NCBI GenBank assembly: GCA_013697045.1
Contig: JACCXJ010000021.1
Span: 1 to 41,637 of the forward strand
DNA length: 41,637 nucleotides
From: Gammaproteobacteria bacterium
Lineage (GTDB): Bacteria > Pseudomonadota > Gammaproteobacteria > JACCXJ01
Direction of reading: 5' to 3'
A program made the translations under genes and the position numbers. Under the pieces are notes generated by a model. It was not told the origin of the DNA. It worked only from the letters and a program-made list of their open reading frames with translations, and did no database searches. Within the stretch, counting starts at the first letter, position 1, and each line of letters starts with the position of its first letter. Shown in pieces: positions 1 through 41,637 of the stretch.

Positions 1-1332
1 GTGGAACGCCACCTGCTCGGTCTCGGCGAAGTAGTTGTCGGGGTTGCGGTTGAGCACCAGCTTGCCCAGCTTGCGGACCGGCACCAGCTCCTCGGGGATG
101 ATCTTCGTCGCGTCGAGCAGGTCGAAGTCGAAGGCGTGCTCGTCCTCCTCCGAGACCACCTGGATCCCGAGCTCCCACTGCGGGAAGTCGCCGCGCTCGA
201 TCGACTCCCAGAGATCGCGCCGGTGGAAGTCGTTGTCCTTGCCGGCGATCTGCTGCGCCTCGTCCCACACCAGCGAGTGCACGCCGAGCAGCGGCTTCCA
301 GTGGAACTTCACGAAGACCGATTTCCCGGCCTCGTTGATCAGGCGAAACGTGTGGACGCCGAAGCCCTCCATCCGCGAGAAGCTCCGCGGGATCGCGCGA
401 TCGGACATCACCCACATCACCATGTGCGCGGTTTCGGGGGTCAGGGAGACGAAGTCCCAGAAGCTGTCGTGCGCCGACGATGCCTGCGGGATCTCCTTGC
501 GCGGGTTCGGTTTCACCGCGTGGACAAGATCGGGGAATTTCGCGCCATCCTGGATGAAGAACACCGGGATGTTGTTGCCGACCAGGTCGAAGTTGCCTTC
601 ATCGGTGTAGAACTTGACGGCGAAGCCACGGATGTCGCGGGCGAGATCGCTGGAGCCGCGTTCTCCGACTACCGTGGAGAAGCGTACGAACACCGGCGTG
701 CGCTTGCCGGCTTCTGCGAACAGCGAAGCGCTCGTCACCTTCGAGAGCGGCTCGTAGCATTCGAAATAACCGTGCGCACCCGATCCGCGCGCGTGCACCA
801 CGCGCTCGGGAATGCGCTCGTGATCGAAATGGGTGATCTTCTCGCGGAGGATGAAGTCCTCGAGGAGCGCTGGCCCGCGGAAACCGGCCTTGAGCGAGTT
901 CTGGTTGTCGGCGACCGGAACACCCTGGTTCGTCGTCAGCACCCGGCCGGCCGAGTCCACGCGAACGCGGTCGAGCGGACCACTTGCGGGATTAACACCG
1001 GACGGCGGAACCCCGCCCCCTACCTTGTCGGTCGCGTTAACCTCGGTGAGCGTGCTTCCGGTCGTCGACGGATCGGAGGGCTTTACCGCGACTCCGGTGG
1101 GCGTATTGCGAGCAAGATCGCCGTGCTCCCCTTCCTTGTTGGCGTTGTAGGGCACCGCCGCCGCGAGCGACTGGGTTGCCGCACTCTTGGCAGCGTGTGC
1201 ATCCGAGGCCGCCGAAACATCCAGATCCGCCCGCGCGGGGCCGCTTACCGTCGAACGCGCGGTCGACTCGGAGGACGACTCACCCGGGCGACCGGGATCG
1301 TTTGTGGAGCTTGACTTATCTCCTGTTGCCAT
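1..1332 (-). CDS. katE: Large-subunit catalase (HPII/KatE type), 3' end cut by window edge
   Basis: Haem catalase that dismutates hydrogen peroxide to water and oxygen. The first 444 residues are present and the gene runs off the left edge, so the haem-ligand tyrosine motif is not visible. The start ATG at 1332 is preceded by GAGGAG (1339-1345). Residues 1 to about 130 are a low-complexity Ser/Ala/Thr-rich extension, as in clade-2 catalases. The catalase core then shows RVVHARG with catalytic His180, [11 protein letters not shown] with the conserved Asn253, and a [17 protein letters not shown] block near the edge. The spacing of His180 and Asn253 (73 residues) equals that of E. coli HPII His128/Asn201. 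An AT-rich TATAAA on the minus strand (1395-1400) could be a -10 element. The gene is probably transcribed alone, since an intrinsic terminator for the upstream genes lies between them. Confidence 0.95.
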
Positions 1333-1415
1333 GCTGATCTCCTCTGTAGTTCCCTAGGCTGCGTGGCGCTGATGTCTCAGCAATTCCAGCGCATTTTATA
1401 GGATTGTCGGGAATC

Positions 1416-1441
1416 AATGAAAAGCCCCCGATGCGGGGGCT
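1416..1441 (-). terminator. Intrinsic terminator for the minus-strand genes upstream of katE
   Basis: The arms AGCCCCC and GGGGGCT (plus one G:C pair) enclose a 3-nt loop. On the minus strand the stem is followed by TTTTC. It lies 78 bp after the stop of the small gene at 1519-1746 and before katE, so it should insulate katE from upstream transcription. Confidence 0.8.
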
Positions 1442-1518
1442 CAGCCACGCCATTCCTGGACCGGGTCCCGGTCGGGCTGGGACACAGCGCGCCCCATCTC
1501 TGTCTGCTCCTCCGGTGG

Positions 1519-1746
1519 CTAGAATTTTACCGGCGGTTGGTCGTCCGAAGCCCCCGGTGGTGTTTCCGGGTTCACGCCGGGTCTACGATTACTGAGATCC
1601 GGCGCAGGGGTATGGGTTGAGCCCTGCAATTTTCTAGTGGCGCTCGTGCATTGCTCGCGCAAACGCTCGCGCCGGCGCCGCCCCGAGTCCGGGTCGAAGA
1701 AATACATCAGCGCAGCGCCGATGCCCACGAGTATCAGTGTCGTCAT
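1519..1746 (-). CDS. Small membrane-anchored protein with YFFDPDSGRRRR motif
   Basis: A 75-residue protein with one N-terminal hydrophobic segment (residues 2-16) followed at once by MYFFDPDSGRRRRERLREQ, then a Pro/Ser-rich tail. The motif 'YFFDPxxGRRRR' is common in short uncharacterised proteobacterial membrane proteins and may mark a YtxH-like anchor. Function is unknown. The start is fixed by a strong GAGGAGG 6-8 nt upstream of ATG 1746. It lies 70 bp downstream of the glycine-zipper stress gene on the same strand and is followed by a terminator, so the two may be cotranscribed. Confidence 0.7.
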   Translation of the reverse strand: MTTLILVGIGAALMYFFDPDSGRRRRERLREQCTSATRKLQGSTHTPAPDLSNRRPGVNPETPPGASDDQPPVKF

Positions 1747-1816
1747 TGGTTCCTCCTCTATAAGAGAGGCAGAGCGTATCTGCGTTGTTTGATCGATGGC
1801 CGCCTACGAACCATCG

Positions 1817-2332
1817 CTACACACTCGCTTCACCGGTCGCTGAGATATCCTCGGCATTTGCTTGCTTAAATATGTCTTTGGCGCGTGTCCGCTGAGTCGC
1901 ATCATCCGTATGAACGGAGATCAAAATATTGCCCCCGCGTACTTTTCCTTCGTAGCGCTTCGCCTCATACTCGGGGATGCCCATCCCCACCAGCGCCCCG
2001 ATGATCCCTCCGGTAGCCCCTCCGACGGCGGCACCGCTTAAGGCGCCCATAATCGGACCGGCGGCAATGAAGGGCCCCGCTCCGGGAATGGCCAAGCTGC
2101 CGATCCCGGCTAGCAAGCCCAAAACACCGCCTATCCCAAGGCCCAACGTCCCGCCTGTGGCAGCACCCTCGGGGGCTTTAGTCGCCTTCTCGTGCGCGAA
2201 ATCCTTCGTGCTTGATTTATCGGGGAATAGTACCGAGATATCGTTATTGGCAAAGCCTGCGACCTGCAGTTGCTCCACGATCCGGTCCGCCTGGACGGCG
2301 GTCTGCGCTATACAGTAAACGGCTTTTTTCAT
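1817..2332 (-). CDS. General-stress-type protein with YflT-like N-terminus and glycine-zipper core
   Basis: A 171-residue protein. Residues 1-45 form a small alpha/beta domain (MKKAVYCIAQTAVQADRIVE, then ISVLFPD) resembling the general stress protein 17M/YflT family. Residues about 58-115 are a long Gly/Ala-rich, membrane-compatible glycine-zipper segment, and the C-terminus has GGNILISVHTDD. Similar proteins in many proteobacteria are annotated only as stress or DUF proteins, and the biochemical role is not known. AGGAG lies about 8 nt before ATG 2332. Neighbours are a BON-domain protein upstream and a small membrane protein downstream, all minus strand, which fits an envelope-stress cluster next to catalase. 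Confidence 0.75.
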   Translation of the reverse strand: MKKAVYCIAQTAVQADRIVEQLQVAGFANNDISVLFPDKSSTKDFAHEKATKAPEGAATGGTLGLGIGGVLGLLAGIGSLAIPGAGPFIAAGPIMGALSGAAVGGATGGIIGALVGMGIPEYEAKRYEGKVRGGNILISVHTDDATQRTRAKDIFKQANAEDISATGEASV

Positions 2333-2362
2333 GACGGTTCTCCTGTTCAGTCAGCATTGTGT

Positions 2363-2890
2363 TCAGTCGTCGGCATTGATTTCCAGTCGGTTGTCAACTC
2401 GTTTTACGCCTGCGCTTTTTTTTGCGAGTTGGCCAATCGTCGTTCGCTCAGCCGTGTTGTCTACCGGTCCCCTCAGGGTGACGGTTCCATCGCGGGTAAT
2501 GATCTTCACGTTATGGGCATTGAGGGAGAGCGAGTCGTCTTTTACTATCGCGCGGCGGACTGCCGCAGTGATGTCACGGTCACCCGCTTCCCCGCCCTGT
2601 TCCTCTGGCGTAACAGTAACGTCGCCCCTGTCACGGACATTTACTCCTGTGTTCTCCGGATCCCGAGTCCTTGGAGCTGCATCCCGAGTTCTTGGATCTC
2701 CTTCCTTTTCCGCATTCGGAGTCGAGGAGCCTGACGTAGTGTCGCGCGTGGTTTCCGAGGATGGAGTTTTGGTAGTCTCTGCTAAGACAACTCCGTGGCT
2801 CAGCACAATAATGAGCGCGATTAGTAGTGATCCTATTTGCATGAGTATTATGCTCCGGTCAGTTGACCAAACGCGGGGCGGATAATTCAT
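2363..2890 (-). CDS. Exported BON-domain protein (OsmY-like)
   Basis: A 175-residue protein with an N-terminal signal sequence (hydrophobic residues about 15-36 ending HGVVLA before ETT), a charged Ser/Thr/Pro/Asp-rich linker (residues 38-105), and one BON domain at about residues 106-175. The BON features visible are DITAAVRRAI, the VKIITRDGTVTLRGPV core and the VKRVDNRLEI end. BON domains bind phospholipid or envelope components, and the protein is expected to be periplasmic. Met17 (2842) is an alternative start with GGAG about 10 nt upstream. The longer form gives the signal peptide a positively charged n-region, so it is kept here. It lies 30 bp upstream of the stress-protein gene, probably in the same operon. 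Confidence 0.75.
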   Translation of the reverse strand: MNYPPRVWSTDRSIILMQIGSLLIALIIVLSHGVVLAETTKTPSSETTRDTTSGSSTPNAEKEGDPRTRDAAPRTRDPENTGVNVRDRGDVTVTPEEQGGEAGDRDITAAVRRAIVKDDSLSLNAHNVKIITRDGTVTLRGPVDNTAERTTIGQLAKKSAGVKRVDNRLEINADD

Positions 2891-3459
2891 GAGTCACGCC
2901 CTGTCATTAGAACAAACGCTGGCGCTACATCGCCCGCTCCCTTCAGGGAGCGCAACGGATATGCCAGGACCCTCTGGTCGCCGGTATTGCCCGGCGATCA
3001 AGCGCTTGGCACTAGGGCAAGACACGTTCTTGCGAGGAGGTCAGGGTAAAGATTACCGTTGCCTTTGTAAACCTTACAGCGAGTGTCGGGGTCCAGCTGC
3101 GCGCGAGGTTGTGACCTATCCGAGCCAACCGACAGGCGGAGGACTTGCCACTTCCAGGGCCCGGACTGTTCGATCGACTCCAAATAGCCTGATTCCAAAC
3201 CGATACCACCTCCCGGGCGGTTCAGAACCCTGAGCCGGCAATCCCCTGTCGGCCATACTCGCCCGAGACGCCAAAACGTCGCCCAACATGGCGCCTCGGA
3301 CCGATGAAGGGTCCGAAAAGTCCCCAATTCGAGGCTTAGGACTCGCATGTTTGACAGCTCAATAGCCCAGCGGTACTGTGCCTCTTCACGAAAAAGGGCG
3401 TTCAAATCCTTATTCTCTGATTCTCCCGTGCGACCGCGGGAGCGTTCGGTGGATTCCAC
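2891..3459. other. Intergenic region between divergent genes
   Basis: No convincing gene is seen. Open frames exist on both strands, but they lack ribosome sites and recognisable protein features. A perfect 7-bp inverted repeat (CGCTCCC-TTCA-GGGAGCG, 2935-2952) has no following T-run. The stretch should contain the promoters of the minus-strand BON gene and the plus-strand kinase, but none is clear by eye. Confidence 0.4.
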
Positions 3460-5478
3460 ATGAAGCTGTGCCCTACTTGTCAGCATTGTTACGAAGACGC
3501 GGACGCTTCCTGCGCGCAGGAGGGCCATCCGGGGCTCGTCCAATCGCGCCCGGGCCTGCGCCTAATCGCTGACAAGTATCTCCTTGATCGGTTGCTTGGC
3601 CGCGGCGGCGTGGGCGCGGTATACGCCGGTACACACGTGGAGCTCGGTCGTCCCGTGGCGCTCAAGTTCCTACTGCCGGATTTCCTCACTGACCAGCAAG
3701 CGCTCGAGCGATTTCGGCGCGCGGCGCGCGCGGCTGCCCGCCTCAATCACCCGAACGTGGCCGACATCTACCACTACGGGACGTTGCCCGGCGGCGAGGC
3801 GTACTTGGTGATGGAGTTGGTGAAGGGCCTGACGCTCCGCCAATACCTCAGGCTCAGAGCCCCGCTGCCCTTCGCCGACGCCATCAAGATCGCATGGCAG
3901 GTGGGGAACGGGGTCGAGGCCGCGCACCAGGGCGGAATCATCCACCGCGATTTGAAGCCCTCGAACATCATCCTCACCCGCATCCACATCGGGCGCCTCC
4001 ACGCCAAAATCGTGGATTTCGGTGTCGCCAAGCTCAAAGAGCAGATGGCCACCGGCGAGGGCTCGCTCACCGCAACCGGCTCCTTCATCGGAACTCCGCG
4101 TTATATGTCACCCGAACAGTGTGCGGGCTATGACTTGGACGAGCGCTCGGACATCTATTCGCTCGGCGTGATACTTTACGAAATGGTGGCCGGCCAGGCG
4201 CCCTTTAATGGGCCGACGGCGATCGCTATCGCGCTCAAGCACATTAAGGAACCGCCGCCGCCGCTGAAAAAATTCCGCCCGGATGTGCCGGAGCCGCTCA
4301 CCCATCTCGTCATGGAGTCATTGCATGTCAACCCTTCGGCGCGTCCGCAAACGGCGGCGGAGTACGCGCGCCGATTGCGCCACATCGAGTACCTGATGGG
4401 GCTCTCGGCGTTCGATGCGCCCGAGGCGGGCGCGGACAGCCCCGACATACCTCTTAACGTGGCCGCCCCTCCACCGCCCCCTAACCAGACTTTTCAGGCG
4501 GCCGGCCTGGCCTGCGAAGGTGAGGGTGGCGACGAAATGCAGGGACGAAGGGCAAATCTTGTAGTGGCGTCAGCCGCTGAAGACGCGGCCTCGCTGCCGG
4601 ACGATGGGGCAGTTCCGCCCAGCGGACACGCGGCGCCCGACGCAGTCACCAAAGCGGCGGCGCCTTCTTCCGCACCCGCAGATTTGCTTCGCCGGCCCGC
4701 GGCGGATCCGGAGTCGCCGTCGCAGGCGCCCGTGATGGCCGCCGTCATCGGCGCGCGGTCGCCCGTTTATCGCCCGCACCTGCTCGTTTCGGCTGGCCTC
4801 GCGGTGGTGGCGGCCCTATGCCTCGTATTGCTGTGGCTGGCCCCGTCGCGCACGCCTTCGGGCCCGCTGACCGCGCAGGCGACTCCCACCCCATCGCCGA
4901 AGGCTCAGGGTGATGAGCCGGTGAAACGACTGCCGCCGGCGGTCGTGGAGAGCGCCTCGAAGAAGGTCCCGAAGACACCTCCAAGAGGGCAGGAACGACC
5001 TTCATCGGCGGTGATCGACAAACGGCCGCCGGCCGCCGTCACCGGGGAGACAGTTGCCGGTGAGAAGGCGGCTGGGGGGCTGCCGCGGGCGAAGGCGGAA
5101 GCCGAGCGCGCTCATCTGCGCGCGTCGCTCGACGAGTGGGTCAGGGCGACGAACGCGCGCAACATCAGAAAACAGATGGCTTTCTATCCGCGCCTGGTCC
5201 CCGCCTTCTACCTCTGGCGAAACGTCTCGCAGCACGCCGTGCTCGCCGAAAAAACCCGCCTCTTCGGGCGGGCGAAGGTGATCGACGTCCGCACAGGGCC
5301 GCCGCAAATCACCGTCGCCCCCGACGGGAACACGGCCACCATGCGCTTTCGGAAACAATACGTCATCGAAGGCGCGCGGGAGAATCGCCGGGGTGAGGTA
5401 CTGCAGGAGTTGCGCTGGCAGAAAACGGAGGGCGGCTGGAAGATCATCAGCGAGCGCGACCTGCGAGTGATTCGCTGA
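3460..5478 (+). CDS. PknB-type Ser/Thr protein kinase with N-terminal zinc ribbon and periplasmic NTF2-like domain
   Basis: A 672-residue transmembrane kinase. Residues 4-18 hold CPTCQHC plus C18, a possible zinc ribbon. The kinase domain spans about 40-310: glycine loop GRGGVGAVY (47-55), catalytic Lys69, HRDLKPSN (162-169), DFG (186-188) and GTPRYMSPEQ. A Pro/Ala-rich linker leads to one membrane helix (about 441-461), then a Pro/Lys-rich linker. Residues about 548-672 form an NTF2/SnoaL-like domain resembling the C-terminal domain of Cds6-type murein L,D-transpeptidases. The topology is a cytoplasmic kinase with a periplasmic sensor-like domain. The second G of the usual GGMG in the loop is followed by Val (GGVG). 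The ribosome site is weak (GTGGA). The gene appears monocistronic. Confidence 0.92.
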   Translation: MKLCPTCQHCYEDADASCAQEGHPGLVQSRPGLRLIADKYLLDRLLGRGGVGAVYAGTHVELGRPVALKFLLPDFLTDQQALERFRRAARAAARLNHPNVADIYHYGTLPGGEAYLVMELVKGLTLRQYLRLRAPLPFADAIKIAWQVGNGVEAAHQGGIIHRDLKPSNIILTRIHIGRLHAKIVDFGVAKLKEQMATGEGSLTATGSFIGTPRYMSPEQCAGYDLDERSDIYSLGVILYEMVAGQAPFNGPTAIAIALKHIKEPPPPLKKFRPDVPEPLTHLVMESLHVNPSARPQTAAEYARRLRHIEYLMGLSAFDAPEAGADSPDIPLNVAAPPPPPNQTFQAAGLACEGEGGDEMQGRRANLVVASAAEDAASLPDDGAVPPSGHAAPDAVTKAAAPSSAPADLLRRPAADPESPSQAPVMAAVIGARSPVYRPHLLVSAGLAVVAALCLVLLWLAPSRTPSGPLTAQATPTPSPKAQGDEPVKRLPPAVVESASKKVPKTPPRGQERPSSAVIDKRPPAAVTGETVAGEKAAGGLPRAKAEAERAHLRASLDEWVRATNARNIRKQMAFYPRLVPAFYLWRNVSQHAVLAEKTRLFGRAKVIDVRTGPPQITVAPDGNTATMRFRKQYVIEGARENRRGEVLQELRWQKTEGGWKIISERDLRVIR

Positions 5479-5573
5479 CGGGCATAATGTCAGTTGTCAT
5501 TAGTCCCTTGGTCATTGGTTAAAAGCCAGGGACGTATAACCACGATTCGGCCATGAGCGGGAGAAAGCGACCG

Positions 5574-6233
5574 ATGCTGAGAGCGGTGATTTTTGATATT
5601 GACGGGACGCTGGTGGATTCGGTGGACCTGCACGCGCGGGCTTGGCAAGAAGCCTTTAGGCATTTCGGCCGCGAGGTTCCTTACGAGCAAGTCCGCCACC
5701 AGATTGGCAAGGGGGGCGACCAGTTAATGCCAGTCTTTTTCTCTGAGGAAGAACTGAATCGGTTCGGTACAGAGATGGAAGAGTACCGCGGCGAGCTCTA
5801 CAAACGCGACTACCTTTCCCTCGTGCGCCCGTTTCCCCGGGTGCGCGAACTGTTCTTACGGGTCCGCGCCGACGGCCATCGGATCGCGCTTGCCTCCTCG
5901 GCGAAAGGGGATGAGCTGGAGACGTATAAAAAGCTCTTGCAGATCGGCGATCTGATCTCCGGCGAAACCTCGGCTGACGATGCCGCGAAGTCCAAACCGC
6001 ATCCGGACATCTTCGCGGCCGGGCTCAAGCAGTTGGGCGACCCAGCCCCTCAGGAAGTGATCGTGGTCGGCGACACGCCTTACGATGCTGAGGCCGCGGG
6101 CAAGCTCGACTTGCGCACGGTGGGCGTGCTCTGCGGGGGATTTCCCGAAGATGAATTGCGCGAGGCGGGCTGCGTCGCCATCTTCCGGGACCCGGCGGAC
6201 TTGCTCGCGCGGTATGAAGAGTCGCCGCTCTGA
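5574..6233 (+). CDS. HAD-superfamily hydrolase (phosphoglycolate phosphatase / beta-phosphoglucomutase-like)
   Basis: Predicted cytoplasmic phosphatase of HAD subfamily I. Motif I is FDIDGTLVDS, with nucleophile and acid/base Asp pair near the N-terminus. An alpha-helical cap follows (about 20-90), then motif II LASSAKGDE (Ser), the motif III Lys in KSKPHPDIF, and motif IV VVGDTPYDAEAA. Cap size and the KPHPDIF string match the phosphoglycolate-phosphatase/PGMB-like group, but the substrate cannot be read from sequence. The chosen start (5574) has GGGAG 10-11 nt upstream. An ATG seven codons earlier (5553) lacks a ribosome site. Length of 219 residues is typical. It sits about 95 bp after the kinase gene with no obvious functional link. 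Confidence 0.88.
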   Translation: MLRAVIFDIDGTLVDSVDLHARAWQEAFRHFGREVPYEQVRHQIGKGGDQLMPVFFSEEELNRFGTEMEEYRGELYKRDYLSLVRPFPRVRELFLRVRADGHRIALASSAKGDELETYKKLLQIGDLISGETSADDAAKSKPHPDIFAAGLKQLGDPAPQEVIVVGDTPYDAEAAGKLDLRTVGVLCGGFPEDELREAGCVAIFRDPADLLARYEESPL

Positions 6234-6354
6234 CACGTCGGCGAAAAGGGAGAGCGCGCGGCGCGGGACGTGACCGACCACTGCTTGCTTCAGCGCTTCC
6301 GCTCGGGAGACGGCAGGGCCGGCGCGAGATGCGCCGTCACCCCACGGTTGTCCG

Positions 6355-6840
6355 TCAATCGTCCCGGCCCGTGCCCGGAAACCCCAGTTGCCGCCAGGCC
6401 TCGTAGACGACCACGGCGACCGCGTTCGAGAGGTTGAGGCTCCGGCTTTGTGCTGTCATCGGGATGCGGAGTACCTGCTCGGGTCCAAGCCCGGCGAGGA
6501 GGTCTTCTGGCAGGCCGCGGGTCTCGGGGCCGAACAGCAAAGCGTCTCCGGGTTCGTATCGCACGGCCGTGTAGCGGCGCGTCCCTCGGGTCGAGAAGGC
6601 GAAGAGCCGTGCCGGCCGGACCGTGGCCAGGAAGGCCTCTAGGGAGTCATGGCACGCGACCCGGGCCCATTCCCGATAGTCGAGCCCGGCCCGCCGGAGC
6701 TTGGCGTCGCAGAGGGCGAACCCGAGCGGTGCGATGAGGTGCAGGGCGGCGCCGGTATTGGCGCAAAGCCTGATAACATTGCCGGTATTGGGGGGGATCT
6801 CGGGTTGGAATAGAACGACTTGGAGAAGTACTTGGGGCAC
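6355..6840 (-). CDS. trmL: tRNA (cytidine(34)-2'-O)-methyltransferase TrmL (SPOUT family)
   Basis: Predicted to 2'-O-methylate the wobble base C34/cmnm5U34 of tRNA-Leu isoacceptors using SAM. Family hallmarks are in order: [19 protein letters not shown] at the N-terminus, [24 protein letters not shown], the SAM-knot glycine strand [15 protein letters not shown], and the C-terminal [22 protein letters not shown]. Length (161 residues) matches the family. The frame stays open upstream opposite the next gene, but homology begins at this point, so GTG 6840 is taken as the start. No strong ribosome site is visible. It is divergent from the dihydroorotate dehydrogenase gene, with only about 30 bp between starts. 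Confidence 0.9.
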
Positions 6841-6871
6841 GGCTTGGCAACGACGGGGGACGCGCTCTGTG

Positions 6872-7837
6872 ATGGGTGAGAAGAGCCGGATGCTGGCAGT
6901 GGACTTCTGCGGGCTTAACTTCAACACCCCGCTGGTACTGCTCTCGGGTTGTGTGGGTTTCGGTGAGGAGTATACCCGTGTGGTCGGTTTCTCGAACCAG
7001 GATGCGGGCGCCATGTGCCTCAAGGGTACCACCCTGGCCTCGCGCCTCGGCAACCCCGCGCATCGGATCGCCGAGACCCCCGCCGGAATGCTGAACGCCA
7101 TCGGGCTCCAGAATCCGGGCGCTCGGACGGTCGTCGATGACATCCTACCGAGGCTCGATTTCACCGAGACGCGCTTCATCGCCAACGTCTCCGGCTCGAC
7201 GATCGAGGAGTATCGGGAGGTTACCCGGATCTTCGACGACTCGCCGATCGACGCCATCGAGATCAACATCTCGTGTCCGAACGTCAAGGAAGGCGGGGTC
7301 ACGTTCGGCAACGATCCGGCGATGTCGGCGCGGGTCGTCGCGGCCTGCCGGGCGGTCACGAAGAAGCCCCTCATCACCAAGCTCTCGCCCAACCAGACGG
7401 ATATCGCGGACAACGCCCGCCGTTGTCTGGAGGCCGGAACGGACGCTTTCGCCGTTATCAATACCATCATGGGCATGGCCATCGATATCGAGGCGCGCCG
7501 TCCGATCCTCGGGAACCGTCAGGGCGGTCTCTCGGGCCCGGCCATCAAGCCCATTGCCCTCCTCAAGGTCCATCAGGTCTACGAGGTGTGCCGGCCCCAT
7601 GGCGTCCCGATCATCGGCCAGGGTGGGATCGCGAGCGCCGCGGATGCCATCGAGTTCCTGCTCGCGGGCGCGACGGCCGTCGGGATCGGCACGGCGCTCT
7701 TCTACGACCCGCTGATCTGTCCCAAGGTCAACGCCGGGATCGTCGCGTACCTGGAGCACCACCGCATCCCGTCGGTCTCGGATCTGATCGGCTCGCTAGA
7801 GCTGCAGTCGCCCGTGTCGGCGTGGTGCAGCGGGTGA
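6872..7837 (+). CDS. pyrD: Dihydroorotate dehydrogenase, class 1 (catalytic subunit)
   Basis: FMN-dependent oxidation of dihydroorotate to orotate in pyrimidine biosynthesis. The TIM-barrel protein begins near [19 protein letters not shown] and contains [16 protein letters not shown], the active-site loop INISCPNV with the class 1 catalytic Cys, [31 protein letters not shown], and the phosphate-binding [13 protein letters not shown] and [12 protein letters not shown]. The Cys, rather than Ser, marks the soluble class 1 (1A/1B) type. The NAD-linked partner subunit (PyrK) is not encoded nearby. ATG 6872 is used. Met at 6890, with GGTGAG about 9 nt upstream, is an equally possible start. It is transcribed away from trmL. 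Confidence 0.9.
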
Positions 7838-8230
7838 AGGGAAGCGCGCAGCGAGGTGGCGTACGCTGTGTGCGATCTGCTCCCACTGAGCGTCCGCGGT
7901 GAAGCGTGATCGGCCTCGGTGAGGCCGTGGCCGCGCGCCAACGATCCTCATCGAATCGACGCCCCTGGCGACGATGATGCCAGGCTTTGCTGCGCCGCAA
8001 CCACCTTCTACGGAGCCCCGCCGAGTCACTCCTCACCACTTCAGGAACGTGAATATTTCACAGAACCGCCTGCCGCTTTTGTGTAAGCTCTTGACCCAAT
8101 CCGGAACGCTAACTAAGGTGGCGCATCATTGGACGGGCACACAGACGCCGCTCGTGCGACCTGCGCCGCGCCACCGGACGGCTAGCTTCCCAGCGTGCGA
8201 TCGACCACATTTCTCGAAGGAGGAGGAAAG
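7838..8230 (+). other. Intergenic region upstream of the FG-GAP gene
   Basis: No gene is supported. A short inverted repeat GGCCTC-GGT-GAGGCC lies at about 7913-7927 without a T-run. A possible sigma70 promoter (TTGACC at 8091-8096, 17-bp spacer, TAAGGT at 8114-8119) points at the gene starting at 8231. This is a reading by eye only. Confidence 0.3.
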
Positions 8231-9973
8231 ATGTACTTGTGTCGCCAAACGTCATCCATCTGGTTGCGAAGGTCTGTCGGGTTAGCCGCCTGGCTCTTGC
8301 TGGCGCCGGTGGCGGAAGCCCAGCGCACGTACACGCCCATCCCGCTGGATAACCCCAATCCTCAGGCGGATGCCCGCTTTGCCGAGGCGGTGGCCGGTAT
8401 CGGGGATGTGAACGGCGATGGTGTGACGGACCTCCTGGTGGGGGCGCCTTTTCAAATCCTAGGCGGCAACCTCAACCAGGGCCGCGCCTTCGTCTTCAGC
8501 GGTGCCAATCGCAGCCTCCTCGTCACCCTCGATCACCCCGCCCCCCAGGGGCTCGCCTTGTTTGGCTCCGCGGTCGCCGGGGCGGGGGATGTGAACCGCG
8601 ACGGCCGGGCAGATCTCCTGGTGGGGGCGCCCGGTCAGAGAGTGGGCGGCCGTGCCGACCAGGGCCAGGCCTACGTCTTGAGCGGCGCCGATGGCCGCCT
8701 CCTCCTTACCTTCGATAACCCCATCCCTCAGGCGGAAGCCGCCTTCGGCGCCGCGGTCGCCGGTGCGGGGGATGTGAACGGCGATGGCGCGCCCGACCTT
8801 TTGGTGGGGGCACCCGAGCAAGACGTGGGTTCTAGTTCTAACGGGGGCCAGGCCTTTGTCTTCAGCGGCGCCGATGGCCGCCTCCTCCTCACCCTGGACG
8901 ATCCATCATTCAACTGCTGCGGCTTTGGCCGCCCGTTGGCCGGGGCCGGGGATGTGAACGGCGACGGCGCGCCCGACCTGCTGGTGGGGGATGACTTTCA
9001 GGGGGTCCATGTCTTCAGCGGCGCCGATGGGAGCGTCCTCCGCACCCTCGATAGACCCCCGGGTGCTGGCTCCTTTGGCGAGGCTCTGGCCGGTATCGGG
9101 GACGTGAACGGCGACGGCTCGCCCGACCTCGTGGTGGGGGCGCCCGGAACCTCCGCGGCTGGCGAACTACAGCAGGGCCGGGCCTTTGTCTTCAGCGGTG
9201 CCGATGCCAGCCTCCTCCGCACCCTCGATCTTCCCATCCCCAACTCGGGTGCCCAGCTTGGCAGCGCGGTGGCCGGCGCCGGGGATGTGAACGGCGATGG
9301 CGTGCCCGATCTCCTTGTGGGGGCGCCCCGTCGAGACCTGGCCGGTGTCGATGGTTCCAGCCAGGGCCAGGCCTTCGTCTTCAGTGGCACCGATGCCAGC
9401 GTGCTTCTCACCCTCGATACCCCGACCCCCGACTCGTTGGCCGGCTTTGGCGAGGTGGTGGCCGGGATCGGGGATGTGGACGGCGATGGCGCGCCTGACT
9501 TCCTCGTGGGGGCGCCCGGTCAAGACGTGGGCGGCCGTGTCCGCCAGGGCCGGGCCTTTGTCTTCGTGAGTGCCCCCGTGCCTGTCGGTCCCGCTGGGGC
9601 CGTGCCTCTCGATCTCGCCTCGACGCAGGTAGCCTGCAATAGCGCCAGGTGCCGGGTCTCCGTCACCTGCAATCTCCCGTCGGCCCTCGGGACCGCGTGC
9701 ACCAACCGGATCGGCCTCTTCGCGCGCGCCCCCAGGCGGCTGGCCGAGGACGCGGCAGGGAAGGCGCCAAGGCGGGTCAGGTTCGCCTTCATCACCGCCA
9801 CCAACGTCCCGCCGGGTCAGACCGCGAACGTACGGCTCAGGCTCACGCCGGCGGGCAAGCGGATCGTCAGGGCGAGCACCACGAAGACGCTCAGGGGCGT
9901 GATCGAGATCAGGAACGCGCCCGGGACCATCATCGACACGACACGGGTAAGGATCAGGCTCAGGCGCAGGTGA
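8231..9973 (+). CDS. Secreted FG-GAP seven-repeat (beta-propeller) protein
   Basis: A 580-residue exported protein. A signal peptide spans residues 1-31 (RRSVGLAAWLLLAPVAEAQ, cleavage near AEA/Q). Seven FG-GAP/VCBS repeats of about 58-65 residues follow (residues about 45-450), each carrying G-D-V-N-x-D-G-x-x-D followed by LLVGAP. The Asp/Asn ladder is an EF-hand-like calcium site. The seventh repeat has GDVDGDGAPD. Seven repeats fit a closed seven-bladed propeller, as in integrin alpha heads. The last about 125 residues form a separate domain with two Cys pairs and a strongly basic end (RVRIRLRRR). The start is fixed by AGGAGGA 7 nt upstream. The role is unknown; surface or extracellular adhesion or scaffolding is plausible. 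Confidence 0.88.
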   Translation: MYLCRQTSSIWLRRSVGLAAWLLLAPVAEAQRTYTPIPLDNPNPQADARFAEAVAGIGDVNGDGVTDLLVGAPFQILGGNLNQGRAFVFSGANRSLLVTLDHPAPQGLALFGSAVAGAGDVNRDGRADLLVGAPGQRVGGRADQGQAYVLSGADGRLLLTFDNPIPQAEAAFGAAVAGAGDVNGDGAPDLLVGAPEQDVGSSSNGGQAFVFSGADGRLLLTLDDPSFNCCGFGRPLAGAGDVNGDGAPDLLVGDDFQGVHVFSGADGSVLRTLDRPPGAGSFGEALAGIGDVNGDGSPDLVVGAPGTSAAGELQQGRAFVFSGADASLLRTLDLPIPNSGAQLGSAVAGAGDVNGDGVPDLLVGAPRRDLAGVDGSSQGQAFVFSGTDASVLLTLDTPTPDSLAGFGEVVAGIGDVDGDGAPDFLVGAPGQDVGGRVRQGRAFVFVSAPVPVGPAGAVPLDLASTQVACNSARCRVSVTCNLPSALGTACTNRIGLFARAPRRLAEDAAGKAPRRVRFAFITATNVPPGQTANVRLRLTPAGKRIVRASTTKTLRGVIEIRNAPGTIIDTTRVRIRLRRR

Positions 9974-10175
9974 CAAGGGCGGGGGATCAATGGCTAGTAC
10001 GGCGGCTACCTGCAGCGCGATCCGCCACATCCCGACAGCCTTCGGTGGAACCGCCCTCGGCGTTCGCCGGAGGCAGGCTTGCTCTAATCTCGCGCAGGCC
10101 CGGTGGCCGAGGCAAGCTCATGAAGGGCCGCTTGCTCCGACTCGTCGACCCGAGTCCTGCCCGGTCCGAGGATAC

Positions 10176-10940
10176 TTAACCGTCTTCGGCCAGGCGTTCG
10201 CTGAAGGTCTCGCAGGCTTGCATGCGGCCGGACTGAAACCCGCGGCGGAACCAGGCCACGCGTTGCTTCGACGACCCATGCGTCCAGGTCTCCGGGTTGA
10301 CGGAACCGCCGCTCTGTCTCTGAATGCGATCGTCGCCGATCGCCGCTGCCGCACCCAGGGCCTCTTCCACGTCACCCTGCTCGAGGATGCCGCGCTGCCT
10401 GGTTGCACTCCCCCACACCCCGGCCAGGCAGTCCGCCTGTAGCTCGAGGCGCACCGAGAGCGCCGCGGCTCGCCCCGGCCGGCTGTTCTGCACGCGCCGG
10501 ACCTCGGCATCGATGCCGAGCAGGTGCTGCACATGATGTCCGATCTCGTGCGCGGTGACGTAGGCCTGGGCGAAATCACCGGGGGCGCCGAAGCGCTGTT
10601 TGAGATCGCGATAGAATCCCAGGTCGATGTAGACCTTCTGATCGAGCGGACAATAGAAGGGCCCCATGGCCGACTCGGCAAACCCGCAGTTGGACCGCAC
10701 AGCGTCGGTGAAGAGCACGAGCTTGGCGTCCTGATAGCGTTTGTCGCTCTGGGGAAATCCCGTATGCCAGGTGCCCTGTACATCATCGAGGACGAATGAC
10801 ACGAAGTCGACGAGCTTCTCCTCCTCGGGTGAGGTCTGGCGGGGAGTCGATGTCCCGCCCGGCAAGGGACTCTCGGGACCTTGGTCGAGCAGGGCCAGGA
10901 AGTCTTGTCCCGTGATGAGACTCACGACCAAGAGTATGAC
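10176..10940 (-). pseudogene. ypfJ: Neutral zinc metallopeptidase (YpfJ family), 3' portion of a gene split by insertion
   Basis: Encodes all but the first 38 residues of a PF04228-type putative metallopeptidase. The visible catalytic features are AHEIGHHVQ (HExxH zinc motif) and a downstream E-x-x-AD (LELQADCLAGVW). The C-terminus is intact (SGRMQACETF and onward). The membrane-anchor start of the protein is missing here. It lies on the same strand at 12491-12611, and joining the two across the 11-bp direct repeat AAGAGTATGAC restores one continuous frame. The remaining frame can only start at TTG 10931, without a ribosome site or full membrane segment, so a functional product is unlikely. 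Insertion is the clearest explanation. Confidence 0.85.
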
Positions 10941-10960
10941 AGCAGGCTTGCGCTACCTCT
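10930..10960. repeat. Left boundary repeat of the cassette array
   Basis: The 11-bp AAGAGTATGAC (target copy) is followed by AGCAGGCTTGCGCTACCTCT. The same 20-mer recurs at 11746-11765 in the middle of the array, and the 11-mer recurs at 12490-12500 (with one change at 11735-11745). It marks the left end of the inserted DNA in the metallopeptidase gene. Confidence 0.85.
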
Positions 10961-11745
10961 TGGTGATTGTGACACCGCCTGCTGTGACATCGCCAATTTC
11001 CCAAATTCGGAAAATGTTGTCTTTCTCTTTGCGGGGGTCATTCCAGAAATGAATTAGTACTGGCTTCCGAAGAATATCAGCTATATCTGTTTCTCGATTA
11101 AGAACCGTAGCATCACCGCCCTTCCCCTGTAAGAAACCAGCTATATCAAAATCAATTACTTCAGTAACCACTATCACGTTCTCTTTAGTAGCAAGGTTAA
11201 ATATAGTGCGAAGCTGGTATGCTTGAGGTATCGCTATTAATGGATCATACGTAACAAATGTCCTTATGACCCAAGCTTTACCACTTCCAGGTACGCTTAG
11301 TTTAAGTACGTTCTTATTAGCATGCGAAGCGGGTTTACTGTAGTTTGGATTGTAGGGTAAAATAATATTACATAGGGCAGCAGGTATGCTGCCTAGAGAA
11401 GGTGTTGTCGTCCTAGTCCAGTGGGTTTCATCTTTATGCCGTGGCGGGTTCAGCCCTTGAGCAATCATTTTGTTCTTATAGGCTTTATTTATTGGGAAAT
11501 GGCAGAACCGTTCTTGACTATCAAAGTGAATAGTCACTTTGCTGAAATTAGCTGACTCACTAGTAGATATCATTAGAAGATCATGCCGCTCGTTAGTCCA
11601 TATACGCCATACGGACGATAAGAACTTGTCTCCTTCAGCCACTACAAAACGACAGGTATTTTGATTTGTAGCTTTCATGAACGAAACTGGACTTGCGCCA
11701 GCGCTGCGAGTCGTGGGAAATAGTTGACATATTGAAGAGTATGAG
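10941..11745 (-). mobile_element. Cassette A: one-ORF insertion unit in the metallopeptidase gene
   Basis: This 805-bp unit starts with AGCAGGCTTGCGCTACCTCT, contains a single minus-strand ORF (10953-11678), and ends in a 54-bp block (11691-11744) that closes with AAGAGTATGAG. It is clearly more AT-rich than the flanking chromosome. No transposase or recombinase is encoded and there are no terminal inverted repeats. It lies head-to-tail with cassette B, which has the same ends. Both lie inside the YpfJ-family gene, bounded by an 11-bp direct repeat. No integron attC core (GTTRRRY/RYYYAAC) was recognised. Confidence 0.7.
10953..11678 (-). CDS. Uncharacterised cassette-borne protein
   Basis: A 241-residue soluble-looking protein with no signal peptide or membrane helix and no family I recognise. 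Its composition (Asn, Lys, Ile, Phe rich) and AT-rich DNA differ from neighbouring genes, which suggests transfer. Visible features are VWRIWTNERHDLLMIS near the N-terminus and HFWNDPRKEKDNIFRIWEIG near the C-terminus, with a repeated xRIWxxx pattern at both ends. The frame extends further upstream through the junction repeat. Met at 11678 is chosen because it is the first start inside the cassette, though no clear ribosome site precedes it. It fills almost the whole cassette, ending 13 bp from the boundary. Confidence 0.55.
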   Translation of the reverse strand: MKATNQNTCRFVVAEGDKFLSSVWRIWTNERHDLLMISTSESANFSKVTIHFDSQERFCHFPINKAYKNKMIAQGLNPPRHKDETHWTRTTTPSLGSIPAALCNIILPYNPNYSKPASHANKNVLKLSVPGSGKAWVIRTFVTYDPLIAIPQAYQLRTIFNLATKENVIVVTEVIDFDIAGFLQGKGGDATVLNRETDIADILRKPVLIHFWNDPRKEKDNIFRIWEIGDVTAGGVTITKR

Positions 11746-11765
11746 AGCAGGCTTGCGCTACCTCT
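11691..11765. repeat. Central 75-bp junction repeat between cassettes A and B
   Basis: This is the only complete copy of the junction sequence: ACTTGCGCCAGCGCTGCG, a TAGTTGACA stretch, AAGAGTATGAG, then AGCAGGCTTGCGCTACCTCT. Its first 54 bp match 12446-12499 with only a handful of differences, and its last part matches the left boundary at 10930-10960. The motif CTTGCGC is directly repeated at both ends of the site. This half-full-half arrangement is what tandem site-specific integration of circular units would leave. Confidence 0.85.
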
Positions 11766-11838
11766 GTCTGATGGTTCTGTGAAAGTTATGCCGATAAGGA
11801 AAAGAGATTGCGCTTGAGGGGCCGAAAAGCTAATGACA

Positions 11839-12396
11839 TCAAGTGGCGGCAGCACATGATGGACAGACCTCGGGTGTTCCATTACGCGCGAACGCTAAGC
11901 CACACAACTTGCACGGGTGTAGCGCAACGCCCACTGCGACGGCGTAGCCAGCACCGAAAGCGGTTCCCGATTCAGCCTTAAGTTCAAGGTCAGCGTACTT
12001 GAAGCGAAAGGACGGACCGTCTAACACGAGTTGTAAGTCGATGTTGTGGTACTTGGCATAGGTGATGGCACCACTTTGGGCGCCGCATATGGAAACAATA
12101 ATGCCCTTCACTGAAGAGTCTGCGCCCAGCCTTTGTGCAAGATCGTCGATCGTGGACTTGAGCACTTTGACATGCCACAGCTTAATAGAATAGCGTAGGT
12201 GCTTGCACTCGACTACAACGAGCGTGTGCGGGGATGTGTTTCTATCGACAAAGGAGACGTCAAGCTGATGCCGAACTCCGGAAATACCAACACGGCGATT
12301 ACGACTACCGCCGCGCACGTCGGAGGCGTCTCGATTCCGCAGGAGCGTCCGCGCGAGTTCTGCGACAAGCTCCTCATAACGTGCTGATTCGCTCAT
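11839..12396 (-). CDS. PD-(D/E)XK (Mrr-like) nuclease-domain protein with C-terminal zinc ribbon
   Basis: A 185-residue protein. An N-terminal helix (YEELVAELARTLL) is followed by a restriction-endonuclease-like fold: RHQLDVSF supplies the catalytic Asp, and LVVVECKHL supplies the E-x-K pair. Then come WHVKVLKSTIDDLA and VKGIIVS, which fit the Mrr/PD-(D/E)XK core. The C-terminus has CKLCGLAF and CPSC, a four-Cys zinc ribbon. This architecture is typical of nucleases in restriction or anti-phage contexts, but the target is unknown. Met at 12396 is preferred (GGGGGCG about 10 nt upstream); an in-frame ATG at 12423 is possible. It is the sole gene of cassette B. Confidence 0.7.
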   Translation of the reverse strand: MSESARYEELVAELARTLLRNRDASDVRGGSRNRRVGISGVRHQLDVSFVDRNTSPHTLVVVECKHLRYSIKLWHVKVLKSTIDDLAQRLGADSSVKGIIVSICGAQSGAITYAKYHNIDLQLVLDGPSFRFKYADLELKAESGTAFGAGYAVAVGVALHPCKLCGLAFARNGTPEVCPSCAAAT

Positions 12397-12445
12397 GCTG
12401 ATGCTACGCCCCCAGGGAACCATGTGACATCAACTAGATAGTGAG

Positions 12446-12500
12446 ACTTGCGCTAGCGCTGCGGGTCGGGTGGAATAGTTGACACATAGAAGAGTATGAC
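12446..12500. repeat. Right boundary repeat of the cassette array
   Basis: A block beginning ACTTGCGCTAGCGCTGCG and ending in AAGAGTATGAC, aligned without gaps to 11691-11745. The terminal 11-mer is the second copy of the target duplication flanking the whole insertion. Beyond it (12501) the metallopeptidase coding frame resumes. Confidence 0.85.
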
Positions 12501-12611
12501 CACCCCGCCGAGCCCGAGGCGGGCGCCTGCCGGATACCGGCGGGCTCCCGGCGCGCCTTCGTCACGCCGGTCTTCCAGGTTGGCGCTGCGCTCACCGCGT
12601 CTCCAACGCAT
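12491..12611 (-). pseudogene. ypfJ: 5' portion of the interrupted YpfJ-family metallopeptidase gene
   Basis: Reading the minus strand from ATG 12611 gives the family N-terminus MRWRRGERSANLEDRR, then a Gly/Ala/Arg stretch leading into a membrane segment (LGLGGVVIL). It runs in frame across the 11-bp repeat into LVVSLITGQDFLALLDQ at 10931. AGGT lies 9 nt before the ATG. It is too short for the frame track but is clearly the missing start of the gene at 10176-10940. The vapC-like gene ends only 53 bp upstream, so the metallopeptidase gene was probably transcribed from the same direction. Confidence 0.85.
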
Positions 12612-12664
12612 GTCGATCGTACCTGCTCGTTACAATGCCTCTGTTGCACCCCGTACGCGTATCG

Positions 12665-13099
12665 TCACGCGAGGAATGGGTTGCGCACCCGCACCGACCC
12701 GTACAGGCGGTCGTGCTGAAAATCCTCCGAAACGATCTCGTCAAGGCCGAAGTATTCGGCATAGGCCCAAAGGTGCGCGTCGAACCACGAGAGCCGATAG
12801 GCTGCAGCACCTCTGAGAGCGCCGCGAACGATGCCTTCGGTGGGATAGAGAATGTCGAATTGCATGAGCAATTCCTCGGCCTCGCGCCGGGCATCGTCGG
12901 GACTGAGCAGGGGTAGGCCATTCGCTGTGGGACGTGCGACGGCCGCCACGAATTCTACGATGGCCTGATAAGGTACCCGCAAGCTGCCTTGCGCGATGCC
13001 CGTGCGCAGCAATTCGGTCGCGATCTGCCGTTTGCGAGGAAAGCGGGCGTCGAAGCGGTAGACGAGGACATTAGTGTCCACCAACGAGGCCACGGTCAT
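12665..13099 (-). CDS. vapC: PIN-domain toxin (VapC-type ribonuclease)
   Basis: A 144-residue PIN-domain protein. Asp8 in SLVDTNVLVY is the first acidic residue. The second acidic position is in AIVEFVAA, and the third/fourth are in SWFDAHLWAYAEYFG and IVSEDFQHDR. These are the conserved metal-binding residues of VapC endoribonucleases, which cleave tRNA or rRNA when free of antitoxin. AGGAGCTCT precedes ATG 13099. Its start overlaps the 3' end of the AbrB-type antitoxin gene by 29 bp, a typical coupled toxin-antitoxin layout. Confidence 0.88.
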   Translation of the reverse strand: MTVASLVDTNVLVYRFDARFPRKRQIATELLRTGIAQGSLRVPYQAIVEFVAAVARPTANGLPLLSPDDARREAEELLMQFDILYPTEGIVRGALRGAAAYRLSWFDAHLWAYAEYFGLDEIVSEDFQHDRLYGSVRVRNPFLA

Positions 13100-13361
13100 A
13101 GAGCTCCTGCCGGGTCCACCCGCGTTCTGCGGCCGGCTTTAGAGGGTGTGCCGCTTCGCGATCACGCTGGCGTGCCGTCGCCTGATCGAAGAGCTTCAGG
13201 CGTTCATGGGCTTGCATACCGGAACGTTTGTTCTTGGCAGGGACGACACGCACCGCCTCGCCGGCTGGGACCCAATCGACTTCGTCGCCCGGCCGGATCC
13301 CGAACTGGTCCGCGACCGCTTTGGGGATCGTCACTTGAAGCTTGCTGGTCACTCTGCCCAC
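13071..13361 (-). CDS. vapB: AbrB/MazE-type antitoxin (VapB)
   Basis: A 96-residue protein starting with GTG. Residues 1-45 are a SpoVT/AbrB swapped-hairpin DNA-binding domain (RVTSKLQVTIPKAVADQFG, IRPGDEVDWV, VRVVPA). The C-terminal half (HERLKLFDQATARQRDRE and onward) should wrap the PIN toxin. It overlaps the toxin gene and is presumably an autorepressor of the pair. No operator palindrome was obvious just upstream. It follows the TPR gene by about 60 bp on the same strand. Confidence 0.85.
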   Translation of the reverse strand: MGRVTSKLQVTIPKAVADQFGIRPGDEVDWVPAGEAVRVVPAKNKRSGMQAHERLKLFDQATARQRDREAAHPLKPAAERGWTRQELYDRGLVGGH

Positions 13362-13423
13362 AATCCGTACTCTAGCAAGGACAGCATCCTTGTCAAAGAC
13401 GAGTCCGGACCTGTTTCGATAGG

Positions 13424-13765
13424 CTAAGTCGGGGCGTTCTTCTCTCCCGCGCGCCGCAGCCGTTTCAGGAATACCGCCATCTCCTTCGCGGCTTGCAAGT
13501 CTCCGCGGCCCTCGGCGGCCGCGATACCGCGTTCGTAGACCATGGCCGCCTCCTCGATCCGGCCGGTCCGGACCAAGGCCTGGGCGTAGTGTTTCCAGGC
13601 GGCGGAATAGCCGGGATCGAGCGTGACGGCGGCCTCCAGATGTAAGACAGCCTCTTGGATCCGCCCGGCGTCGAGATAGCCCCGCCCGAGACCGAAACGC
13701 AGGAGGGCGCTGTCCTGCCCCTGCTTAAGCAGTCTCTCCAATGCCTCCAAGCGGTTGCCGGCCAT
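13424..13765 (-). CDS. Small tetratricopeptide-repeat protein
   Basis: A 113-residue soluble protein with about two TPR units. One runs around LLRFGLGRGYLDAGRIQEAVLHLEAAVTLDP and the next around AAWKHYAQALVRTGRIEEAAMVYERGI, followed by a basic C-terminal helix. TPR proteins mediate protein contacts; the partner is unknown. GAGAG lies about 6 nt before ATG 13765. It begins 36 bp after the ntrX stop, so it probably belongs to the DUF4390-ntrY-ntrX transcript. A longer open frame continues upstream but is only the opposite reading of ntrX. Confidence 0.8.
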   Translation of the reverse strand: MAGNRLEALERLLKQGQDSALLRFGLGRGYLDAGRIQEAVLHLEAAVTLDPGYSAAWKHYAQALVRTGRIEEAAMVYERGIAAAEGRGDLQAAKEMAVFLKRLRRAGEKNAPT

Positions 13766-13800
13766 AGATCTCTCATGATAAGCGTCTGAGACATCGGCGC

Positions 13801-15168
13801 CTAACTCGCCGAGACCTGTTTCGGATCGATCCCGAGGGCGCGCAGTTTGCGATACAGGTGCGTGCGCTCCAGCCCGACGCGGTTCGCGACGCGGCTGATG
13901 CTGCCCCCGGCGACTTGCAGTTGATACTCGAAATAGGCGCGCTCGAACTGCTCGCGCGCCTCTCGGAGCGGGCGGTCGAAGCTCGGCACCGGCTCGACGC
14001 TCGGTGTATTGGGCCGCACGCCCAGGGCCGCGTCGATCTCGGGGGCCTCGATGAGCGCCCCGCTGCCCAGGATGAGCAGGCGCTGCACGAGGTTCTTGAG
14101 CTCCCGCACATTGCCGGGCCAGCCATAGGCGCGCAGGCGCTTCTGAGCCGCCAGGCTGAAACGCCGGCGCGGCAGTCCCTCCTGTGACGGGAAGCGCTCC
14201 GCGTAGTAGTCGAGGAGGTCCGCGATGTCCTCGGGGTGGTCCCGTAGCGGGGGGATCCGGAGCGAGACCACGTTGAGATGGTAGTAGAGGTCGTCCCGGA
14301 CCCGCCCGGTCTGGACGAATTCCAAGAGGTTGTGGCGGGTGGCCGCCACGATGCGGACATCGACATGGACCGGGTCGCGCCCCCCGACGCGCAGGAAGGA
14401 TTGATGCTCGAGGGCGCTCAGGAGCCGCGCCTGCAGGCCCAGATCGAGATCGGCGATGTCCTTGAGGAGCAGGGTTCCGCCGTTGGCCTTCTCGAGAGAG
14501 CCGAAGTGGACCGTGCCGCGGTCCTCGCTCCCGAAGAGCTCGGCGCCGGGGTTCTCGGTGGCGAGCCCGGCCACGGCCACGGTGACGAACGGCGCCGCGG
14601 CCCTCGGGCTCTGGTCGTGGAGATAGCGCGCCAGGACTTCTTTGCCGGTGCCCGGCTCGCCGGCGATGAAGACCGAGGTCGGGTGCGAGGCGATGCGCCG
14701 CAACTGCTCGCGCAGGAGCGACATCGCCGGGCCGCTCCCGATGGGTTCGGCGGCCAGCGCGGCACGCGCCCGGAGCCCGATGTTCTCGCGGCGCAGCGCC
14801 GCCGCTTCGAGGGCCCGCCGGATGGTCAGGAGCAGCTTGGCCGTCGACAGGGGCTTCTCGATGAAGTCGTAGGCCCCGAGGCGGGTGGCCTCGACGGCGG
14901 TCTCGACCGTAGCGTGACCGGACATCATGACCACGGGGCTGTCCTCGGCATCGTCCCGCGACCACTCCTTGAGGAGCGAGATGCCGTCCTCGTCCGGCAT
15001 CCAGATGTCGAGCAGGATGAGGTCCGGCCGGCGCGCGCGGCGTGCGGCGCGGGCCTCCGCGGCGTTGTGGGCTGTCGAGACCTCGAAGCCCTCGTCACCC
15101 AGGATCTCGCGCAACAGGCCCAGGATGTCCGGTTCGTCATCCACGACCAGGATCTGGCCGGCGCTCAT
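13801..15168 (-). CDS. ntrX: NtrX-family response regulator with AAA+ and Fis-type HTH domains, degenerate ATPase motifs
   Basis: A 455-residue regulator. The receiver domain spans 1-120 (acidic pair D10/D11, phospho-acceptor D54, LLDIWMPDEDG). The sigma54-type AAA+ domain spans about 140-365 with intact Walker A GEPGTGKE (170-177) and arginine region VRDDLYYHLNVV. The HTH lies near 415-455 (ISRVANRVGLERTHLYRKL). Two key motifs are altered. The GAFTGA loop that contacts sigma54 reads GTVHFG, and the Walker B acidic pair reads KD within GGTLLLKDIADL instead of DE. ATP hydrolysis and sigma54 activation may therefore be lost. The ATG overlaps the ntrY stop (ATGA), so the pair is translationally coupled. 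Confidence 0.9.
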   Translation of the reverse strand: MSAGQILVVDDEPDILGLLREILGDEGFEVSTAHNAAEARAARRARRPDLILLDIWMPDEDGISLLKEWSRDDAEDSPVVMMSGHATVETAVEATRLGAYDFIEKPLSTAKLLLTIRRALEAAALRRENIGLRARAALAAEPIGSGPAMSLLREQLRRIASHPTSVFIAGEPGTGKEVLARYLHDQSPRAAAPFVTVAVAGLATENPGAELFGSEDRGTVHFGSLEKANGGTLLLKDIADLDLGLQARLLSALEHQSFLRVGGRDPVHVDVRIVAATRHNLLEFVQTGRVRDDLYYHLNVVSLRIPPLRDHPEDIADLLDYYAERFPSQEGLPRRRFSLAAQKRLRAYGWPGNVRELKNLVQRLLILGSGALIEAPEIDAALGVRPNTPSVEPVPSFDRPLREAREQFERAYFEYQLQVAGGSISRVANRVGLERTHLYRKLRALGIDPKQVSAS

Positions 15169-17459
15169 ACGACTTTCTTCTCGAGACGGCTGTTCAGGGG
15201 CTGTCTGCTTTCGACCGCGTTCCTCGCATTATACCCAAGCCCCGTGATCGGCAGCCGGATCACCGCCGAGGCCCCGCCTCCGGTGTTGTTCTCGATCCAC
15301 ACCACCCCGGCGTGCTCCTCGATGATCTTCTTGACGATCGCGAGGCCGAGGCCGGTGCCCTTGGGTTTGTGGGTCACATAGGGCTCGAAGATCCGGTCCA
15401 GCGACGTCTCGGGGACCCCCCGACCCCGGTCGCCGATCCGCAGCTCCAGGGAATGATGGCCGTCGTCGCCGATGTGGCGGGTCGTGACCCTGAGGTGCGG
15501 TGTCGCGCCGGGCTCGGTGGCCTCGATGGCGTTCTTGATGAGGTTGTTCAGCACCTGCCGCAGGCGCCCGGGGTCCGCCACCAAGAGAGGCAGCTCCGGG
15601 TCCAGATCGGTCTCGAACACGGCCTTGCGATCGACGCTGCGGTAGAGATCCAGCACCTCCGTGACCAGGTCGTTGATGCGGCACTCCTGTGCCTGCATGG
15701 TCGGCGGGCGCGCGTAGTCGGAGAAGCTGTTGACCATCTGTTTCATGGTCTCGACCTGCTGGACGATGGTGTGGGTGAGCCGGTCCATGACTTCGGCCTC
15801 CGCTGCGGGCAGGGTCCCGAGGTACTTGCGGCGCAGGCGTTCGGCGGATAGCTGGATGGGCGTCAAGGGGTTCTTGATCTCGTGGGCGAGGCGGCGCGCC
15901 ACCTCGCTCCAGGCGGCGTCGCGCTGGCCCTTGATGAGGGCCGTGATGTCGTCAAAGACGATGACATAACCGCTGTCCCTTTCGCTCACGCTCATGAGCG
16001 GCGTGCCCCGGCACATGAGCACCTGACGGCCGCCGGCACCGAAGAGCTGGATCTCTTCCCGCCAATCCGCCGTCCCCGCGCGGGCCGCAGCTCGCACGGC
16101 CTCGCAAAGCGGCCGGAGGTGGGGATGCTGTTCCGCCGCCACGGCCAGCGCGGTGCCGCGCGCGGCATCGAGATCGATGCCCAATATCCTGCTCGCCGCG
16201 ATATTGGCCGTGCGCAATCGGATCTGCCGGTCGAGCGTCAGGACGCCCGAGGACAGGCGCGCCAGCACCGCCTCCAGGTAGGCACGCTGGGCCTCGATCT
16301 CGTCGCGCGCGCGCCCGATCTGGCGGGTCATGTCATTGAAGGACTTGACCAGAAATCCGAGCTCGTCGCGGCTCGCGACCGGCAGTTCCCGGCTGTAGTC
16401 GCCCGCCGCCACGCTGCGGGTGCCCTCGGCCAGATCGCGGATCGGGGCGGTCACGCGCCGGGCGCAGTACAAGGCCGCGAAGATCGCTGCCAGGATGGTG
16501 AACACCAGCACCAGGGTGAGGGTCATCGCGAAGCTCAGCTTGAGCTGTTTGCGCAGATAGGCCAGCCCTTTGTACTTGCCATAGGCCCGTTCCACGTTCT
16601 CGGCCAGCGCGTTGACGTCGCGCGACACGGGGTAGAGGGCCTGCAGATAGCCTGGGTCGCCGCCCGGACCGAGCTCCTCGACCGGCACCACGACCCTTAC
16701 CGCCAGCTTGCCGCTGCGGATCGGGTCGAGCCCGATATAGGACTGACCCTGGCGAAGCTGTAGCAGGATGGGCGCGCTCGGGACGTCGGGGATCATTTCG
16801 GGGCTGGCGCTGCTGATAGCGACGATGGCGCCAAGCCGGGACAACAGCAGCAGCTCCTCGGCGCCGTGCTGCGCGCGCAGGTGGTCGAGGCCGATGGGCA
16901 GGCTCGGGTTGGCGACGATGGTGCTGTCCGGGTCGCGCAGCTCGCGGAGGTCGAGGGGGTTGCCGTCTGGGGGGCCTTCGGCCAGTTGTTCGGCCAGCTC
17001 CTCTGTCTGGCGCAAGAGCTTGCGGGTGCGCTGGTCGATGGTATTGCGGCTGAGCTTGAGGGCGTCTTCGAAGGCGCGCTCGATGCGCAGATCGAACCAA
17101 CTGTCGATGCCCCATCGTAAAAAGTCACGGGAGAACACGAACACGACGAGCGCCGGCAGCAACGCCAGCGCGACGAACAGGGCCAGGAGGCGGGCACGCA
17201 ACCGCGCCCCCGGCTGGCGCTCGCGCAGGTCGCGATACAGGCGCCGGATCTGTACTCCGATGAGCACGACGAAGAGCACCAGTCCCACCGCATTGATGGC
17301 GACCAGGACCCCGTACAGCTCGCCGAAGCGCGCCGCATCGTGGGTGACGTCGCTCAGGAGGATCAGCGAGGCGAGCAACAGCAGGGTGAGCGCGATCCCC
17401 GCGGCCAGGGTCCCGCGCGAGCGCCGGCCAGAAGGGAAAGAAGACATGGGCCCGCTCAT
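15165..17459 (-). CDS. ntrY: NtrY-family membrane sensor histidine kinase
   Basis: A 764-residue kinase expected to phosphorylate the adjacent NtrX. The N-terminus has three to four hydrophobic helices, then a periplasmic region and another membrane helix (MTLTLVLVFTILAAIFAAL). HAMP (VTAPIRDLAEGTRSVAAGDY), a PAS-like region, a HisKA motif RRLAHEIKNPLTPIQ (His about 526), an N-box LNNLIKNAIEA and an ATP-lid GDRGRGVP/GTGLGLAIVKK follow. The domain order matches NtrY. The start ATG 17459 overlaps the DUF4390 stop (ATGA). An in-frame earlier start at 17501 would overlap further and is less likely. NtrYX systems link nitrogen, redox or envelope signals. Confidence 0.92.
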   Translation of the reverse strand: MSGPMSSFPSGRRSRGTLAAGIALTLLLLASLILLSDVTHDAARFGELYGVLVAINAVGLVLFVVLIGVQIRRLYRDLRERQPGARLRARLLALFVALALLPALVVFVFSRDFLRWGIDSWFDLRIERAFEDALKLSRNTIDQRTRKLLRQTEELAEQLAEGPPDGNPLDLRELRDPDSTIVANPSLPIGLDHLRAQHGAEELLLLSRLGAIVAISSASPEMIPDVPSAPILLQLRQGQSYIGLDPIRSGKLAVRVVVPVEELGPGGDPGYLQALYPVSRDVNALAENVERAYGKYKGLAYLRKQLKLSFAMTLTLVLVFTILAAIFAALYCARRVTAPIRDLAEGTRSVAAGDYSRELPVASRDELGFLVKSFNDMTRQIGRARDEIEAQRAYLEAVLARLSSGVLTLDRQIRLRTANIAASRILGIDLDAARGTALAVAAEQHPHLRPLCEAVRAAARAGTADWREEIQLFGAGGRQVLMCRGTPLMSVSERDSGYVIVFDDITALIKGQRDAAWSEVARRLAHEIKNPLTPIQLSAERLRRKYLGTLPAAEAEVMDRLTHTIVQQVETMKQMVNSFSDYARPPTMQAQECRINDLVTEVLDLYRSVDRKAVFETDLDPELPLLVADPGRLRQVLNNLIKNAIEATEPGATPHLRVTTRHIGDDGHHSLELRIGDRGRGVPETSLDRIFEPYVTHKPKGTGLGLAIVKKIIEEHAGVVWIENNTGGGASAVIRLPITGLGYNARNAVESRQPLNSRLEKKVV

Positions 17460-18016
17460 GGCTCCAATCCCCACCGGTGCCACGGGCTCCCGATCCGCCA
17501 CTCGGATGACAGGTAGGCGACGAGGCGGAGCGGGCCCGGCAGGGCAGCGAGGTCGAGGCGCGCCCGGACAGCCGCCTCGTAGCGGTACCCGGGCCGGAGG
17601 GAACGCTCGTCGATCACCGGGATCTCCCTGAGCTCGGCGAGGGAATCGGCGGCGTCCTCGATGGAAGGAAAGCTGTCCTGCTCACCGGTGGCCACGTTGG
17701 TGACGAGGTAGTGGCCGGAGAGCGCATGGTGCTCGATCCGATAGCGCTGCCGGATCCCACCGATGCGTTTGTCCCAGAGGAATTTGCGCAGCTCCTCTAT
17801 CTGGACCTCGACGAGCAACGTCAGGGGCACGCCGCTCCGGAGCGCCTTGATCGGCTCGCCGGTGATACCGAAGTGCAGCGTCGCGTCGAGCACATAGAAG
17901 CCGTTGGAGCGACGCAAGGTGGCATTTTCGATCGTGATCAGGGAAGGCGCCGCCCGGGCCGCGGAGACCAATACCAGGAGCAGGGCGAGCAGTCCTGTGG
18001 CGGAACGAGGTGGCAT
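17456..18016 (-). CDS. DUF4390 exported protein, first gene of the ntrYX operon
   Basis: A protein of about 186 residues with a signal peptide (MPPRSATGLLALLLVLVSAARA) followed by a beta-rich domain: ATLRRSNGFYVLDATLHFGI, IGGIRQRYRIEHHALSGHY, and a C-terminal YLSSEWRIGSPWHRWGLEP. DUF4390 genes commonly precede ntrY in gamma- and betaproteobacteria, so a role in sensing by NtrY is a reasonable inference, but no biochemical function is established that I can state. ATG 18016 is used; GTG 18028 is possible. Its stop overlaps the ntrY start by four bases. The usual upstream neighbours of this operon (rsmB/fmt) are not present here. Confidence 0.85.
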   Translation of the reverse strand: MPPRSATGLLALLLVLVSAARAAPSLITIENATLRRSNGFYVLDATLHFGITGEPIKALRSGVPLTLLVEVQIEELRKFLWDKRIGGIRQRYRIEHHALSGHYLVTNVATGEQDSFPSIEDAADSLAELREIPVIDERSLRPGYRYEAAVRARLDLAALPGPLRLVAYLSSEWRIGSPWHRWGLEP

Positions 18017-18717
18017 CGCCCGGTTCACGCGCCCCGGACCACATCTACGCAACCGGCAGCGTCCGGGTCGTCCTGGGCGAGCGATGGCCGTGCCACAAGG
18101 TCCCGCTGCTCGGCGAGACGCGGCCTGGAGCTACCTATAAGGATAAATGCGATGAACATTTTTCGAGGGAAGAACGGAGCCGGTAGCAGTCGCGCGATAT
18201 CCAAGTCTCTGCAGACCGGGTAGATCACCAGTGATGCGGTCTTTTCTGGTGAGGTGATGGAGGCTTGTTGCCTGTGCCCGCACGAGATCCAGCCGCATCG
18301 CCACGCCGTGCGCTCGCGTCGGAGTTGGCCTATCCTATCACTACTGCAACCGGGCAGGGATTTGCGGCCGGGCGCTCACTTCAGGGCATACGACACGGAT
18401 GTCGGCCATACGTCGTGCGCCTTCGCCACGCCCCACGTCCGGCCATCACGGTCTACGGGCCCCGACGGAGCAAAACGGTGGTGTACCGCGTGGTCGAGGA
18501 CCGGCGCCCTGCAGTCCCGGTGTACCCGCGGTACCCGCCCCGCGCGGACCACCCATCACCGGCCGGGCGGTCCGATGCAACAATGCCTGTTGCAAAACCG
18601 CGTTGAGATTCCTATGCTCGCCGATACCGGCGCCGTTTTCCGCCACCACGTGCTCGAAGAGGTCGATCGGCGGACGGACAGCGCACAGATCCGGAAGTTC
18701 CCGAGGGCTTTAAGACC
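18017..18717. other. Intergenic or decayed region upstream of the ntrYX operon
   Basis: About 700 bp separate divergent genes. Open frames occur, but none has a convincing ribosome site plus family. One plus-strand frame (about 18265-18606) is rich in Pro, Arg, Tyr and Val (for example TVYGPRRSKTVVYRVV) and could be a remnant of a secreted repeat protein. An inverted repeat TCACCAG...CTGGTGA occurs near 18226-18252. The promoter of the DUF4390 operon must lie here. Confidence 0.3.
18576..18594. repeat. 19-bp palindrome TGCAACA-N5-TGTTGCA
   Basis: A perfect 7-bp inverted repeat with a 5-bp spacer (ATGCC) about 125 bp upstream of the gene at 18718. The symmetry is typical of an operator for a dimeric regulator. 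It could also be a trace of a mobile-element end. No second copy was found nearby, although a half-site TGTTGCAAAA recurs near 20080. Confidence 0.4.
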
Positions 18718-19227
18718 ATGGATACGCATCGAACCGGCGACTTGCAGATCGATCAAGACCCGGATGCTCAACGCCATCACTGGATCGCCGAGCGGGTCGG
18801 GTGGACGGTCATCACGCTGGTGATCCTGGCCGCCCTGCTTGGGCTGTTCGGGTCCGGATGGCTCAGCGAGGCCAGCGTCGCCACGCCGGAGGGGGCATTG
18901 CGTCTGGAGTACAGCCGTTTTGGACGCTTTCTGGCGCCGACGACGCTTCGGCTTCATCTGGGGCCGGACGTTATACACGAAGGCCGGGTGTCGCTCTGGC
19001 TTAACCGGGACTATATCGAAGCTGCAGAGGTACAGCGCATTCTCCCGTCGCCGGACGCTGTCGAGGCCGGAGCGGATCGCCTGACCTATGTGCTGCGGAT
19101 CTCGGATGCGGGCCGACCCACAGTCGTGACAATCCATCTAGAGCCAGACCGGGTCGGTTCGCTTTCAGGCCAGATCGGCGTCGCGGATCACAAGCCGCTC
19201 CGTTTCGATCAGTTTATCTACCCCTGA
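18718..19227 (+). CDS. Single-pass membrane protein preceding a DUF421 gene
   Basis: A 169-residue protein with a short cytoplasmic N-terminus (Asp/His rich), one membrane helix (about residues 28-47, VGWTVITLVILAALLGLFG), and an extracytoplasmic beta-rich domain (residues 50-169) containing LRLEYSRFGRFLAPTTLRLH and HLEPDRVGSLSGQIG. No named family is recalled with certainty. Similar proteins commonly pair with DUF421/YetF membrane proteins, as here (69 bp upstream of 19297). That pairing is from memory and not checked. GAGG lies about 13 nt before the ATG. Probably a two-gene membrane unit; function unknown. Confidence 0.75.
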   Translation: MDTHRTGDLQIDQDPDAQRHHWIAERVGWTVITLVILAALLGLFGSGWLSEASVATPEGALRLEYSRFGRFLAPTTLRLHLGPDVIHEGRVSLWLNRDYIEAAEVQRILPSPDAVEAGADRLTYVLRISDAGRPTVVTIHLEPDRVGSLSGQIGVADHKPLRFDQFIYP

Positions 19228-19296
19228 CCATGCCCCTGTGATCACGCTGCGCGAGTAGCGACGGGTCGCGGCCAACGACGTTTAAAGGAGATCACG

Positions 19297-19749
19297 ATGG
19301 ATGCAGTCCTGCGTGCCGCGGTTGTTTATCTCTTTCTATTGCTGGTCTTCCGGATCGCTGGGCGACGTATGCTATCGGAGACGACGACGTTCGACTTGGT
19401 GCTGCTCTTGATCGTCGCAGAGGCCACCCAGCAAGGTCTTCTCGGCAATGACTTCTCGGTCACGAACGCCTTTCTGGTGATCATCACGCTGATCGGGATC
19501 GAGATCGCCCTCACTACGCTGAAACGGCGATCGGCACGCATCGAGAAATGGATAGATGGCGTCCCCAGTATCATTATCGAGGACGGTCGTCCCCTCAAGG
19601 ATAGGATGGAGAAGGCGCGGGTCGATGAGCGCGACATCTTGGCGGCCGCGCGCACGGGGTACGGATTGGAACGGATGGACCAGATCAAGTACGCGGTGCT
19701 GGAACGCAACGGCAGCATCTCGATCATCCCGAAGCAGAGCAGCGGATAA
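19297..19749 (+). CDS. DUF421 (YetF-type) membrane protein
   Basis: A 150-residue protein. The first three hydrophobic helices (about residues 5-22, 33-50, 58-76) carry the family string [21 protein letters not shown] cytoplasmic YetF C-terminal domain follows, with [31 protein letters not shown] and [17 protein letters not shown]. Length and motif order match DUF421 proteins, whose molecular role is unknown. AAGGAG lies 7-8 nt before the ATG, giving a firm start. It follows the membrane protein at 18718-19227 and is likely cotranscribed. Confidence 0.88.
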
Positions 19750-19769
19750 GCCGGTACACGTCTCGGTGG

Positions 19770-20066
19770 AAGCCCGCGAAACTCGGCAAGAAGTACAACG
19801 TTCCCTTCCGGTGCTCCTATGACGAGTACGACGCGTGTCTCTGCAGCGGCGAGGTTGATGCTGCCCACATCGCGCTGCCGAACAGCTTACATCGCGAATA
19901 TACGGTTCGGGCTTGCCGCGCCCGAGTCCATGTGCTGTGCGAGAAGCCGATGGCAGTTACAGAGTCGGACTGCGAGGCGATGATCACCGCCGCCAAGGAG
20001 AATCGCACCAGGCTAATGATCGCCTACCGCCTCCACTTCGAAGAAGCGAACATGAAGGCGTCGAGA
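19770..20066 (+). pseudogene. Gfo/Idh/MocA-type NAD(P)-dependent oxidoreductase fragment
   Basis: About 95 codons without a usable start resemble the middle of the Gfo/Idh/MocA family. KLGKKYNVPFRCSYDEY is followed by VDAAHIALPNSLHREYTVRA, the diagnostic CEKPMA (with the catalytic-region Lys), and LMIAYRLHFEEAN. The N-terminal Rossmann GxGxxG motif is absent and the sequence loses similarity after FEEANMKA, where unrelated DNA takes over. The piece is therefore truncated at both ends. It directly abuts the DUF421 stop codon, which suggests a deletion or insertion joined these segments. Confidence 0.75.
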
Positions 20067-20756
20067 TCGCCAGCTGCTGTTGCAAAAACTCGCGCTCGAT
20101 CTGCCCGCCCAACCGCCACCGAAGATCACCACCGCCGAAGGCGACGTCAGCCGTGGCTGTGTAGTGTAGACCTAGCGGGGTCGCTATCAGTGATATCAAG
20201 GACCTCCGTACCCCCCCGAATCGCCTAAGTCGGGTTAACGCGGATTAGCGCCCTTATCGCGTAACCCGCCTTCCGGTAATCGGTACGGAGCGGTTGGAGG
20301 CGATGCAAGCGGCATGATGGCGCGCAAGACGCATGTTGGACTCGCATCACCGTGGATGCGGCATATCGTCGCGCGACAAAATGCCGCATTCCCAAACGGC
20401 CTTTACCGCATTATGCTGTCCGCCAGTCGGGCGTTTCTGTCGCTGCAGTACGCGTCGGGTAGCGAGCTGGGACCGGGAGCGGGCTCAGGCGGCGGTCGGT
20501 GCAGAGGCGGGTTCGAGGATCCCGATGACGAGGAGCATGTGACGTGACATCAGAGCTTGGCCTGCCTTTGTCTATGGTCTTGTGGGAGTGAGGAGGGCAC
20601 GCAGCTAGAGGTGAGTAGATGAGCCTGCCGGAGTGTGCGGCATCGAAGGGAAGAGCTGGGCGGTTCCGGCCACGCCATTGCACGCAGATTTCGGCGCGCT
20701 GGCCCTCTTTCTTGCGTCTCGGCGGGACACGATAGCACTCGAGAGGAGGAGCAGCG
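20067..20756. other. Intergenic stretch with repeat remnants
   Basis: About 690 bp with no supported gene. The first part (20070-20165) has a short frame reading LLLQKLALDLPAQPPPK on the plus strand that may be a mobile-element remnant, but I cannot assign a family. A REP-like hairpin is listed separately. The rest shows open frames on both strands without ribosome sites or recognisable protein sequence. Confidence 0.3.
20231..20268. repeat. REP-like imperfect palindrome
   Basis: CGGGTTA-a-CGCG, a 15-nt loop, then CGCG-TAACCCG. This is an 11-bp stem with a single bulged A and no T-run. A similar GC-rich arm pair (CCGGGT...ACCCGG) occurs at 34223-34243. Extragenic palindromes of this kind are common in gammaproteobacteria. 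Confidence 0.5.
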
Positions 20757-20978
20757 ATGACCAGGCTTTGGGCAGTTTACAGTACGGTGGATCACCGGCG
20801 GGGGCAGATCCTAGTGGTGACGCAGTCTGTGGACGCCACCCGCCGTACGGCCGACGATGCCGTAAATGATGTCGAGTGGATCGTCGGCGACGGCGAGGTG
20901 GAGCAAACCGAGATCGATCTCGAGGTCCGAATAGATCAAGGGAACGGGCTCGGGCCAAAACGGAGCGCTTCGAGGTGA
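20757..20978 (+). CDS. Small protein of unknown function
   Basis: A 73-residue soluble protein, acidic in its second half (VNDVEWIVGDGEVEQTEIDLEV), with no family I recognise. It is called because of a strong GAGAGGAGGAG ribosome site 6-8 nt before ATG 20757, a compact length and a strong intrinsic terminator about 100 bp downstream. Codon choice is consistent with the region. It may be a stand-alone stress or regulatory protein, but this is unsupported. Confidence 0.5.
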   Translation: MTRLWAVYSTVDHRRGQILVVTQSVDATRRTADDAVNDVEWIVGDGEVEQTEIDLEVRIDQGNGLGPKRSASR

Positions 20979-21078
20979 GCGCGACGTACCCTCCGGACGA
21001 CCGAGTGCCTGACGGAGTCGATAGGTTGGGTGGCCTGCCGTTGCTTTATGCAGCCATGTCGTTGCTTCCAGCAGCATT

Positions 21079-21104
21079 ACCCCCGCAACCGCGGGGGTTT
21101 TTTT
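21079..21104 (+). terminator. Strong intrinsic terminator
   Basis: ACCCCCGC-AACC-GCGGGGGT (8-bp perfect stem, 4-nt loop) followed by an uninterrupted run of seven T. It terminates transcription from the small gene at 20757-20978 and isolates the downstream copper-storage gene region. Confidence 0.9.
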
Positions 21105-21210
21105 AAGCGGTGGGGCGGGCCGCGAGGCGATGATAACGAGGGGGTTCGGCTATCGTAACAGCCCCTCGATCGCCTGGTTCCGGTTGATTCAGAACGTTAC
21201 GCAGACAGGG

Positions 21211-21227
21211 TGCGACATTTTGTCGCA
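21211..21227. promoter_or_regulatory. Palindromic operator-like site 1 (TGCGACA-TTT-TGTCGCA)
   Basis: A perfect 7+7 palindrome with a 3-bp centre, the first of six copies in the window. A possible plus-strand promoter would use TTGTCG (within the site) and TATGCA 17 bp on, but no supported gene begins soon after it. It may instead be a second upstream site for the gene at 21801. Confidence 0.55.
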
Positions 21228-21567
21228 ACTCGCGATCATGGATATGCATTTGTACTACGCGGACATGGAGGCGCGGTGCGTAACGACCGACACGACACAC
21301 CCGGAACCCTCCATGGAATTGCCGCCGCCGGCCGGCGGCGCCGTCGGTGCGGTGGTACCGTAGGTAGGACACCCAGCCCAGCACGGCGCAAGGCAGGAGA
21401 TAGACCGCTTTCCGCCGTCTCAGAGCCAGGCGGGTAGCTCGGCGAGGTTCGAAAGGCACCGCAGGAGATTCGTGTACCAAGGGTGTAGCCGCCCTGCCGC
21501 CCCAGGGTTGGGGAGCGCGCGGCGCTCTTGGCCCGGTTTCGACGTACGCGTGACGGAGGAGGGGGGG

Positions 21568-21606
21568 TGCGACAATTTGTCGCACCCCCCTGTCCCGTGC
21601 TATAGT
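21568..21606 (+). promoter_or_regulatory. Operator-like site 2 and promoter of the Csp-like gene
   Basis: The palindrome TGCGACA-ATT-TGTCGCA (21568-21584) is extended by flanking G6/C6 runs to a longer perfect inverted repeat. It overlaps a possible -35 (TTGTCG). A good -10, TATAGT, lies at 21601-21606. A repressor bound here would block polymerase. The transcript would have a leader of about 190 nt before ATG 21801. Confidence 0.65.
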
Positions 21607-21800
21607 TCCAACCGGAAGGGTGTCACCCAGTGGCGTACGCGCCATGAGGACAAGAGTGCGGCGCCTTCACGGGGTGCGGAGCGAGTTGGCTCTCCACCGG
21701 CACCCCGACCACAGAAAGCGCCGCAGTACGTAGGCACGAGCGTCAAGCTGGCGGTGCGTGCCCTTCCTTTACTGTCTACTCAATCGATAGGAGAGCCATC

Positions 21801-22286
21801 ATGTCAGATGTCGACTTTGTTCCCCGTCACGAGACGGAACACCCGCGCAGGGCCTTTCTCACCGGTGCCGCAGCGGCCGGTGCGGCTGCCCTCTTGGTCG
21901 GCAGTGGGCGTGCTGCCTTTGCGGCACCCGAGAAGCAGCCCGACCACACCCACTCCTGGGCGTACGGCGGCGTCATGCAAGCAGCGACGACGTGCGTGGG
22001 CGAGGGGCACGTGTGTCTCAACCACTGCTTGAACAGCTTCCAGGCCGGGGACAACTCCCTGATCGCCTGCGGAGTCGCAGTACAGGAGACGATTGCGGCC
22101 TGCAATGCGCTGGCGCAGCTCGCTGCCAGTAATTCGAGACACACCAAGGCCTTTGCCGAGGCCTGTGGCGCTGTCTGCAGCGACTGCGAGAAGGAGTGCC
22201 GCAAGCACGCCGCGAAGCACGACGCTTGCGGCAAGTGTGCCGATGCCTGCCAGGGGTTGGTCGGCGAGGTCAAGAAGGCCGCCTGA
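21801..22286 (+). CDS. Tat-exported four-helix-bundle copper-binding protein (Csp1-like)
   Basis: A 161-residue protein. A twin-arginine signal (HPRRAFLTGAAAAGAAALL, R16/R17) ends near AFA/APEK. The mature part is helical and carries 12 Cys in the spacing of the copper-storage (Csp/DUF326) family: CVGEGHVCLNHC, IACGVAVQETIAAC, and AEACGAVCSDCEKEC / DACGKCADAC. In Csp proteins such Cys line the bundle core and store many Cu(I) ions. Tat export indicates the folded-protein route to the periplasm. AGGAG lies before the ATG. An operator-like palindrome with a TATAGT -10 lies upstream and an intrinsic terminator follows, so this is a single-gene unit in the proposed regulon. The assignment to copper is by family. 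Confidence 0.87.
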   Translation: MSDVDFVPRHETEHPRRAFLTGAAAAGAAALLVGSGRAAFAAPEKQPDHTHSWAYGGVMQAATTCVGEGHVCLNHCLNSFQAGDNSLIACGVAVQETIAACNALAQLAASNSRHTKAFAEACGAVCSDCEKECRKHAAKHDACGKCADACQGLVGEVKKAA

Positions 22287-22327
22287 ACGGTGCAGCCCTT
22301 ACGGAGTCACGATCCATAACCACATTT

Positions 22328-22355
22328 GGGCCGCGCCTCAGGCGCGGCCCGTTTT
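22328..22355 (+). terminator. Intrinsic terminator after the Csp-like gene
   Basis: GGGCCGCGCC-TCA-GGCGCGGCCC (10-bp perfect stem) followed by GTTTT, 42 bp after the stop codon at 22286. Confidence 0.9.
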
Positions 22356-22488
22356 CCTCCCTCCTCACGCGTACCAAGCGATCCGATCCTAGGGCGTGGG
22401 CCAAAACGTCCTCATTGGCAGGAGGCCATCGCGCCGGGTATGCTGACCCTTTTCCGGTGGAATCAACAGATCAATCAAGTGTCGTCGC

Positions 22489-23241
22489 TCAGTGAACTCG
22501 ACGAATGGTGATTTTCGCAACCGGGTTCCTCCAGTCGCGCGTGGCCGGATTCAGATTGCTGGTCGAAACGCCCCCGCCCACTCCGTGAATTCCCGAGTGA
22601 ATGTGGACGACGAAATTCTCTGCCGTCCCCAGACCACTGGGCGGCGGCGTCATGCAGTCCGGCCCCGGAATTGAACCCTTGGGGTCACCGGATCTGCAGA
22701 TTTCGTCGTTTCGTTCGGTTCCAGCATCGTAAGCTGGAGAGACCAGGCTTTTCACCTTGTTATCTTCAGGTCCTTCAACTCCGTTCACAGCGAAGAAGGC
22801 ATCGTTGGTTGGAATGAGCATGGCTGCCACACTAATGTGGTCAAATGGGCCCCGGGTCGTTACTGAAAGGGTGACGGATCCACCTGGAGCGAGCAGACCC
22901 ATCGGAAGTAAAGAGCCAGAATCGGTCACATCCAGGACCTCAGGCATTCCACGCAGCAACGCAGTCAGTGGTGCTGTATCTCCATCTTCCGCCAATGTCT
23001 CCAACTGCAGACTGGCCACCTTCCCGAGCTCGAAGAGTTTAAGACCCTTCTCGTGAGTTGCCACCAGAATAGGCGTGAATTGCTGACCTTGAGTGAGGTT
23101 GGTGACCGTGACCTCAAAGAATTGTCCACTCTCTTGTGCGAGAGCCCTGTTGTTCGGTGTGGGCGCTTGCGCGCTTACTACACCCGCCATGATTGCCCAG
23201 GTGAGACCCAAGACCATCGTGATCCTCATTGTCTGATTCAT
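22489..23241 (-). CDS. Exported spondin-domain protein
   Basis: A 250-residue protein. A signal peptide (MRITMVLGLTWAIMAGVVSAQA) precedes a Spondin_N domain: FFEVTVTNLTQGQQFTPILVATH, LFELGKVASLQLETLAEDGD, LLPMGLLAPGGSVTLSV, HISVAAMLIPTNDAFFAVNG, and the end VHIHSGIHG. In bacteria the domain is found in secreted proteins of unclear function and may bind metal through its conserved acidic/His residues. The start at 23241 has GAGG 10 nt upstream; the frame is open earlier but lacks signals. It is the last of four minus-strand genes that could be driven from operator site 3. Confidence 0.85.
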   Translation of the reverse strand: MNQTMRITMVLGLTWAIMAGVVSAQAPTPNNRALAQESGQFFEVTVTNLTQGQQFTPILVATHEKGLKLFELGKVASLQLETLAEDGDTAPLTALLRGMPEVLDVTDSGSLLPMGLLAPGGSVTLSVTTRGPFDHISVAAMLIPTNDAFFAVNGVEGPEDNKVKSLVSPAYDAGTERNDEICRSGDPKGSIPGPDCMTPPPSGLGTAENFVVHIHSGIHGVGGGVSTSNLNPATRDWRNPVAKITIRRVH

Positions 23242-23374
23242 ATCAATCTGCCTCAAAAATATGTGAACGATCCATGACCGGTCGGCAGATTTCCGTCTGC
23301 CGGCCGAAGACCAGCCGGACACCCCTCAGACCTTCACCTTCGTCCTGAACAGGAAAGAGTTACGAAAAGAACTC

Positions 23375-23938
23375 TCATTGATTCTGCGTGATCACCACGT
23401 CCGTACCCGTATGGATGTACCCGGAAGAGCTCGGGCCGTGGCAATGGAACTCGACAGAGTATAGCTCGGCACCCCTCCGCGATTTCGTGACGGTCATCCG
23501 ATAGTTCCCGTTGCCTCCGTCCACGTAGGCCCAAGGGCTGTAACGCCGGTTTCCGTCACCGTTTTTGTCCGTCACGCGAACCGCGGTCCCATCCTTCGCA
23601 ATCGTCACGCTGACCTTAGGCTTATTCCGGCGTGGGAGCTCATCCCGCACGTGGGCCGCGAGGCGGAACGTCGGGGTATCGCCGCCTTCTTCGTTCGAGC
23701 AGGTTACGGAGTAGACATCCGTCGCGCTCTTTTTCTTACCCACAGAGCCCCCCGCGGAATGCCCCAGGACGACCCCGGCCTGGCCGACCGAAAGCAGGAA
23801 CGACAAGGCCATGGCGATGCTTTTGTAGGACGCGTTCATCCTACCGAGCGATCCGATATGCGCCGGCGCGAAACCAGCGTGAGCGATCGCAAAGAGCGGC
23901 GACAGGCTGGTAACGGGCTTCTCGAAACGTAGATACAT
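23375..23938 (-). CDS. Exported protein of unknown function with a second, truncated relative at 30.8 kb
   Basis: About 187 residues. A hydrophobic segment (SIAMALSFLLSVGQAGVVLG) acts as signal or anchor, then a beta-rich domain contains DVYSVTCSNEEGGDTPTF, VSVTIAKDGTAVRVTDKNGDG and a C-terminal ELYSVEFHCHG...IHTGTDVVI. Two Cys (TC and HC) may form a disulfide. No family is recognised. ATG 23938 has a strong AAGGAGG about 11 nt upstream. Met at 23839 would give a more conventional short signal peptide, so the start is uncertain. A C-terminal fragment of a homologue lies at 30812-30913, just upstream of tlpA. Confidence 0.75.
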   Translation of the reverse strand: MYLRFEKPVTSLSPLFAIAHAGFAPAHIGSLGRMNASYKSIAMALSFLLSVGQAGVVLGHSAGGSVGKKKSATDVYSVTCSNEEGGDTPTFRLAAHVRDELPRRNKPKVSVTIAKDGTAVRVTDKNGDGNRRYSPWAYVDGGNGNYRMTVTKSRRGAELYSVEFHCHGPSSSGYIHTGTDVVITQNQ

Positions 23939-24073
23939 AATAGTGACTTCCTCCTTCTCCATCGACGGTTCAAACCGGGCGGTGTTCGAGCGGGCCCCAG
24001 CCGGCGGCGTTTACTCGGCCGCGAAGGCGACCACAAGGCGCATTCGGCCACGCGCGCCACGGCAAATCCGGCG

Positions 24074-24364
24074 TTAGTGCCGCCGCGCGTGGGCGAGCCG
24101 TCGACGCTCTTCATTCGTTTGATGTTCAATCTCGCGGATTTTCCGGGCCGCTGCCGTTCGTACCGTCTCGTCGCTGTCGGCCAAGGCTTGTTCGAGGAGC
24201 ATGCCGCCCTCCCGGCCTGCCTTGGTGCTATCCACCGCCATCAGCCGAACGGTGGCGTCGCGATCCCGCAGGGCATCGCGCAACACCTCGATCGCCTGGG
24301 GACCGCCCTCTTTCGACAAGGCCCAAACGCCTTGAGCACGAACGTCCGCGATGTCAGCAAGAGA
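24074..24364 (-). pseudogene. HEAT-repeat fragment, out of frame with the STN-like gene
   Basis: About 95 codons encode two to three HEAT/PBS-lyase-type repeats: DVRAQGVWALSKEGGPQAIEVLRDAL, then RDATVRLMAVDSTKAG and ETVRTAAARKIREI. The frame has only a TTG near its start and no ribosome site. Upstream it meets the STN-like gene shifted by one base exactly where that gene stops (VTVSC-stop against SLADIADVRAQ). The two probably formed one exported STN-plus-HEAT protein, broken by a single-base frameshift (mutation or sequencing error). Confidence 0.6.
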
Positions 24365-24674
24365 CCGTGACCCGCTCCCGTGGCGCGCCCGCGTCGTGAA
24401 AGCGGATACCCGTTTGCTTCGTCAGCTCGTCCAAGAGGCGCTTCCATGGGACCTCTTCCGCGGTCACAGTCACCCGTCCATCATGCGCATCGACATCCAA
24501 GGAATACGCGCCACCGGAATCGAACGCGGCGCGCGAAAGGCCTTCCGGTACAGCGATAACCGAGTTACAGAGCAACAATCCCGGAGCGAGACTGAACCAT
24601 CGCCGGCCCGGCGCAAGCGAAACCGCGCGCCTAATCCTCGCGGTAAGAACGGTTACACGGGCTCTTTCCGTCAC
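24354..24674 (-). CDS. Short exported protein with STN/secretin-like domain (possibly 5' half of a frameshifted gene)
   Basis: A 106-residue frame. A basic N-terminus and weak hydrophobic stretch (WFSLAPGLLLCNSVIAV) precede a segment of the STN type: GRVTVTAEEVPWKRLLDELTKQTGIRFHDAG, ending RVTVSC. STN domains bind or gate at the outer membrane of TonB receptors and secretins. It is short for a complete protein; the HEAT-repeat frame that follows is offset by one base. GTG 24674 has AGGTGGG about 10 nt upstream. It is the first gene after operator site 3 and its TAGACT -10, so it likely heads a minus-strand operon. Confidence 0.6.
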   Translation of the reverse strand: MTERARVTVLTARIRRAVSLAPGRRWFSLAPGLLLCNSVIAVPEGLSRAAFDSGGAYSLDVDAHDGRVTVTAEEVPWKRLLDELTKQTGIRFHDAGAPRERVTVSC

Positions 24675-24746
24675 ACGTCACCCACCTGACCGGCTCCCTC
24701 CGCCAAGGCTCGCCACCTTTCGGAAACGGCGCGGTAATCTAGCGAG

Positions 24747-24792
24747 AGTCTAAACCACTCGGCTTCGCCTGTACATGCGACAAATTGTCGCA
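24747..24792 (-). promoter_or_regulatory. Operator-like site 3 with minus-strand promoter
   Basis: The palindrome TGCGACA-AAT-TGTCGCA (24776-24792) abuts, on the minus strand, a -35 TGTACA (24775-24770), a 17-bp spacer and a -10 TAGACT (24752-24747). It drives the STN-like gene at 24674. The arrangement is nearly identical to site 6, down to the TAGACT element. Confidence 0.7.
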
Positions 24793-24902
24793 CCCCCTCC
24801 TGTTCGTGGCGGCATTGCCGGCACAGATGACCCGGGCGGGGGGCTCGCTATGGCGGTTCCTCGCCTTGGTTTGCTTCGTGGCCGCAGGCAGTGTGCAGGG
24901 GG

Positions 24903-24948
24903 TGCGACAATTTGTCGCATTGACAAGGCCGTGCACGCTACATAATCA
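24903..24948 (+). promoter_or_regulatory. Operator-like site 4 with plus-strand promoter
   Basis: The palindrome TGCGACA-ATT-TGTCGCA (24903-24919) is followed at once by TTGACA (24920-24925) and an AT-rich CATAATCA 15-17 bp on. It points to the exported protein at 25132. Sites 3 and 4 lie 111 bp apart (edge to edge) between divergent promoters. Confidence 0.7.
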
Positions 24949-25131
24949 TGCCTCATTGAGCAGAGGATAACCATAGTACCGTACCGCCTAAATCGGGTGG
25001 GGGCTTGGTTTGAGTCCGGAGCCCACGGGTGTTGCTGTGCGCGCCAGACGTTGTATGAGGTGCGCGCTCAACAAGACGTGGGAGCCGTTCTGCTTCTAAC
25101 AAGTCCCAGATTTCAGATTAAGGAGGAGGGT

Positions 25132-25932
25132 ATGCCAAGTGCAAAAATGCTAAGACGACTGATGACGTGCTCCGTCATCAGTTTACTGTACGGGGTTTCG
25201 GTGGGCGCGCTCGCCCACACCGGTGTCCGCGATCAAGTCACATCGTCGGCAACCTCGACGACCACATCCAATAACGCCTTCACCGTGCCGCATGGCTGCT
25301 CCGGCGCCGAGGGGGGCCCCGATCCCTTACCGGTGATTGGACAGAGCGCCGTCTTTCCTTTCGGAAACGCGAGCCAGGCCGTATGGGTGAGGCTGGGAAA
25401 CCCCAATACGTCCATCGATCCCGTCACGGTCATCGGAGGCGATGGATTTCTGAACCTGGCCGTAACCGGGATTCAGGACGGATCCCTCTTCGACATCCAA
25501 CGGGAGGAGCCCGGAGCCTTGGGTGCCATCCCACATGCGCTCAACTGGAAGGGCGGTAGCTTGGATACCTCGATGCTGGGATACACGCTGTTCCGCGTGA
25601 GCGTGCCGACCATCGTGAACAACTGTGTAGCGAACCTCCGGATCCGTATCGCGGTCGCGAACTGGTGTGAAGAGAAGCAGAACGAAGCCACGGACGGTAA
25701 CAACAATCGGGCCGACTGGTGGTTCACGGGCGAGACCGGGACCCAGAGGTTCACGGACCCGGATCTGATCCAACCGACGTACTGGGCGACACTGACGGTG
25801 AAGAATCCCAACGCCACCGACGCCAATTGCCCCGCGGACCAACGCTTCGACGTCGCGGTCATGCCGAGTGGCGCGGACATCGATACGTACCTCCCACTTC
25901 CGGGATTCACCAAATTTCCCCCGCCGTTTTGA
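25132..25932 (+). CDS. Exported protein with a YcnI-like N-terminal motif
   Basis: A 266-residue protein. A signal peptide (RRLMTCSVISLLYGVSVGALA) is cleaved before HTGV, which would leave an N-terminal His. Soon after comes NNAFTVPHGCSG, matching the VPHGC signature of YcnI/DUF1775 copper-binding proteins, in which the mature N-terminal His is a copper ligand. The rest (VWVRLGNPN, NWCEEKQNEATDGNNNRADWWFTGE, ANCPADQRFDVAVMPSGAD) is not a clear YcnI match, so this is a distant or distinct family. AAGGAGGAGGG precedes the ATG. It is driven by the promoter at operator site 4 and closed by an intrinsic terminator, so it is a single-gene unit. Confidence 0.7.
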   Translation: MPSAKMLRRLMTCSVISLLYGVSVGALAHTGVRDQVTSSATSTTTSNNAFTVPHGCSGAEGGPDPLPVIGQSAVFPFGNASQAVWVRLGNPNTSIDPVTVIGGDGFLNLAVTGIQDGSLFDIQREEPGALGAIPHALNWKGGSLDTSMLGYTLFRVSVPTIVNNCVANLRIRIAVANWCEEKQNEATDGNNNRADWWFTGETGTQRFTDPDLIQPTYWATLTVKNPNATDANCPADQRFDVAVMPSGADIDTYLPLPGFTKFPPPF

Positions 25933-26003
25933 TGGCCGCCTGGTGACATAATTTCCGGGCGGAACAGAGTCCTTGCAAGCAGCGGGGATTGCAGGATTTT
26001 GAC

Positions 26004-26039
26004 CCCAGGACCTTCGAGGGCGAGGGTCCTGGGCTTTTC
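26004..26039 (+). terminator. Intrinsic terminator after the YcnI-like gene
   Basis: The arms CCCAGGACC and GGTCCTGGG (9 bp) surround a 12-nt loop and are followed by CTTTTCT. It lies 70 bp after the stop at 25932. Confidence 0.75.
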
Positions 26040-26129
26040 TAGTTGTGACTTCAAAGGGTGGGGTGGGTTGGCCGCGCTGTTTGCGGCGTAACTCACCAAC
26101 CGTCGCTCCCAGGCCGACGCTTTACGTAG

Positions 26130-26345
26130 GTTCTTTCACACTCTCGGGATCCGTCGAGCATCGCGAAGGCCGGTGCTTCCGGTGTGGAATTCCTTTCCGA
26201 GATGCGGCCTTCGCCGTTGGGCGATAGCGACGCCCGCGATGCGCTCGGCCTCCGAGGGGCTTGCGACAAAGAGCCGGATCTCACAAGGAGAGCCTATCGC
26301 CTTGAAGGCGGTCCGGTAACCCTCGAGCACGCCACGAGTCTCCAC
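26130..26345 (-). pseudogene. apbE: ApbE remnant (first and last codons only)
   Basis: From ATG 26345 the frame reads METRGVLEGYRTAFKAIGSP and then EIRLFVASPSEAERIAGVAIA, clearly related to the start of the intact ApbE at 34284 (YRSAFKAMGSPCEI). It then jumps to sequence that, in another frame, matches the very end of that protein (APAFAMLDGS against APAFAVLDES). About 260 internal codons are missing, including the FMN-binding and Asp-rich metal residues, so it is dead. It sits 16 bp after the DUF3570 stop, showing the original operon order DUF4266-DUF3570-ApbE. Confidence 0.85.
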
Positions 26346-26361
26346 CGTGGTTCTCCGATGC

Positions 26362-29049
26362 TCAAAACTTCAGCTTGAAGGTCGCGAACAACGAGCCGTC
26401 GCGCTCGAGCTGGAAGCCGTTGAAGTCGTCCTCTACGGGTTGCAGCCACTCGACGCTCAGACGGTTGTCCTTGAGCCCCGCGATCGGTATCTCGGCGCTG
26501 AGCCCGAGGCCCACATCCCAGAAGCGCCTGCCATAGTTCTGCGGGAAGTCCACCGGGCTCACTTCCGAGTGCACGCCGTTGAACTCGCCCTCGATCTCAC
26601 CTTGGGTCGTGTAGACGCCGCGCACCGAGGCGGACAGCCAGTCGGTTAGGCCGAAGCTCCCCCAGGCGGTGGCCTGGAACTGATCGCCCAGCGCATAGCC
26701 GGATTCGTTTTCGTCTTCGAGACGATGGATCCCGCTCAATTGTCCGCCCCAGGACCAGCGCGCCGCCTGTCCCGTATAGGTGAGGCTCGGCAGGAAGTCC
26801 CAGGTGCCGCTGCCGAGCCGCATCGCATAGTGGATGAAGCCCTGGTCGATTCCATGGGTGGGCCTGAGCTTTTCGTCGACGGAGCCGGTCGGCGCGCTCA
26901 CGCCGAGACCCAGGTGCATGTGATGTCCGGGGACATCGAACAGCTTGAACAGGGCAAACATGGACGTGTCGCCGACGCCGCCGGTGGCCTCGGTGTGGAT
27001 CACGTGGTGGAACTCCGTGCTGTCGAGCGGGGGGGCACCCTCGAGCGCCTCCTGGTGCATGTCCATGTCGACGAACTGCGGCATGAGCATCAGGTTCAGC
27101 CAGTCGGTCGGCGCGTACATGATATCGAGCATGTGCATGTGCATGGTGTGCTCGACCGGCCTCACTTTGCAGGGGATGTCGCCACAGGCGTCACCGGCGA
27201 TGACGGCATCGCCCACGGCGTCCGAGCCACGCAGGATATCACCGTCCTGGCGGTGGAACATGTAGCGGTAGCCGACCATGAAGTCACCGGCTGCGGGCAG
27301 CATGTGGTCGAGCATGACGCCCGCCGGCGCGTCGCCGTGGCCGTGGCCGTGCGCGTCCTCATCATGGCCACGATGGCCGCCGTCGGCGGCGGACCACGCC
27401 GCGTCGAGGGCGACGTTCAGTGCGGCATTGACCTGGTAATAGCTGAAATCGGCGTAGTCGCCCTCACCGCCGCCGCCCAGCTTGAGCCCGCCCTCATGGG
27501 TGTAGTATTCGAAGCCCGCCTCGAGACGGACACCTGTCGCGAATTCCTTGCTCACGATCAGCCCGCCGCTCAAGGCGCCGAAGCCCGACAAGCGGTGGTC
27601 GCTCGAGAAGTCGTCGGGAAGCTTTTTCCGATCGAAGAGGACGGGCTGCCTGGAGATGACGAAGGGCCGGTAGAAATCGGCGGCGTCCTGCGAGTAATAG
27701 CGCACCCAGGGGGTCACGGTCCATCCTCGGCCCAGGGGTTGTCCAAAGCTCGACTCGAAGGTGTGAGCGTCGATGCCCCAATCATCGGAGAACAAGCGGT
27801 AGCCGAGATGCAACGACGCATCGAAAGGTTCTATATATTGTACATAGCGCGCATCCCAGGTCCATTGGTTACGCCTATCGGGCCGCTCTTCGAGCAAGGC
27901 CTTCACCGTCCCGACGAATCCGCCTGGAGGCGCCAAGAGTTGTTGCTCGGGATCGATGAACGCGACCTCGACCACCTTATAGGGGTTTTCGAGAAACCCG
28001 GTGCTCCGCGTATAACCGAGGTTGGTCTCGACGAACGCGTCCTTGGTCAGGACCTGCGTCAGACCGAAACGCGTAGCCCAATCCTGCCGTTCGCCCTCCA
28101 GAGTAACGGCTGTGGCCGCCGTGTTTGGTAACGACCTCCTGTCGATCTGGTCCGTAAATGCCGAGGTGTCGATGTAGGGAAGGGTGTCGTGATCGAGGAT
28201 GGCCTCGGTGTCGCTCCGGGTGTAGCTCAAGCCCAGGTTCAAGGTGGTGCGTTTCTGGTCGAGGTCCCAGCGCCCGGCCAGGCTGCCCCACCGCGATTCA
28301 TAGTCCCTTTCCGTAGAAAGGCCCCCGCCCACGTCCAGTGCCGCCTCGTCCCACTCGTAGCTGAACCTGAAATCGCCCTGTTTGCGGGTCTCGGGCGAGG
28401 CCGACGAGAGCGTATGGACCAACTGTGTGTCCTTACCGACCGATTGGCCGAGCTCGTCGACGGTGATCGGGTTGAATTGAGAATCGAAGAACAGATTACC
28501 TTCGATGAAAGGCGTCGCGCCCGAGACCCCATCGGGCGACGTCGGACAATTCCCCCCCGAACAGTTCGCACCAGTGGCGGCGAATGCCCGCGGCACGGTG
28601 GCGATCGGCGTGGCCCCGGACCAGGTGTCCTGCACGTAATTGGCGAAGAACTTCAACCGGTCGAAGAGCGTGAGGCTCGCGCTGCCCTGGAGGCTGTCCA
28701 CCAAGAGGGGATCGAATTTGCTCTCCACGCCGAAGAGATTGCGTTCGCCCTCCTGGTAACGGCCATACTGGAAGCCGAACTCGTCGCCCTCGGCAGCGGG
28801 AGTGGGCGATGGCACGAGCCCCGGCAAGGCCAGGGCGGCGGCCGTCAGTGCCCGTGAGGACACCCCCGCCGGCATTGCCGATGGCGGGCCGGCGTCGGCC
28901 GATTGCAACCCCCCGCTAAATGAGAAGAGGGGCAGGGGCCGGCCGAAACGGCACGGTGCGAGGCGCGTGAAAAACCGGCAGGCGGCGCGCACGCCTCTCC
29001 CGATGGCGCCGAGAGGCCGTGAGAGCCGGCAAAGGAACCTACGGCACAT
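26362..29049 (-). CDS. DUF3570 outer-membrane barrel with two predicted FMN-attachment motifs and His/Met-rich segments
   Basis: An 895-residue protein (837 if Met 28875 starts it). A signal-like stretch (ALTAAALALPGLVPSP) precedes the mature start AAEGDEFGFQYGRYQEGER typical of DUF3570. The remainder is alternating aromatic beta-strands ending in Phe (ATFKLKF), as in outer-membrane barrels. Two D-x-x-S-G-A-T motifs occur, DTWSGAT (141-147) and DGVSGAT (173-179), the consensus ApbE uses to attach FMN to Thr. Metal-binding-like segments are HRGHDEDAHGHGHGD (559-573) and HTMHMHM (634-640). Length suggests two barrel domains. Translation follows DUF4266 by 51 bp with AAGGGG before ATG 29049. The product is probably a flavinylated outer-membrane redox or metal protein (inference). 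Confidence 0.85.
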   Translation of the reverse strand: MCRRFLCRLSRPLGAIGRGVRAACRFFTRLAPCRFGRPLPLFSFSGGLQSADAGPPSAMPAGVSSRALTAAALALPGLVPSPTPAAEGDEFGFQYGRYQEGERNLFGVESKFDPLLVDSLQGSASLTLFDRLKFFANYVQDTWSGATPIATVPRAFAATGANCSGGNCPTSPDGVSGATPFIEGNLFFDSQFNPITVDELGQSVGKDTQLVHTLSSASPETRKQGDFRFSYEWDEAALDVGGGLSTERDYESRWGSLAGRWDLDQKRTTLNLGLSYTRSDTEAILDHDTLPYIDTSAFTDQIDRRSLPNTAATAVTLEGERQDWATRFGLTQVLTKDAFVETNLGYTRSTGFLENPYKVVEVAFIDPEQQLLAPPGGFVGTVKALLEERPDRRNQWTWDARYVQYIEPFDASLHLGYRLFSDDWGIDAHTFESSFGQPLGRGWTVTPWVRYYSQDAADFYRPFVISRQPVLFDRKKLPDDFSSDHRLSGFGALSGGLIVSKEFATGVRLEAGFEYYTHEGGLKLGGGGEGDYADFSYYQVNAALNVALDAAWSAADGGHRGHDEDAHGHGHGDAPAGVMLDHMLPAAGDFMVGYRYMFHRQDGDILRGSDAVGDAVIAGDACGDIPCKVRPVEHTMHMHMLDIMYAPTDWLNLMLMPQFVDMDMHQEALEGAPPLDSTEFHHVIHTEATGGVGDTSMFALFKLFDVPGHHMHLGLGVSAPTGSVDEKLRPTHGIDQGFIHYAMRLGSGTWDFLPSLTYTGQAARWSWGGQLSGIHRLEDENESGYALGDQFQATAWGSFGLTDWLSASVRGVYTTQGEIEGEFNGVHSEVSPVDFPQNYGRRFWDVGLGLSAEIPIAGLKDNRLSVEWLQPVEDDFNGFQLERDGSLFATFKLKF

Positions 29050-29100
29050 CGCGCCCCTTAGGGTACGAGGAGGTCCTCAGTCTAGGACTGACATCGGAAG

Positions 29101-29325
29101 CTAGTAGCAGCCACAACCGCCACCCGCGGCGGTTCCGCCGGCCAGCGCCGCCTCGCGGCTCATATAGGTGTGCGCGCGCAAGGCACCTAGCGCCGGGTGG
29201 GGTTCCAAGGCCATGTGCGGCTTGGCGAGACGGCCGCGTTCCCACGGGGCCACCGGCGCGCAGCCCGAAAGCCAAACGCCCAACCCGAGCAGTAGCGCCG
29301 CCCATGCCCGTTTTGTTTTCTTCAT
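29101..29325 (-). CDS. DUF4266 small lipoprotein
   Basis: A 74-residue protein. A signal peptide with lipobox (LGVWLSGC, Cys at about residue 22) is followed by LAKPHMALEPHPALGALRAH, then TYMSREAALAGGTAAGGGCGCY. The Gly-rich CGCY terminus is the family hallmark and may bind metal. It should be anchored to the outer membrane, next to the DUF3570 barrel encoded 51 bp downstream. GAGGGA precedes ATG 29325. Operator-like site 5, with a minus-strand promoter, lies about 150 bp upstream. A frameshifted second copy is at 31572-31795. Confidence 0.85.
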   Translation of the reverse strand: MKKTKRAWAALLLGLGVWLSGCAPVAPWERGRLAKPHMALEPHPALGALRAHTYMSREAALAGGTAAGGGCGCY

Positions 29326-29471
29326 CGTAGTCCCTCGTCGAACGCGGGGGTGACCGGCCTGCGGGGGCCTCCGCCAACGAACAGCAGCGCCTTGACCGAT
29401 CTGCTGCCCGAGCAATGCTCCGTAGCGAGCGGGTACGCGATCGTTCTTCGTCATGGCTGCGGAGCATTCGC

Positions 29472-29518
29472 ACCGTACCACGATGCCTCCAGCCTTGTAA
29501 ATGCGACGAGCTGTCGCA
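29472..29518 (-). promoter_or_regulatory. Operator-like site 5 (variant) with minus-strand promoter
   Basis: The palindrome TGCGAC-GAGCT-GTCGCA (29502-29518) keeps the outer six bases of the other copies. On the minus strand it abuts TTTACA (29501-29496), an 18-bp spacer and TACGGT (29477-29472). It drives the DUF4266-DUF3570 operon. Confidence 0.6.
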
Positions 29519-29641
29519 CCCTCGTACGGCACCGAAACTGGCTCGCGGTGGCAATTCTGGCGCATTTGCACCTGTAGATCAATCGCTTACACACGGCCTT
29601 CCACTACCCTTCGGCTAGGCATCTGCCGTTCGGAAAGCGTA

Positions 29642-29667
29642 GCGGCTCGCCGCTATTTGCGAGCCGC
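29642..29667. repeat. Perfect 9-bp inverted repeat
   Basis: GCGGCTCGC, 8-nt loop, GCGAGCCGC. It has no T-run and lies in a 500-bp stretch without genes. It could be a REP-type element. Confidence 0.45.
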
Positions 29668-29770
29668 GGAGTCGAAGTCCGGCGCCAGGCTTAGGGCCAC
29701 GACGCCGCCCGTCGACTCCGGCGCTCTGCGACTACCCCTCGGGGTTGTCCACGTTTCCGGAAGCGGCACG

Positions 29771-29908
29771 TCTTTACTCCCTCTCCCACCGGGAGAGGGT
29801 GGGGGTAAGGGGATCAAAATCAATGAAAACGCTCGATTTGATTCCCCTCATCCCCGGCTTTCGCCGGGGCAGGCTCTAACCTTCTCCCTGAGGGAGAAGG
29901 GACTCCCA
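29771..29908. repeat. Paired REP-like element (CTCTCCC hairpins)
   Basis: Two hairpins face each other. On the left, CCCTCTCCC-ACC-GGGAGAGGG is followed by TGGGGGTAAGGGGATCAAA. On the right, TTCCCCTCATCCCC is followed by CTTCTCCCT-GA-GGGAGAAG. The outer arms are inverted copies of each other, and a small hairpin CCCCGGC-TTTC-GCCGGGG sits inside. This is the common interspersed CTCTCCC/GGGAGAG repeat of proteobacteria. It may form transcript-stabilising or terminating structures. Confidence 0.7.
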
Positions 29909-30250
29909 TACTTGTTGAAGTGGTTCTGTACAACATTGGGTGTGTTTAGAAATACCGCAGCAAATGCGGGGCGATGTCACGAGCCTCCGCAATGAGACGC
30001 GCGATGGAATCGCCCGCATCGAGATCCGTCTCGGGCTTGGTCAAGCAGGCGCTTGCGGGCCTATTGGGCGTGTCGGCATCCGATCGCGACGAGAATCCGC
30101 GCGCTCAAAAGCCGCATCCGCAGACTGGATCTGAGCAATTAGGGACGGTGTAGCGAGTGCCGGGGCCTCGGCCGCATGCCGTACGTCTTCGGCACGCAGA
30201 CAGCACGCTCTTTCTGACCCTTGTTGATGTGTGGAGGGGGGGCCAGGGGG

Positions 30251-30296
30251 TGCGACAATTTGTCGCATTGACACCCCGAACTGCGTGCAATAGACT
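30251..30296 (+). promoter_or_regulatory. Operator-like site 6 with plus-strand promoter
   Basis: The palindrome TGCGACA-ATT-TGTCGCA (30251-30267) is followed directly by TTGACA (30268-30273), a 17-bp spacer and TAGACT (30291-30296). This is the clearest promoter of the set. It points toward the truncated homologue at 30812 and tlpA at 31032, with 500 bp of insert-like DNA in between. Confidence 0.75.
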
Positions 30297-30811
30297 CAAA
30301 CGACTGTCGTGGCACTTGCTATGGGTAGAGATCAGGATAATACGGCGATAGTACAAGAGGTTACAGCGCAAGATCTTGCAAGGAGCGATGCTCTGCGGTG
30401 GGAGTTCAACCGTCTCACAAGGGACTTATTCGCGGTGCAGCCTATACGGTTACCGGCGGCGCGGGAGCAGCGTGCGGGCACACTCGGCCCATGCGCGATG
30501 TTGATTTCGATATCCAAGGTTCAAACCACCGGGTTTCAGCCAGTCAGCTTTAGCGCCGCCCTCTAGGCCGCCGACCAGTGGCACGTCGGTCAAGTCGAGA
30601 GGCTTTTTTTAAGCCGGGGGCCACTCTTTGCGGGCTTTCAGTCTTCGGCCCCGGCGCGCCGGAACCCACCGGCTTTAGCCGGTGGTTGTCTAGTCAATGA
30701 CAGTACGCGAACGCGGGTTAAACACGGTTAGGCGGAGACCTGGCCTGTTTTTGCTGGTGCCCGGATTGGCACTGGGCGACAATGCTATAGCAGCTCCTGA
30801 CGCGTGCGGAT
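30297..30811. other. Gene-free stretch with a long hairpin, probably inserted DNA
   Basis: No supported gene between promoter site 6 and the truncated homologue. A perfect hairpin CCACCGGC-TTTA-GCCGGTGG lies at 30666-30685, preceded by another GC-rich arm pair (CCCCGGCGCGCCGG). A short frame near 30309-30566 has no ribosome site or recognisable domain. Since the homologue's start should be here, this DNA probably replaced it. Confidence 0.4.
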
Positions 30812-30913
30812 AAATCCTCAGCGGGTGCGGAGACTTACTCGCTTGAATTCCACTGCGAGAGCAGCACGGACATTCATACCGGTTCCGAAGATGTTCAGCT
30901 TCAGAACCAATAA
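30812..30913 (+). pseudogene. C-terminal remnant of a homologue of the 23375-23938 protein
   Basis: The frame reads KSSAGAETYSLEFHC, then ESSTDIHTGSEDVQLQNQ and stop. It aligns with the end of the exported protein at 23375 (KSRRGAELYSVEFHC and IHTGTDVVITQNQ). Only the last 33 codons remain. Its position shows that a relative of that exported protein once headed the tlpA operon under operator site 6. Confidence 0.75.
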
Positions 30914-31031
30914 TAACTACGGCGAGGGTAACTACGGCGAGGTTGGGAACGCACGTGCCGGGATCGCGGGCGTTTCTCCTGGATCGATGAAAGATAGGGC
31001 CAACGGTGCGGTCTCTGCCACCGCGGACAAG

Positions 31032-31547
31032 ATGAATCAGCGGATCATAGTCGCCTTCTTATGCGTACTGACGTTGGCTCTTCATCGGAACGCCGACGGC
31101 TTCGAGGCAGGTCACGCGGCACCCAACTGTTCATTGACGCCGGTCGGCAATGAACAACGCTATGACATGGATCAATTCCGCGGCAAGGTGCTGTACGTCG
31201 ATTTCTGGGCCTCCTGGTGCTCCCCCTGTGCGCAGTCCTTTGCCTTCCTGAACGATCTGGATACGGAGTTGCGCGGCCGGGGCCTGCAAGTTCTGGCGAT
31301 CAACTTGGATGAAAGACCTGAAGACGCGAAGGGCTTTCTTGCGAAACACCCGGCGACCTTCCCCGTGGCTTTTGATGCGGGGGGACGGTGTCCACAGGAC
31401 TTCGGCGTCCAAGGCATGCCGTCGTCCTACCTGGTCGACCGCAAGGGCATCGTTCGGCACGTGCACCTGGGCTTTCGGCGCGGGGAGGCGGAGAAACTCC
31501 GTGGGCTCGTAGAACACCTGCTGGCCGAGGTTCCCGAGGACGAATAG
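31032..31547 (+). CDS. TlpA-like thioredoxin-fold disulfide reductase, exported
   Basis: A 171-residue protein. A signal peptide (QRIIVAFLCVLTLALHRNADG) precedes a thioredoxin fold with VLYVDFWASWCSPC (active-site C63-S-P-C66), NDLDTELRGRGLQVLAINLDE, and the cis-Pro loop GMPSSYLVDRKG. TlpA/ResA proteins reduce specific disulfides in the periplasm, often for haem or copper protein assembly. Here a partner could be the Cys-rich DUF4266 lipoprotein encoded next (inference). The frame is open upstream to 30804, but that part overlaps another gene remnant. Met 31032 gives a normal signal peptide, though the ribosome site is weak. It is the only intact gene of its kind in the two operon copies. Confidence 0.87.
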   Translation: MNQRIIVAFLCVLTLALHRNADGFEAGHAAPNCSLTPVGNEQRYDMDQFRGKVLYVDFWASWCSPCAQSFAFLNDLDTELRGRGLQVLAINLDERPEDAKGFLAKHPATFPVAFDAGGRCPQDFGVQGMPSSYLVDRKGIVRHVHLGFRRGEAEKLRGLVEHLLAEVPEDE

Positions 31548-31571
31548 CACCCTCCGGTCGGTCCTCCCTTG

Positions 31572-31795
31572 ATGAAGAAGGCCAACCGACTGTTGACGGC
31601 GCTGCTGCTCGGGCTGTGTGTCGGGCCGTCGGGCTGCGCGCCGGTGGCCCGTGGGAACACGGCAATCTCGCTCAACCGCACATGGCCTTGGAACCCAACC
31701 CCACGCTGCGCGCGCTCCGCGGGCATACCTATATGAGCCGCGAGGCGGCCGTGAGGGGCTCTGCTGCCGGAGGCGGTGGCTGCGGATGTTACTAG
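31572..31795 (+). pseudogene. DUF4266 lipoprotein, second copy, frameshifted
   Basis: It starts MKKANRLLTALLLGL with lipobox GPSGC, then leaves frame after CAPVA. The second frame continues PWEHGNLAQPHMALEPNP and ends RGSAAGGGGCGCY, matching the intact copy at 29101-29325 throughout. One C is missing from the run at 31648-31650. This is real decay or a homopolymer sequencing error. It lies 24 bp after tlpA and upstream of the deleted DUF3570 copy, preserving operon order. Confidence 0.85.
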
Positions 31796-31829
31796 GCCGA
31801 CGCCAAGGTGGCCTCATTCCCCGGGGTTC

Positions 31830-32290
31830 GAGTACGCGACGGATCGCACGCGACTGAACGCCGTCCCTCATTGTCTCTCCGCCCTGGGCGCAGGGTTGCG
31901 CGCTGCTTTCCGGTATCTCACGGGGTGTCTTGTACGGCACCTCCGCAGGAGGCCGGTCTTGGCGCTCCAGTCCGCGCCTGGCGACGCAAGCCAGCGCTTC
32001 CTCGCGGGCGCTGACGGCCCCGCCGCCCTGGCCCTGCCCGGCCTAGCGCCGTCGCCTATTCATGCCGCCAAGGGTGACGATTTCAGCTTCCAGTATGGCC
32101 GCTACCAAGAAGGCGAGCGCGACCTCTTCGGCGACGACGCAAGGGGAGATCACGGGCGAGTTTAACGGCGTGCACTCGGACGTAGGCCCGGTGGATTTCC
32201 CGATGAACTACGGCGGGCGGTTCTGGGACGTGCGCTTCGGCCTCAGTGCCGAGGTGCCGATCGGTGCGCTGAAGATCTGTCGCCCGATGC
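31830..32290 (+). pseudogene. DUF3570 barrel, second copy, large internal deletion
   Basis: The beginning (AALALPGLAPSPIHAAKGDD, FQYGRYQEGERDLFG) matches the intact DUF3570 protein to about residue 106. At about 32135 it jumps to TQGEITGEFNGVHSDVGPVD and FWDVRFGLSAEVPIGALK, matching residues about 815-860. About 2.1 kb is missing, including both FMN-attachment motifs, and the last strands are absent. It cannot form a barrel. Unlike the single-base changes nearby, this deletion cannot be a base-calling artefact. Confidence 0.85.
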
Positions 32291-32307
32291 CGATCCATTG
32301 GATCGGA

Positions 32308-32375
32308 GGAGGGGGTCACCAACGGAAACAGGAGGTTTCTATGAAACAGACTCTATTGCTGCCGGCAGCCCTACT
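32308..32375 (+). repeat. Duplicated leader and signal-peptide start, copy 1
   Basis: GGAGGGGGTCACC, AACGGAAACAGGAGGTTTCT, then ATGAAACA and the first codons of a signal peptide. The same block recurs at 32781-32850 with a few substitutions and one extra T before the ATG. It joins two unrelated mature proteins to the same upstream region and signal start. Confidence 0.75.
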
Positions 32376-32745
32376 ACCGATCGTGTTCGCTTCCCTACTC
32401 CCGATAGCCGCGCAAGCGGAATGCAAGGAGAGCAACCTTAAAGGCCGCTGGGTCGCGATGATCGCGGGCGAGCACAGCGGCCTGTGGCAGCAGTGCGACC
32501 TGCGGATCGCCTCGAGCGGCCGCGCGACCGGGAGCTGCCTGCTCTCGGATGGGGGGGTGGCGGCCACCGATCCCATCCAGTTCCGGGTCAACGGAGACTG
32601 CTCCGTCACGGGCGAGAGCCAGACCGGCTTCTACACCTACTCACTCCGGATCCAGAAGGGCAAGCGCGGCGCCATCGGGCGTGTCGTGTACGACGACGGC
32701 GACAGCTTCTTCAGCGGGCCGCTCGTGGCCGCGAAGCGGGGGTAA
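32341..32745 (+). CDS. Small exported protein of unknown function
   Basis: A 134-residue protein. A signal peptide (MKQTLLLPAALLPIVFASLL, cleaved after AAQA) precedes a beta-rich mature domain: CKESNLKGRWVAMIAGEH, WQQCDLRIASSGRATGSCLL, NGDCSVTGESQTGFYTYSL, ending IGRVVYDDGDSFFSGPLV. Four Cys suggest two disulfides. The fold looks like a lipocalin-like single-domain barrel, but no family is recognised. AGGAGGTTTCT gives a firm start. The gene sits downstream of the deleted DUF3570 copy. Its promoter/leader is duplicated in front of the next gene. Confidence 0.75.
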   Translation: MKQTLLLPAALLPIVFASLLPIAAQAECKESNLKGRWVAMIAGEHSGLWQQCDLRIASSGRATGSCLLSDGGVAATDPIQFRVNGDCSVTGESQTGFYTYSLRIQKGKRGAIGRVVYDDGDSFFSGPLVAAKRG

Positions 32746-32780
32746 GGGGGGGAAAAGGGACCTTGCCAACTGAATAGGCG

Positions 32781-32850
32781 GGAGGGGGTCACCAACGGAA
32801 ACAGGAGGTTTCTTATGAAACAAACTCTATTGCTCCCGGCAGTCCTGCTT
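32781..32850 (+). repeat. Duplicated leader and signal-peptide start, copy 2
   Basis: Second copy of the block described at 32308-32375. It includes the AGGAGG ribosome site and ATGAAACA at 32815. Confidence 0.75.
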
Positions 32851-33287
32851 GCCCTTTTAGTGACGGCGGCATACGGCAAGGAAGACGCCATGATCGATCT
32901 AGCAAAGAAAAGCGTTCGCGATACATGAAGGATCCAGGCAGCGCACAGTTCGAGGATGTTTCCAGGTTCAAGATCGCGGTTTGCGGCCGAGTGAATGCCA
33001 AAAACATTTATGGCGGCTATGTTGGGTTTCGTCGGTTTATAGTGGCGGAGAACGATATTGTGCTTGTTGAGCGCAGCGGCGAGTATGCCGTGCTTAACAA
33101 TCTGCTTAACAACCTTTGGGGTACGCTGTGCCGCCAGGATGTAGCCGAAAGGGGCGAAGGGGCGGCCCTTCGGCCTATGCCTGTCCCGATCCCCGTCGAA
33201 CGCCCGGCTCGCCCGCAACCCGCGAGCGTGCCGCCTCCCGCCGAGCCTTTCGTACCAGAACCCAACCGGAACATCTTGGCGCACTGA
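32815..33287 (+). pseudogene. Exported protein broken by a single-base frameshift
   Basis: The first frame (MKQTLLLPAVLLALLVTAAYG, then KEDAMIDLAKKSVRDT) stops at 32926-32928. The stop overlaps an ATG (ATGA) that opens the second frame: MKDPGSAQFEDVSRFKIAVCG, NAKNIYGGYVGFRRFIV, a Pro-rich tail, stop 33287. The string 'V+D-xMKDPGSAQF' with the following CGxVNAKNxxGGYxGF is one continuous domain in related small exported proteins, so the two frames were probably one gene. A sequencing error at the junction, or translational coupling through ATGA, are alternatives. Confidence 0.65.
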
Positions 33288-33309
33288 GCGCGGGGGCGGT
33301 TGCCTAGTA

Positions 33310-33324
33310 TATAGCGTCGCTATA
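33310..33324. promoter_or_regulatory. Palindromic operator of higBA (TATAGCG-T-CGCTATA)
   Basis: A perfect 7+7 inverted repeat 10 bp before the GTG start of higB. HigA antitoxins repress their own operon by binding such palindromes. The TATA-containing arms could overlap the -10 element. Confidence 0.7.
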
Positions 33325-33334
33325 CACTTGTCGG

Positions 33335-33613
33335 GTGATAAGGAGCTTTCGGCACAAGGGCGTGCAACGGTTCTTCGAGACGGGGACCAAGGCTGGGATC
33401 CAGGCGGCGCATGCCAGGCGCCTTGCCCGGCAGTTGCGGCACCTCAACGATGCCAGGAGACCCCAAGACATGAATATCCCCGGCTGGAACCTGCATCCTT
33501 TATCCGGCGCGCCTGCGGGCCGCTGGTCGGTCTGGGTAAGCGGGAATTGGCGGTTGGTTTTTGCCTTCGAGGGCGAAGATGCAACAGCCGTGGACTACGT
33601 GGATTATCACTAG
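33335..33613 (+). CDS. higB: HigB/RelE-family toxin
   Basis: A 92-residue ribosome-dependent mRNA interferase. It begins with GTG: IRSFRHKGVQRFFETGTKAG, then ARRLARQLRHLNDARRPQDM, the core IPGWNLHPLSGAPAGRWSVWVSGNWRLVF with basic/aromatic catalytic-site residues (R, W), and DAVDYVDYH-type end (ATAVDYVDYH). Length and order (toxin first, antitoxin second) match HigBA/GraTA. A palindromic operator precedes it. The antitoxin starts 9 bp after its stop. Confidence 0.92.
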   Translation: MIRSFRHKGVQRFFETGTKAGIQAAHARRLARQLRHLNDARRPQDMNIPGWNLHPLSGAPAGRWSVWVSGNWRLVFAFEGEDATAVDYVDYH

Positions 33614-33622
33614 GAGGGCATG

Positions 33623-34033
33623 ATGGGTCGCATGTACAACCCCCCCCATCCCGGGGAGACGATCGGGGAAGACATCCTTCCCGCCTTGGGCCTTAGCGTC
33701 ACCAAGGCGGCGGAGCAGCTTGGGGTGACGCGCGTTGCTTTGGCGCGGGTCATCCACGGCAAGGCGGCCATCTCGGCGACCATGGCTCGTAGGTTGGAGG
33801 CATGGCTCAATGGGCCGGAGGATGGCCCGAGCGCTGAGTCGTGGTTGCGGGGCCAACTAGCTTACGACCTACGGCAGGCGGAGCAAGCGCCGTGGCCGCG
33901 GGTACAACCTGCCCGCGCGGCCCGTGGGGGCGCGAGCGATACCCGCCCGCGTGCCGGCCTCCAAGGGACAACCGCCTCCTCGGGAAAGCCATCACGCCGG
34001 GAGCGCTCGGGGCGCGGCTCCAAGCTCAGCTAG
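33623..34033 (+). CDS. higA: HigA antitoxin (XRE-type HTH) with extended C-terminus
   Basis: A 136-residue protein. It starts GRMYNPPHPGETIGEDI, followed by the HTH LSVTKAAEQLGVTRVALARVIHGKAAIS and the WLNGPEDGPSAESWLRGQLAYDL end typical of HigA. Family members usually stop near QPARAA; this one continues about 40 residues of Arg/Ser/Gly-rich sequence, probably read-through after loss of the original stop. GGAGG lies 5-6 nt before the second ATG (33623), preferred over ATG 33620. It should neutralise HigB and repress the operon. Confidence 0.88.
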   Translation: MGRMYNPPHPGETIGEDILPALGLSVTKAAEQLGVTRVALARVIHGKAAISATMARRLEAWLNGPEDGPSAESWLRGQLAYDLRQAEQAPWPRVQPARAARGGASDTRPRAGLQGTTASSGKPSRRERSGRGSKLS

Positions 34034-34222
34034 CTAGCCGGCCTTCTTCCGACAGGATCCATGAGTCGCTTGGACCAAGAGATCGCCGCCCTCGGGCATA
34101 GTACCGAGGGTATTTGATCGGCCTTGTAGAGCGTGCGCCATGCGCACGAGAACATGCGGTGTAGCTACGTTGCGCCACCGCCTGAGCGGCGGGGGTGACG
34201 GTAGGACATGGTCGCGCATTAG

Positions 34223-34243
34223 CCGGGTCGCGGCGCAACCCGG
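34223..34243. repeat. Inverted repeat CCGGGT-N9-ACCCGG
   Basis: A 6-bp perfect stem in the 250-bp gap between higA and apbE, without a T-run. It resembles the REP-like palindrome at 20231. Nothing else is seen in this gap. Confidence 0.35.
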
Positions 34244-34283
34244 GGTTTCGCTGTGCTCAACACAGGCTACATGAACCGCGAAT

Positions 34284-35279
34284 ATGGTTTTAAACGTGAC
34301 TGGCGTGAGGTCGTACCGCTCTGCATTCAAGGCGATGGGCTCTCCCTGTGAGATCCAGCTCTTTGTCACCAGCCATGCGGAGGGCGAGCGGATCGCGGGA
34401 ATCGCGATCGCCGAGGTCGGTCGCCTGGAAGCGCGTTATTCGCGCTTTCGCAGCGATAGCTTTCTATCGGAGATCAATCGCGTAGCCGCCCGTAGGGGAC
34501 GCATTTCCGTAGACGAAGAGACTGCGGGGCTGCTCAATTACGCCGCGACCTGCTATCGCGAGAGCGATGGGCTCTTCGACATTACCTCCGGTATATTGCG
34601 TCGCGCATGGCGCTTTGATCGAGGCACGCTGCCCGATGAGGCACAGATCCAGGGTTTGCTCGATAAGGTCGGATGGCACCGGGTCCGCTGGGCGCCCCCG
34701 GTCCTCGAATTCCCATTGCCGGGTATGGAGATTGATTTCGGCGGCGTCGTCAAAGAATATGCCGTCGACCGGGCGGCAACGCTTTGCTGGGAGGCCGGGG
34801 CGCGATCCGGCCACATCAATTTGGGCGGCGACATCAAGGTCATCGGGCCTCGTCCGGACGGCAGCCCGTGGCGGATCGGCATACGCCATCCTCGTCGCCC
34901 GGGGGCCCTTATACAAACGGTCTCGCTATTCCGCGGCGCACTTGCCAGCAGCGGCGACTACGAGCGTTGCATCATGCTGGACGGTGTGCGTTACGGTCAT
35001 ATCCTCAACCCGAGAACCGGTTGGCCGGTGCGCTACTTGGCATCGGTCAGCGTAGTCGGAGATCTGTGTCTCATCGCGGGTAGCGCCTCGACGATTGCCA
35101 TGCTCAAGGAGGCTGCTGGCCCGGCATGGCTGGTGGGCATGGGTATGCCCCATTTCTGGGTGGATGTGAACGGCGAGGCCGGAGGTTCGCTAGCGGCATC
35201 GGCCAGCGCCGAAGGCTGCGTCTCGGCGCAGGGCGGCGCACGTGATGCACCGGCCTTTGCGGTGCTCGATGAATCCTGA
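34284..35279 (+). CDS. apbE: FAD:protein FMN transferase (ApbE)
   Basis: A 331-residue enzyme that transfers FMN from FAD to Thr/Ser of target proteins in a D-x-x-S/T-G-A-T motif. The signatures visible are FKAMGSPCEI, FLSEINRV, LFDITSGILRRAWRF, the core EIDFGGVVKEYAVDRA (usually DLGGIAKGYAVD), HINLGGDIKVIGPRPDG, LASSGDYE, YGHILNPRTGWPV, and the C-terminal AGSASTIAML (usually ADALSTA). The frame shows no signal peptide or lipobox, unlike many periplasmic ApbE proteins; the remnant copy at 26345 begins the same way. The likely substrate is the DUF3570 barrel encoded at 26362-29049. No clear ribosome site precedes the ATG. A decayed spermidine-synthase-like gene follows by 27 bp. Confidence 0.9.
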   Translation: MVLNVTGVRSYRSAFKAMGSPCEIQLFVTSHAEGERIAGIAIAEVGRLEARYSRFRSDSFLSEINRVAARRGRISVDEETAGLLNYAATCYRESDGLFDITSGILRRAWRFDRGTLPDEAQIQGLLDKVGWHRVRWAPPVLEFPLPGMEIDFGGVVKEYAVDRAATLCWEAGARSGHINLGGDIKVIGPRPDGSPWRIGIRHPRRPGALIQTVSLFRGALASSGDYERCIMLDGVRYGHILNPRTGWPVRYLASVSVVGDLCLIAGSASTIAMLKEAAGPAWLVGMGMPHFWVDVNGEAGGSLAASASAEGCVSAQGGARDAPAFAVLDES

Positions 35280-35306
35280 GGCGCGGTCAAAGCCTGGTCA
35301 ATCAAC

Positions 35307-36859
35307 ATGTCCTACAAACCACTGCACGTCTACGAACGTGCCGGGCTCTATCTGACCGTATTTCTGACCGGAGCCGCGGTAATGGTGATCGAGCTTCTGG
35401 GCACGCGCATCATCGCCCCGTTCTACGGCGTGAGCCTCTATGTCTGGTCGTCCCTGATCTCCGTGGCGTTGATCGCGCTTGCCATCGGCTATTTTGCCGG
35501 CGGCCGGTGGGCCGACCGGGCGAAACGCACCGGACTTTCACTCGTGATTTCGTTCGCCGCCCTGTTTACACTCTTGATCCCGTGGATATCCCGGCCCGTC
35601 CTGCTGGTGACCGACGCATTGGGGTTGCGCGCGGGGCCTTTGTAAGCGCGCTGGTGTTGTTTTCGCCCAGTCTCATCCTGTTAGGAATGGTTGGGCCCTA
35701 CGCCATCAAGCTCGCGACCTCACGGTTGGAGGGTGTCGGCACCAGCGCCGGGTCGATCTATGCCGTCAGCACGCTCGGAAGCGTCGTTGGCACCTTGCTG
35801 TTGGGCTTCTTCCTATTTCCCGTGGTGGGCTCACGCGCGATCCTCATCGGTCTGGGCGTGGCTCTGCTGGCGCTGGCCGTGGCCGTGGCGATCTATGAGC
35901 AAACGCGCTTGGGGTGAACCGCCGCCGTGCTGCCGTGCGTGTTGTCGGCCGCGATCGGGATCGCCTTGCTGCCCGGAGCCGTCGGCGCGGGGCGTGCCTA
36001 CACCGGCGGGGACACTTTTCAGATCCGCTCCGAGCGGGAAAGCCTGTACGGCTGGGTGCGGGTGATCGATAAAAAGAAAGCCGATCTCCGTCTCCTCATG
36101 TCGGATGCCTCGACGATCGGCGCCGCTAGCCTATCGAGTGGCGAGAACCGGCTCACCTACCAGGAAATAGTGCGCCTGATGCCCGCCCTGGCGCCCGACA
36201 TGAAACGCGCTTTGCTCATTGGGCAGGGTGCAGGCCTTATGGCCACGACGCTGCGTGACCAGAACGGGATCGTGACCGACACGTTGGAGATCGATCCAGC
36301 CGTCGCGGACGCCGCGTCCGGCTTTTTTGGCTTCACCCCGATTGGCAAAGCCATAGTCGGGGACGCCCGATATGAGATCCGACGCCTCACGGGCCCTTAC
36401 GACTTGATCATCCATGATTGTTTCACGGGGGGATCGGAGCCCGCGCACCTATTGACCGTAGAGACCTTGTCTCAGTTACGCGGGCTTCTATCAGAGCAGG
36501 GCATCCTCGCGCTCAATTTCGTCGCTTTCTTCGAAGACGGCCGCAATGCCGCCCTGGCGTCCGTTGCGCGAACCATCGCGCAGGTATTCCCCCATCACTC
36601 AGTCTTTGTCTCCGAACCGGGCAAGGACTTCAACGATTTCATCTTCCTTGCGAGCGGCAATCCCATCGACCTCGGCTCCCCTACCCTCGATGCCGGGCAA
36701 GCCGCGTGGCTAAAGGACCGGAGCATCTCGCTCGACGAGGCCCAAGGCGTGATCCTGACGGACGATTTCAACCCGCTCGAGCGACTGCAGACCCGCAAAG
36801 CCGAACATTACAGGCGCTTTCTGGTCGACTGGTTCGGTACCGATCCGTTGGTTCGCTGA
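35307..36859 (+). pseudogene. Fused MFS / spermidine-synthase-like protein, broken by a frameshift and a stop
   Basis: Three pieces make one gene. Piece 1 (35307-35645) has membrane helices (LYLTVFLTGAAVMVIELLG, RIIAPFYGVSLYVWSSLISV). Piece 2 (to 35917) continues FVSALVLFSPSLILLGMVGP and SIYAVSTLGSVVGTLLLGF; a missing G near 35632 shifts the frame between them. An in-frame TGA (35915-35917) then separates piece 3 (to 36859), a spermidine-synthase-like Rossmann domain with LLIGQGAGLMAT, LEIDPAVADAASGFFGF, GDARYEIRRL and YDLIIHDCFTGG. The MFS-fused family is membrane-bound with unknown substrate. It follows apbE by 27 bp. A decayed copy of its 3' end lies at 40320-40479. Confidence 0.85.
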
Positions 36860-36907
36860 GCATAGCGCCGCTAATCCTCGGTCTCTGAGCTTCCGAGCCC
36901 CTGCTAG

Positions 36908-38317
36908 CTAGCTCGCGATGCGCCCGCGTGCCGCCCGTTCTCTTCGAATCGCTTTCCGGATCGCCGTCTTCGAACAGGGCTCGCAGCCGGTCACGGGCGA
37001 CCTGGCCTTGTTAAGGAGCGTAACGGCATCGGGATGCAGGCTGGCGCCCGCGAGGACTTCGATCGCATCTTCGATCTCGCGCGCCGAGCGTGCCACGAAC
37101 CGTGCCCTGCGCGCCGCGTTTCGGCTCTTCAGGGCGGAACGCTGCAAGCGGATGGCGCTGTCGATATTCTCCAATGCGTTGATGACCCTGAGGAACGCGG
37201 CCACCGCCTCGACCTGGGTGGTATCGAGATGGATACCGCCCCCGATCTGCCGAGCCCCACGGGAGTTGTTGAACGCATCGCTGTTATAGAACGCGACCGC
37301 GCCTTCGAGGGTGGCGATGACGTTGTTGTGGAAGAACGGGGGCGTGTCGGCGGCCTCCACCAGCGGAGGGATATTGAAGCTCCCGTCCCCGAAACCGAGT
37401 TGCGGTATCGGGTTGGGGCTTGCTCCGAACCCGCCGTCTGGGGGCACGGGCTCGCCCGTCAGGGCCGCCGGCGGGTCCAAGAGGGCCTCGACCCCGATGT
37501 CTACGCGGATGTTGCCCAGGTTGCCGGCACCGAGGGTGGCGTTCGCCCCGGCGTTCACGTGGCACAGGTTGCACTTCCCGAGGGTATCGTCGAGGAAGAT
37601 GTCCTGGCCGCGGCGGGGGACCGTCCCCTTGAGCGCCAGCGGCAGGACCGGATCAGACTGCCGGCCCAAGGACTGCTGGAAGGCCAGCAAGGCGTCCAGC
37701 TCCGCCTCCGTCGGCAGCCGGAAGTCCACGCCGGGCACGCGTTGCAATGTCTTGGTGAAGTGCTGTATCACCGCACCGGTGGCAAAGGACCGGAGGCTGC
37801 GATCGCCGGGTGCGCCGTCACCCGACCACCCGGTCTGCGGCCCGGAAAAACTCGCGACCGAGGTGGACAACGACAGGACGTGCGGGACGCCCCGCAGGAC
37901 GCCTGGATTCTGGAATCCATCCACGTGCTCGCGGATCAACCCGAACGCGCGCAGAAGACGAGGGTTTTCGAGATCGGCCAGGGCCGGATTGCGTTCGGCG
38001 ACGAACAGGGGGTCGTTGCGTTTGAGCGTGGCGATGAACGCCGGGTCCAGGGTGAAATTGTTCTCCACGGGGTGGCAGGTCCCGCAGGTCCTCCCGTTGC
38101 CGTTGAAGGTCTCGTTGAAGAACAGGTCTTCTCCGCGGGCGATGAGACGGGCCCGGGCGAGCCGGTCGTCCGCTGCGTGCGCGGCCTGGGCCTGTCCATT
38201 TCCCGCGGGAAGCCGGACCCGCTCCTGCGCCAGCGCGACGGCAGCGGATAGGCAGGACGCCAGCAAGGCGAGCCGCGCGAGCCCTGCAAGATCCCTTTTC
38301 AATGATAGCGGAGCCAT
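36908..38317 (-). CDS. Di-haem cytochrome c peroxidase-like exported protein
   Basis: A 469-residue protein. A signal peptide (LARLALLASCLSAAVALAQ) precedes two CxxCH haem-binding sites: RTCGTCHPVENNF early and GKCNLCHVNAGAN in the second half. Between them come RGVPHVLSLSTSV and GWSGDGAPGDRSL, and later NIPPLVEAADTPPFFHNN, which match bacterial di-haem peroxidase/MauG-like proteins that act in the periplasm. A basic C-terminal extension (about residues 400-469) with CEPC is unusual. ATG 38317 is chosen (GGGAT about 11 nt upstream); an earlier TTG is less likely. Transcribed opposite to the preceding genes and next to sodC, consistent with oxidative-stress functions. Confidence 0.88.
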   Translation of the reverse strand: MAPLSLKRDLAGLARLALLASCLSAAVALAQERVRLPAGNGQAQAAHAADDRLARARLIARGEDLFFNETFNGNGRTCGTCHPVENNFTLDPAFIATLKRNDPLFVAERNPALADLENPRLLRAFGLIREHVDGFQNPGVLRGVPHVLSLSTSVASFSGPQTGWSGDGAPGDRSLRSFATGAVIQHFTKTLQRVPGVDFRLPTEAELDALLAFQQSLGRQSDPVLPLALKGTVPRRGQDIFLDDTLGKCNLCHVNAGANATLGAGNLGNIRVDIGVEALLDPPAALTGEPVPPDGGFGASPNPIPQLGFGDGSFNIPPLVEAADTPPFFHNNVIATLEGAVAFYNSDAFNNSRGARQIGGGIHLDTTQVEAVAAFLRVINALENIDSAIRLQRSALKSRNAARRARFVARSAREIEDAIEVLAGASLHPDAVTLLNKARSPVTGCEPCSKTAIRKAIRRERAARGRIAS

Positions 38318-38545
38318 GGGATCCAATCCCTAGGAAGGTGATCCGGTGCCCAATGCCGGGCGATGATGGCGAGGGTCACACGATAGCAGATATCCCCGCA
38401 GACCAACAAGACGAGAGATCCCAGGCATCGGTAGCGTGATAGTTTACGGCACGCTCTTGACCTGTTCACATCCCTGGGCCTTATCTCTGCCCGTGCCGCC
38501 GTTGCATAGATCCCTGCCAGAACCTCCGACAAGCCGGTCCCTACC

Positions 38546-39166
38546 GCCCTCCCCGAATAATCGGTCGCGGCCTTGCGCGGTGGCCCAACCCAGACGATTG
38601 CGCTGGTCGCCCCCGCGCTGGCGTTGCTCGAGGAGGTGCCGTCGACCAACCCGCAGCTTGTGCCATCGTCCAGGTTCCCGCCGCCGTTGGTGAGGGTGCC
38701 GCTATCCAGCGCAAGACAATTGCCGCCCGCGTTGGTGGCAATGAGCGTATTGCGAAGCGTCACCGCACCCTGCTGCTCGGTGGCGATCCCGCCGCCTAGA
38801 GCGGCGCTGTTCGCGGCGATAGTGCAGTTGATCAGGGTCATATTGGCCCCCACCCCGGAGTCGGCAAGCGCTCCACCGCTTTCTGCGGCGGAATTGCGTG
38901 CAAAGGTGCTGTTCACAATGGTCGCGACGCCGAGATTGCGGATGGCGCCACCGCTCTACTGCGCCCGATTGCCCGAAAAGATACTGTTGAAGACGGTGAG
39001 GGCGCCGCCAAGCTGATTGATGATTGCGCCGCCGTCGCTCGCTAATCCGCCAGATAGCGTCAGCCCATCCAGGCGCAAGATGCCGCCGCTGCCGACAACA
39101 AACAGCGGCGCGACGCCGCCACCGCGATGGTTGTGAAGGGTAACTCTCTCGACAGTGAAAAGTTCT
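38546..39166 (-). pseudogene. Right-handed beta-helix (choice-of-anchor-Q type) surface protein fragment
   Basis: The minus strand encodes repeats such as GGAIINQLGGALTVFNSIFSG, NLGVATIVNSTFARNSA, SGGALADSGVGANMTLINCTI and GGIATEQQGAVTLRNTLIA. These are the N-S-T-F-x-x-N-x-A pattern of parallel beta-helix / polymorphic-membrane-protein repeats. An in-frame TAG follows SGNRAQ. There is no start, no signal peptide, and the C-terminus runs into unrelated sequence. The upstream end abuts a barrel-gene fragment at 39172. This is a decayed insert left by rearrangement. Confidence 0.75.
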
Positions 39167-39171
39167 CCAGT

Positions 39172-39290
39172 TTAGAAGCTCACCTCGAGCCCGGCCGTGG
39201 GCACGGCATCGGAGCGCAGGCCATCGTCGTTGAGCGGGATGAAAAACGGCAGCGAATCCGACCACCGACTGCTCTGGCGGGGTTACGTCG
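39172..39290 (-). pseudogene. 3' fragment of an outer-membrane barrel gene (copy 1)
   Basis: The minus strand reads FIPLNDDGLRSDAVPTAGLE then VSF and stop, matching the end of the barrel gene at 41064 (FVPLNDDGLRADVIPTANIE). The preceding SVVGFAAVF is in a neighbouring frame, so a small indel is present. Only the last about 35 codons exist. It is nearly identical in DNA to 40554-40640, which shows a recent segmental duplication. Confidence 0.8.
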
Positions 39291-39293
39291 CCG

Positions 39294-39857
39294 TCACCGG
39301 TCGGGTTCGACGATCCCACACGCGACCCGCGCTCCCCCCGCGCATCCGGGTACCGGCCCGGCCGGGCAGAAGGTGTCGGGATCGGCATGAATGATAAAAA
39401 CGCTGCCGTCCGAGTCGAACAGCGAAAGCGGGCCGGGGGAAAGGGTGAAGCGGGTCGTCTTCGTCCGTAGCCGCCCGCGGCCTGACGGGGTCACTACGAC
39501 GTTGATGAGATCACCCAAGTGAAAAGGATGATTACCGTCCGGAGATGAGTTCCCGTTCGGTCCCGGATCAAAGTGCCCGCCCGCCGCGGCGCAGGGTTGG
39601 CAGCTCGCAACCTCGTGGATATGCACCGCATGCCGTCCTTCGGGCAAGCCCTGGACGAAAAGCCTGACGTCGATCACCTTGATCCCGTTCGCGGAGCGGC
39701 GTTCGATGAGCCGGGCGGTGCCCGAGATGGCCGGATCCGTACAGCCGATGATCTCCGCCGTTGCTCGGGCGCTCACCTGGTTTTGGGCGGCGCTTGCGCT
39801 CACGCTGATAAGACCAGCCACGACGATCAGACCCGCGCATATGCTTTGCACTTTCAT
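39294..39857 (-). CDS. sodC: Cu/Zn superoxide dismutase, exported
   Basis: A 187-residue periplasmic enzyme that disproportionates superoxide. A signal peptide (SICAGLIVVAGLISVSASA) is followed by copper ligands in HAVHIHE (H79, H81), the bridging His in GGHFDP (H95), zinc-site HPFHLGD (H113, D116), a C-terminal copper His in FIIHADPD, and GARVACGIVE with the disulfide Cys and active-site Arg. The zinc-loop His is displaced relative to E. coli SodC, as in a subset of the family. AGGAG 7 nt before ATG 39857 fixes the start over earlier in-frame Met. It is next to a di-haem peroxidase and is another copper protein in this region. Confidence 0.9.
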   Translation of the reverse strand: MKVQSICAGLIVVAGLISVSASAAQNQVSARATAEIIGCTDPAISGTARLIERRSANGIKVIDVRLFVQGLPEGRHAVHIHEVASCQPCAAAGGHFDPGPNGNSSPDGNHPFHLGDLINVVVTPSGRGRLRTKTTRFTLSPGPLSLFDSDGSVFIIHADPDTFCPAGPVPGCAGGARVACGIVEPDR

Positions 39858-40319
39858 TTTCGCTCTCCTATTCATCAGAATCGGACCAACAGGTTCGGCC
39901 GTGTCTGACCTCTCTCGCCCCCGGCGGGCGAGCCGGCCAGGATCGGCACCAGTACGATGAGCCACGACAACGACACGGCACGTAGCGAATGACGCATGTC
40001 CTTCACTCTTTTCGGTCAGCCCGGGCCGGCGCTCGGGTGTTACGGAGCCGGCCGCCGAATGCTACTCAGTCAAGCTACGCGAGTCAGTGAAATAATACCA
40101 GAAGCCTCGCAGTCTGCCGAGGGACTGGGCGGGCATGGGTCCCCGCGCGCCGTTGTCATCTACGCCGCGTGGGGCGCCCGTTGGCCTGCTTCTCGAGTAG
40201 GACCTCCTTGAGACCCGGGTGCGGAAGGGTGCTCCCGTCGATCGTGTCCTCGCGACGGAAGCTGACCCGGGCTTTTGCGTCGCTGACGACGACCTTGATT
40301 TCCTTGAGGCGTTCGCCGG
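39858..40319. other. Intergenic region with a possible gene fragment
   Basis: No intact gene. On the minus strand near 40160-40320 a short frame reads KEIKVVVSDAKARVSFRRED and ends KQANGRPTRRR. It looks protein-like but has no start or family I recognise. The sodC promoter should lie close to 39880-40000; none is clear. Confidence 0.3.
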
Positions 40320-40479
40320 CCGGGCAAGCCGTATGGCTGACGAACCGGAGCATCTCGCTTGACGAGGCCCAAGGCGCGACCTGACGGACGATTTCACCCC
40401 GCTCGAGCAACTGCAGACGCCGAACATTCCCAGGGGCATCCTGGTCGACTGGTTCGGTACCGATCTGCTGGTTCGCTGA
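40320..40479 (+). pseudogene. Decayed second copy of the spermidine-synthase-like 3' end
   Basis: The DNA matches 36698-36859 (AGCATCTCGCT, GAGGCCCAAGGCG, ACGGACGATTTC, TGGTTCGGTACCGATC, GGTTCGCTGAG) with substitutions and small deletions that break the frame. It ends in the same stop codon context. It is followed by DNA similar to that after the first copy (GATTCTAGGTCTCTGAG against TAATCCTCGGTCTCTGAG), so a whole segment was duplicated. Confidence 0.75.
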
Positions 40480-40513
40480 GGCTGGTTCGGTACCGATCTG
40501 CTGGTTCGCTGAG
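40450..40513 (+). repeat. 33-bp-period tandem duplication at the gene end
   Basis: Two identical 31-bp copies (40450-40480 and 40483-40513), each beginning TGGTTCGGTACCGATCTG and ending TTCGCTGAG, are separated by GC. Each repeats the last codons and stop of the spermidine-synthase-like fragment. This is a slippage-type duplication. Confidence 0.85.
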
Positions 40514-40553
40514 GGTAGCGCGGCTGATTCTAGGTCTCTGAGGTTCCGAGTCC

Positions 40554-40757
40554 CCTACCAGAAGCTCACCTCGAGCCCGGCCGTGGGCACGGCATCGGAG
40601 CGCAGGCCATCGTCGTTGAGCGGCAGGAAAACGGCAGCGAATCCGACCACCGACGGCGCGAAGGCGGCCTTGAAACCGACCGACAGGTCGACGATGTCCG
40701 TGCGTAGCCCCTGGGTGATGGACTGGGTGCAGAGGACCGAGCGGCGCTCGGGCCGCT
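40554..40757 (-). pseudogene. 3' fragment of an outer-membrane barrel gene (copy 2)
   Basis: The minus strand reads QGLRTDIVDLSVGFKAAFAP, then SVVGFAAVFLPLNDDGLRSD and AVPTAGLEVSFW-stop. It aligns with the last 60 residues of the barrel protein at 41064. The canonical terminal Phe is followed by an extra Trp. Upstream sequence (QRTERRSGRSV in other frames) does not continue the barrel, so it is a truncated remnant. Confidence 0.8.
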
Positions 40758-40771
40758 CGGTTGAGCGGATT

Positions 40772-41036
40772 ATTGGGGGCGCTGGGGTCGGGGCGTTTGC
40801 GTTACTACGAGCGGTTCAAGCGTCAGGCCTGCGAGCGGATACGGAATAAGACCACAAGGGGGACGCAGAGCGTACCTCTGCCTGAGGAGGAACGCGATCC
40901 GCTCTATGCCTTTTCCGAGCGGCATACCGAGATCGGCTACCGCAAGCTCACCTGGATGACGATCGATTAATGTATATGTTTACCGTGTGTATCGGGTGCT
41001 GGCCCCGGGTGATTTGCTGTACCGCTTTTCCTTTTA
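40772..41036 (+). mobile_element. Transposase remnant (integrase-type, IS3-like)
   Basis: The plus strand encodes RLRYYERFKRQACERIRN, EEERDPLYAFSERHTEIGYR and KLTWMTID, then, after frameshifts and a stop, VYRVLAPGDLLYRFSF. The HxEIGYRxLxWxxxDE...SVYRVL pattern is the region before the catalytic core of rve-type transposases. No catalytic DDE residues, terminal repeats or second half remain. It separates two copies of the barrel-gene 3' end and probably mediated that duplication. Confidence 0.7.
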
Positions 41037-41063
41037 TCCTGCAGGGCGCTAAGGAAACCGCAT

Positions 41064-41637
41064 CTAGAAACTGACCTCAATATTGGCAGTGGGGATCACG
41101 TCGGCCCGCAACCCATCGTCATTCAGCGGCACGAAGACGCCGGCAAAGCCCACCAGCGAGTACGGAAACGCGGCCTTGAAGCCAAGCGCCAAGTCGACGA
41201 CGTCAGTACGGAGCTCGCGGGTCTCGGTCCTGTCCGGACCATTCAGAATACCCGGCGTGCCGCCCTCGGTGGGGACGGTGACCGAGAGCTCCTGGTCCGT
41301 GACGTTGGAGTTCCCGATCACGTCGACCAGGAAGGCGAGCGGCTCGATGATCCCGGCCGTCACCCCAGCCGCGTAGCGTACCCGGCTGCGCTCGGTGTCG
41401 TCGGCATTGATCTCGACACCCGCCGCCAGATGGAAATCGAAACGCCCGTACTCTTGGGCTACGGAGAAGAACGGTGTCAAGGTGGTATCGCCCAATCCCT
41501 GAAAGTCGTCCTCATCACCCGTCGGCAGACGCAGATTGAGCCCCGAGGCGAGGTTGAATCCGTTTCTGCTCAAGAGGTGATACTTGGTCCGTAGCTGCAA
41601 GTCCCCGACCCCGGTCTTGCTGTCGTCTATGGAGCGC
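41064..41637 (-). CDS. Outer-membrane beta-barrel (transporter / phenol-MetA-pathway-like), 5' end beyond window
   Basis: The last about 190 residues of a barrel protein are present; the frame runs past the right edge with no start seen. Visible strands are LQLRTKYHLLSRNGFNLASG, LRLPTGDEDDFQGLGDTTLT, FDFHLAAGVEINADDTERSR, FKAAFPYSLVGFAGVFVPLN and the terminal ANIEVSF. The C-terminal Phe is the outer-membrane insertion signal. The RLPTGDE...GLGxTxLTP pattern is that of the 'MetA-pathway of phenol degradation' outer-membrane family (PF13557 type). The substrate is unknown. It is the intact version of the fragments at 39172 and 40554. Confidence 0.8.
   Translation of the reverse strand, partial: RSIDDSKTGVGDLQLRTKYHLLSRNGFNLASGLNLRLPTGDEDDFQGLGDTTLTPFFSVAQEYGRFDFHLAAGVEINADDTERSRVRYAAGVTAGIIEPLAFLVDVIGNSNVTDQELSVTVPTEGGTPGILNGPDRTETRELRTDVVDLALGFKAAFPYSLVGFAGVFVPLNDDGLRADVIPTANIEVSF

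Follow-up and report, generated by a model that had tools for sequence, protein, structure and literature searches.

Two One-Gene Units with Common Ends Inside a Gammaproteobacterial ypfJ Gene: A Candidate Array of Serially Integrated Circular Elements

Introduction

How two short units, each bearing a different single gene, came to lie head to tail inside the coding sequence of a metallopeptidase gene is the question raised by a contig of a draft gammaproteobacterial genome. The assembly comprises 4.57 Mb in 417 contigs and is 90% complete; the window, i.e., the whole stretch of DNA that was analyzed (41.6 kb), corresponds to the whole of contig C18. The locus was first described in a sequence-only reading, which proposed serial integration of circular cassettes by a recombinase acting in trans or nested insertion of a non-autonomous element family. 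Here, the anatomy of the array, its cargo, its relationship to the integrons of the same genome and its distribution among other genomes are described, and the explanations of its origin are weighed against one another.

The Interrupted ypfJ Gene

The host gene, encoding a ypfJ-type (Zn_peptidase) zinc metallopeptidase, lies on the minus strand and is interrupted at a single point (Table 1). When the flanks were joined in silico through one copy of the 11-mer AAGAGTATGAC, an open frame of 291 amino acids was obtained, the product of which matches positions 1–290 of PF04228 in a single stretch (346.6 bits) and can be aligned over its full length with the orthologues of two further genomes in the class. 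The sequence-only reading had claimed that ypfJ is in frame across the array; the matches of the two parts to positions 1–45 and 45–290 of the model agree with the rejoined frame on this point, and the alignment with the two orthologues bears out the colinearity of the halves with homologues. Given the whole-model match and the end-to-end alignment of the rejoined protein, the ancestral empty site most likely contained the 11-mer once, the empty site meant here being one rebuilt by joining the flanks and not a natural one. Within the rejoined gene, the 11-mer encodes V-I-L in a membrane segment. Just upstream of the split gene, at positions 12665–13361, a MazE-type antitoxin gene is followed by a PIN-domain gene (a VapBC-like pair).

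Organization of the Two Units

The two halves of ypfJ are separated by two head-to-tail units, located at positions 10930–11734 (805 bp) and 11735–12489 (755 bp). The sequence AAGAGTATGA occurs exactly three times in the window, at 10930, 11735 and 12490, i.e., at the three boundaries of the array (0.04 occurrences expected; no shuffle reached three), and the base that follows it, the 11th, is G only in the middle copy, the two outer copies having C. The left ends of the units (10930–10960 and 11735–11765) share 97% identity over 31 bp, and the right ends (11690–11744 and 12445–12499) share 87% identity over 55 bp. The sequence-only reading was accurate as to the lengths and orientation of the units, their common left end, the different single open reading frame (ORF) in each, and the 11-bp repeat around the array with one change in the middle; its "same" right end of 54 bp proved to be the 55-bp stretch just described, in which 7 of the 55 positions differ.

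In contrast to the ends, the interiors of the units are unrelated (local alignment score of 12, against a shuffle median of 13), and the composition of the array is foreign, the G+C content being 42.7% in unit 1 and 54.2% in unit 2 as compared with 63% in the window. Because the ends are alike, the interiors unrelated and the G+C contents unequal, the two units with common ends hold different genes of different origin. A BLAST search of the genome with the middle junction returned, apart from the junction itself, only the outer right and left ends of the array (E-values of 1.3e-12 and 1.0e-7, respectively). Terminal inverted repeats, which the sequence-only reading had also reported to be missing, were not detected above background, since the inverted local alignments of the unit ends were matched by 41% and 12% of shuffles; moreover, neither a transposase, an intron nor a solid dif site was found at the array.

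Unit 1 has a 9-bp perfect hairpin, ACAGCAGGC/GCCTGCTGT, with an inner GGTG/CACC stem, at its left end (10940–10988); the hairpin is missing from unit 2 and was put aside. A sequence that resembles the unit left end at 13 of 14 bases, GCAGGCTTGCTCTA, is located about 100 bp past the end of ypfJ (window positions 10073–10086), probably by chance.

Table 1. Positions of the array features in the window and of the attC sites of the contig C156 integron
Feature	Position	Strand	Remark
Left core copy, AAGAGTATGAC	10930–10940	+	Host/unit 1 junction, attL-like
Unit 1 left end, AGCAGGCTTGCGCTACCTCT	10941–10960	+	Identical to 11746–11765
ORF1, 241 aa, in AT-rich unit (43% G+C)	10953–11678	-	No known family
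Right end of unit 1 (45 bp, up to core)	11690–11734	+	With core, 55 nt at 87% to 12445–12499
Complete unit/unit junction, 76 bp	11690–11765	+	attP-like; whole junction nowhere else in own genome
Possible tyrosine-recombinase core (11-6-11), AGTTGACATAT TGAAGA GTATGAGAGCA	11722–11749	+	16/26 to own dif
Middle core copy, AAGAGTATGAG, one change	11735–11745	+	Between units
Unit 2 left end, AGCAGGCTTGCGCTACCTCT	11746–11765	+	Identical to 10941–10960, 20/20 after core
ORF2, 185 aa	11839–12396	-	Mrr/PD-(D/E)xK-like nuclease domain (ECK motif), probable; C-terminal CxxC...CxxC zinc ribbon
Right end of unit 2 (45 bp, up to core)	12445–12489	+	With core, pairs with 11690–11744
Right core copy, AAGAGTATGAC	12490–12500	+	Unit 2/host junction, attR-like
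ypfJ 3′ part	10176–10929 (PF04228 match reported for 10176–10931)	-	PF04228 positions 45–290, E 3e-94
ypfJ 5′ part	12501–12611	-	Start codon ATG at 12611; PF04228 positions 1–45, E 5e-4
Canonical attC sites, contig C156	4148–4228, 4722–4809, 5677–5739, 6042–6115		

Cargo Genes

The stop codon of ORF1 falls within the shared left end. This ORF showed no family or structure match and had no relative in anything searched. ORF2 is probably an Mrr/PD-(D/E)xK-like nuclease; it matches Mrr_cat (E-value of 0.0058, covering the ECK motif) and a rubredoxin-like ribbon (E-value of 8e-4), and the label is not secure because both matches are below the gathering thresholds. A match to CARF_PDDEXK has an E-value of about 0.01. 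Among 274 genomes of the class, ORF2 gave two weak nuclease-domain matches and ORF1 gave none. Pattern searches of viral contigs for ORF1 and ORF2 returned no matches, and tblastn detected neither ORF in plasmids nor ORF2 in phages, the phage comparison of ORF1 having been made as DNA within the whole array and not as protein. No relative of either ORF was found in the PDB, and single-sequence folds of the two proteins were too poor to use (pLDDT of 41 and 33). An Mrr-like nuclease such as that suggested for one of the units is the kind of cargo met in defense islands.

Integrons of the Same Genome and the attC Test

The same genome contains real but decayed integrons. Contig C156 (1–6234) carries a chromosomal integron with an IntI (TIGR02249, 265 bits) that is frameshifted near 1214–1278 and with the four attC sites given in Table 1; its first cassette holds a gene for a TIR-like protein that is apparently frameshifted too. 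A second integron remnant is located on contig C403 (6884–10535), where attC model matches at 6884, 8253 and 9082 adjoin IntI fragments in two frames (9979–10535). Further IntI-like fragments are found on contigs C284, C47, C139, C391, C241, C152 and C319, and the load of dead integron integrases is unusual for one species. Because the genome is so rich in integron remnants, the possibility that the array consists of integron cassettes was taken seriously.

Ten attC sites, five of them taken from the genome itself and five from plasmid integrons, served to build a covariance model of attC with 48 positions. Held-out attC controls were found with scores of 27.8–41.7 bits (L096:5065, L098:2572, L097:9715, L047:7996 and L092:4921), whereas the window gave no match at E ≤ 10; with the filters off, its highest score was 5.2 bits and did not lie at a junction. 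This agrees with the statement of the sequence-only reading that no attC cores are recognizable. Folded as single strands, as that reading had called for, neither the middle junction nor the right end did better than shuffles. The crossover position of attC is G|TT of the core site (PMC12901181). At the array, no cassette boundary at G|TT of GTTRRRY was found: the boundary repeat is AAGAGTATGA, and the left boundary has no GTT. The covariance model and the non-G|TT boundary thus speak against the units being attC-type integron cassettes.

Search for Further Copies and for a Recombinase

Searches for the junction in 56 relatives, 369 genomes of the class (by BLAST and by profile) and 399 genomes of the phylum, samples that overlap one another, returned nothing above chance except this locus, and low matches with E-values of 0.01–0.1 were fewer than chance expects for that many genomes. 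Among about 85,000 species genomes, an exact pattern of the left end, AGCAGGCTTGCGCTACCTCT, had no match, and one of the right end, CTTGCGCNAGCGCTGCGNGT, had 33 matches, all attributable to chance, none of which is followed downstream by TTGACA or the core. Three junction patterns gave chance matches or none in viral contigs, comparison of the whole array with plasmid and phage records was negative, and no complete junction was found elsewhere in the genome itself. These results support the rarity of the junction; its absence is unproven, as exact patterns miss relatives with a single change.

No recombinase is encoded in the array or in the window. The genome codes for many tyrosine recombinases, and the assembly contains 16 Phage_integrase matches, none of which adjoins a similar junction. 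The sequence-only reading had looked for support in the same junction around other genes elsewhere, in empty sites with one core copy and in an associated recombinase; the junction is absent from the other genomes searched, no natural empty site was found, and a recombinase turned up neither in the window nor beside a similar junction in the assembly. On contig C176, a gene for an IS91-type (Y2-like) transposase lies beside a gene for a 308-aa tyrosine recombinase.

The genome's own dif site is located on contig C319 (C319:20692), away from the array. Among about 260 window chunks compared with it, the 28-mer at the middle junction gave the highest match (16/26) and lies in register with the core, while the right junction is unremarkable (13/26) and the left junction matches at 11/26. 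The inverted symmetry of 11722–11749 (6/11) is reached at 5% of positions and is not above background. The comparison is no more than a hint that this segment might be a tyrosine-recombinase core.

Origin of the Array

The explanation given a little better than an even chance is that two small non-autonomous elements, each a circle with one gene, were integrated at the locus serially and site-specifically by a recombinase acting in trans. Each element would consist of one gene and two non-identical ends, and the recombinase, most likely of the tyrosine type, would insert the circles at the 10–11 bp core in ypfJ. Recombination of a circle (right end, core, left end) with the chromosomal core would give the order host, core, left end ... 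right end, core, host, and the first integration would accordingly split ypfJ and leave a core at both ends. A second circle would recombine with either of the new hybrid sites and leave one complete junction in the middle, resulting in the order host, core, unit 1, attP-like circle junction, unit 2, core, host (attL-unit-attP-unit-attR). A half-full-half layout such as this, in which every boundary has a core copy, must result when attP × attB recombination is followed by attP × attL or attP × attR, and serial circle integration is preferred because it is the most economical account of these junctions. The asymmetric ends without a terminal inverted repeat fit att arms, as expected, and not most DDE transposons. 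The explanation is further favoured by the common ends around unrelated interiors of unequal G+C content, by the dif-like 28-mer in register with the middle core, by the many tyrosine recombinases of the genome and by the like layout of SGI1 tandem arrays; the weakness of the match to dif counts against it. The units may be mobile at present. The proposal of serial circular integration put forward in the sequence-only reading thus stands as the most economical one, the attC alternative having failed and the rebuilt one-copy empty site being consistent with it, but neither another junction nor a recombinase turned up to reinforce it. That the array is the first seen example of a separate, integron-independent cassette system, with one-gene circles, a 76-bp double-stranded junction, a fixed 10–11 bp core and a dedicated recombinase, appears unlikely, though worth keeping in view.

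Common ends with differing cargo could also mean that the units are a pair of related non-autonomous transposons (a mobile insertion cassette family), in which a passenger gene replaced the transposase and AAGAGTATGA(C) is a target-site duplication of 10–11 bp, the second copy having struck the target duplication of the first in the same orientation. Mobile insertion cassettes with passenger genes have already been described, and the length of the direct repeat suits target duplications of the IS4 type, which are 9–12 bp long. The direct repeats of 10–11 bp at the boundaries are known from one site only, and a single locus with two units fits a pre-existing common core and a target duplication alike. 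However, no terminal inverted repeat rises above shuffles, two insertions in the same orientation at the same 10 bp need a highly site-specific transposase, and no transposase-bearing copy was found either in the genome, which is 90% complete, or in the other sequences searched; this origin is regarded as rather improbable. Alternatively, IntI might have placed integron cassettes with degenerate attC sites directly into ypfJ, using a secondary site that resembles attG. This reading would draw on the genuine integrons with attC arrays and the many IntI remnants of the genome, on single-gene units whose unequal G+C contents look cassette-like, and on a weak CATSAAC...GTTGACA pairing around the right end, and it is established that cassettes can insert into genomes at attG (Loot et al., 2024, as cited in PMC12901181). 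Against it, the attC model is negative in the window while recovering the held-out sites, the common core lies within AAGAGTATGA and not at G|TT of GTTRRRY, and the junction folds no better than shuffles, which leaves it quite improbable.

The in-register resemblance of the middle site to dif (16/26), together with the one-gene dif modules known in Acinetobacter plasmids, would suit an XerCD-dependent module (of the dif module or IMEX type) with a diverged dif-like site. This is judged very unlikely, as the chromosomal dif lies elsewhere, the right and left junctions match it poorly, the region that is duplicated does not correspond to a 28-bp Xer site, and an XerD arm is lacking on the side of the host. 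An assembly artefact, in which a fragmented assembly (metagenome or draft) wrongly joined foreign sequence to ypfJ, might be suspected from the 417 contigs, the repeats within the array and the uniqueness of the locus; yet the host/array overlaps of 10–11 bp are too short for k-mer joining but identical on both sides and frame-restoring, and single-base differences between the junctions of the units show that these are not collapsed repeats, so that an artefact is highly improbable. A group I or group II intron or another structured RNA was rejected, an Rfam search over 9900–13100 having returned only two chance-level matches at E ≤ 5.

Comparison with Known Mobile Elements

The sequence-only reading knew of no described element with such a layout, which was too strong a statement: tandem arrays of SGI1 and the accretion of CIMEs and ICEs have the same att layout. 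Tandem SGI1 arrays are organized as DR-L, element, attP, element, DR-R, with 18-bp direct repeats at the outer ends (PMC2297512). The ypfJ array resembles them in its short direct repeats at the outer ends, in an attP-like complete junction where tandem chromosomal SGI1 copies have an intact attP, and in the one-copy (here rebuilt) empty site; SGI1, however, is a large island with its own integrase and forms identical copies, whereas the array units are about 0.8 kb long, lack an integrase and carry a different gene each. Integrase-less CIMEs accrete via att recombination. Like the array units, such elements (CIMEs and accreting ICEs/IMEs) are flanked by att sites and are mobilized and stacked by a recombinase in trans, but CIMEs, which usually derive from ICEs or IMEs by decay, span many kb and occupy tRNA or 3′-end sites, and the array units hold one gene and lie within coding sequence.

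The att layout is thus known, while the scale and content are, to our knowledge, new: one-gene units of about 0.8 kb without an integrase, with differing cargo behind conserved ends, inside a coding sequence. If the units move as proposed, neither an integron nor a recombinase of their own would be needed for single genes to be captured, swapped and stacked, and, if this is true, the pool of "cassette" genes would be wider than attC-based searches detect. With one locus in one draft genome, the value of the array is that of a testable lead and not of an established system; the prediction is a circle with the 76-bp junction (GACTTGCGC...AAGAGTATGA...AGCAGGCTTGCGC) together with an empty ypfJ containing one AAGAGTATGAC.

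Integron cassettes share with the array one promoter-poor gene per unit, common junctions, a composition that differs per unit and the head-to-tail order; the array differs in having no attC by the covariance model, a 76-bp junction conserved on both sides of the core and a core that is not G|TT. Dif modules and IMEX are likewise small modules bounded by tyrosine-recombinase sites, to which the weakly dif-like middle core of the array may be compared, but the array is not at dif and has neither solid XerC/XerD arms nor alternating inverted sites. Mobile insertion cassettes (MICs) have clear terminal inverted repeats. Along with other passenger-bearing non-autonomous transposons, MICs resemble the array in their common ends, passenger gene, lack of a transposase and direct repeats of 10–11 bp, and the array differs from MICs in having no terminal inverted repeats. 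SEs are gene-disrupting gammaproteobacterial elements with a joint region in which a 6-bp spacer is flanked by imperfect inverted motifs (PMC10214605). The array differs from them in that SEs carry the genes intA, tfp, intB and srap, and its 11-6-11 symmetry is at background level; what the array has in common with SEs is the disruption of a gene and a possible 11-6-11 motif layout at the middle junction.

Follow-up and report, generated by a model that had tools for sequence, protein, structure and literature searches.

RegB/RegA of R. capsulatus involves a response regulator of the same family as the one that we propose to act in a gammaproteobacterium (hereafter the host), and one of its ChIP sites, GTGACAATTTGTCCC ahead of cydA, nearly equals the host box (PMC5359404). 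The R. capsulatus sites are degenerate and serve a global regulon with 61 ChIP peaks (PMC5359404). On the other hand, the host boxes are near-perfect, keep a regular distance to the -10 element and cluster almost entirely at a single locus of exported copper/redox genes. PrrA of R. sphaeroides, RegR of Bradyrhizobium and RegA of Acidithiobacillus also belong to the family of the host RegA (PMC4263372, PMC4064962, PMC5506826). For PrrA no strong consensus emerged, and for the Acidithiobacillus regulator none at all (PMC4263372, PMC5506826); the half-sites of RegR vary in spacing (PMC4263372, PMC4064962, PMC5506826). RegA-family regulators are widespread, but their DNA motif is degenerate or absent according to published work (PMC4263372, PMC5506826).

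Two further systems touch the target genes. In the methanotroph Methylomonas sp. DH-1, RegA upregulates a TonB receptor and a tonB operon, assigned to iron uptake (PMC13274454); these are the gene classes that we find most commonly behind the box in other genomes. The text of that paper contains neither the word "motif" nor "consensus", and its available part shows no Csp1 or DUF3570 module. Furthermore, flavinylated clusters of DUF3570, DUF4266, thioredoxin-like and ApbE proteins have been described (PMC8238504), and our locus holds all four components. That report deals with flavinylation and its text does not contain the word "copper"; no RegA control is apparent in its available part.

We analysed a stretch of 41,637 nucleotides (the window), in which the palindrome TGCGACA-N3-TGTCGCA is exact at 21211, 21568, 24776, 24903 and 30251 and has one mismatch at 29502, so that all six sites of the preliminary description were located. 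Allowing up to three mismatches, the pattern has 9 matches in the window vs 2.4 in shuffles (largest shuffle 6). A tandem double box, absent from the earlier list, adds a seventh place with canonical geometry. In the following list of predicted sites, the composite pattern is box + TT + TANNNT.

20357..20388, + strand: predicted tandem double RegA box, TGCGGCATATCGTCGCG / CGCGACAAAATGCCGCA, 15 bp apart (pattern search)
21211..21227, + strand: predicted RegA box, TGCGACATTTTGTCGCA (pattern search)
21568..21584, + strand: predicted RegA box upstream of csp1 (pattern search)
24776..24792, - strand: predicted RegA box, TGTACA-N17-TAGACT, -10 at 24747-24752 (1 mismatch to the composite)
24903..24919, + strand: predicted RegA box (pattern search, composite comparison)
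29502..29518, - strand: predicted variant RegA box, TGCGACAGCTCGTCGCA, ahead of DUF4266-DUF3570 (TTTACA-N18-TACGGT)
30251..30267, + strand: predicted RegA box, TTGACA-N17-TAGACT, -10 at 30291-30296 (0 mismatches to the composite)

The double box is followed by TTCCCA-N17-TATGCT, with the -10 at 20412-20417 and 0 mismatches to the composite; the same tandem arrangement precedes regB in locus L189. The -35/-10 elements described earlier are found at 24776(-), 30251(+), 24903(+) and 29502(-), and TAGACT is indeed the common -10 at 17 bp for 24776 and 30251. At 24903, TTGACA lies at 24920-24925 and the -10 is either TAATCA at +23 or CATAAT at +21; here and at 29502 the -10 is one or two bases off. 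The remaining two sites depart from this layout. At 21211 the -10 is weak (TGTACT, 21251-21256; 3 mismatches to the composite), and at 21568 it is TATAGT at 21601-21606, just 16 bp away. Since the latter sits 7 bp closer, the palindrome overlaps the -35, and this non-canonical layout could mean repression at that promoter.

Most probably, the 17-bp palindrome is bound by RegA, the redox-response regulator of a two-component system (PrrA/ActR/RegR/RoxR family). Published motifs of the family were compared by inspection. The R. capsulatus motif SSGNVRDNHYSNCSS fits all six sites as well as 20372, but SSGNVRDNHYSNCSS is very degenerate and is therefore weak evidence on its own; the RegR motif GNGRCRTTNNGNCGC fits fully at 21211 alone, and the others are off at one or two central bases. 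The host RegA is encoded on a separate contig, C164 (1122-1640; 259 bits, the next regulator scoring 92), with the gene of its sensor kinase RegB adjoining it, and the regulator is thus encoded outside the window, as had been supposed. It consists of a receiver and a Fis-type HTH (PF00072, PF02954) that aligns with the PrrA structure 1umq, and it carries the helix MHRRTLQR as in PrrA. The RegB translation holds GGAANPF (the GGxxNPF quinone motif), the H-box HELGTPL and INRCKSIL, whose cysteine we read as equivalent to the redox cysteine of RegB. NF033791 and NF033792 are the best families for RegA and RegB, yet neither protein reaches its NCBIfam equivalog cut-off (202 bits vs 250 for RegA, 256 vs 350 for RegB), and therefore we claim only a family-level assignment. 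No palindrome precedes regBA in the host or in genome G001, which also counts against the RegA reading. The response regulator encoded in the window itself (13801-15168) was rejected as the binder, being of the NtrC type and not RegA.

The preliminary description had taken the palindrome for the operator of a dimeric repressor, perhaps of the BlaI/CopY type. Such a repressor, or another one-component copper sensor, would suit an inverted repeat at the promoters of exported metal-protein genes, and one BlaI-family gene is indeed present in the host (C382:1795-2139, 68 bits). However, among 369 genomes of the host's class, convincing BlaI-family genes occur in only 3 of the 15 that carry the exact motif, whereas RegA is present in 15/15, vs 121/369 overall (Fisher p 2.9e-8; p 2.8e-7 without genomes G000 and G001; the family- and order-level samples comprise two genomes only). 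Moreover, the box recurs at regB starts: 30 loci selected by RegA alone, and hence free of motif selection, contain the palindrome in 19 cases (mean 0.49 expected from 199 permuted palindromes), and 18 of these 19 sit at the start of regB. RegA lies within 8 kb of the palindrome in 16/118 motif contigs. We therefore regard a BlaI/CopY-type operator as very improbable, and both the type and the sign assigned earlier are probably wrong, given these distributions and the activator-like geometry described below. Even less credit is due to a dispersed repeat or mobile element lying by chance in intergenic DNA, to which we give practically no weight. Near-identical copies within 10 kb, G-runs on one flank and two pairs at 127 bp would agree with it, but a genome-wide pattern search gave only 6 exact copies in 4.57 Mb (vs 1 for the reversed pattern), five within the window contig and one on contig C107, in an assembly that is 90% complete. 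With six copies, i.e. not hundreds, a REP-type repeat is excluded; the flanks are unrelated apart from the G-runs, and the relation of the palindrome to the -10 and to RegA spans Beta- and Gammaproteobacteria. The idea of an operator-like palindrome with a small regulon at promoters of exported metal/redox genes is upheld.

It could also be argued that RegA binds the boxes but mainly represses, occluding RNA polymerase and opening the genes upon loss of RegA phosphorylation. The boxes abut or overlap the -35, which is covered at 21568, and in R. capsulatus RegA acts as an activator as well as a repressor (PMC5359404). Two window promoters, 24903 and 30251, already have the consensus TTGACA, and 21211 and 21568 are without the canonical layout, all of which runs counter to an activator model. 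Nevertheless, over 118 other contigs a -10 is found at precisely 23 bp from the palindrome in 75 orientations vs about 13 at other offsets, and the -35 is generally poor. A repressor needs no fixed -10 distance, so this combination counts against repression, which we consider unlikely as the main mode. That the box keeps one position, immediately ahead of a -35 that is poor in most cases, instead points to activation by RegA, in a class II activator geometry.

The genes near the boxes are the following.

21801..22286, + strand: Csp1-family four-helix copper storage protein, Tat signal (TIGR04401, 123 bits, cut-off 100)
22489..23322, - strand: exported protein carrying a Spondin_N domain, at the end of the minus-strand gene run below box 24776 (PF06468, E 4e-7)
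23375..23962, - strand: exported protein (blastp 29-37% identity to proteins near TlpA and boxes in Nitrosomonas, G322)
24354..24674, - strand: gene nearest downstream of box 24776, earlier labelled "STN-like" (no Pfam match)
25132..25932, + strand: exported protein, earlier labelled "YcnI-like" (no Pfam match)
26362..29049, - strand: DUF3570 protein (PF12094, 397 bits)
29101..29325, - strand: DUF4266 lipoprotein-like protein, C-terminus CGC (CXC) (PF14086, 69 bits)
31032..31547, + strand: TlpA/redoxin-type thioredoxin, signal peptide (PF08534/PF00578)
31682..31795, + strand: second DUF4266 protein, C-terminal part from an in-frame ATG (PF14086, 60 bits, ORF 31388-31795)
34284..35279, + strand: ApbE flavin transferase, the expected DUF3570 partner (PF02424, 239 bits)

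Profile matches bear out the earlier labels Csp1, DUF4266, DUF3570 and TlpA/redoxin; "STN-like" and "YcnI-like" correspond to no Pfam family. In Nitrosomonas, weak homologues of the 25132..25932 protein (blastp E as low as 2e-8) are encoded next to the same boxes. The DUF3570 protein has two SGAT flavinylation motifs (residues 144 and 176), and with the CXC of the DUF4266 protein these correspond to the definition of a flavinylation cluster ([S/T]GA[S/T] in DUF3570) in PMC8238504. No box of its own was seen for the ApbE gene. TlpA is the first long gene past box 30251, about 735 bases beyond the predicted start; scanning the window against Rfam yielded no match, and therefore the stretch between this promoter and TlpA is explained by no known RNA family. 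Behind the box in other genomes lie mostly TonB receptors, and in Nitrosomonas the TlpA/DUF4266/DUF3570 module also adjoins such boxes.

From these sites, genes and their geometry we infer, with considerable confidence, that RegA binds the palindrome and recruits polymerase in class II style, turning the redox output of RegB into a local copper/redox regulon. A RegA dimer would bind GCGACA-N3-TGTCGC just upstream of the -35, with the palindrome centre near -44, and would bring RNA polymerase to promoters with a -10 at 23 bp from the box. RegB senses the quinone-pool redox state in relatives and would here set the output, which comprises copper storage by Csp1, the TlpA/DUF4266/DUF3570 module and further exported proteins; the copper function of these targets is deduced from their families. 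The system would accordingly belong to a known redox regulon family and not to a novel regulator, although we found no published description of a box of this quality with this target set.

A wider generalisation is tentative, and we hold it somewhat doubtful: a near-invariant, rigid class II RegA box in Beta- and Gammaproteobacteria might define a regulon devoted to periplasmic redox and the supply of copper, which in organisms with copper monooxygenases (the host, Nitrosomonas) would include Csp1 and the flavinylated DUF3570/DUF4266/TlpA module, with the quinone redox state, and perhaps copper binding by RegA, setting copper supply. The palindrome with its 23-bp offset would make the core RegA regulon of these classes readable from sequence, the orphan flavinylation module would gain a candidate regulator, and a quinone-redox sensor would be linked to copper storage/uptake genes in methane and ammonia oxidisers. 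Since R. capsulatus RegA itself binds copper (PMC9147068), this copper link is directly testable.

The host, related to USC-gamma, carries a copper-dependent methane/ammonia monooxygenase (pMMO/AMO). Carriers of AMO/pMMO are over-represented in motif genomes (3/10 vs 12/359, p = 0.006), an enrichment that is weak because two of the three belong to one family. The two palindrome pairs spaced exactly 127 bp lie one in the window and one on C107; a mobile element as the source of these equal spacings was rejected, as the pairs have different flanks and the one in the window is accounted for by divergent promoters. Box pairs 122 and 128 bp apart occur in Nitrosomonas loci.

All six palindromes of the preliminary description are present in the window, five exactly and one with a single mismatch. 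A genome-wide pattern search of the host genome (G000; 4.57 Mb, 417 contigs, 90% complete, with the window as the entire contig C18) returned six exact 17-mers, five in the window and one on contig C107, against one match for the reversed control pattern, which excludes the hundreds of copies that would mark a dispersed repeat.

In the class sample, the exact palindrome TGCGACAAWTTGTCGCA was found in 15 of 369 genomes and the control pattern in one. At several of these loci its neighbours encode a kinase resembling RegB and a regulator resembling RegA, for which NCBIfam gives ActS/PrrB/RegB and ActR/PrrA/RegA as the best family names. With a RegA profile, 121 of the 369 genomes were positive, including all 15 motif genomes (Fisher p 2.9e-8; 2.8e-7 once the host and its nearest relative G001 are removed; genomes being counted without regard to kinship). 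Conversely, when 30 loci were chosen solely by their RegA, 19 had the palindrome (≤2 mismatches), whereas 199 permuted palindromes averaged 0.49 on the same loci, with a maximum of 3; the query profile was built from four motif genomes, so that the 30 loci include three exact-motif genomes and the test is largely, not wholly, motif-independent. In 18 of these 19 loci the palindrome lies at the regB start; no box was found upstream of regBA at the host locus. A BlaI/CopY-type repressor had been proposed instead; convincing genes of that family are present in only 3 of the 15 exact-motif genomes, and we rejected this candidate. The original observation is right and the regulator guess probably wrong: judged from sequence, the palindromes at these copper and redox genes are probably RegA boxes, unusually good in quality and regularly placed.

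The host RegA (C164:1122-1640) scores 259 bits, the next-best regulator 92. The adjoining RegB carries GGAANPF (quinone motif) and HELGTPL (H-box), followed by a Cys. RegA contains the MHRRTLQR helix and an HTH that can be aligned to the PrrA domain of known structure, 1umq. Since both proteins score under the NCBIfam equivalog cut-offs, their assignment goes no further than the family. The Cys in LTECAGNV of the host RegA aligns with the PrrA Cys of the same helix, and we take it to be the equivalent of RegA Cys156. RegA has been reported to bind copper and to dimerise via Cys156 (PMC9147068). ChIP-seq gave the recognition sequence SSGNVRDNHYSNCSS for R. capsulatus RegA (PMC5359404; PMC5506826) and no strong consensus for PrrA (PMC4263372), and none could be predicted for Acidithiobacillus RegA (PMC5506826). 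This box, its spacing and its target set were not found described in the literature searched, which covers few subscription papers.

Aligned in the promoter direction, the palindrome is followed from the very next base by a -35-like hexamer, 17 bp and a -10. This layout holds in full at 24776(-) and 30251(+), as at the C107 site and both G001 sites, and to within one or two bases at 24903(+) and 29502(-); 21568 departs from it, with a -10 only 16 bp off. A composite pattern (box, TT, and TANNNT at +23; ≤3 mismatches) matched eight places in the host genome versus three per strand for the control. The four matches with 0-1 mismatches all lie inside the window and include a new site, 20373, which belongs to a tandem pair of boxes (20357/20372); a tandem double box also precedes regB in locus L189.

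A one-genome-per-species scan gave at least 123 sites on at least 118 contigs; the matches listed are mostly from Beta- and Gammaproteobacteria, some in other phyla being probable chance matches. Among the matches listed, 75 orientations have a -10 of at least 4/6 at offset 23, versus about 13 at other offsets; for a -10 of at least 5/6 the counts are 39 and about 2. In the 52 listed promoters with TANNNT at +23, the first T of the -35 is kept in 50 and the second in 36, the remainder being weak. This layout would be that expected of an activator bound beside the -35, with the palindrome centre near -44. Of the 118 contigs among the matches listed, 16 have RegA inside the 8 kb retrieved, with about 0.3 predicted at one copy per genome (our estimate). 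At regBA boxes, the -10 at +23 faces regB at some loci and the divergent gene at others. In L046, L071, L074, L132 and L180, one box separates regB from a divergent gene for an exported protein or a TonB receptor, the canonical -10 facing away from regB; in L185, which shares its genome with L046, TATAAT stands at +23 in both directions.

Among the matches listed, TonB-dependent receptors make up 22 of the 48 genes behind +23 promoters; the copper-receptor model TIGR01778 is matched to some degree by 12 (best E 2e-214), but receptors of this kind also cross-match heme, B12 and siderophore models. The others include SCO1/SenC, NosL, BNR-type, ExbB and TonB proteins and RegB-like kinases. A methanotroph RegA is reported to raise a TonB receptor and a tonB operon (PMC13274454). 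The predicted window targets are Csp1, a spondin-domain protein, two more exported proteins, DUF4266-DUF3570 and TlpA-DUF4266, with ApbE farther along. DUF3570 is described as an ApbE substrate clustering with thioredoxin-like and DUF4266 proteins (PMC8238504). The DUF3570-DUF4266-TlpA cluster occurs in at least 10 motif-derived loci, from nine Nitrosomonas and the AMO-bearing genome G322. Further features are as follows.

20757-20978 (+), small unlisted ORF (73 aa) downstream of the double box 20357-20388, with GGAGGAG as a good ribosome site
30297-31031 (+), about 735 bases between the 30251 promoter and TlpA, neither a clear gene nor an Rfam match
31776-32304 (+), remains of another DUF3570 gene, with an internal deletion, behind TlpA-DUF4266, its pieces matching intact-copy residues 13-113 and 807-869 in different frames
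36908-38326 (-), distant MbnH/CCP-like di-heme protein (weak match), without its own box
39294-39965 (-), Cu/Zn superoxide dismutase, without its own box
L024:3148-4230 (-), on C107 behind its box, DUF3450 joined in frame to a DinB-type polymerase C-terminal domain (IMS_C): a decayed gene, a fusion or an assembly chimera

The host also has a gene for a monooxygenase subunit of the pMMO/AMO type (C66:186-890, locus L215; PF02461, 391 bits), and a second subunit-like gene comes next. G001 corresponds to a USC-gamma MAG (MUGK01000134, 'Chromatiales bacterium USCg_Taylor'; same site position), a lineage of atmospheric methane oxidisers.

Follow-up and report, generated by a model that had tools for sequence, protein, structure and literature searches.

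A predicted DUF3570 barrel with two putative flavinylation sites is fused to a predicted Met/His-rich barrel and accompanied by a signal-peptide-less ApbE

The target motif of the flavin transferase ApbE is D-x-x-[S/T]-G-A-[S/T] (PMC12052999). The closest described relatives of the locus reported here are the DUF3570 gene clusters of the DsbD-linked system. According to the accessible sections of Meheust et al. 2021 (PMC8238504), ApbE-linked DUF3570 proteins bear two conserved [S/T]GA[S/T] motifs, and their clusters hold a thioredoxin, a DUF4266 protein with a C-terminal CxC and sometimes DsbD, which is absent from 316 of them. The same sections describe a DUF3570 protein of Chlorobium luteolum that is flavinylated by its own ApbE, a modification abolished only when both sites were changed. 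Two other systems resemble parts of the locus: the cytosolic ApbE of Klebsiella pneumoniae, which has no signal peptide, works inside the cell and modifies a soluble fumarate reductase (PMC12052999), and the PF13557 (Phenol_MetA_deg-type) barrels that lie near Cus-type operons.

The window, which is the whole 41,637-nucleotide stretch of gammaproteobacterial DNA analysed here, contains the same four genes as the DUF3570 clusters, with two motifs in the DUF3570 protein and an ApbE gene among its partners. All three partners are present, split over two half-operons. Compared to the clusters in the accessible part of Meheust et al. (PMC8238504), the DUF3570 protein is about twice as long owing to its fusion to a Met/His-rich barrel. 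Its ApbE lacks a signal peptide, as does the Klebsiella enzyme, but is predicted to act on an outer-membrane barrel that is exported. Homologues of the C-terminal half exist as stand-alone proteins rich in Met and His, whereas here it sits fused behind the flavin barrel. At its core, the locus is a new member of the known DUF3570 flavinylation system. The initial annotation foresaw neither the two-part fusion nor the signal-less ApbE. Both the DUF3570-Met/His barrel fusion and the DUF3570-tied signal-less ApbE clade appear to be unreported.

The fusion gene and its partners in two half-operons

The fusion protein consists of a DUF3570 domain, a His-rich linker and a C-terminal Met/His-rich domain (Table 1). 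The DUF3570 domain matches PF12094 over profile positions 2-426 of 427, with a score of 397 bits against a cut-off of 25. Translation probably starts at Met59 (28875), where a signal-peptide-like stretch begins; this placement is a judgement. Full-length relatives of the fusion range from about 850 to 1400 residues.

Table 1. Features of the DUF3570 locus, in window coordinates
Feature	Position	Strand	Basis
DUF3570 + C-terminal barrel fusion gene, probable coding part (residues 59-895)	26362..28875	-	longest ORF 26362-29049, 895 aa
Predicted C-terminal Met/His-rich barrel domain, 320 residues (576-895)	26365..27324	-	Met conservation, contexts of homologues
Met/His ladder MHMHM...M...MLM...MDM, residues 636-664	27058..27144	-	conservation among relatives
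His-rich linker joining both halves, residues 552-575	27325..27396	-	3-8 His per linker, 30 relatives shown
DUF3570 domain, predicted flavin barrel, residues 66-538	27436..28854	-	Pfam PF12094, 1.2e-118
Putative flavinylation site 2, DGVSGAT, residues 173-179, predicted acceptor Thr179	28513..28533	-	conservation
Putative flavinylation site 1, DTWSGAT, residues 141-147, predicted acceptor Thr147	28609..28629	-	conservation
DUF4266 lipoprotein, intact copy	29101..29325	-	PF14086 7e-19; lipobox LSGC, C-terminal CxC (CGCY end)
TlpA/ResA-type thioredoxin (WCSPC), sole copy in locus	31032..31547	+	Redoxin 6e-25; ResA-like
Second DUF4266 copy, with a frameshift separating lipobox from mature part	31572..31795	+	PF14086 4e-16
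Second DUF3570 fusion remnant	31866..32304	+	tblastn pieces, blastn junction about 32133/32134
ApbE, signal-peptide-less clade, predicted cognate flavin transferase	34284..35279	+	PF02424 6.8e-71, 239 bits; Cys22, Gly266

The plus strand carries, in order, the thioredoxin gene, the frameshifted DUF4266 copy, the DUF3570 remnant, roughly 2 kb in which a HigA-type antitoxin gene lies, and the ApbE gene; the minus strand carries the intact DUF4266 and fusion genes. In the second DUF4266 copy, the signal lies in frame 31542 and the mature domain in frame 31541. The second DUF3570 copy lacks both motifs, as the initial annotation had said; they went with a deletion of 2,117 bp, which leaves a frameshift. 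Across the remnant, blastn gives a DNA identity of about 82% between the two DUF3570 copies. Decay after duplication has been complementary, in that the plus strand keeps the thioredoxin and ApbE and the minus strand keeps DUF4266 and the fusion. Between them, the two duplicated half-operons keep each of the four genes intact exactly once, which fits four genes that work as a set, and this arrangement appears to be unreported. The TlpA partner, the Cys-rich lipoprotein (the DUF4266 protein) and the intact ApbE, all named in the initial annotation, were confirmed by Pfam matches, together with the lipobox and the CGCY end of the lipoprotein.

Loci throughout the class repeat the order thioredoxin, DUF4266, DUF3570, ApbE, and DUF4266 adjoins DUF3570 in 114 of the 121 DUF3570 genes of all loci. 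Some neighbours within the window lie outside this set. The HigA-family antitoxin gene and a small ORF preceding it (33335-34033, plus strand), located between the DUF3570 remnant and ApbE, look like an inserted toxin-antitoxin pair. Near ApbE are also genes for a MauG/MbnH-like di-haem protein (36908-38326, minus strand; weak NCBIfam match) and a Cu-Zn superoxide dismutase-like protein (39294-39965, minus strand).

Flavinylation motifs and the signal-less ApbE clade

Both motifs are present at the residues given in the initial annotation, and both fit D-x-x-[S/T]-G-A-[S/T]. In 53 aligned relatives of the fusion, the acceptors of both motifs are conserved, the property which the initial annotation had put forward as the test in homologues. 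At site 1, which is gapped in one row, the Asp, Gly and Ala and the Pro that follows the acceptor are each found in 52/52, with the acceptor being Thr in 47 and Ser in five. At site 2 the acceptor is Ser in 44 and Thr in nine (53/53), and the preceding Ala is kept in 52/53 and the Gly in 33/53. In a class-wide collection of 64 DUF3570 proteins with their surroundings, the window's own included, site 1 reads D-x-x-[ST]-G-[AS]-[ST] in most canonical, motif-bearing members, and D-x-[IV]-[ST]-S-A-S in most members of a divergent group (L113-L127). Fusion paralogues from multi-copy genomes (L212, L231 and L232) have no [ST]GA[ST] motif and are possibly non-flavinylated versions.

Covalent flavinylation of the window protein is very likely. 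The proposal of ApbE-dependent flavinylation at two sites is supported, but it is not new, since such flavinylation has already been published for the Chlorobium homologue, as the accessible text of PMC8238504 records. It is very improbable that the SGAT motifs are flavin-free, as products of chance or as vestiges. The motif is indeed short, the site 2 Gly has gone from many long forms, and some paralogues in multi-copy genomes have neither strict motif; however, of 20,000 shuffles of the window protein 1.1% gave one or more D..[ST]GA[ST] and only 0.005% gave two or more, the acceptors are kept in the aligned relatives, and a homologue is flavinylated at both sites (PMC8238504, accessible part).

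The ApbE of the locus keeps the catalytic signature of the family (PF02424) along with its fold: D151/G153/K157, G182-D183, S223-G224 and H239 are invariant. Neither a signal peptide nor a lipobox was found in it. The main group of DUF3570-linked ApbEs begins directly at the fold, typically with F-x-A-M-[GA]-[ST]-P-C-E, and a search for signal peptides in 57 DUF3570-type ApbEs showed that even the longest possible reading frame leaves at most 30 residues ahead of the fold, none of these stretches hydrophobic. By contrast, a signal peptide, membrane anchor or lipobox is present in 21/21 control ApbEs, which comprise 20 from genomes where the signal-less kind is found as well and the second ApbE of the window genome (L002). 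Linked ApbEs with a signal peptide number three (L114, L121 and L123), all in the divergent SSAS group; they also have the usual Asp at the metal site.

The signal-less ApbEs form one clade with 100/100 support. Its distinctive residues are Cys22 (32/32), Cys262 (31/32) and Gly266 (32/32), whereas position 266 is Asp in 24/24 other ApbEs. Gly266 aligns with Asp284 of the Treponema pallidum ApbE, a Mg ligand in that enzyme (PMC5655446), and alignment with TM1553 shows the same Asp/Gly exchange. Because this Mg-binding Asp is absent, the activity of the dedicated ApbE is not guaranteed. The accessible text of Meheust et al. (PMC8238504) holds no mention of the clade.

Searched with a profile of the clade, 51 of the 369 class genomes scored 227-459 bits, and the others reached no more than 206. 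The signal-less ApbE occurs in 48/49 genomes with a strong motif-type DUF3570, 2/45 with the divergent type and 1/275 without DUF3570, that is, in 3/320 outside the motif-type genomes; the groups were split at scores picked after the gap had been seen, and the co-occurrence statistics ignore shared ancestry. The initial annotation had asked whether the motif is conserved only where ApbE is linked. At the level of the genome the association stood, but the two genes are not always in the same operon, and linkage proved too crude a test because, where a motif-bearing DUF3570 has no ApbE next to it, the dedicated ApbE is usually found elsewhere in the genome. In three genomes (G034, G192 and G056; L265-L267), the fetched locus with an ApbE of the clade has no DUF3570, and these enzymes may have another substrate.

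We propose that the dedicated signal-less ApbE would load the barrel precursor with FMN at Thr147 and Thr179. The simplest place for this would be the cytosol, ahead of Sec export, so that an FMN-bearing chain would make a hypothetical passage through SecYEG. We know of no DUF3570/ApbE pair that has been tested with native signal peptides. An alternative site is the periplasm, where the second, lipoprotein-type ApbE of the genome (G000:C411) could modify the unfolded barrel en route to BAM, with the signal-less enzyme otherwise engaged in the cytosol. A lipobox (LTAC), the usual MGT and the Asp metal site are all present in that second ApbE, known ApbEs with exported substrates are periplasmic (PMC12052999), and the Asp that serves as Mg ligand is gone from the signal-less clade. 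Yet it is the signal-less ApbE, and not the lipoprotein, that the operon holds, and it is this clade that tracks the motif-bearing DUF3570 across genomes. We therefore consider periplasmic flavinylation unlikely and favour cytosolic loading.

Predicted barrel topology and the Met/His-rich domain

The window protein is predicted to be an outer-membrane barrel. Its terminal residue is Phe, as in 53/53 fusion relatives, and a PDB search with the family profile returned the FapF barrel as a weak match only. We infer the barrel count, the strand register and the membrane side of the loops from the sequences. Insertions within the fusion family cluster right behind the sites, after residue 182 (up to 333 residues) and residue 193 (up to 211 residues), whereas the turn that precedes site 1 (FDR) shows no length change among fusion relatives. 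Long, insertion-tolerant loops are typical of the extracellular side. With the N-terminus in the periplasm, the motif loop would be the second external loop, and a position outside the cell or folded into the lumen is more probable for it than a periplasmic one. After BAM assembly, the outer end of the third strand and the long second loop would bear the two FMN-carrying residues, which would lie on the surface side or inside the lumen.

The initial annotation implied a different picture, a relay directed at the periplasm with the motif loop on that side of the membrane. In its favour, both partners, the thioredoxin and DUF4266, belong to the periplasm, and the loop side is deduced from topology reasoning; even so, insertions of up to 333 residues and the external position of the second hairpin loop, given a periplasmic N-terminus, make this orientation quite improbable, and we retain the surface-side or lumenal placement.

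Long forms of 1,080-1,400 residues in Methylococcales (L193-L211) have a further insertion, a few hundred residues in length and with a secreted-type globular part, directly after site 1, and their matches to the window protein start after the motif region. The idea that these forms carry multiple flavins was rejected, as each has one site 1 motif, with one exception; nor does the insertion have a haem motif (CxxCH).

The C-terminal half differs sharply from the DUF3570 half in its Met content, with a mean fraction of 6.1% compared to 1.2%. Across the 53 relatives, 12 Met positions are at least 85% conserved in the C-terminal half, most of them at 98-100%, and none in the DUF3570 half. Within the ladder, M636, M638, M640, M644, M656, M662 and M664 reach 100%, M654 98% and H639 96%; the domain also has a conserved Cys pair at residues 622 and 627. 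Pfam PF13557 gave no match to the window protein at E 0.1, and NCBIfam has no name for the fusion or for its C-terminal half; the homologous piece L154 does match PF13557, at 32.6 bits against a cut-off of 22. Stand-alone relatives bear a PCu(A)C domain (L157), adjoin CusA/CusB/OEP (CusCBA-like) genes (L155 and L158) or lie near a thioredoxin-like gene (L161).

Distribution of the fusion and a possible role in copper reduction

The PF02461 protein of the window genome is closest to PmoA (405 bits, versus 254 for AmoA); the genome thus encodes pMMO and is a probable methanotroph. A broad contig scan returned three relatives of the window protein, and whole-genome searches were then used for its distribution. 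In the 369-genome class sample, DUF3570 proteins of about 900 residues occur only in the window genome, G248 and G322, all three of which have PF02461, present in 10/369 genomes (Fisher 1.4e-5). The window protein was matched in 138 of the 201 genomes of G248's order, which is taken as Methylococcales, many of these matches being full-length and in several copies. It was likewise matched in 70 of the 120 genomes of G322's family, nearly all in one genus. That family has three amoA-type copies, and its other genera are without the fusion; the three-amoA genus of G322 would be Nitrosomonas. G398 has a C-terminal fragment only, and G384 has two fusions and no PF02461 match. The two fusion genes of G384 (L151) are divergently oriented about 2.4 kb apart, in an arrangement like that of the window. 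A link of DUF3570 to copper monooxygenases was not found in the accessible part of Meheust et al. (PMC8238504).

We propose that the product of the locus is a redox protein of the outer membrane that is flavinylated in the cytosol, holds its flavins on the surface side or in the lumen, is fed by thiols and reduces Cu(II) for pMMO or AMO, a reading to which we assign a probability of roughly 45%. Two proteins would supply reducing equivalents as the putative electron donors of this relay: the TlpA-type thioredoxin of the periplasm and DUF4266, the lipoprotein with the CxC. In the window methanotroph and its relatives, where the flavin barrel is joined through the His-rich linker to the barrel with the Met/His ladder, the most likely task of the flavins would be the reduction of Cu(II) to Cu(I), which could then be bound by, or pass through, the second barrel, and copper would thereby be supplied to pMMO or AMO. 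We infer the copper role from the conserved Met and His residues, the Cus-like and PCu(A)C contexts of the stand-alone relatives, the pMMO of the window genome and the distribution of the fusion; its direction is tentative. Doubtful as yet is the joint proposition that cytosolic FMN loading by the signal-less clade puts the flavins on or near the surface and that, in methane and ammonia oxidisers, the fused barrel serves as both cupric reductase and copper entry for these enzymes.

The system might instead handle iron or general extracellular acceptors, or export or detoxify copper, with the fused barrel as a passive porin or an efflux-side partner. In the accessible part of Meheust et al. (PMC8238504), 25 DUF3570 clusters hold a VIT1-type iron transporter, which points to iron rather than copper; moreover, the stand-alone C-terminal barrels adjoin Cus-type efflux genes, and G384 has its fusions without pMMO or AMO. 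However, the Met ladder hardly varies and is confined to the C-terminal half, and the fusion occurs mainly in lineages with copper monooxygenases, which makes the iron or export alternative somewhat unlikely and leaves copper reduction as the preferred role.

Flavinylation of DUF3570 proteins is known, and the fusion offers a concrete function for the system that can be tested. The signal-less clade raises the question of whether a covalent flavin can be installed before Sec export. If the proposed function is true, a surface cupric reductase combined with a copper port would bear on outer-membrane copper uptake by methanotrophs and ammonia oxidisers.
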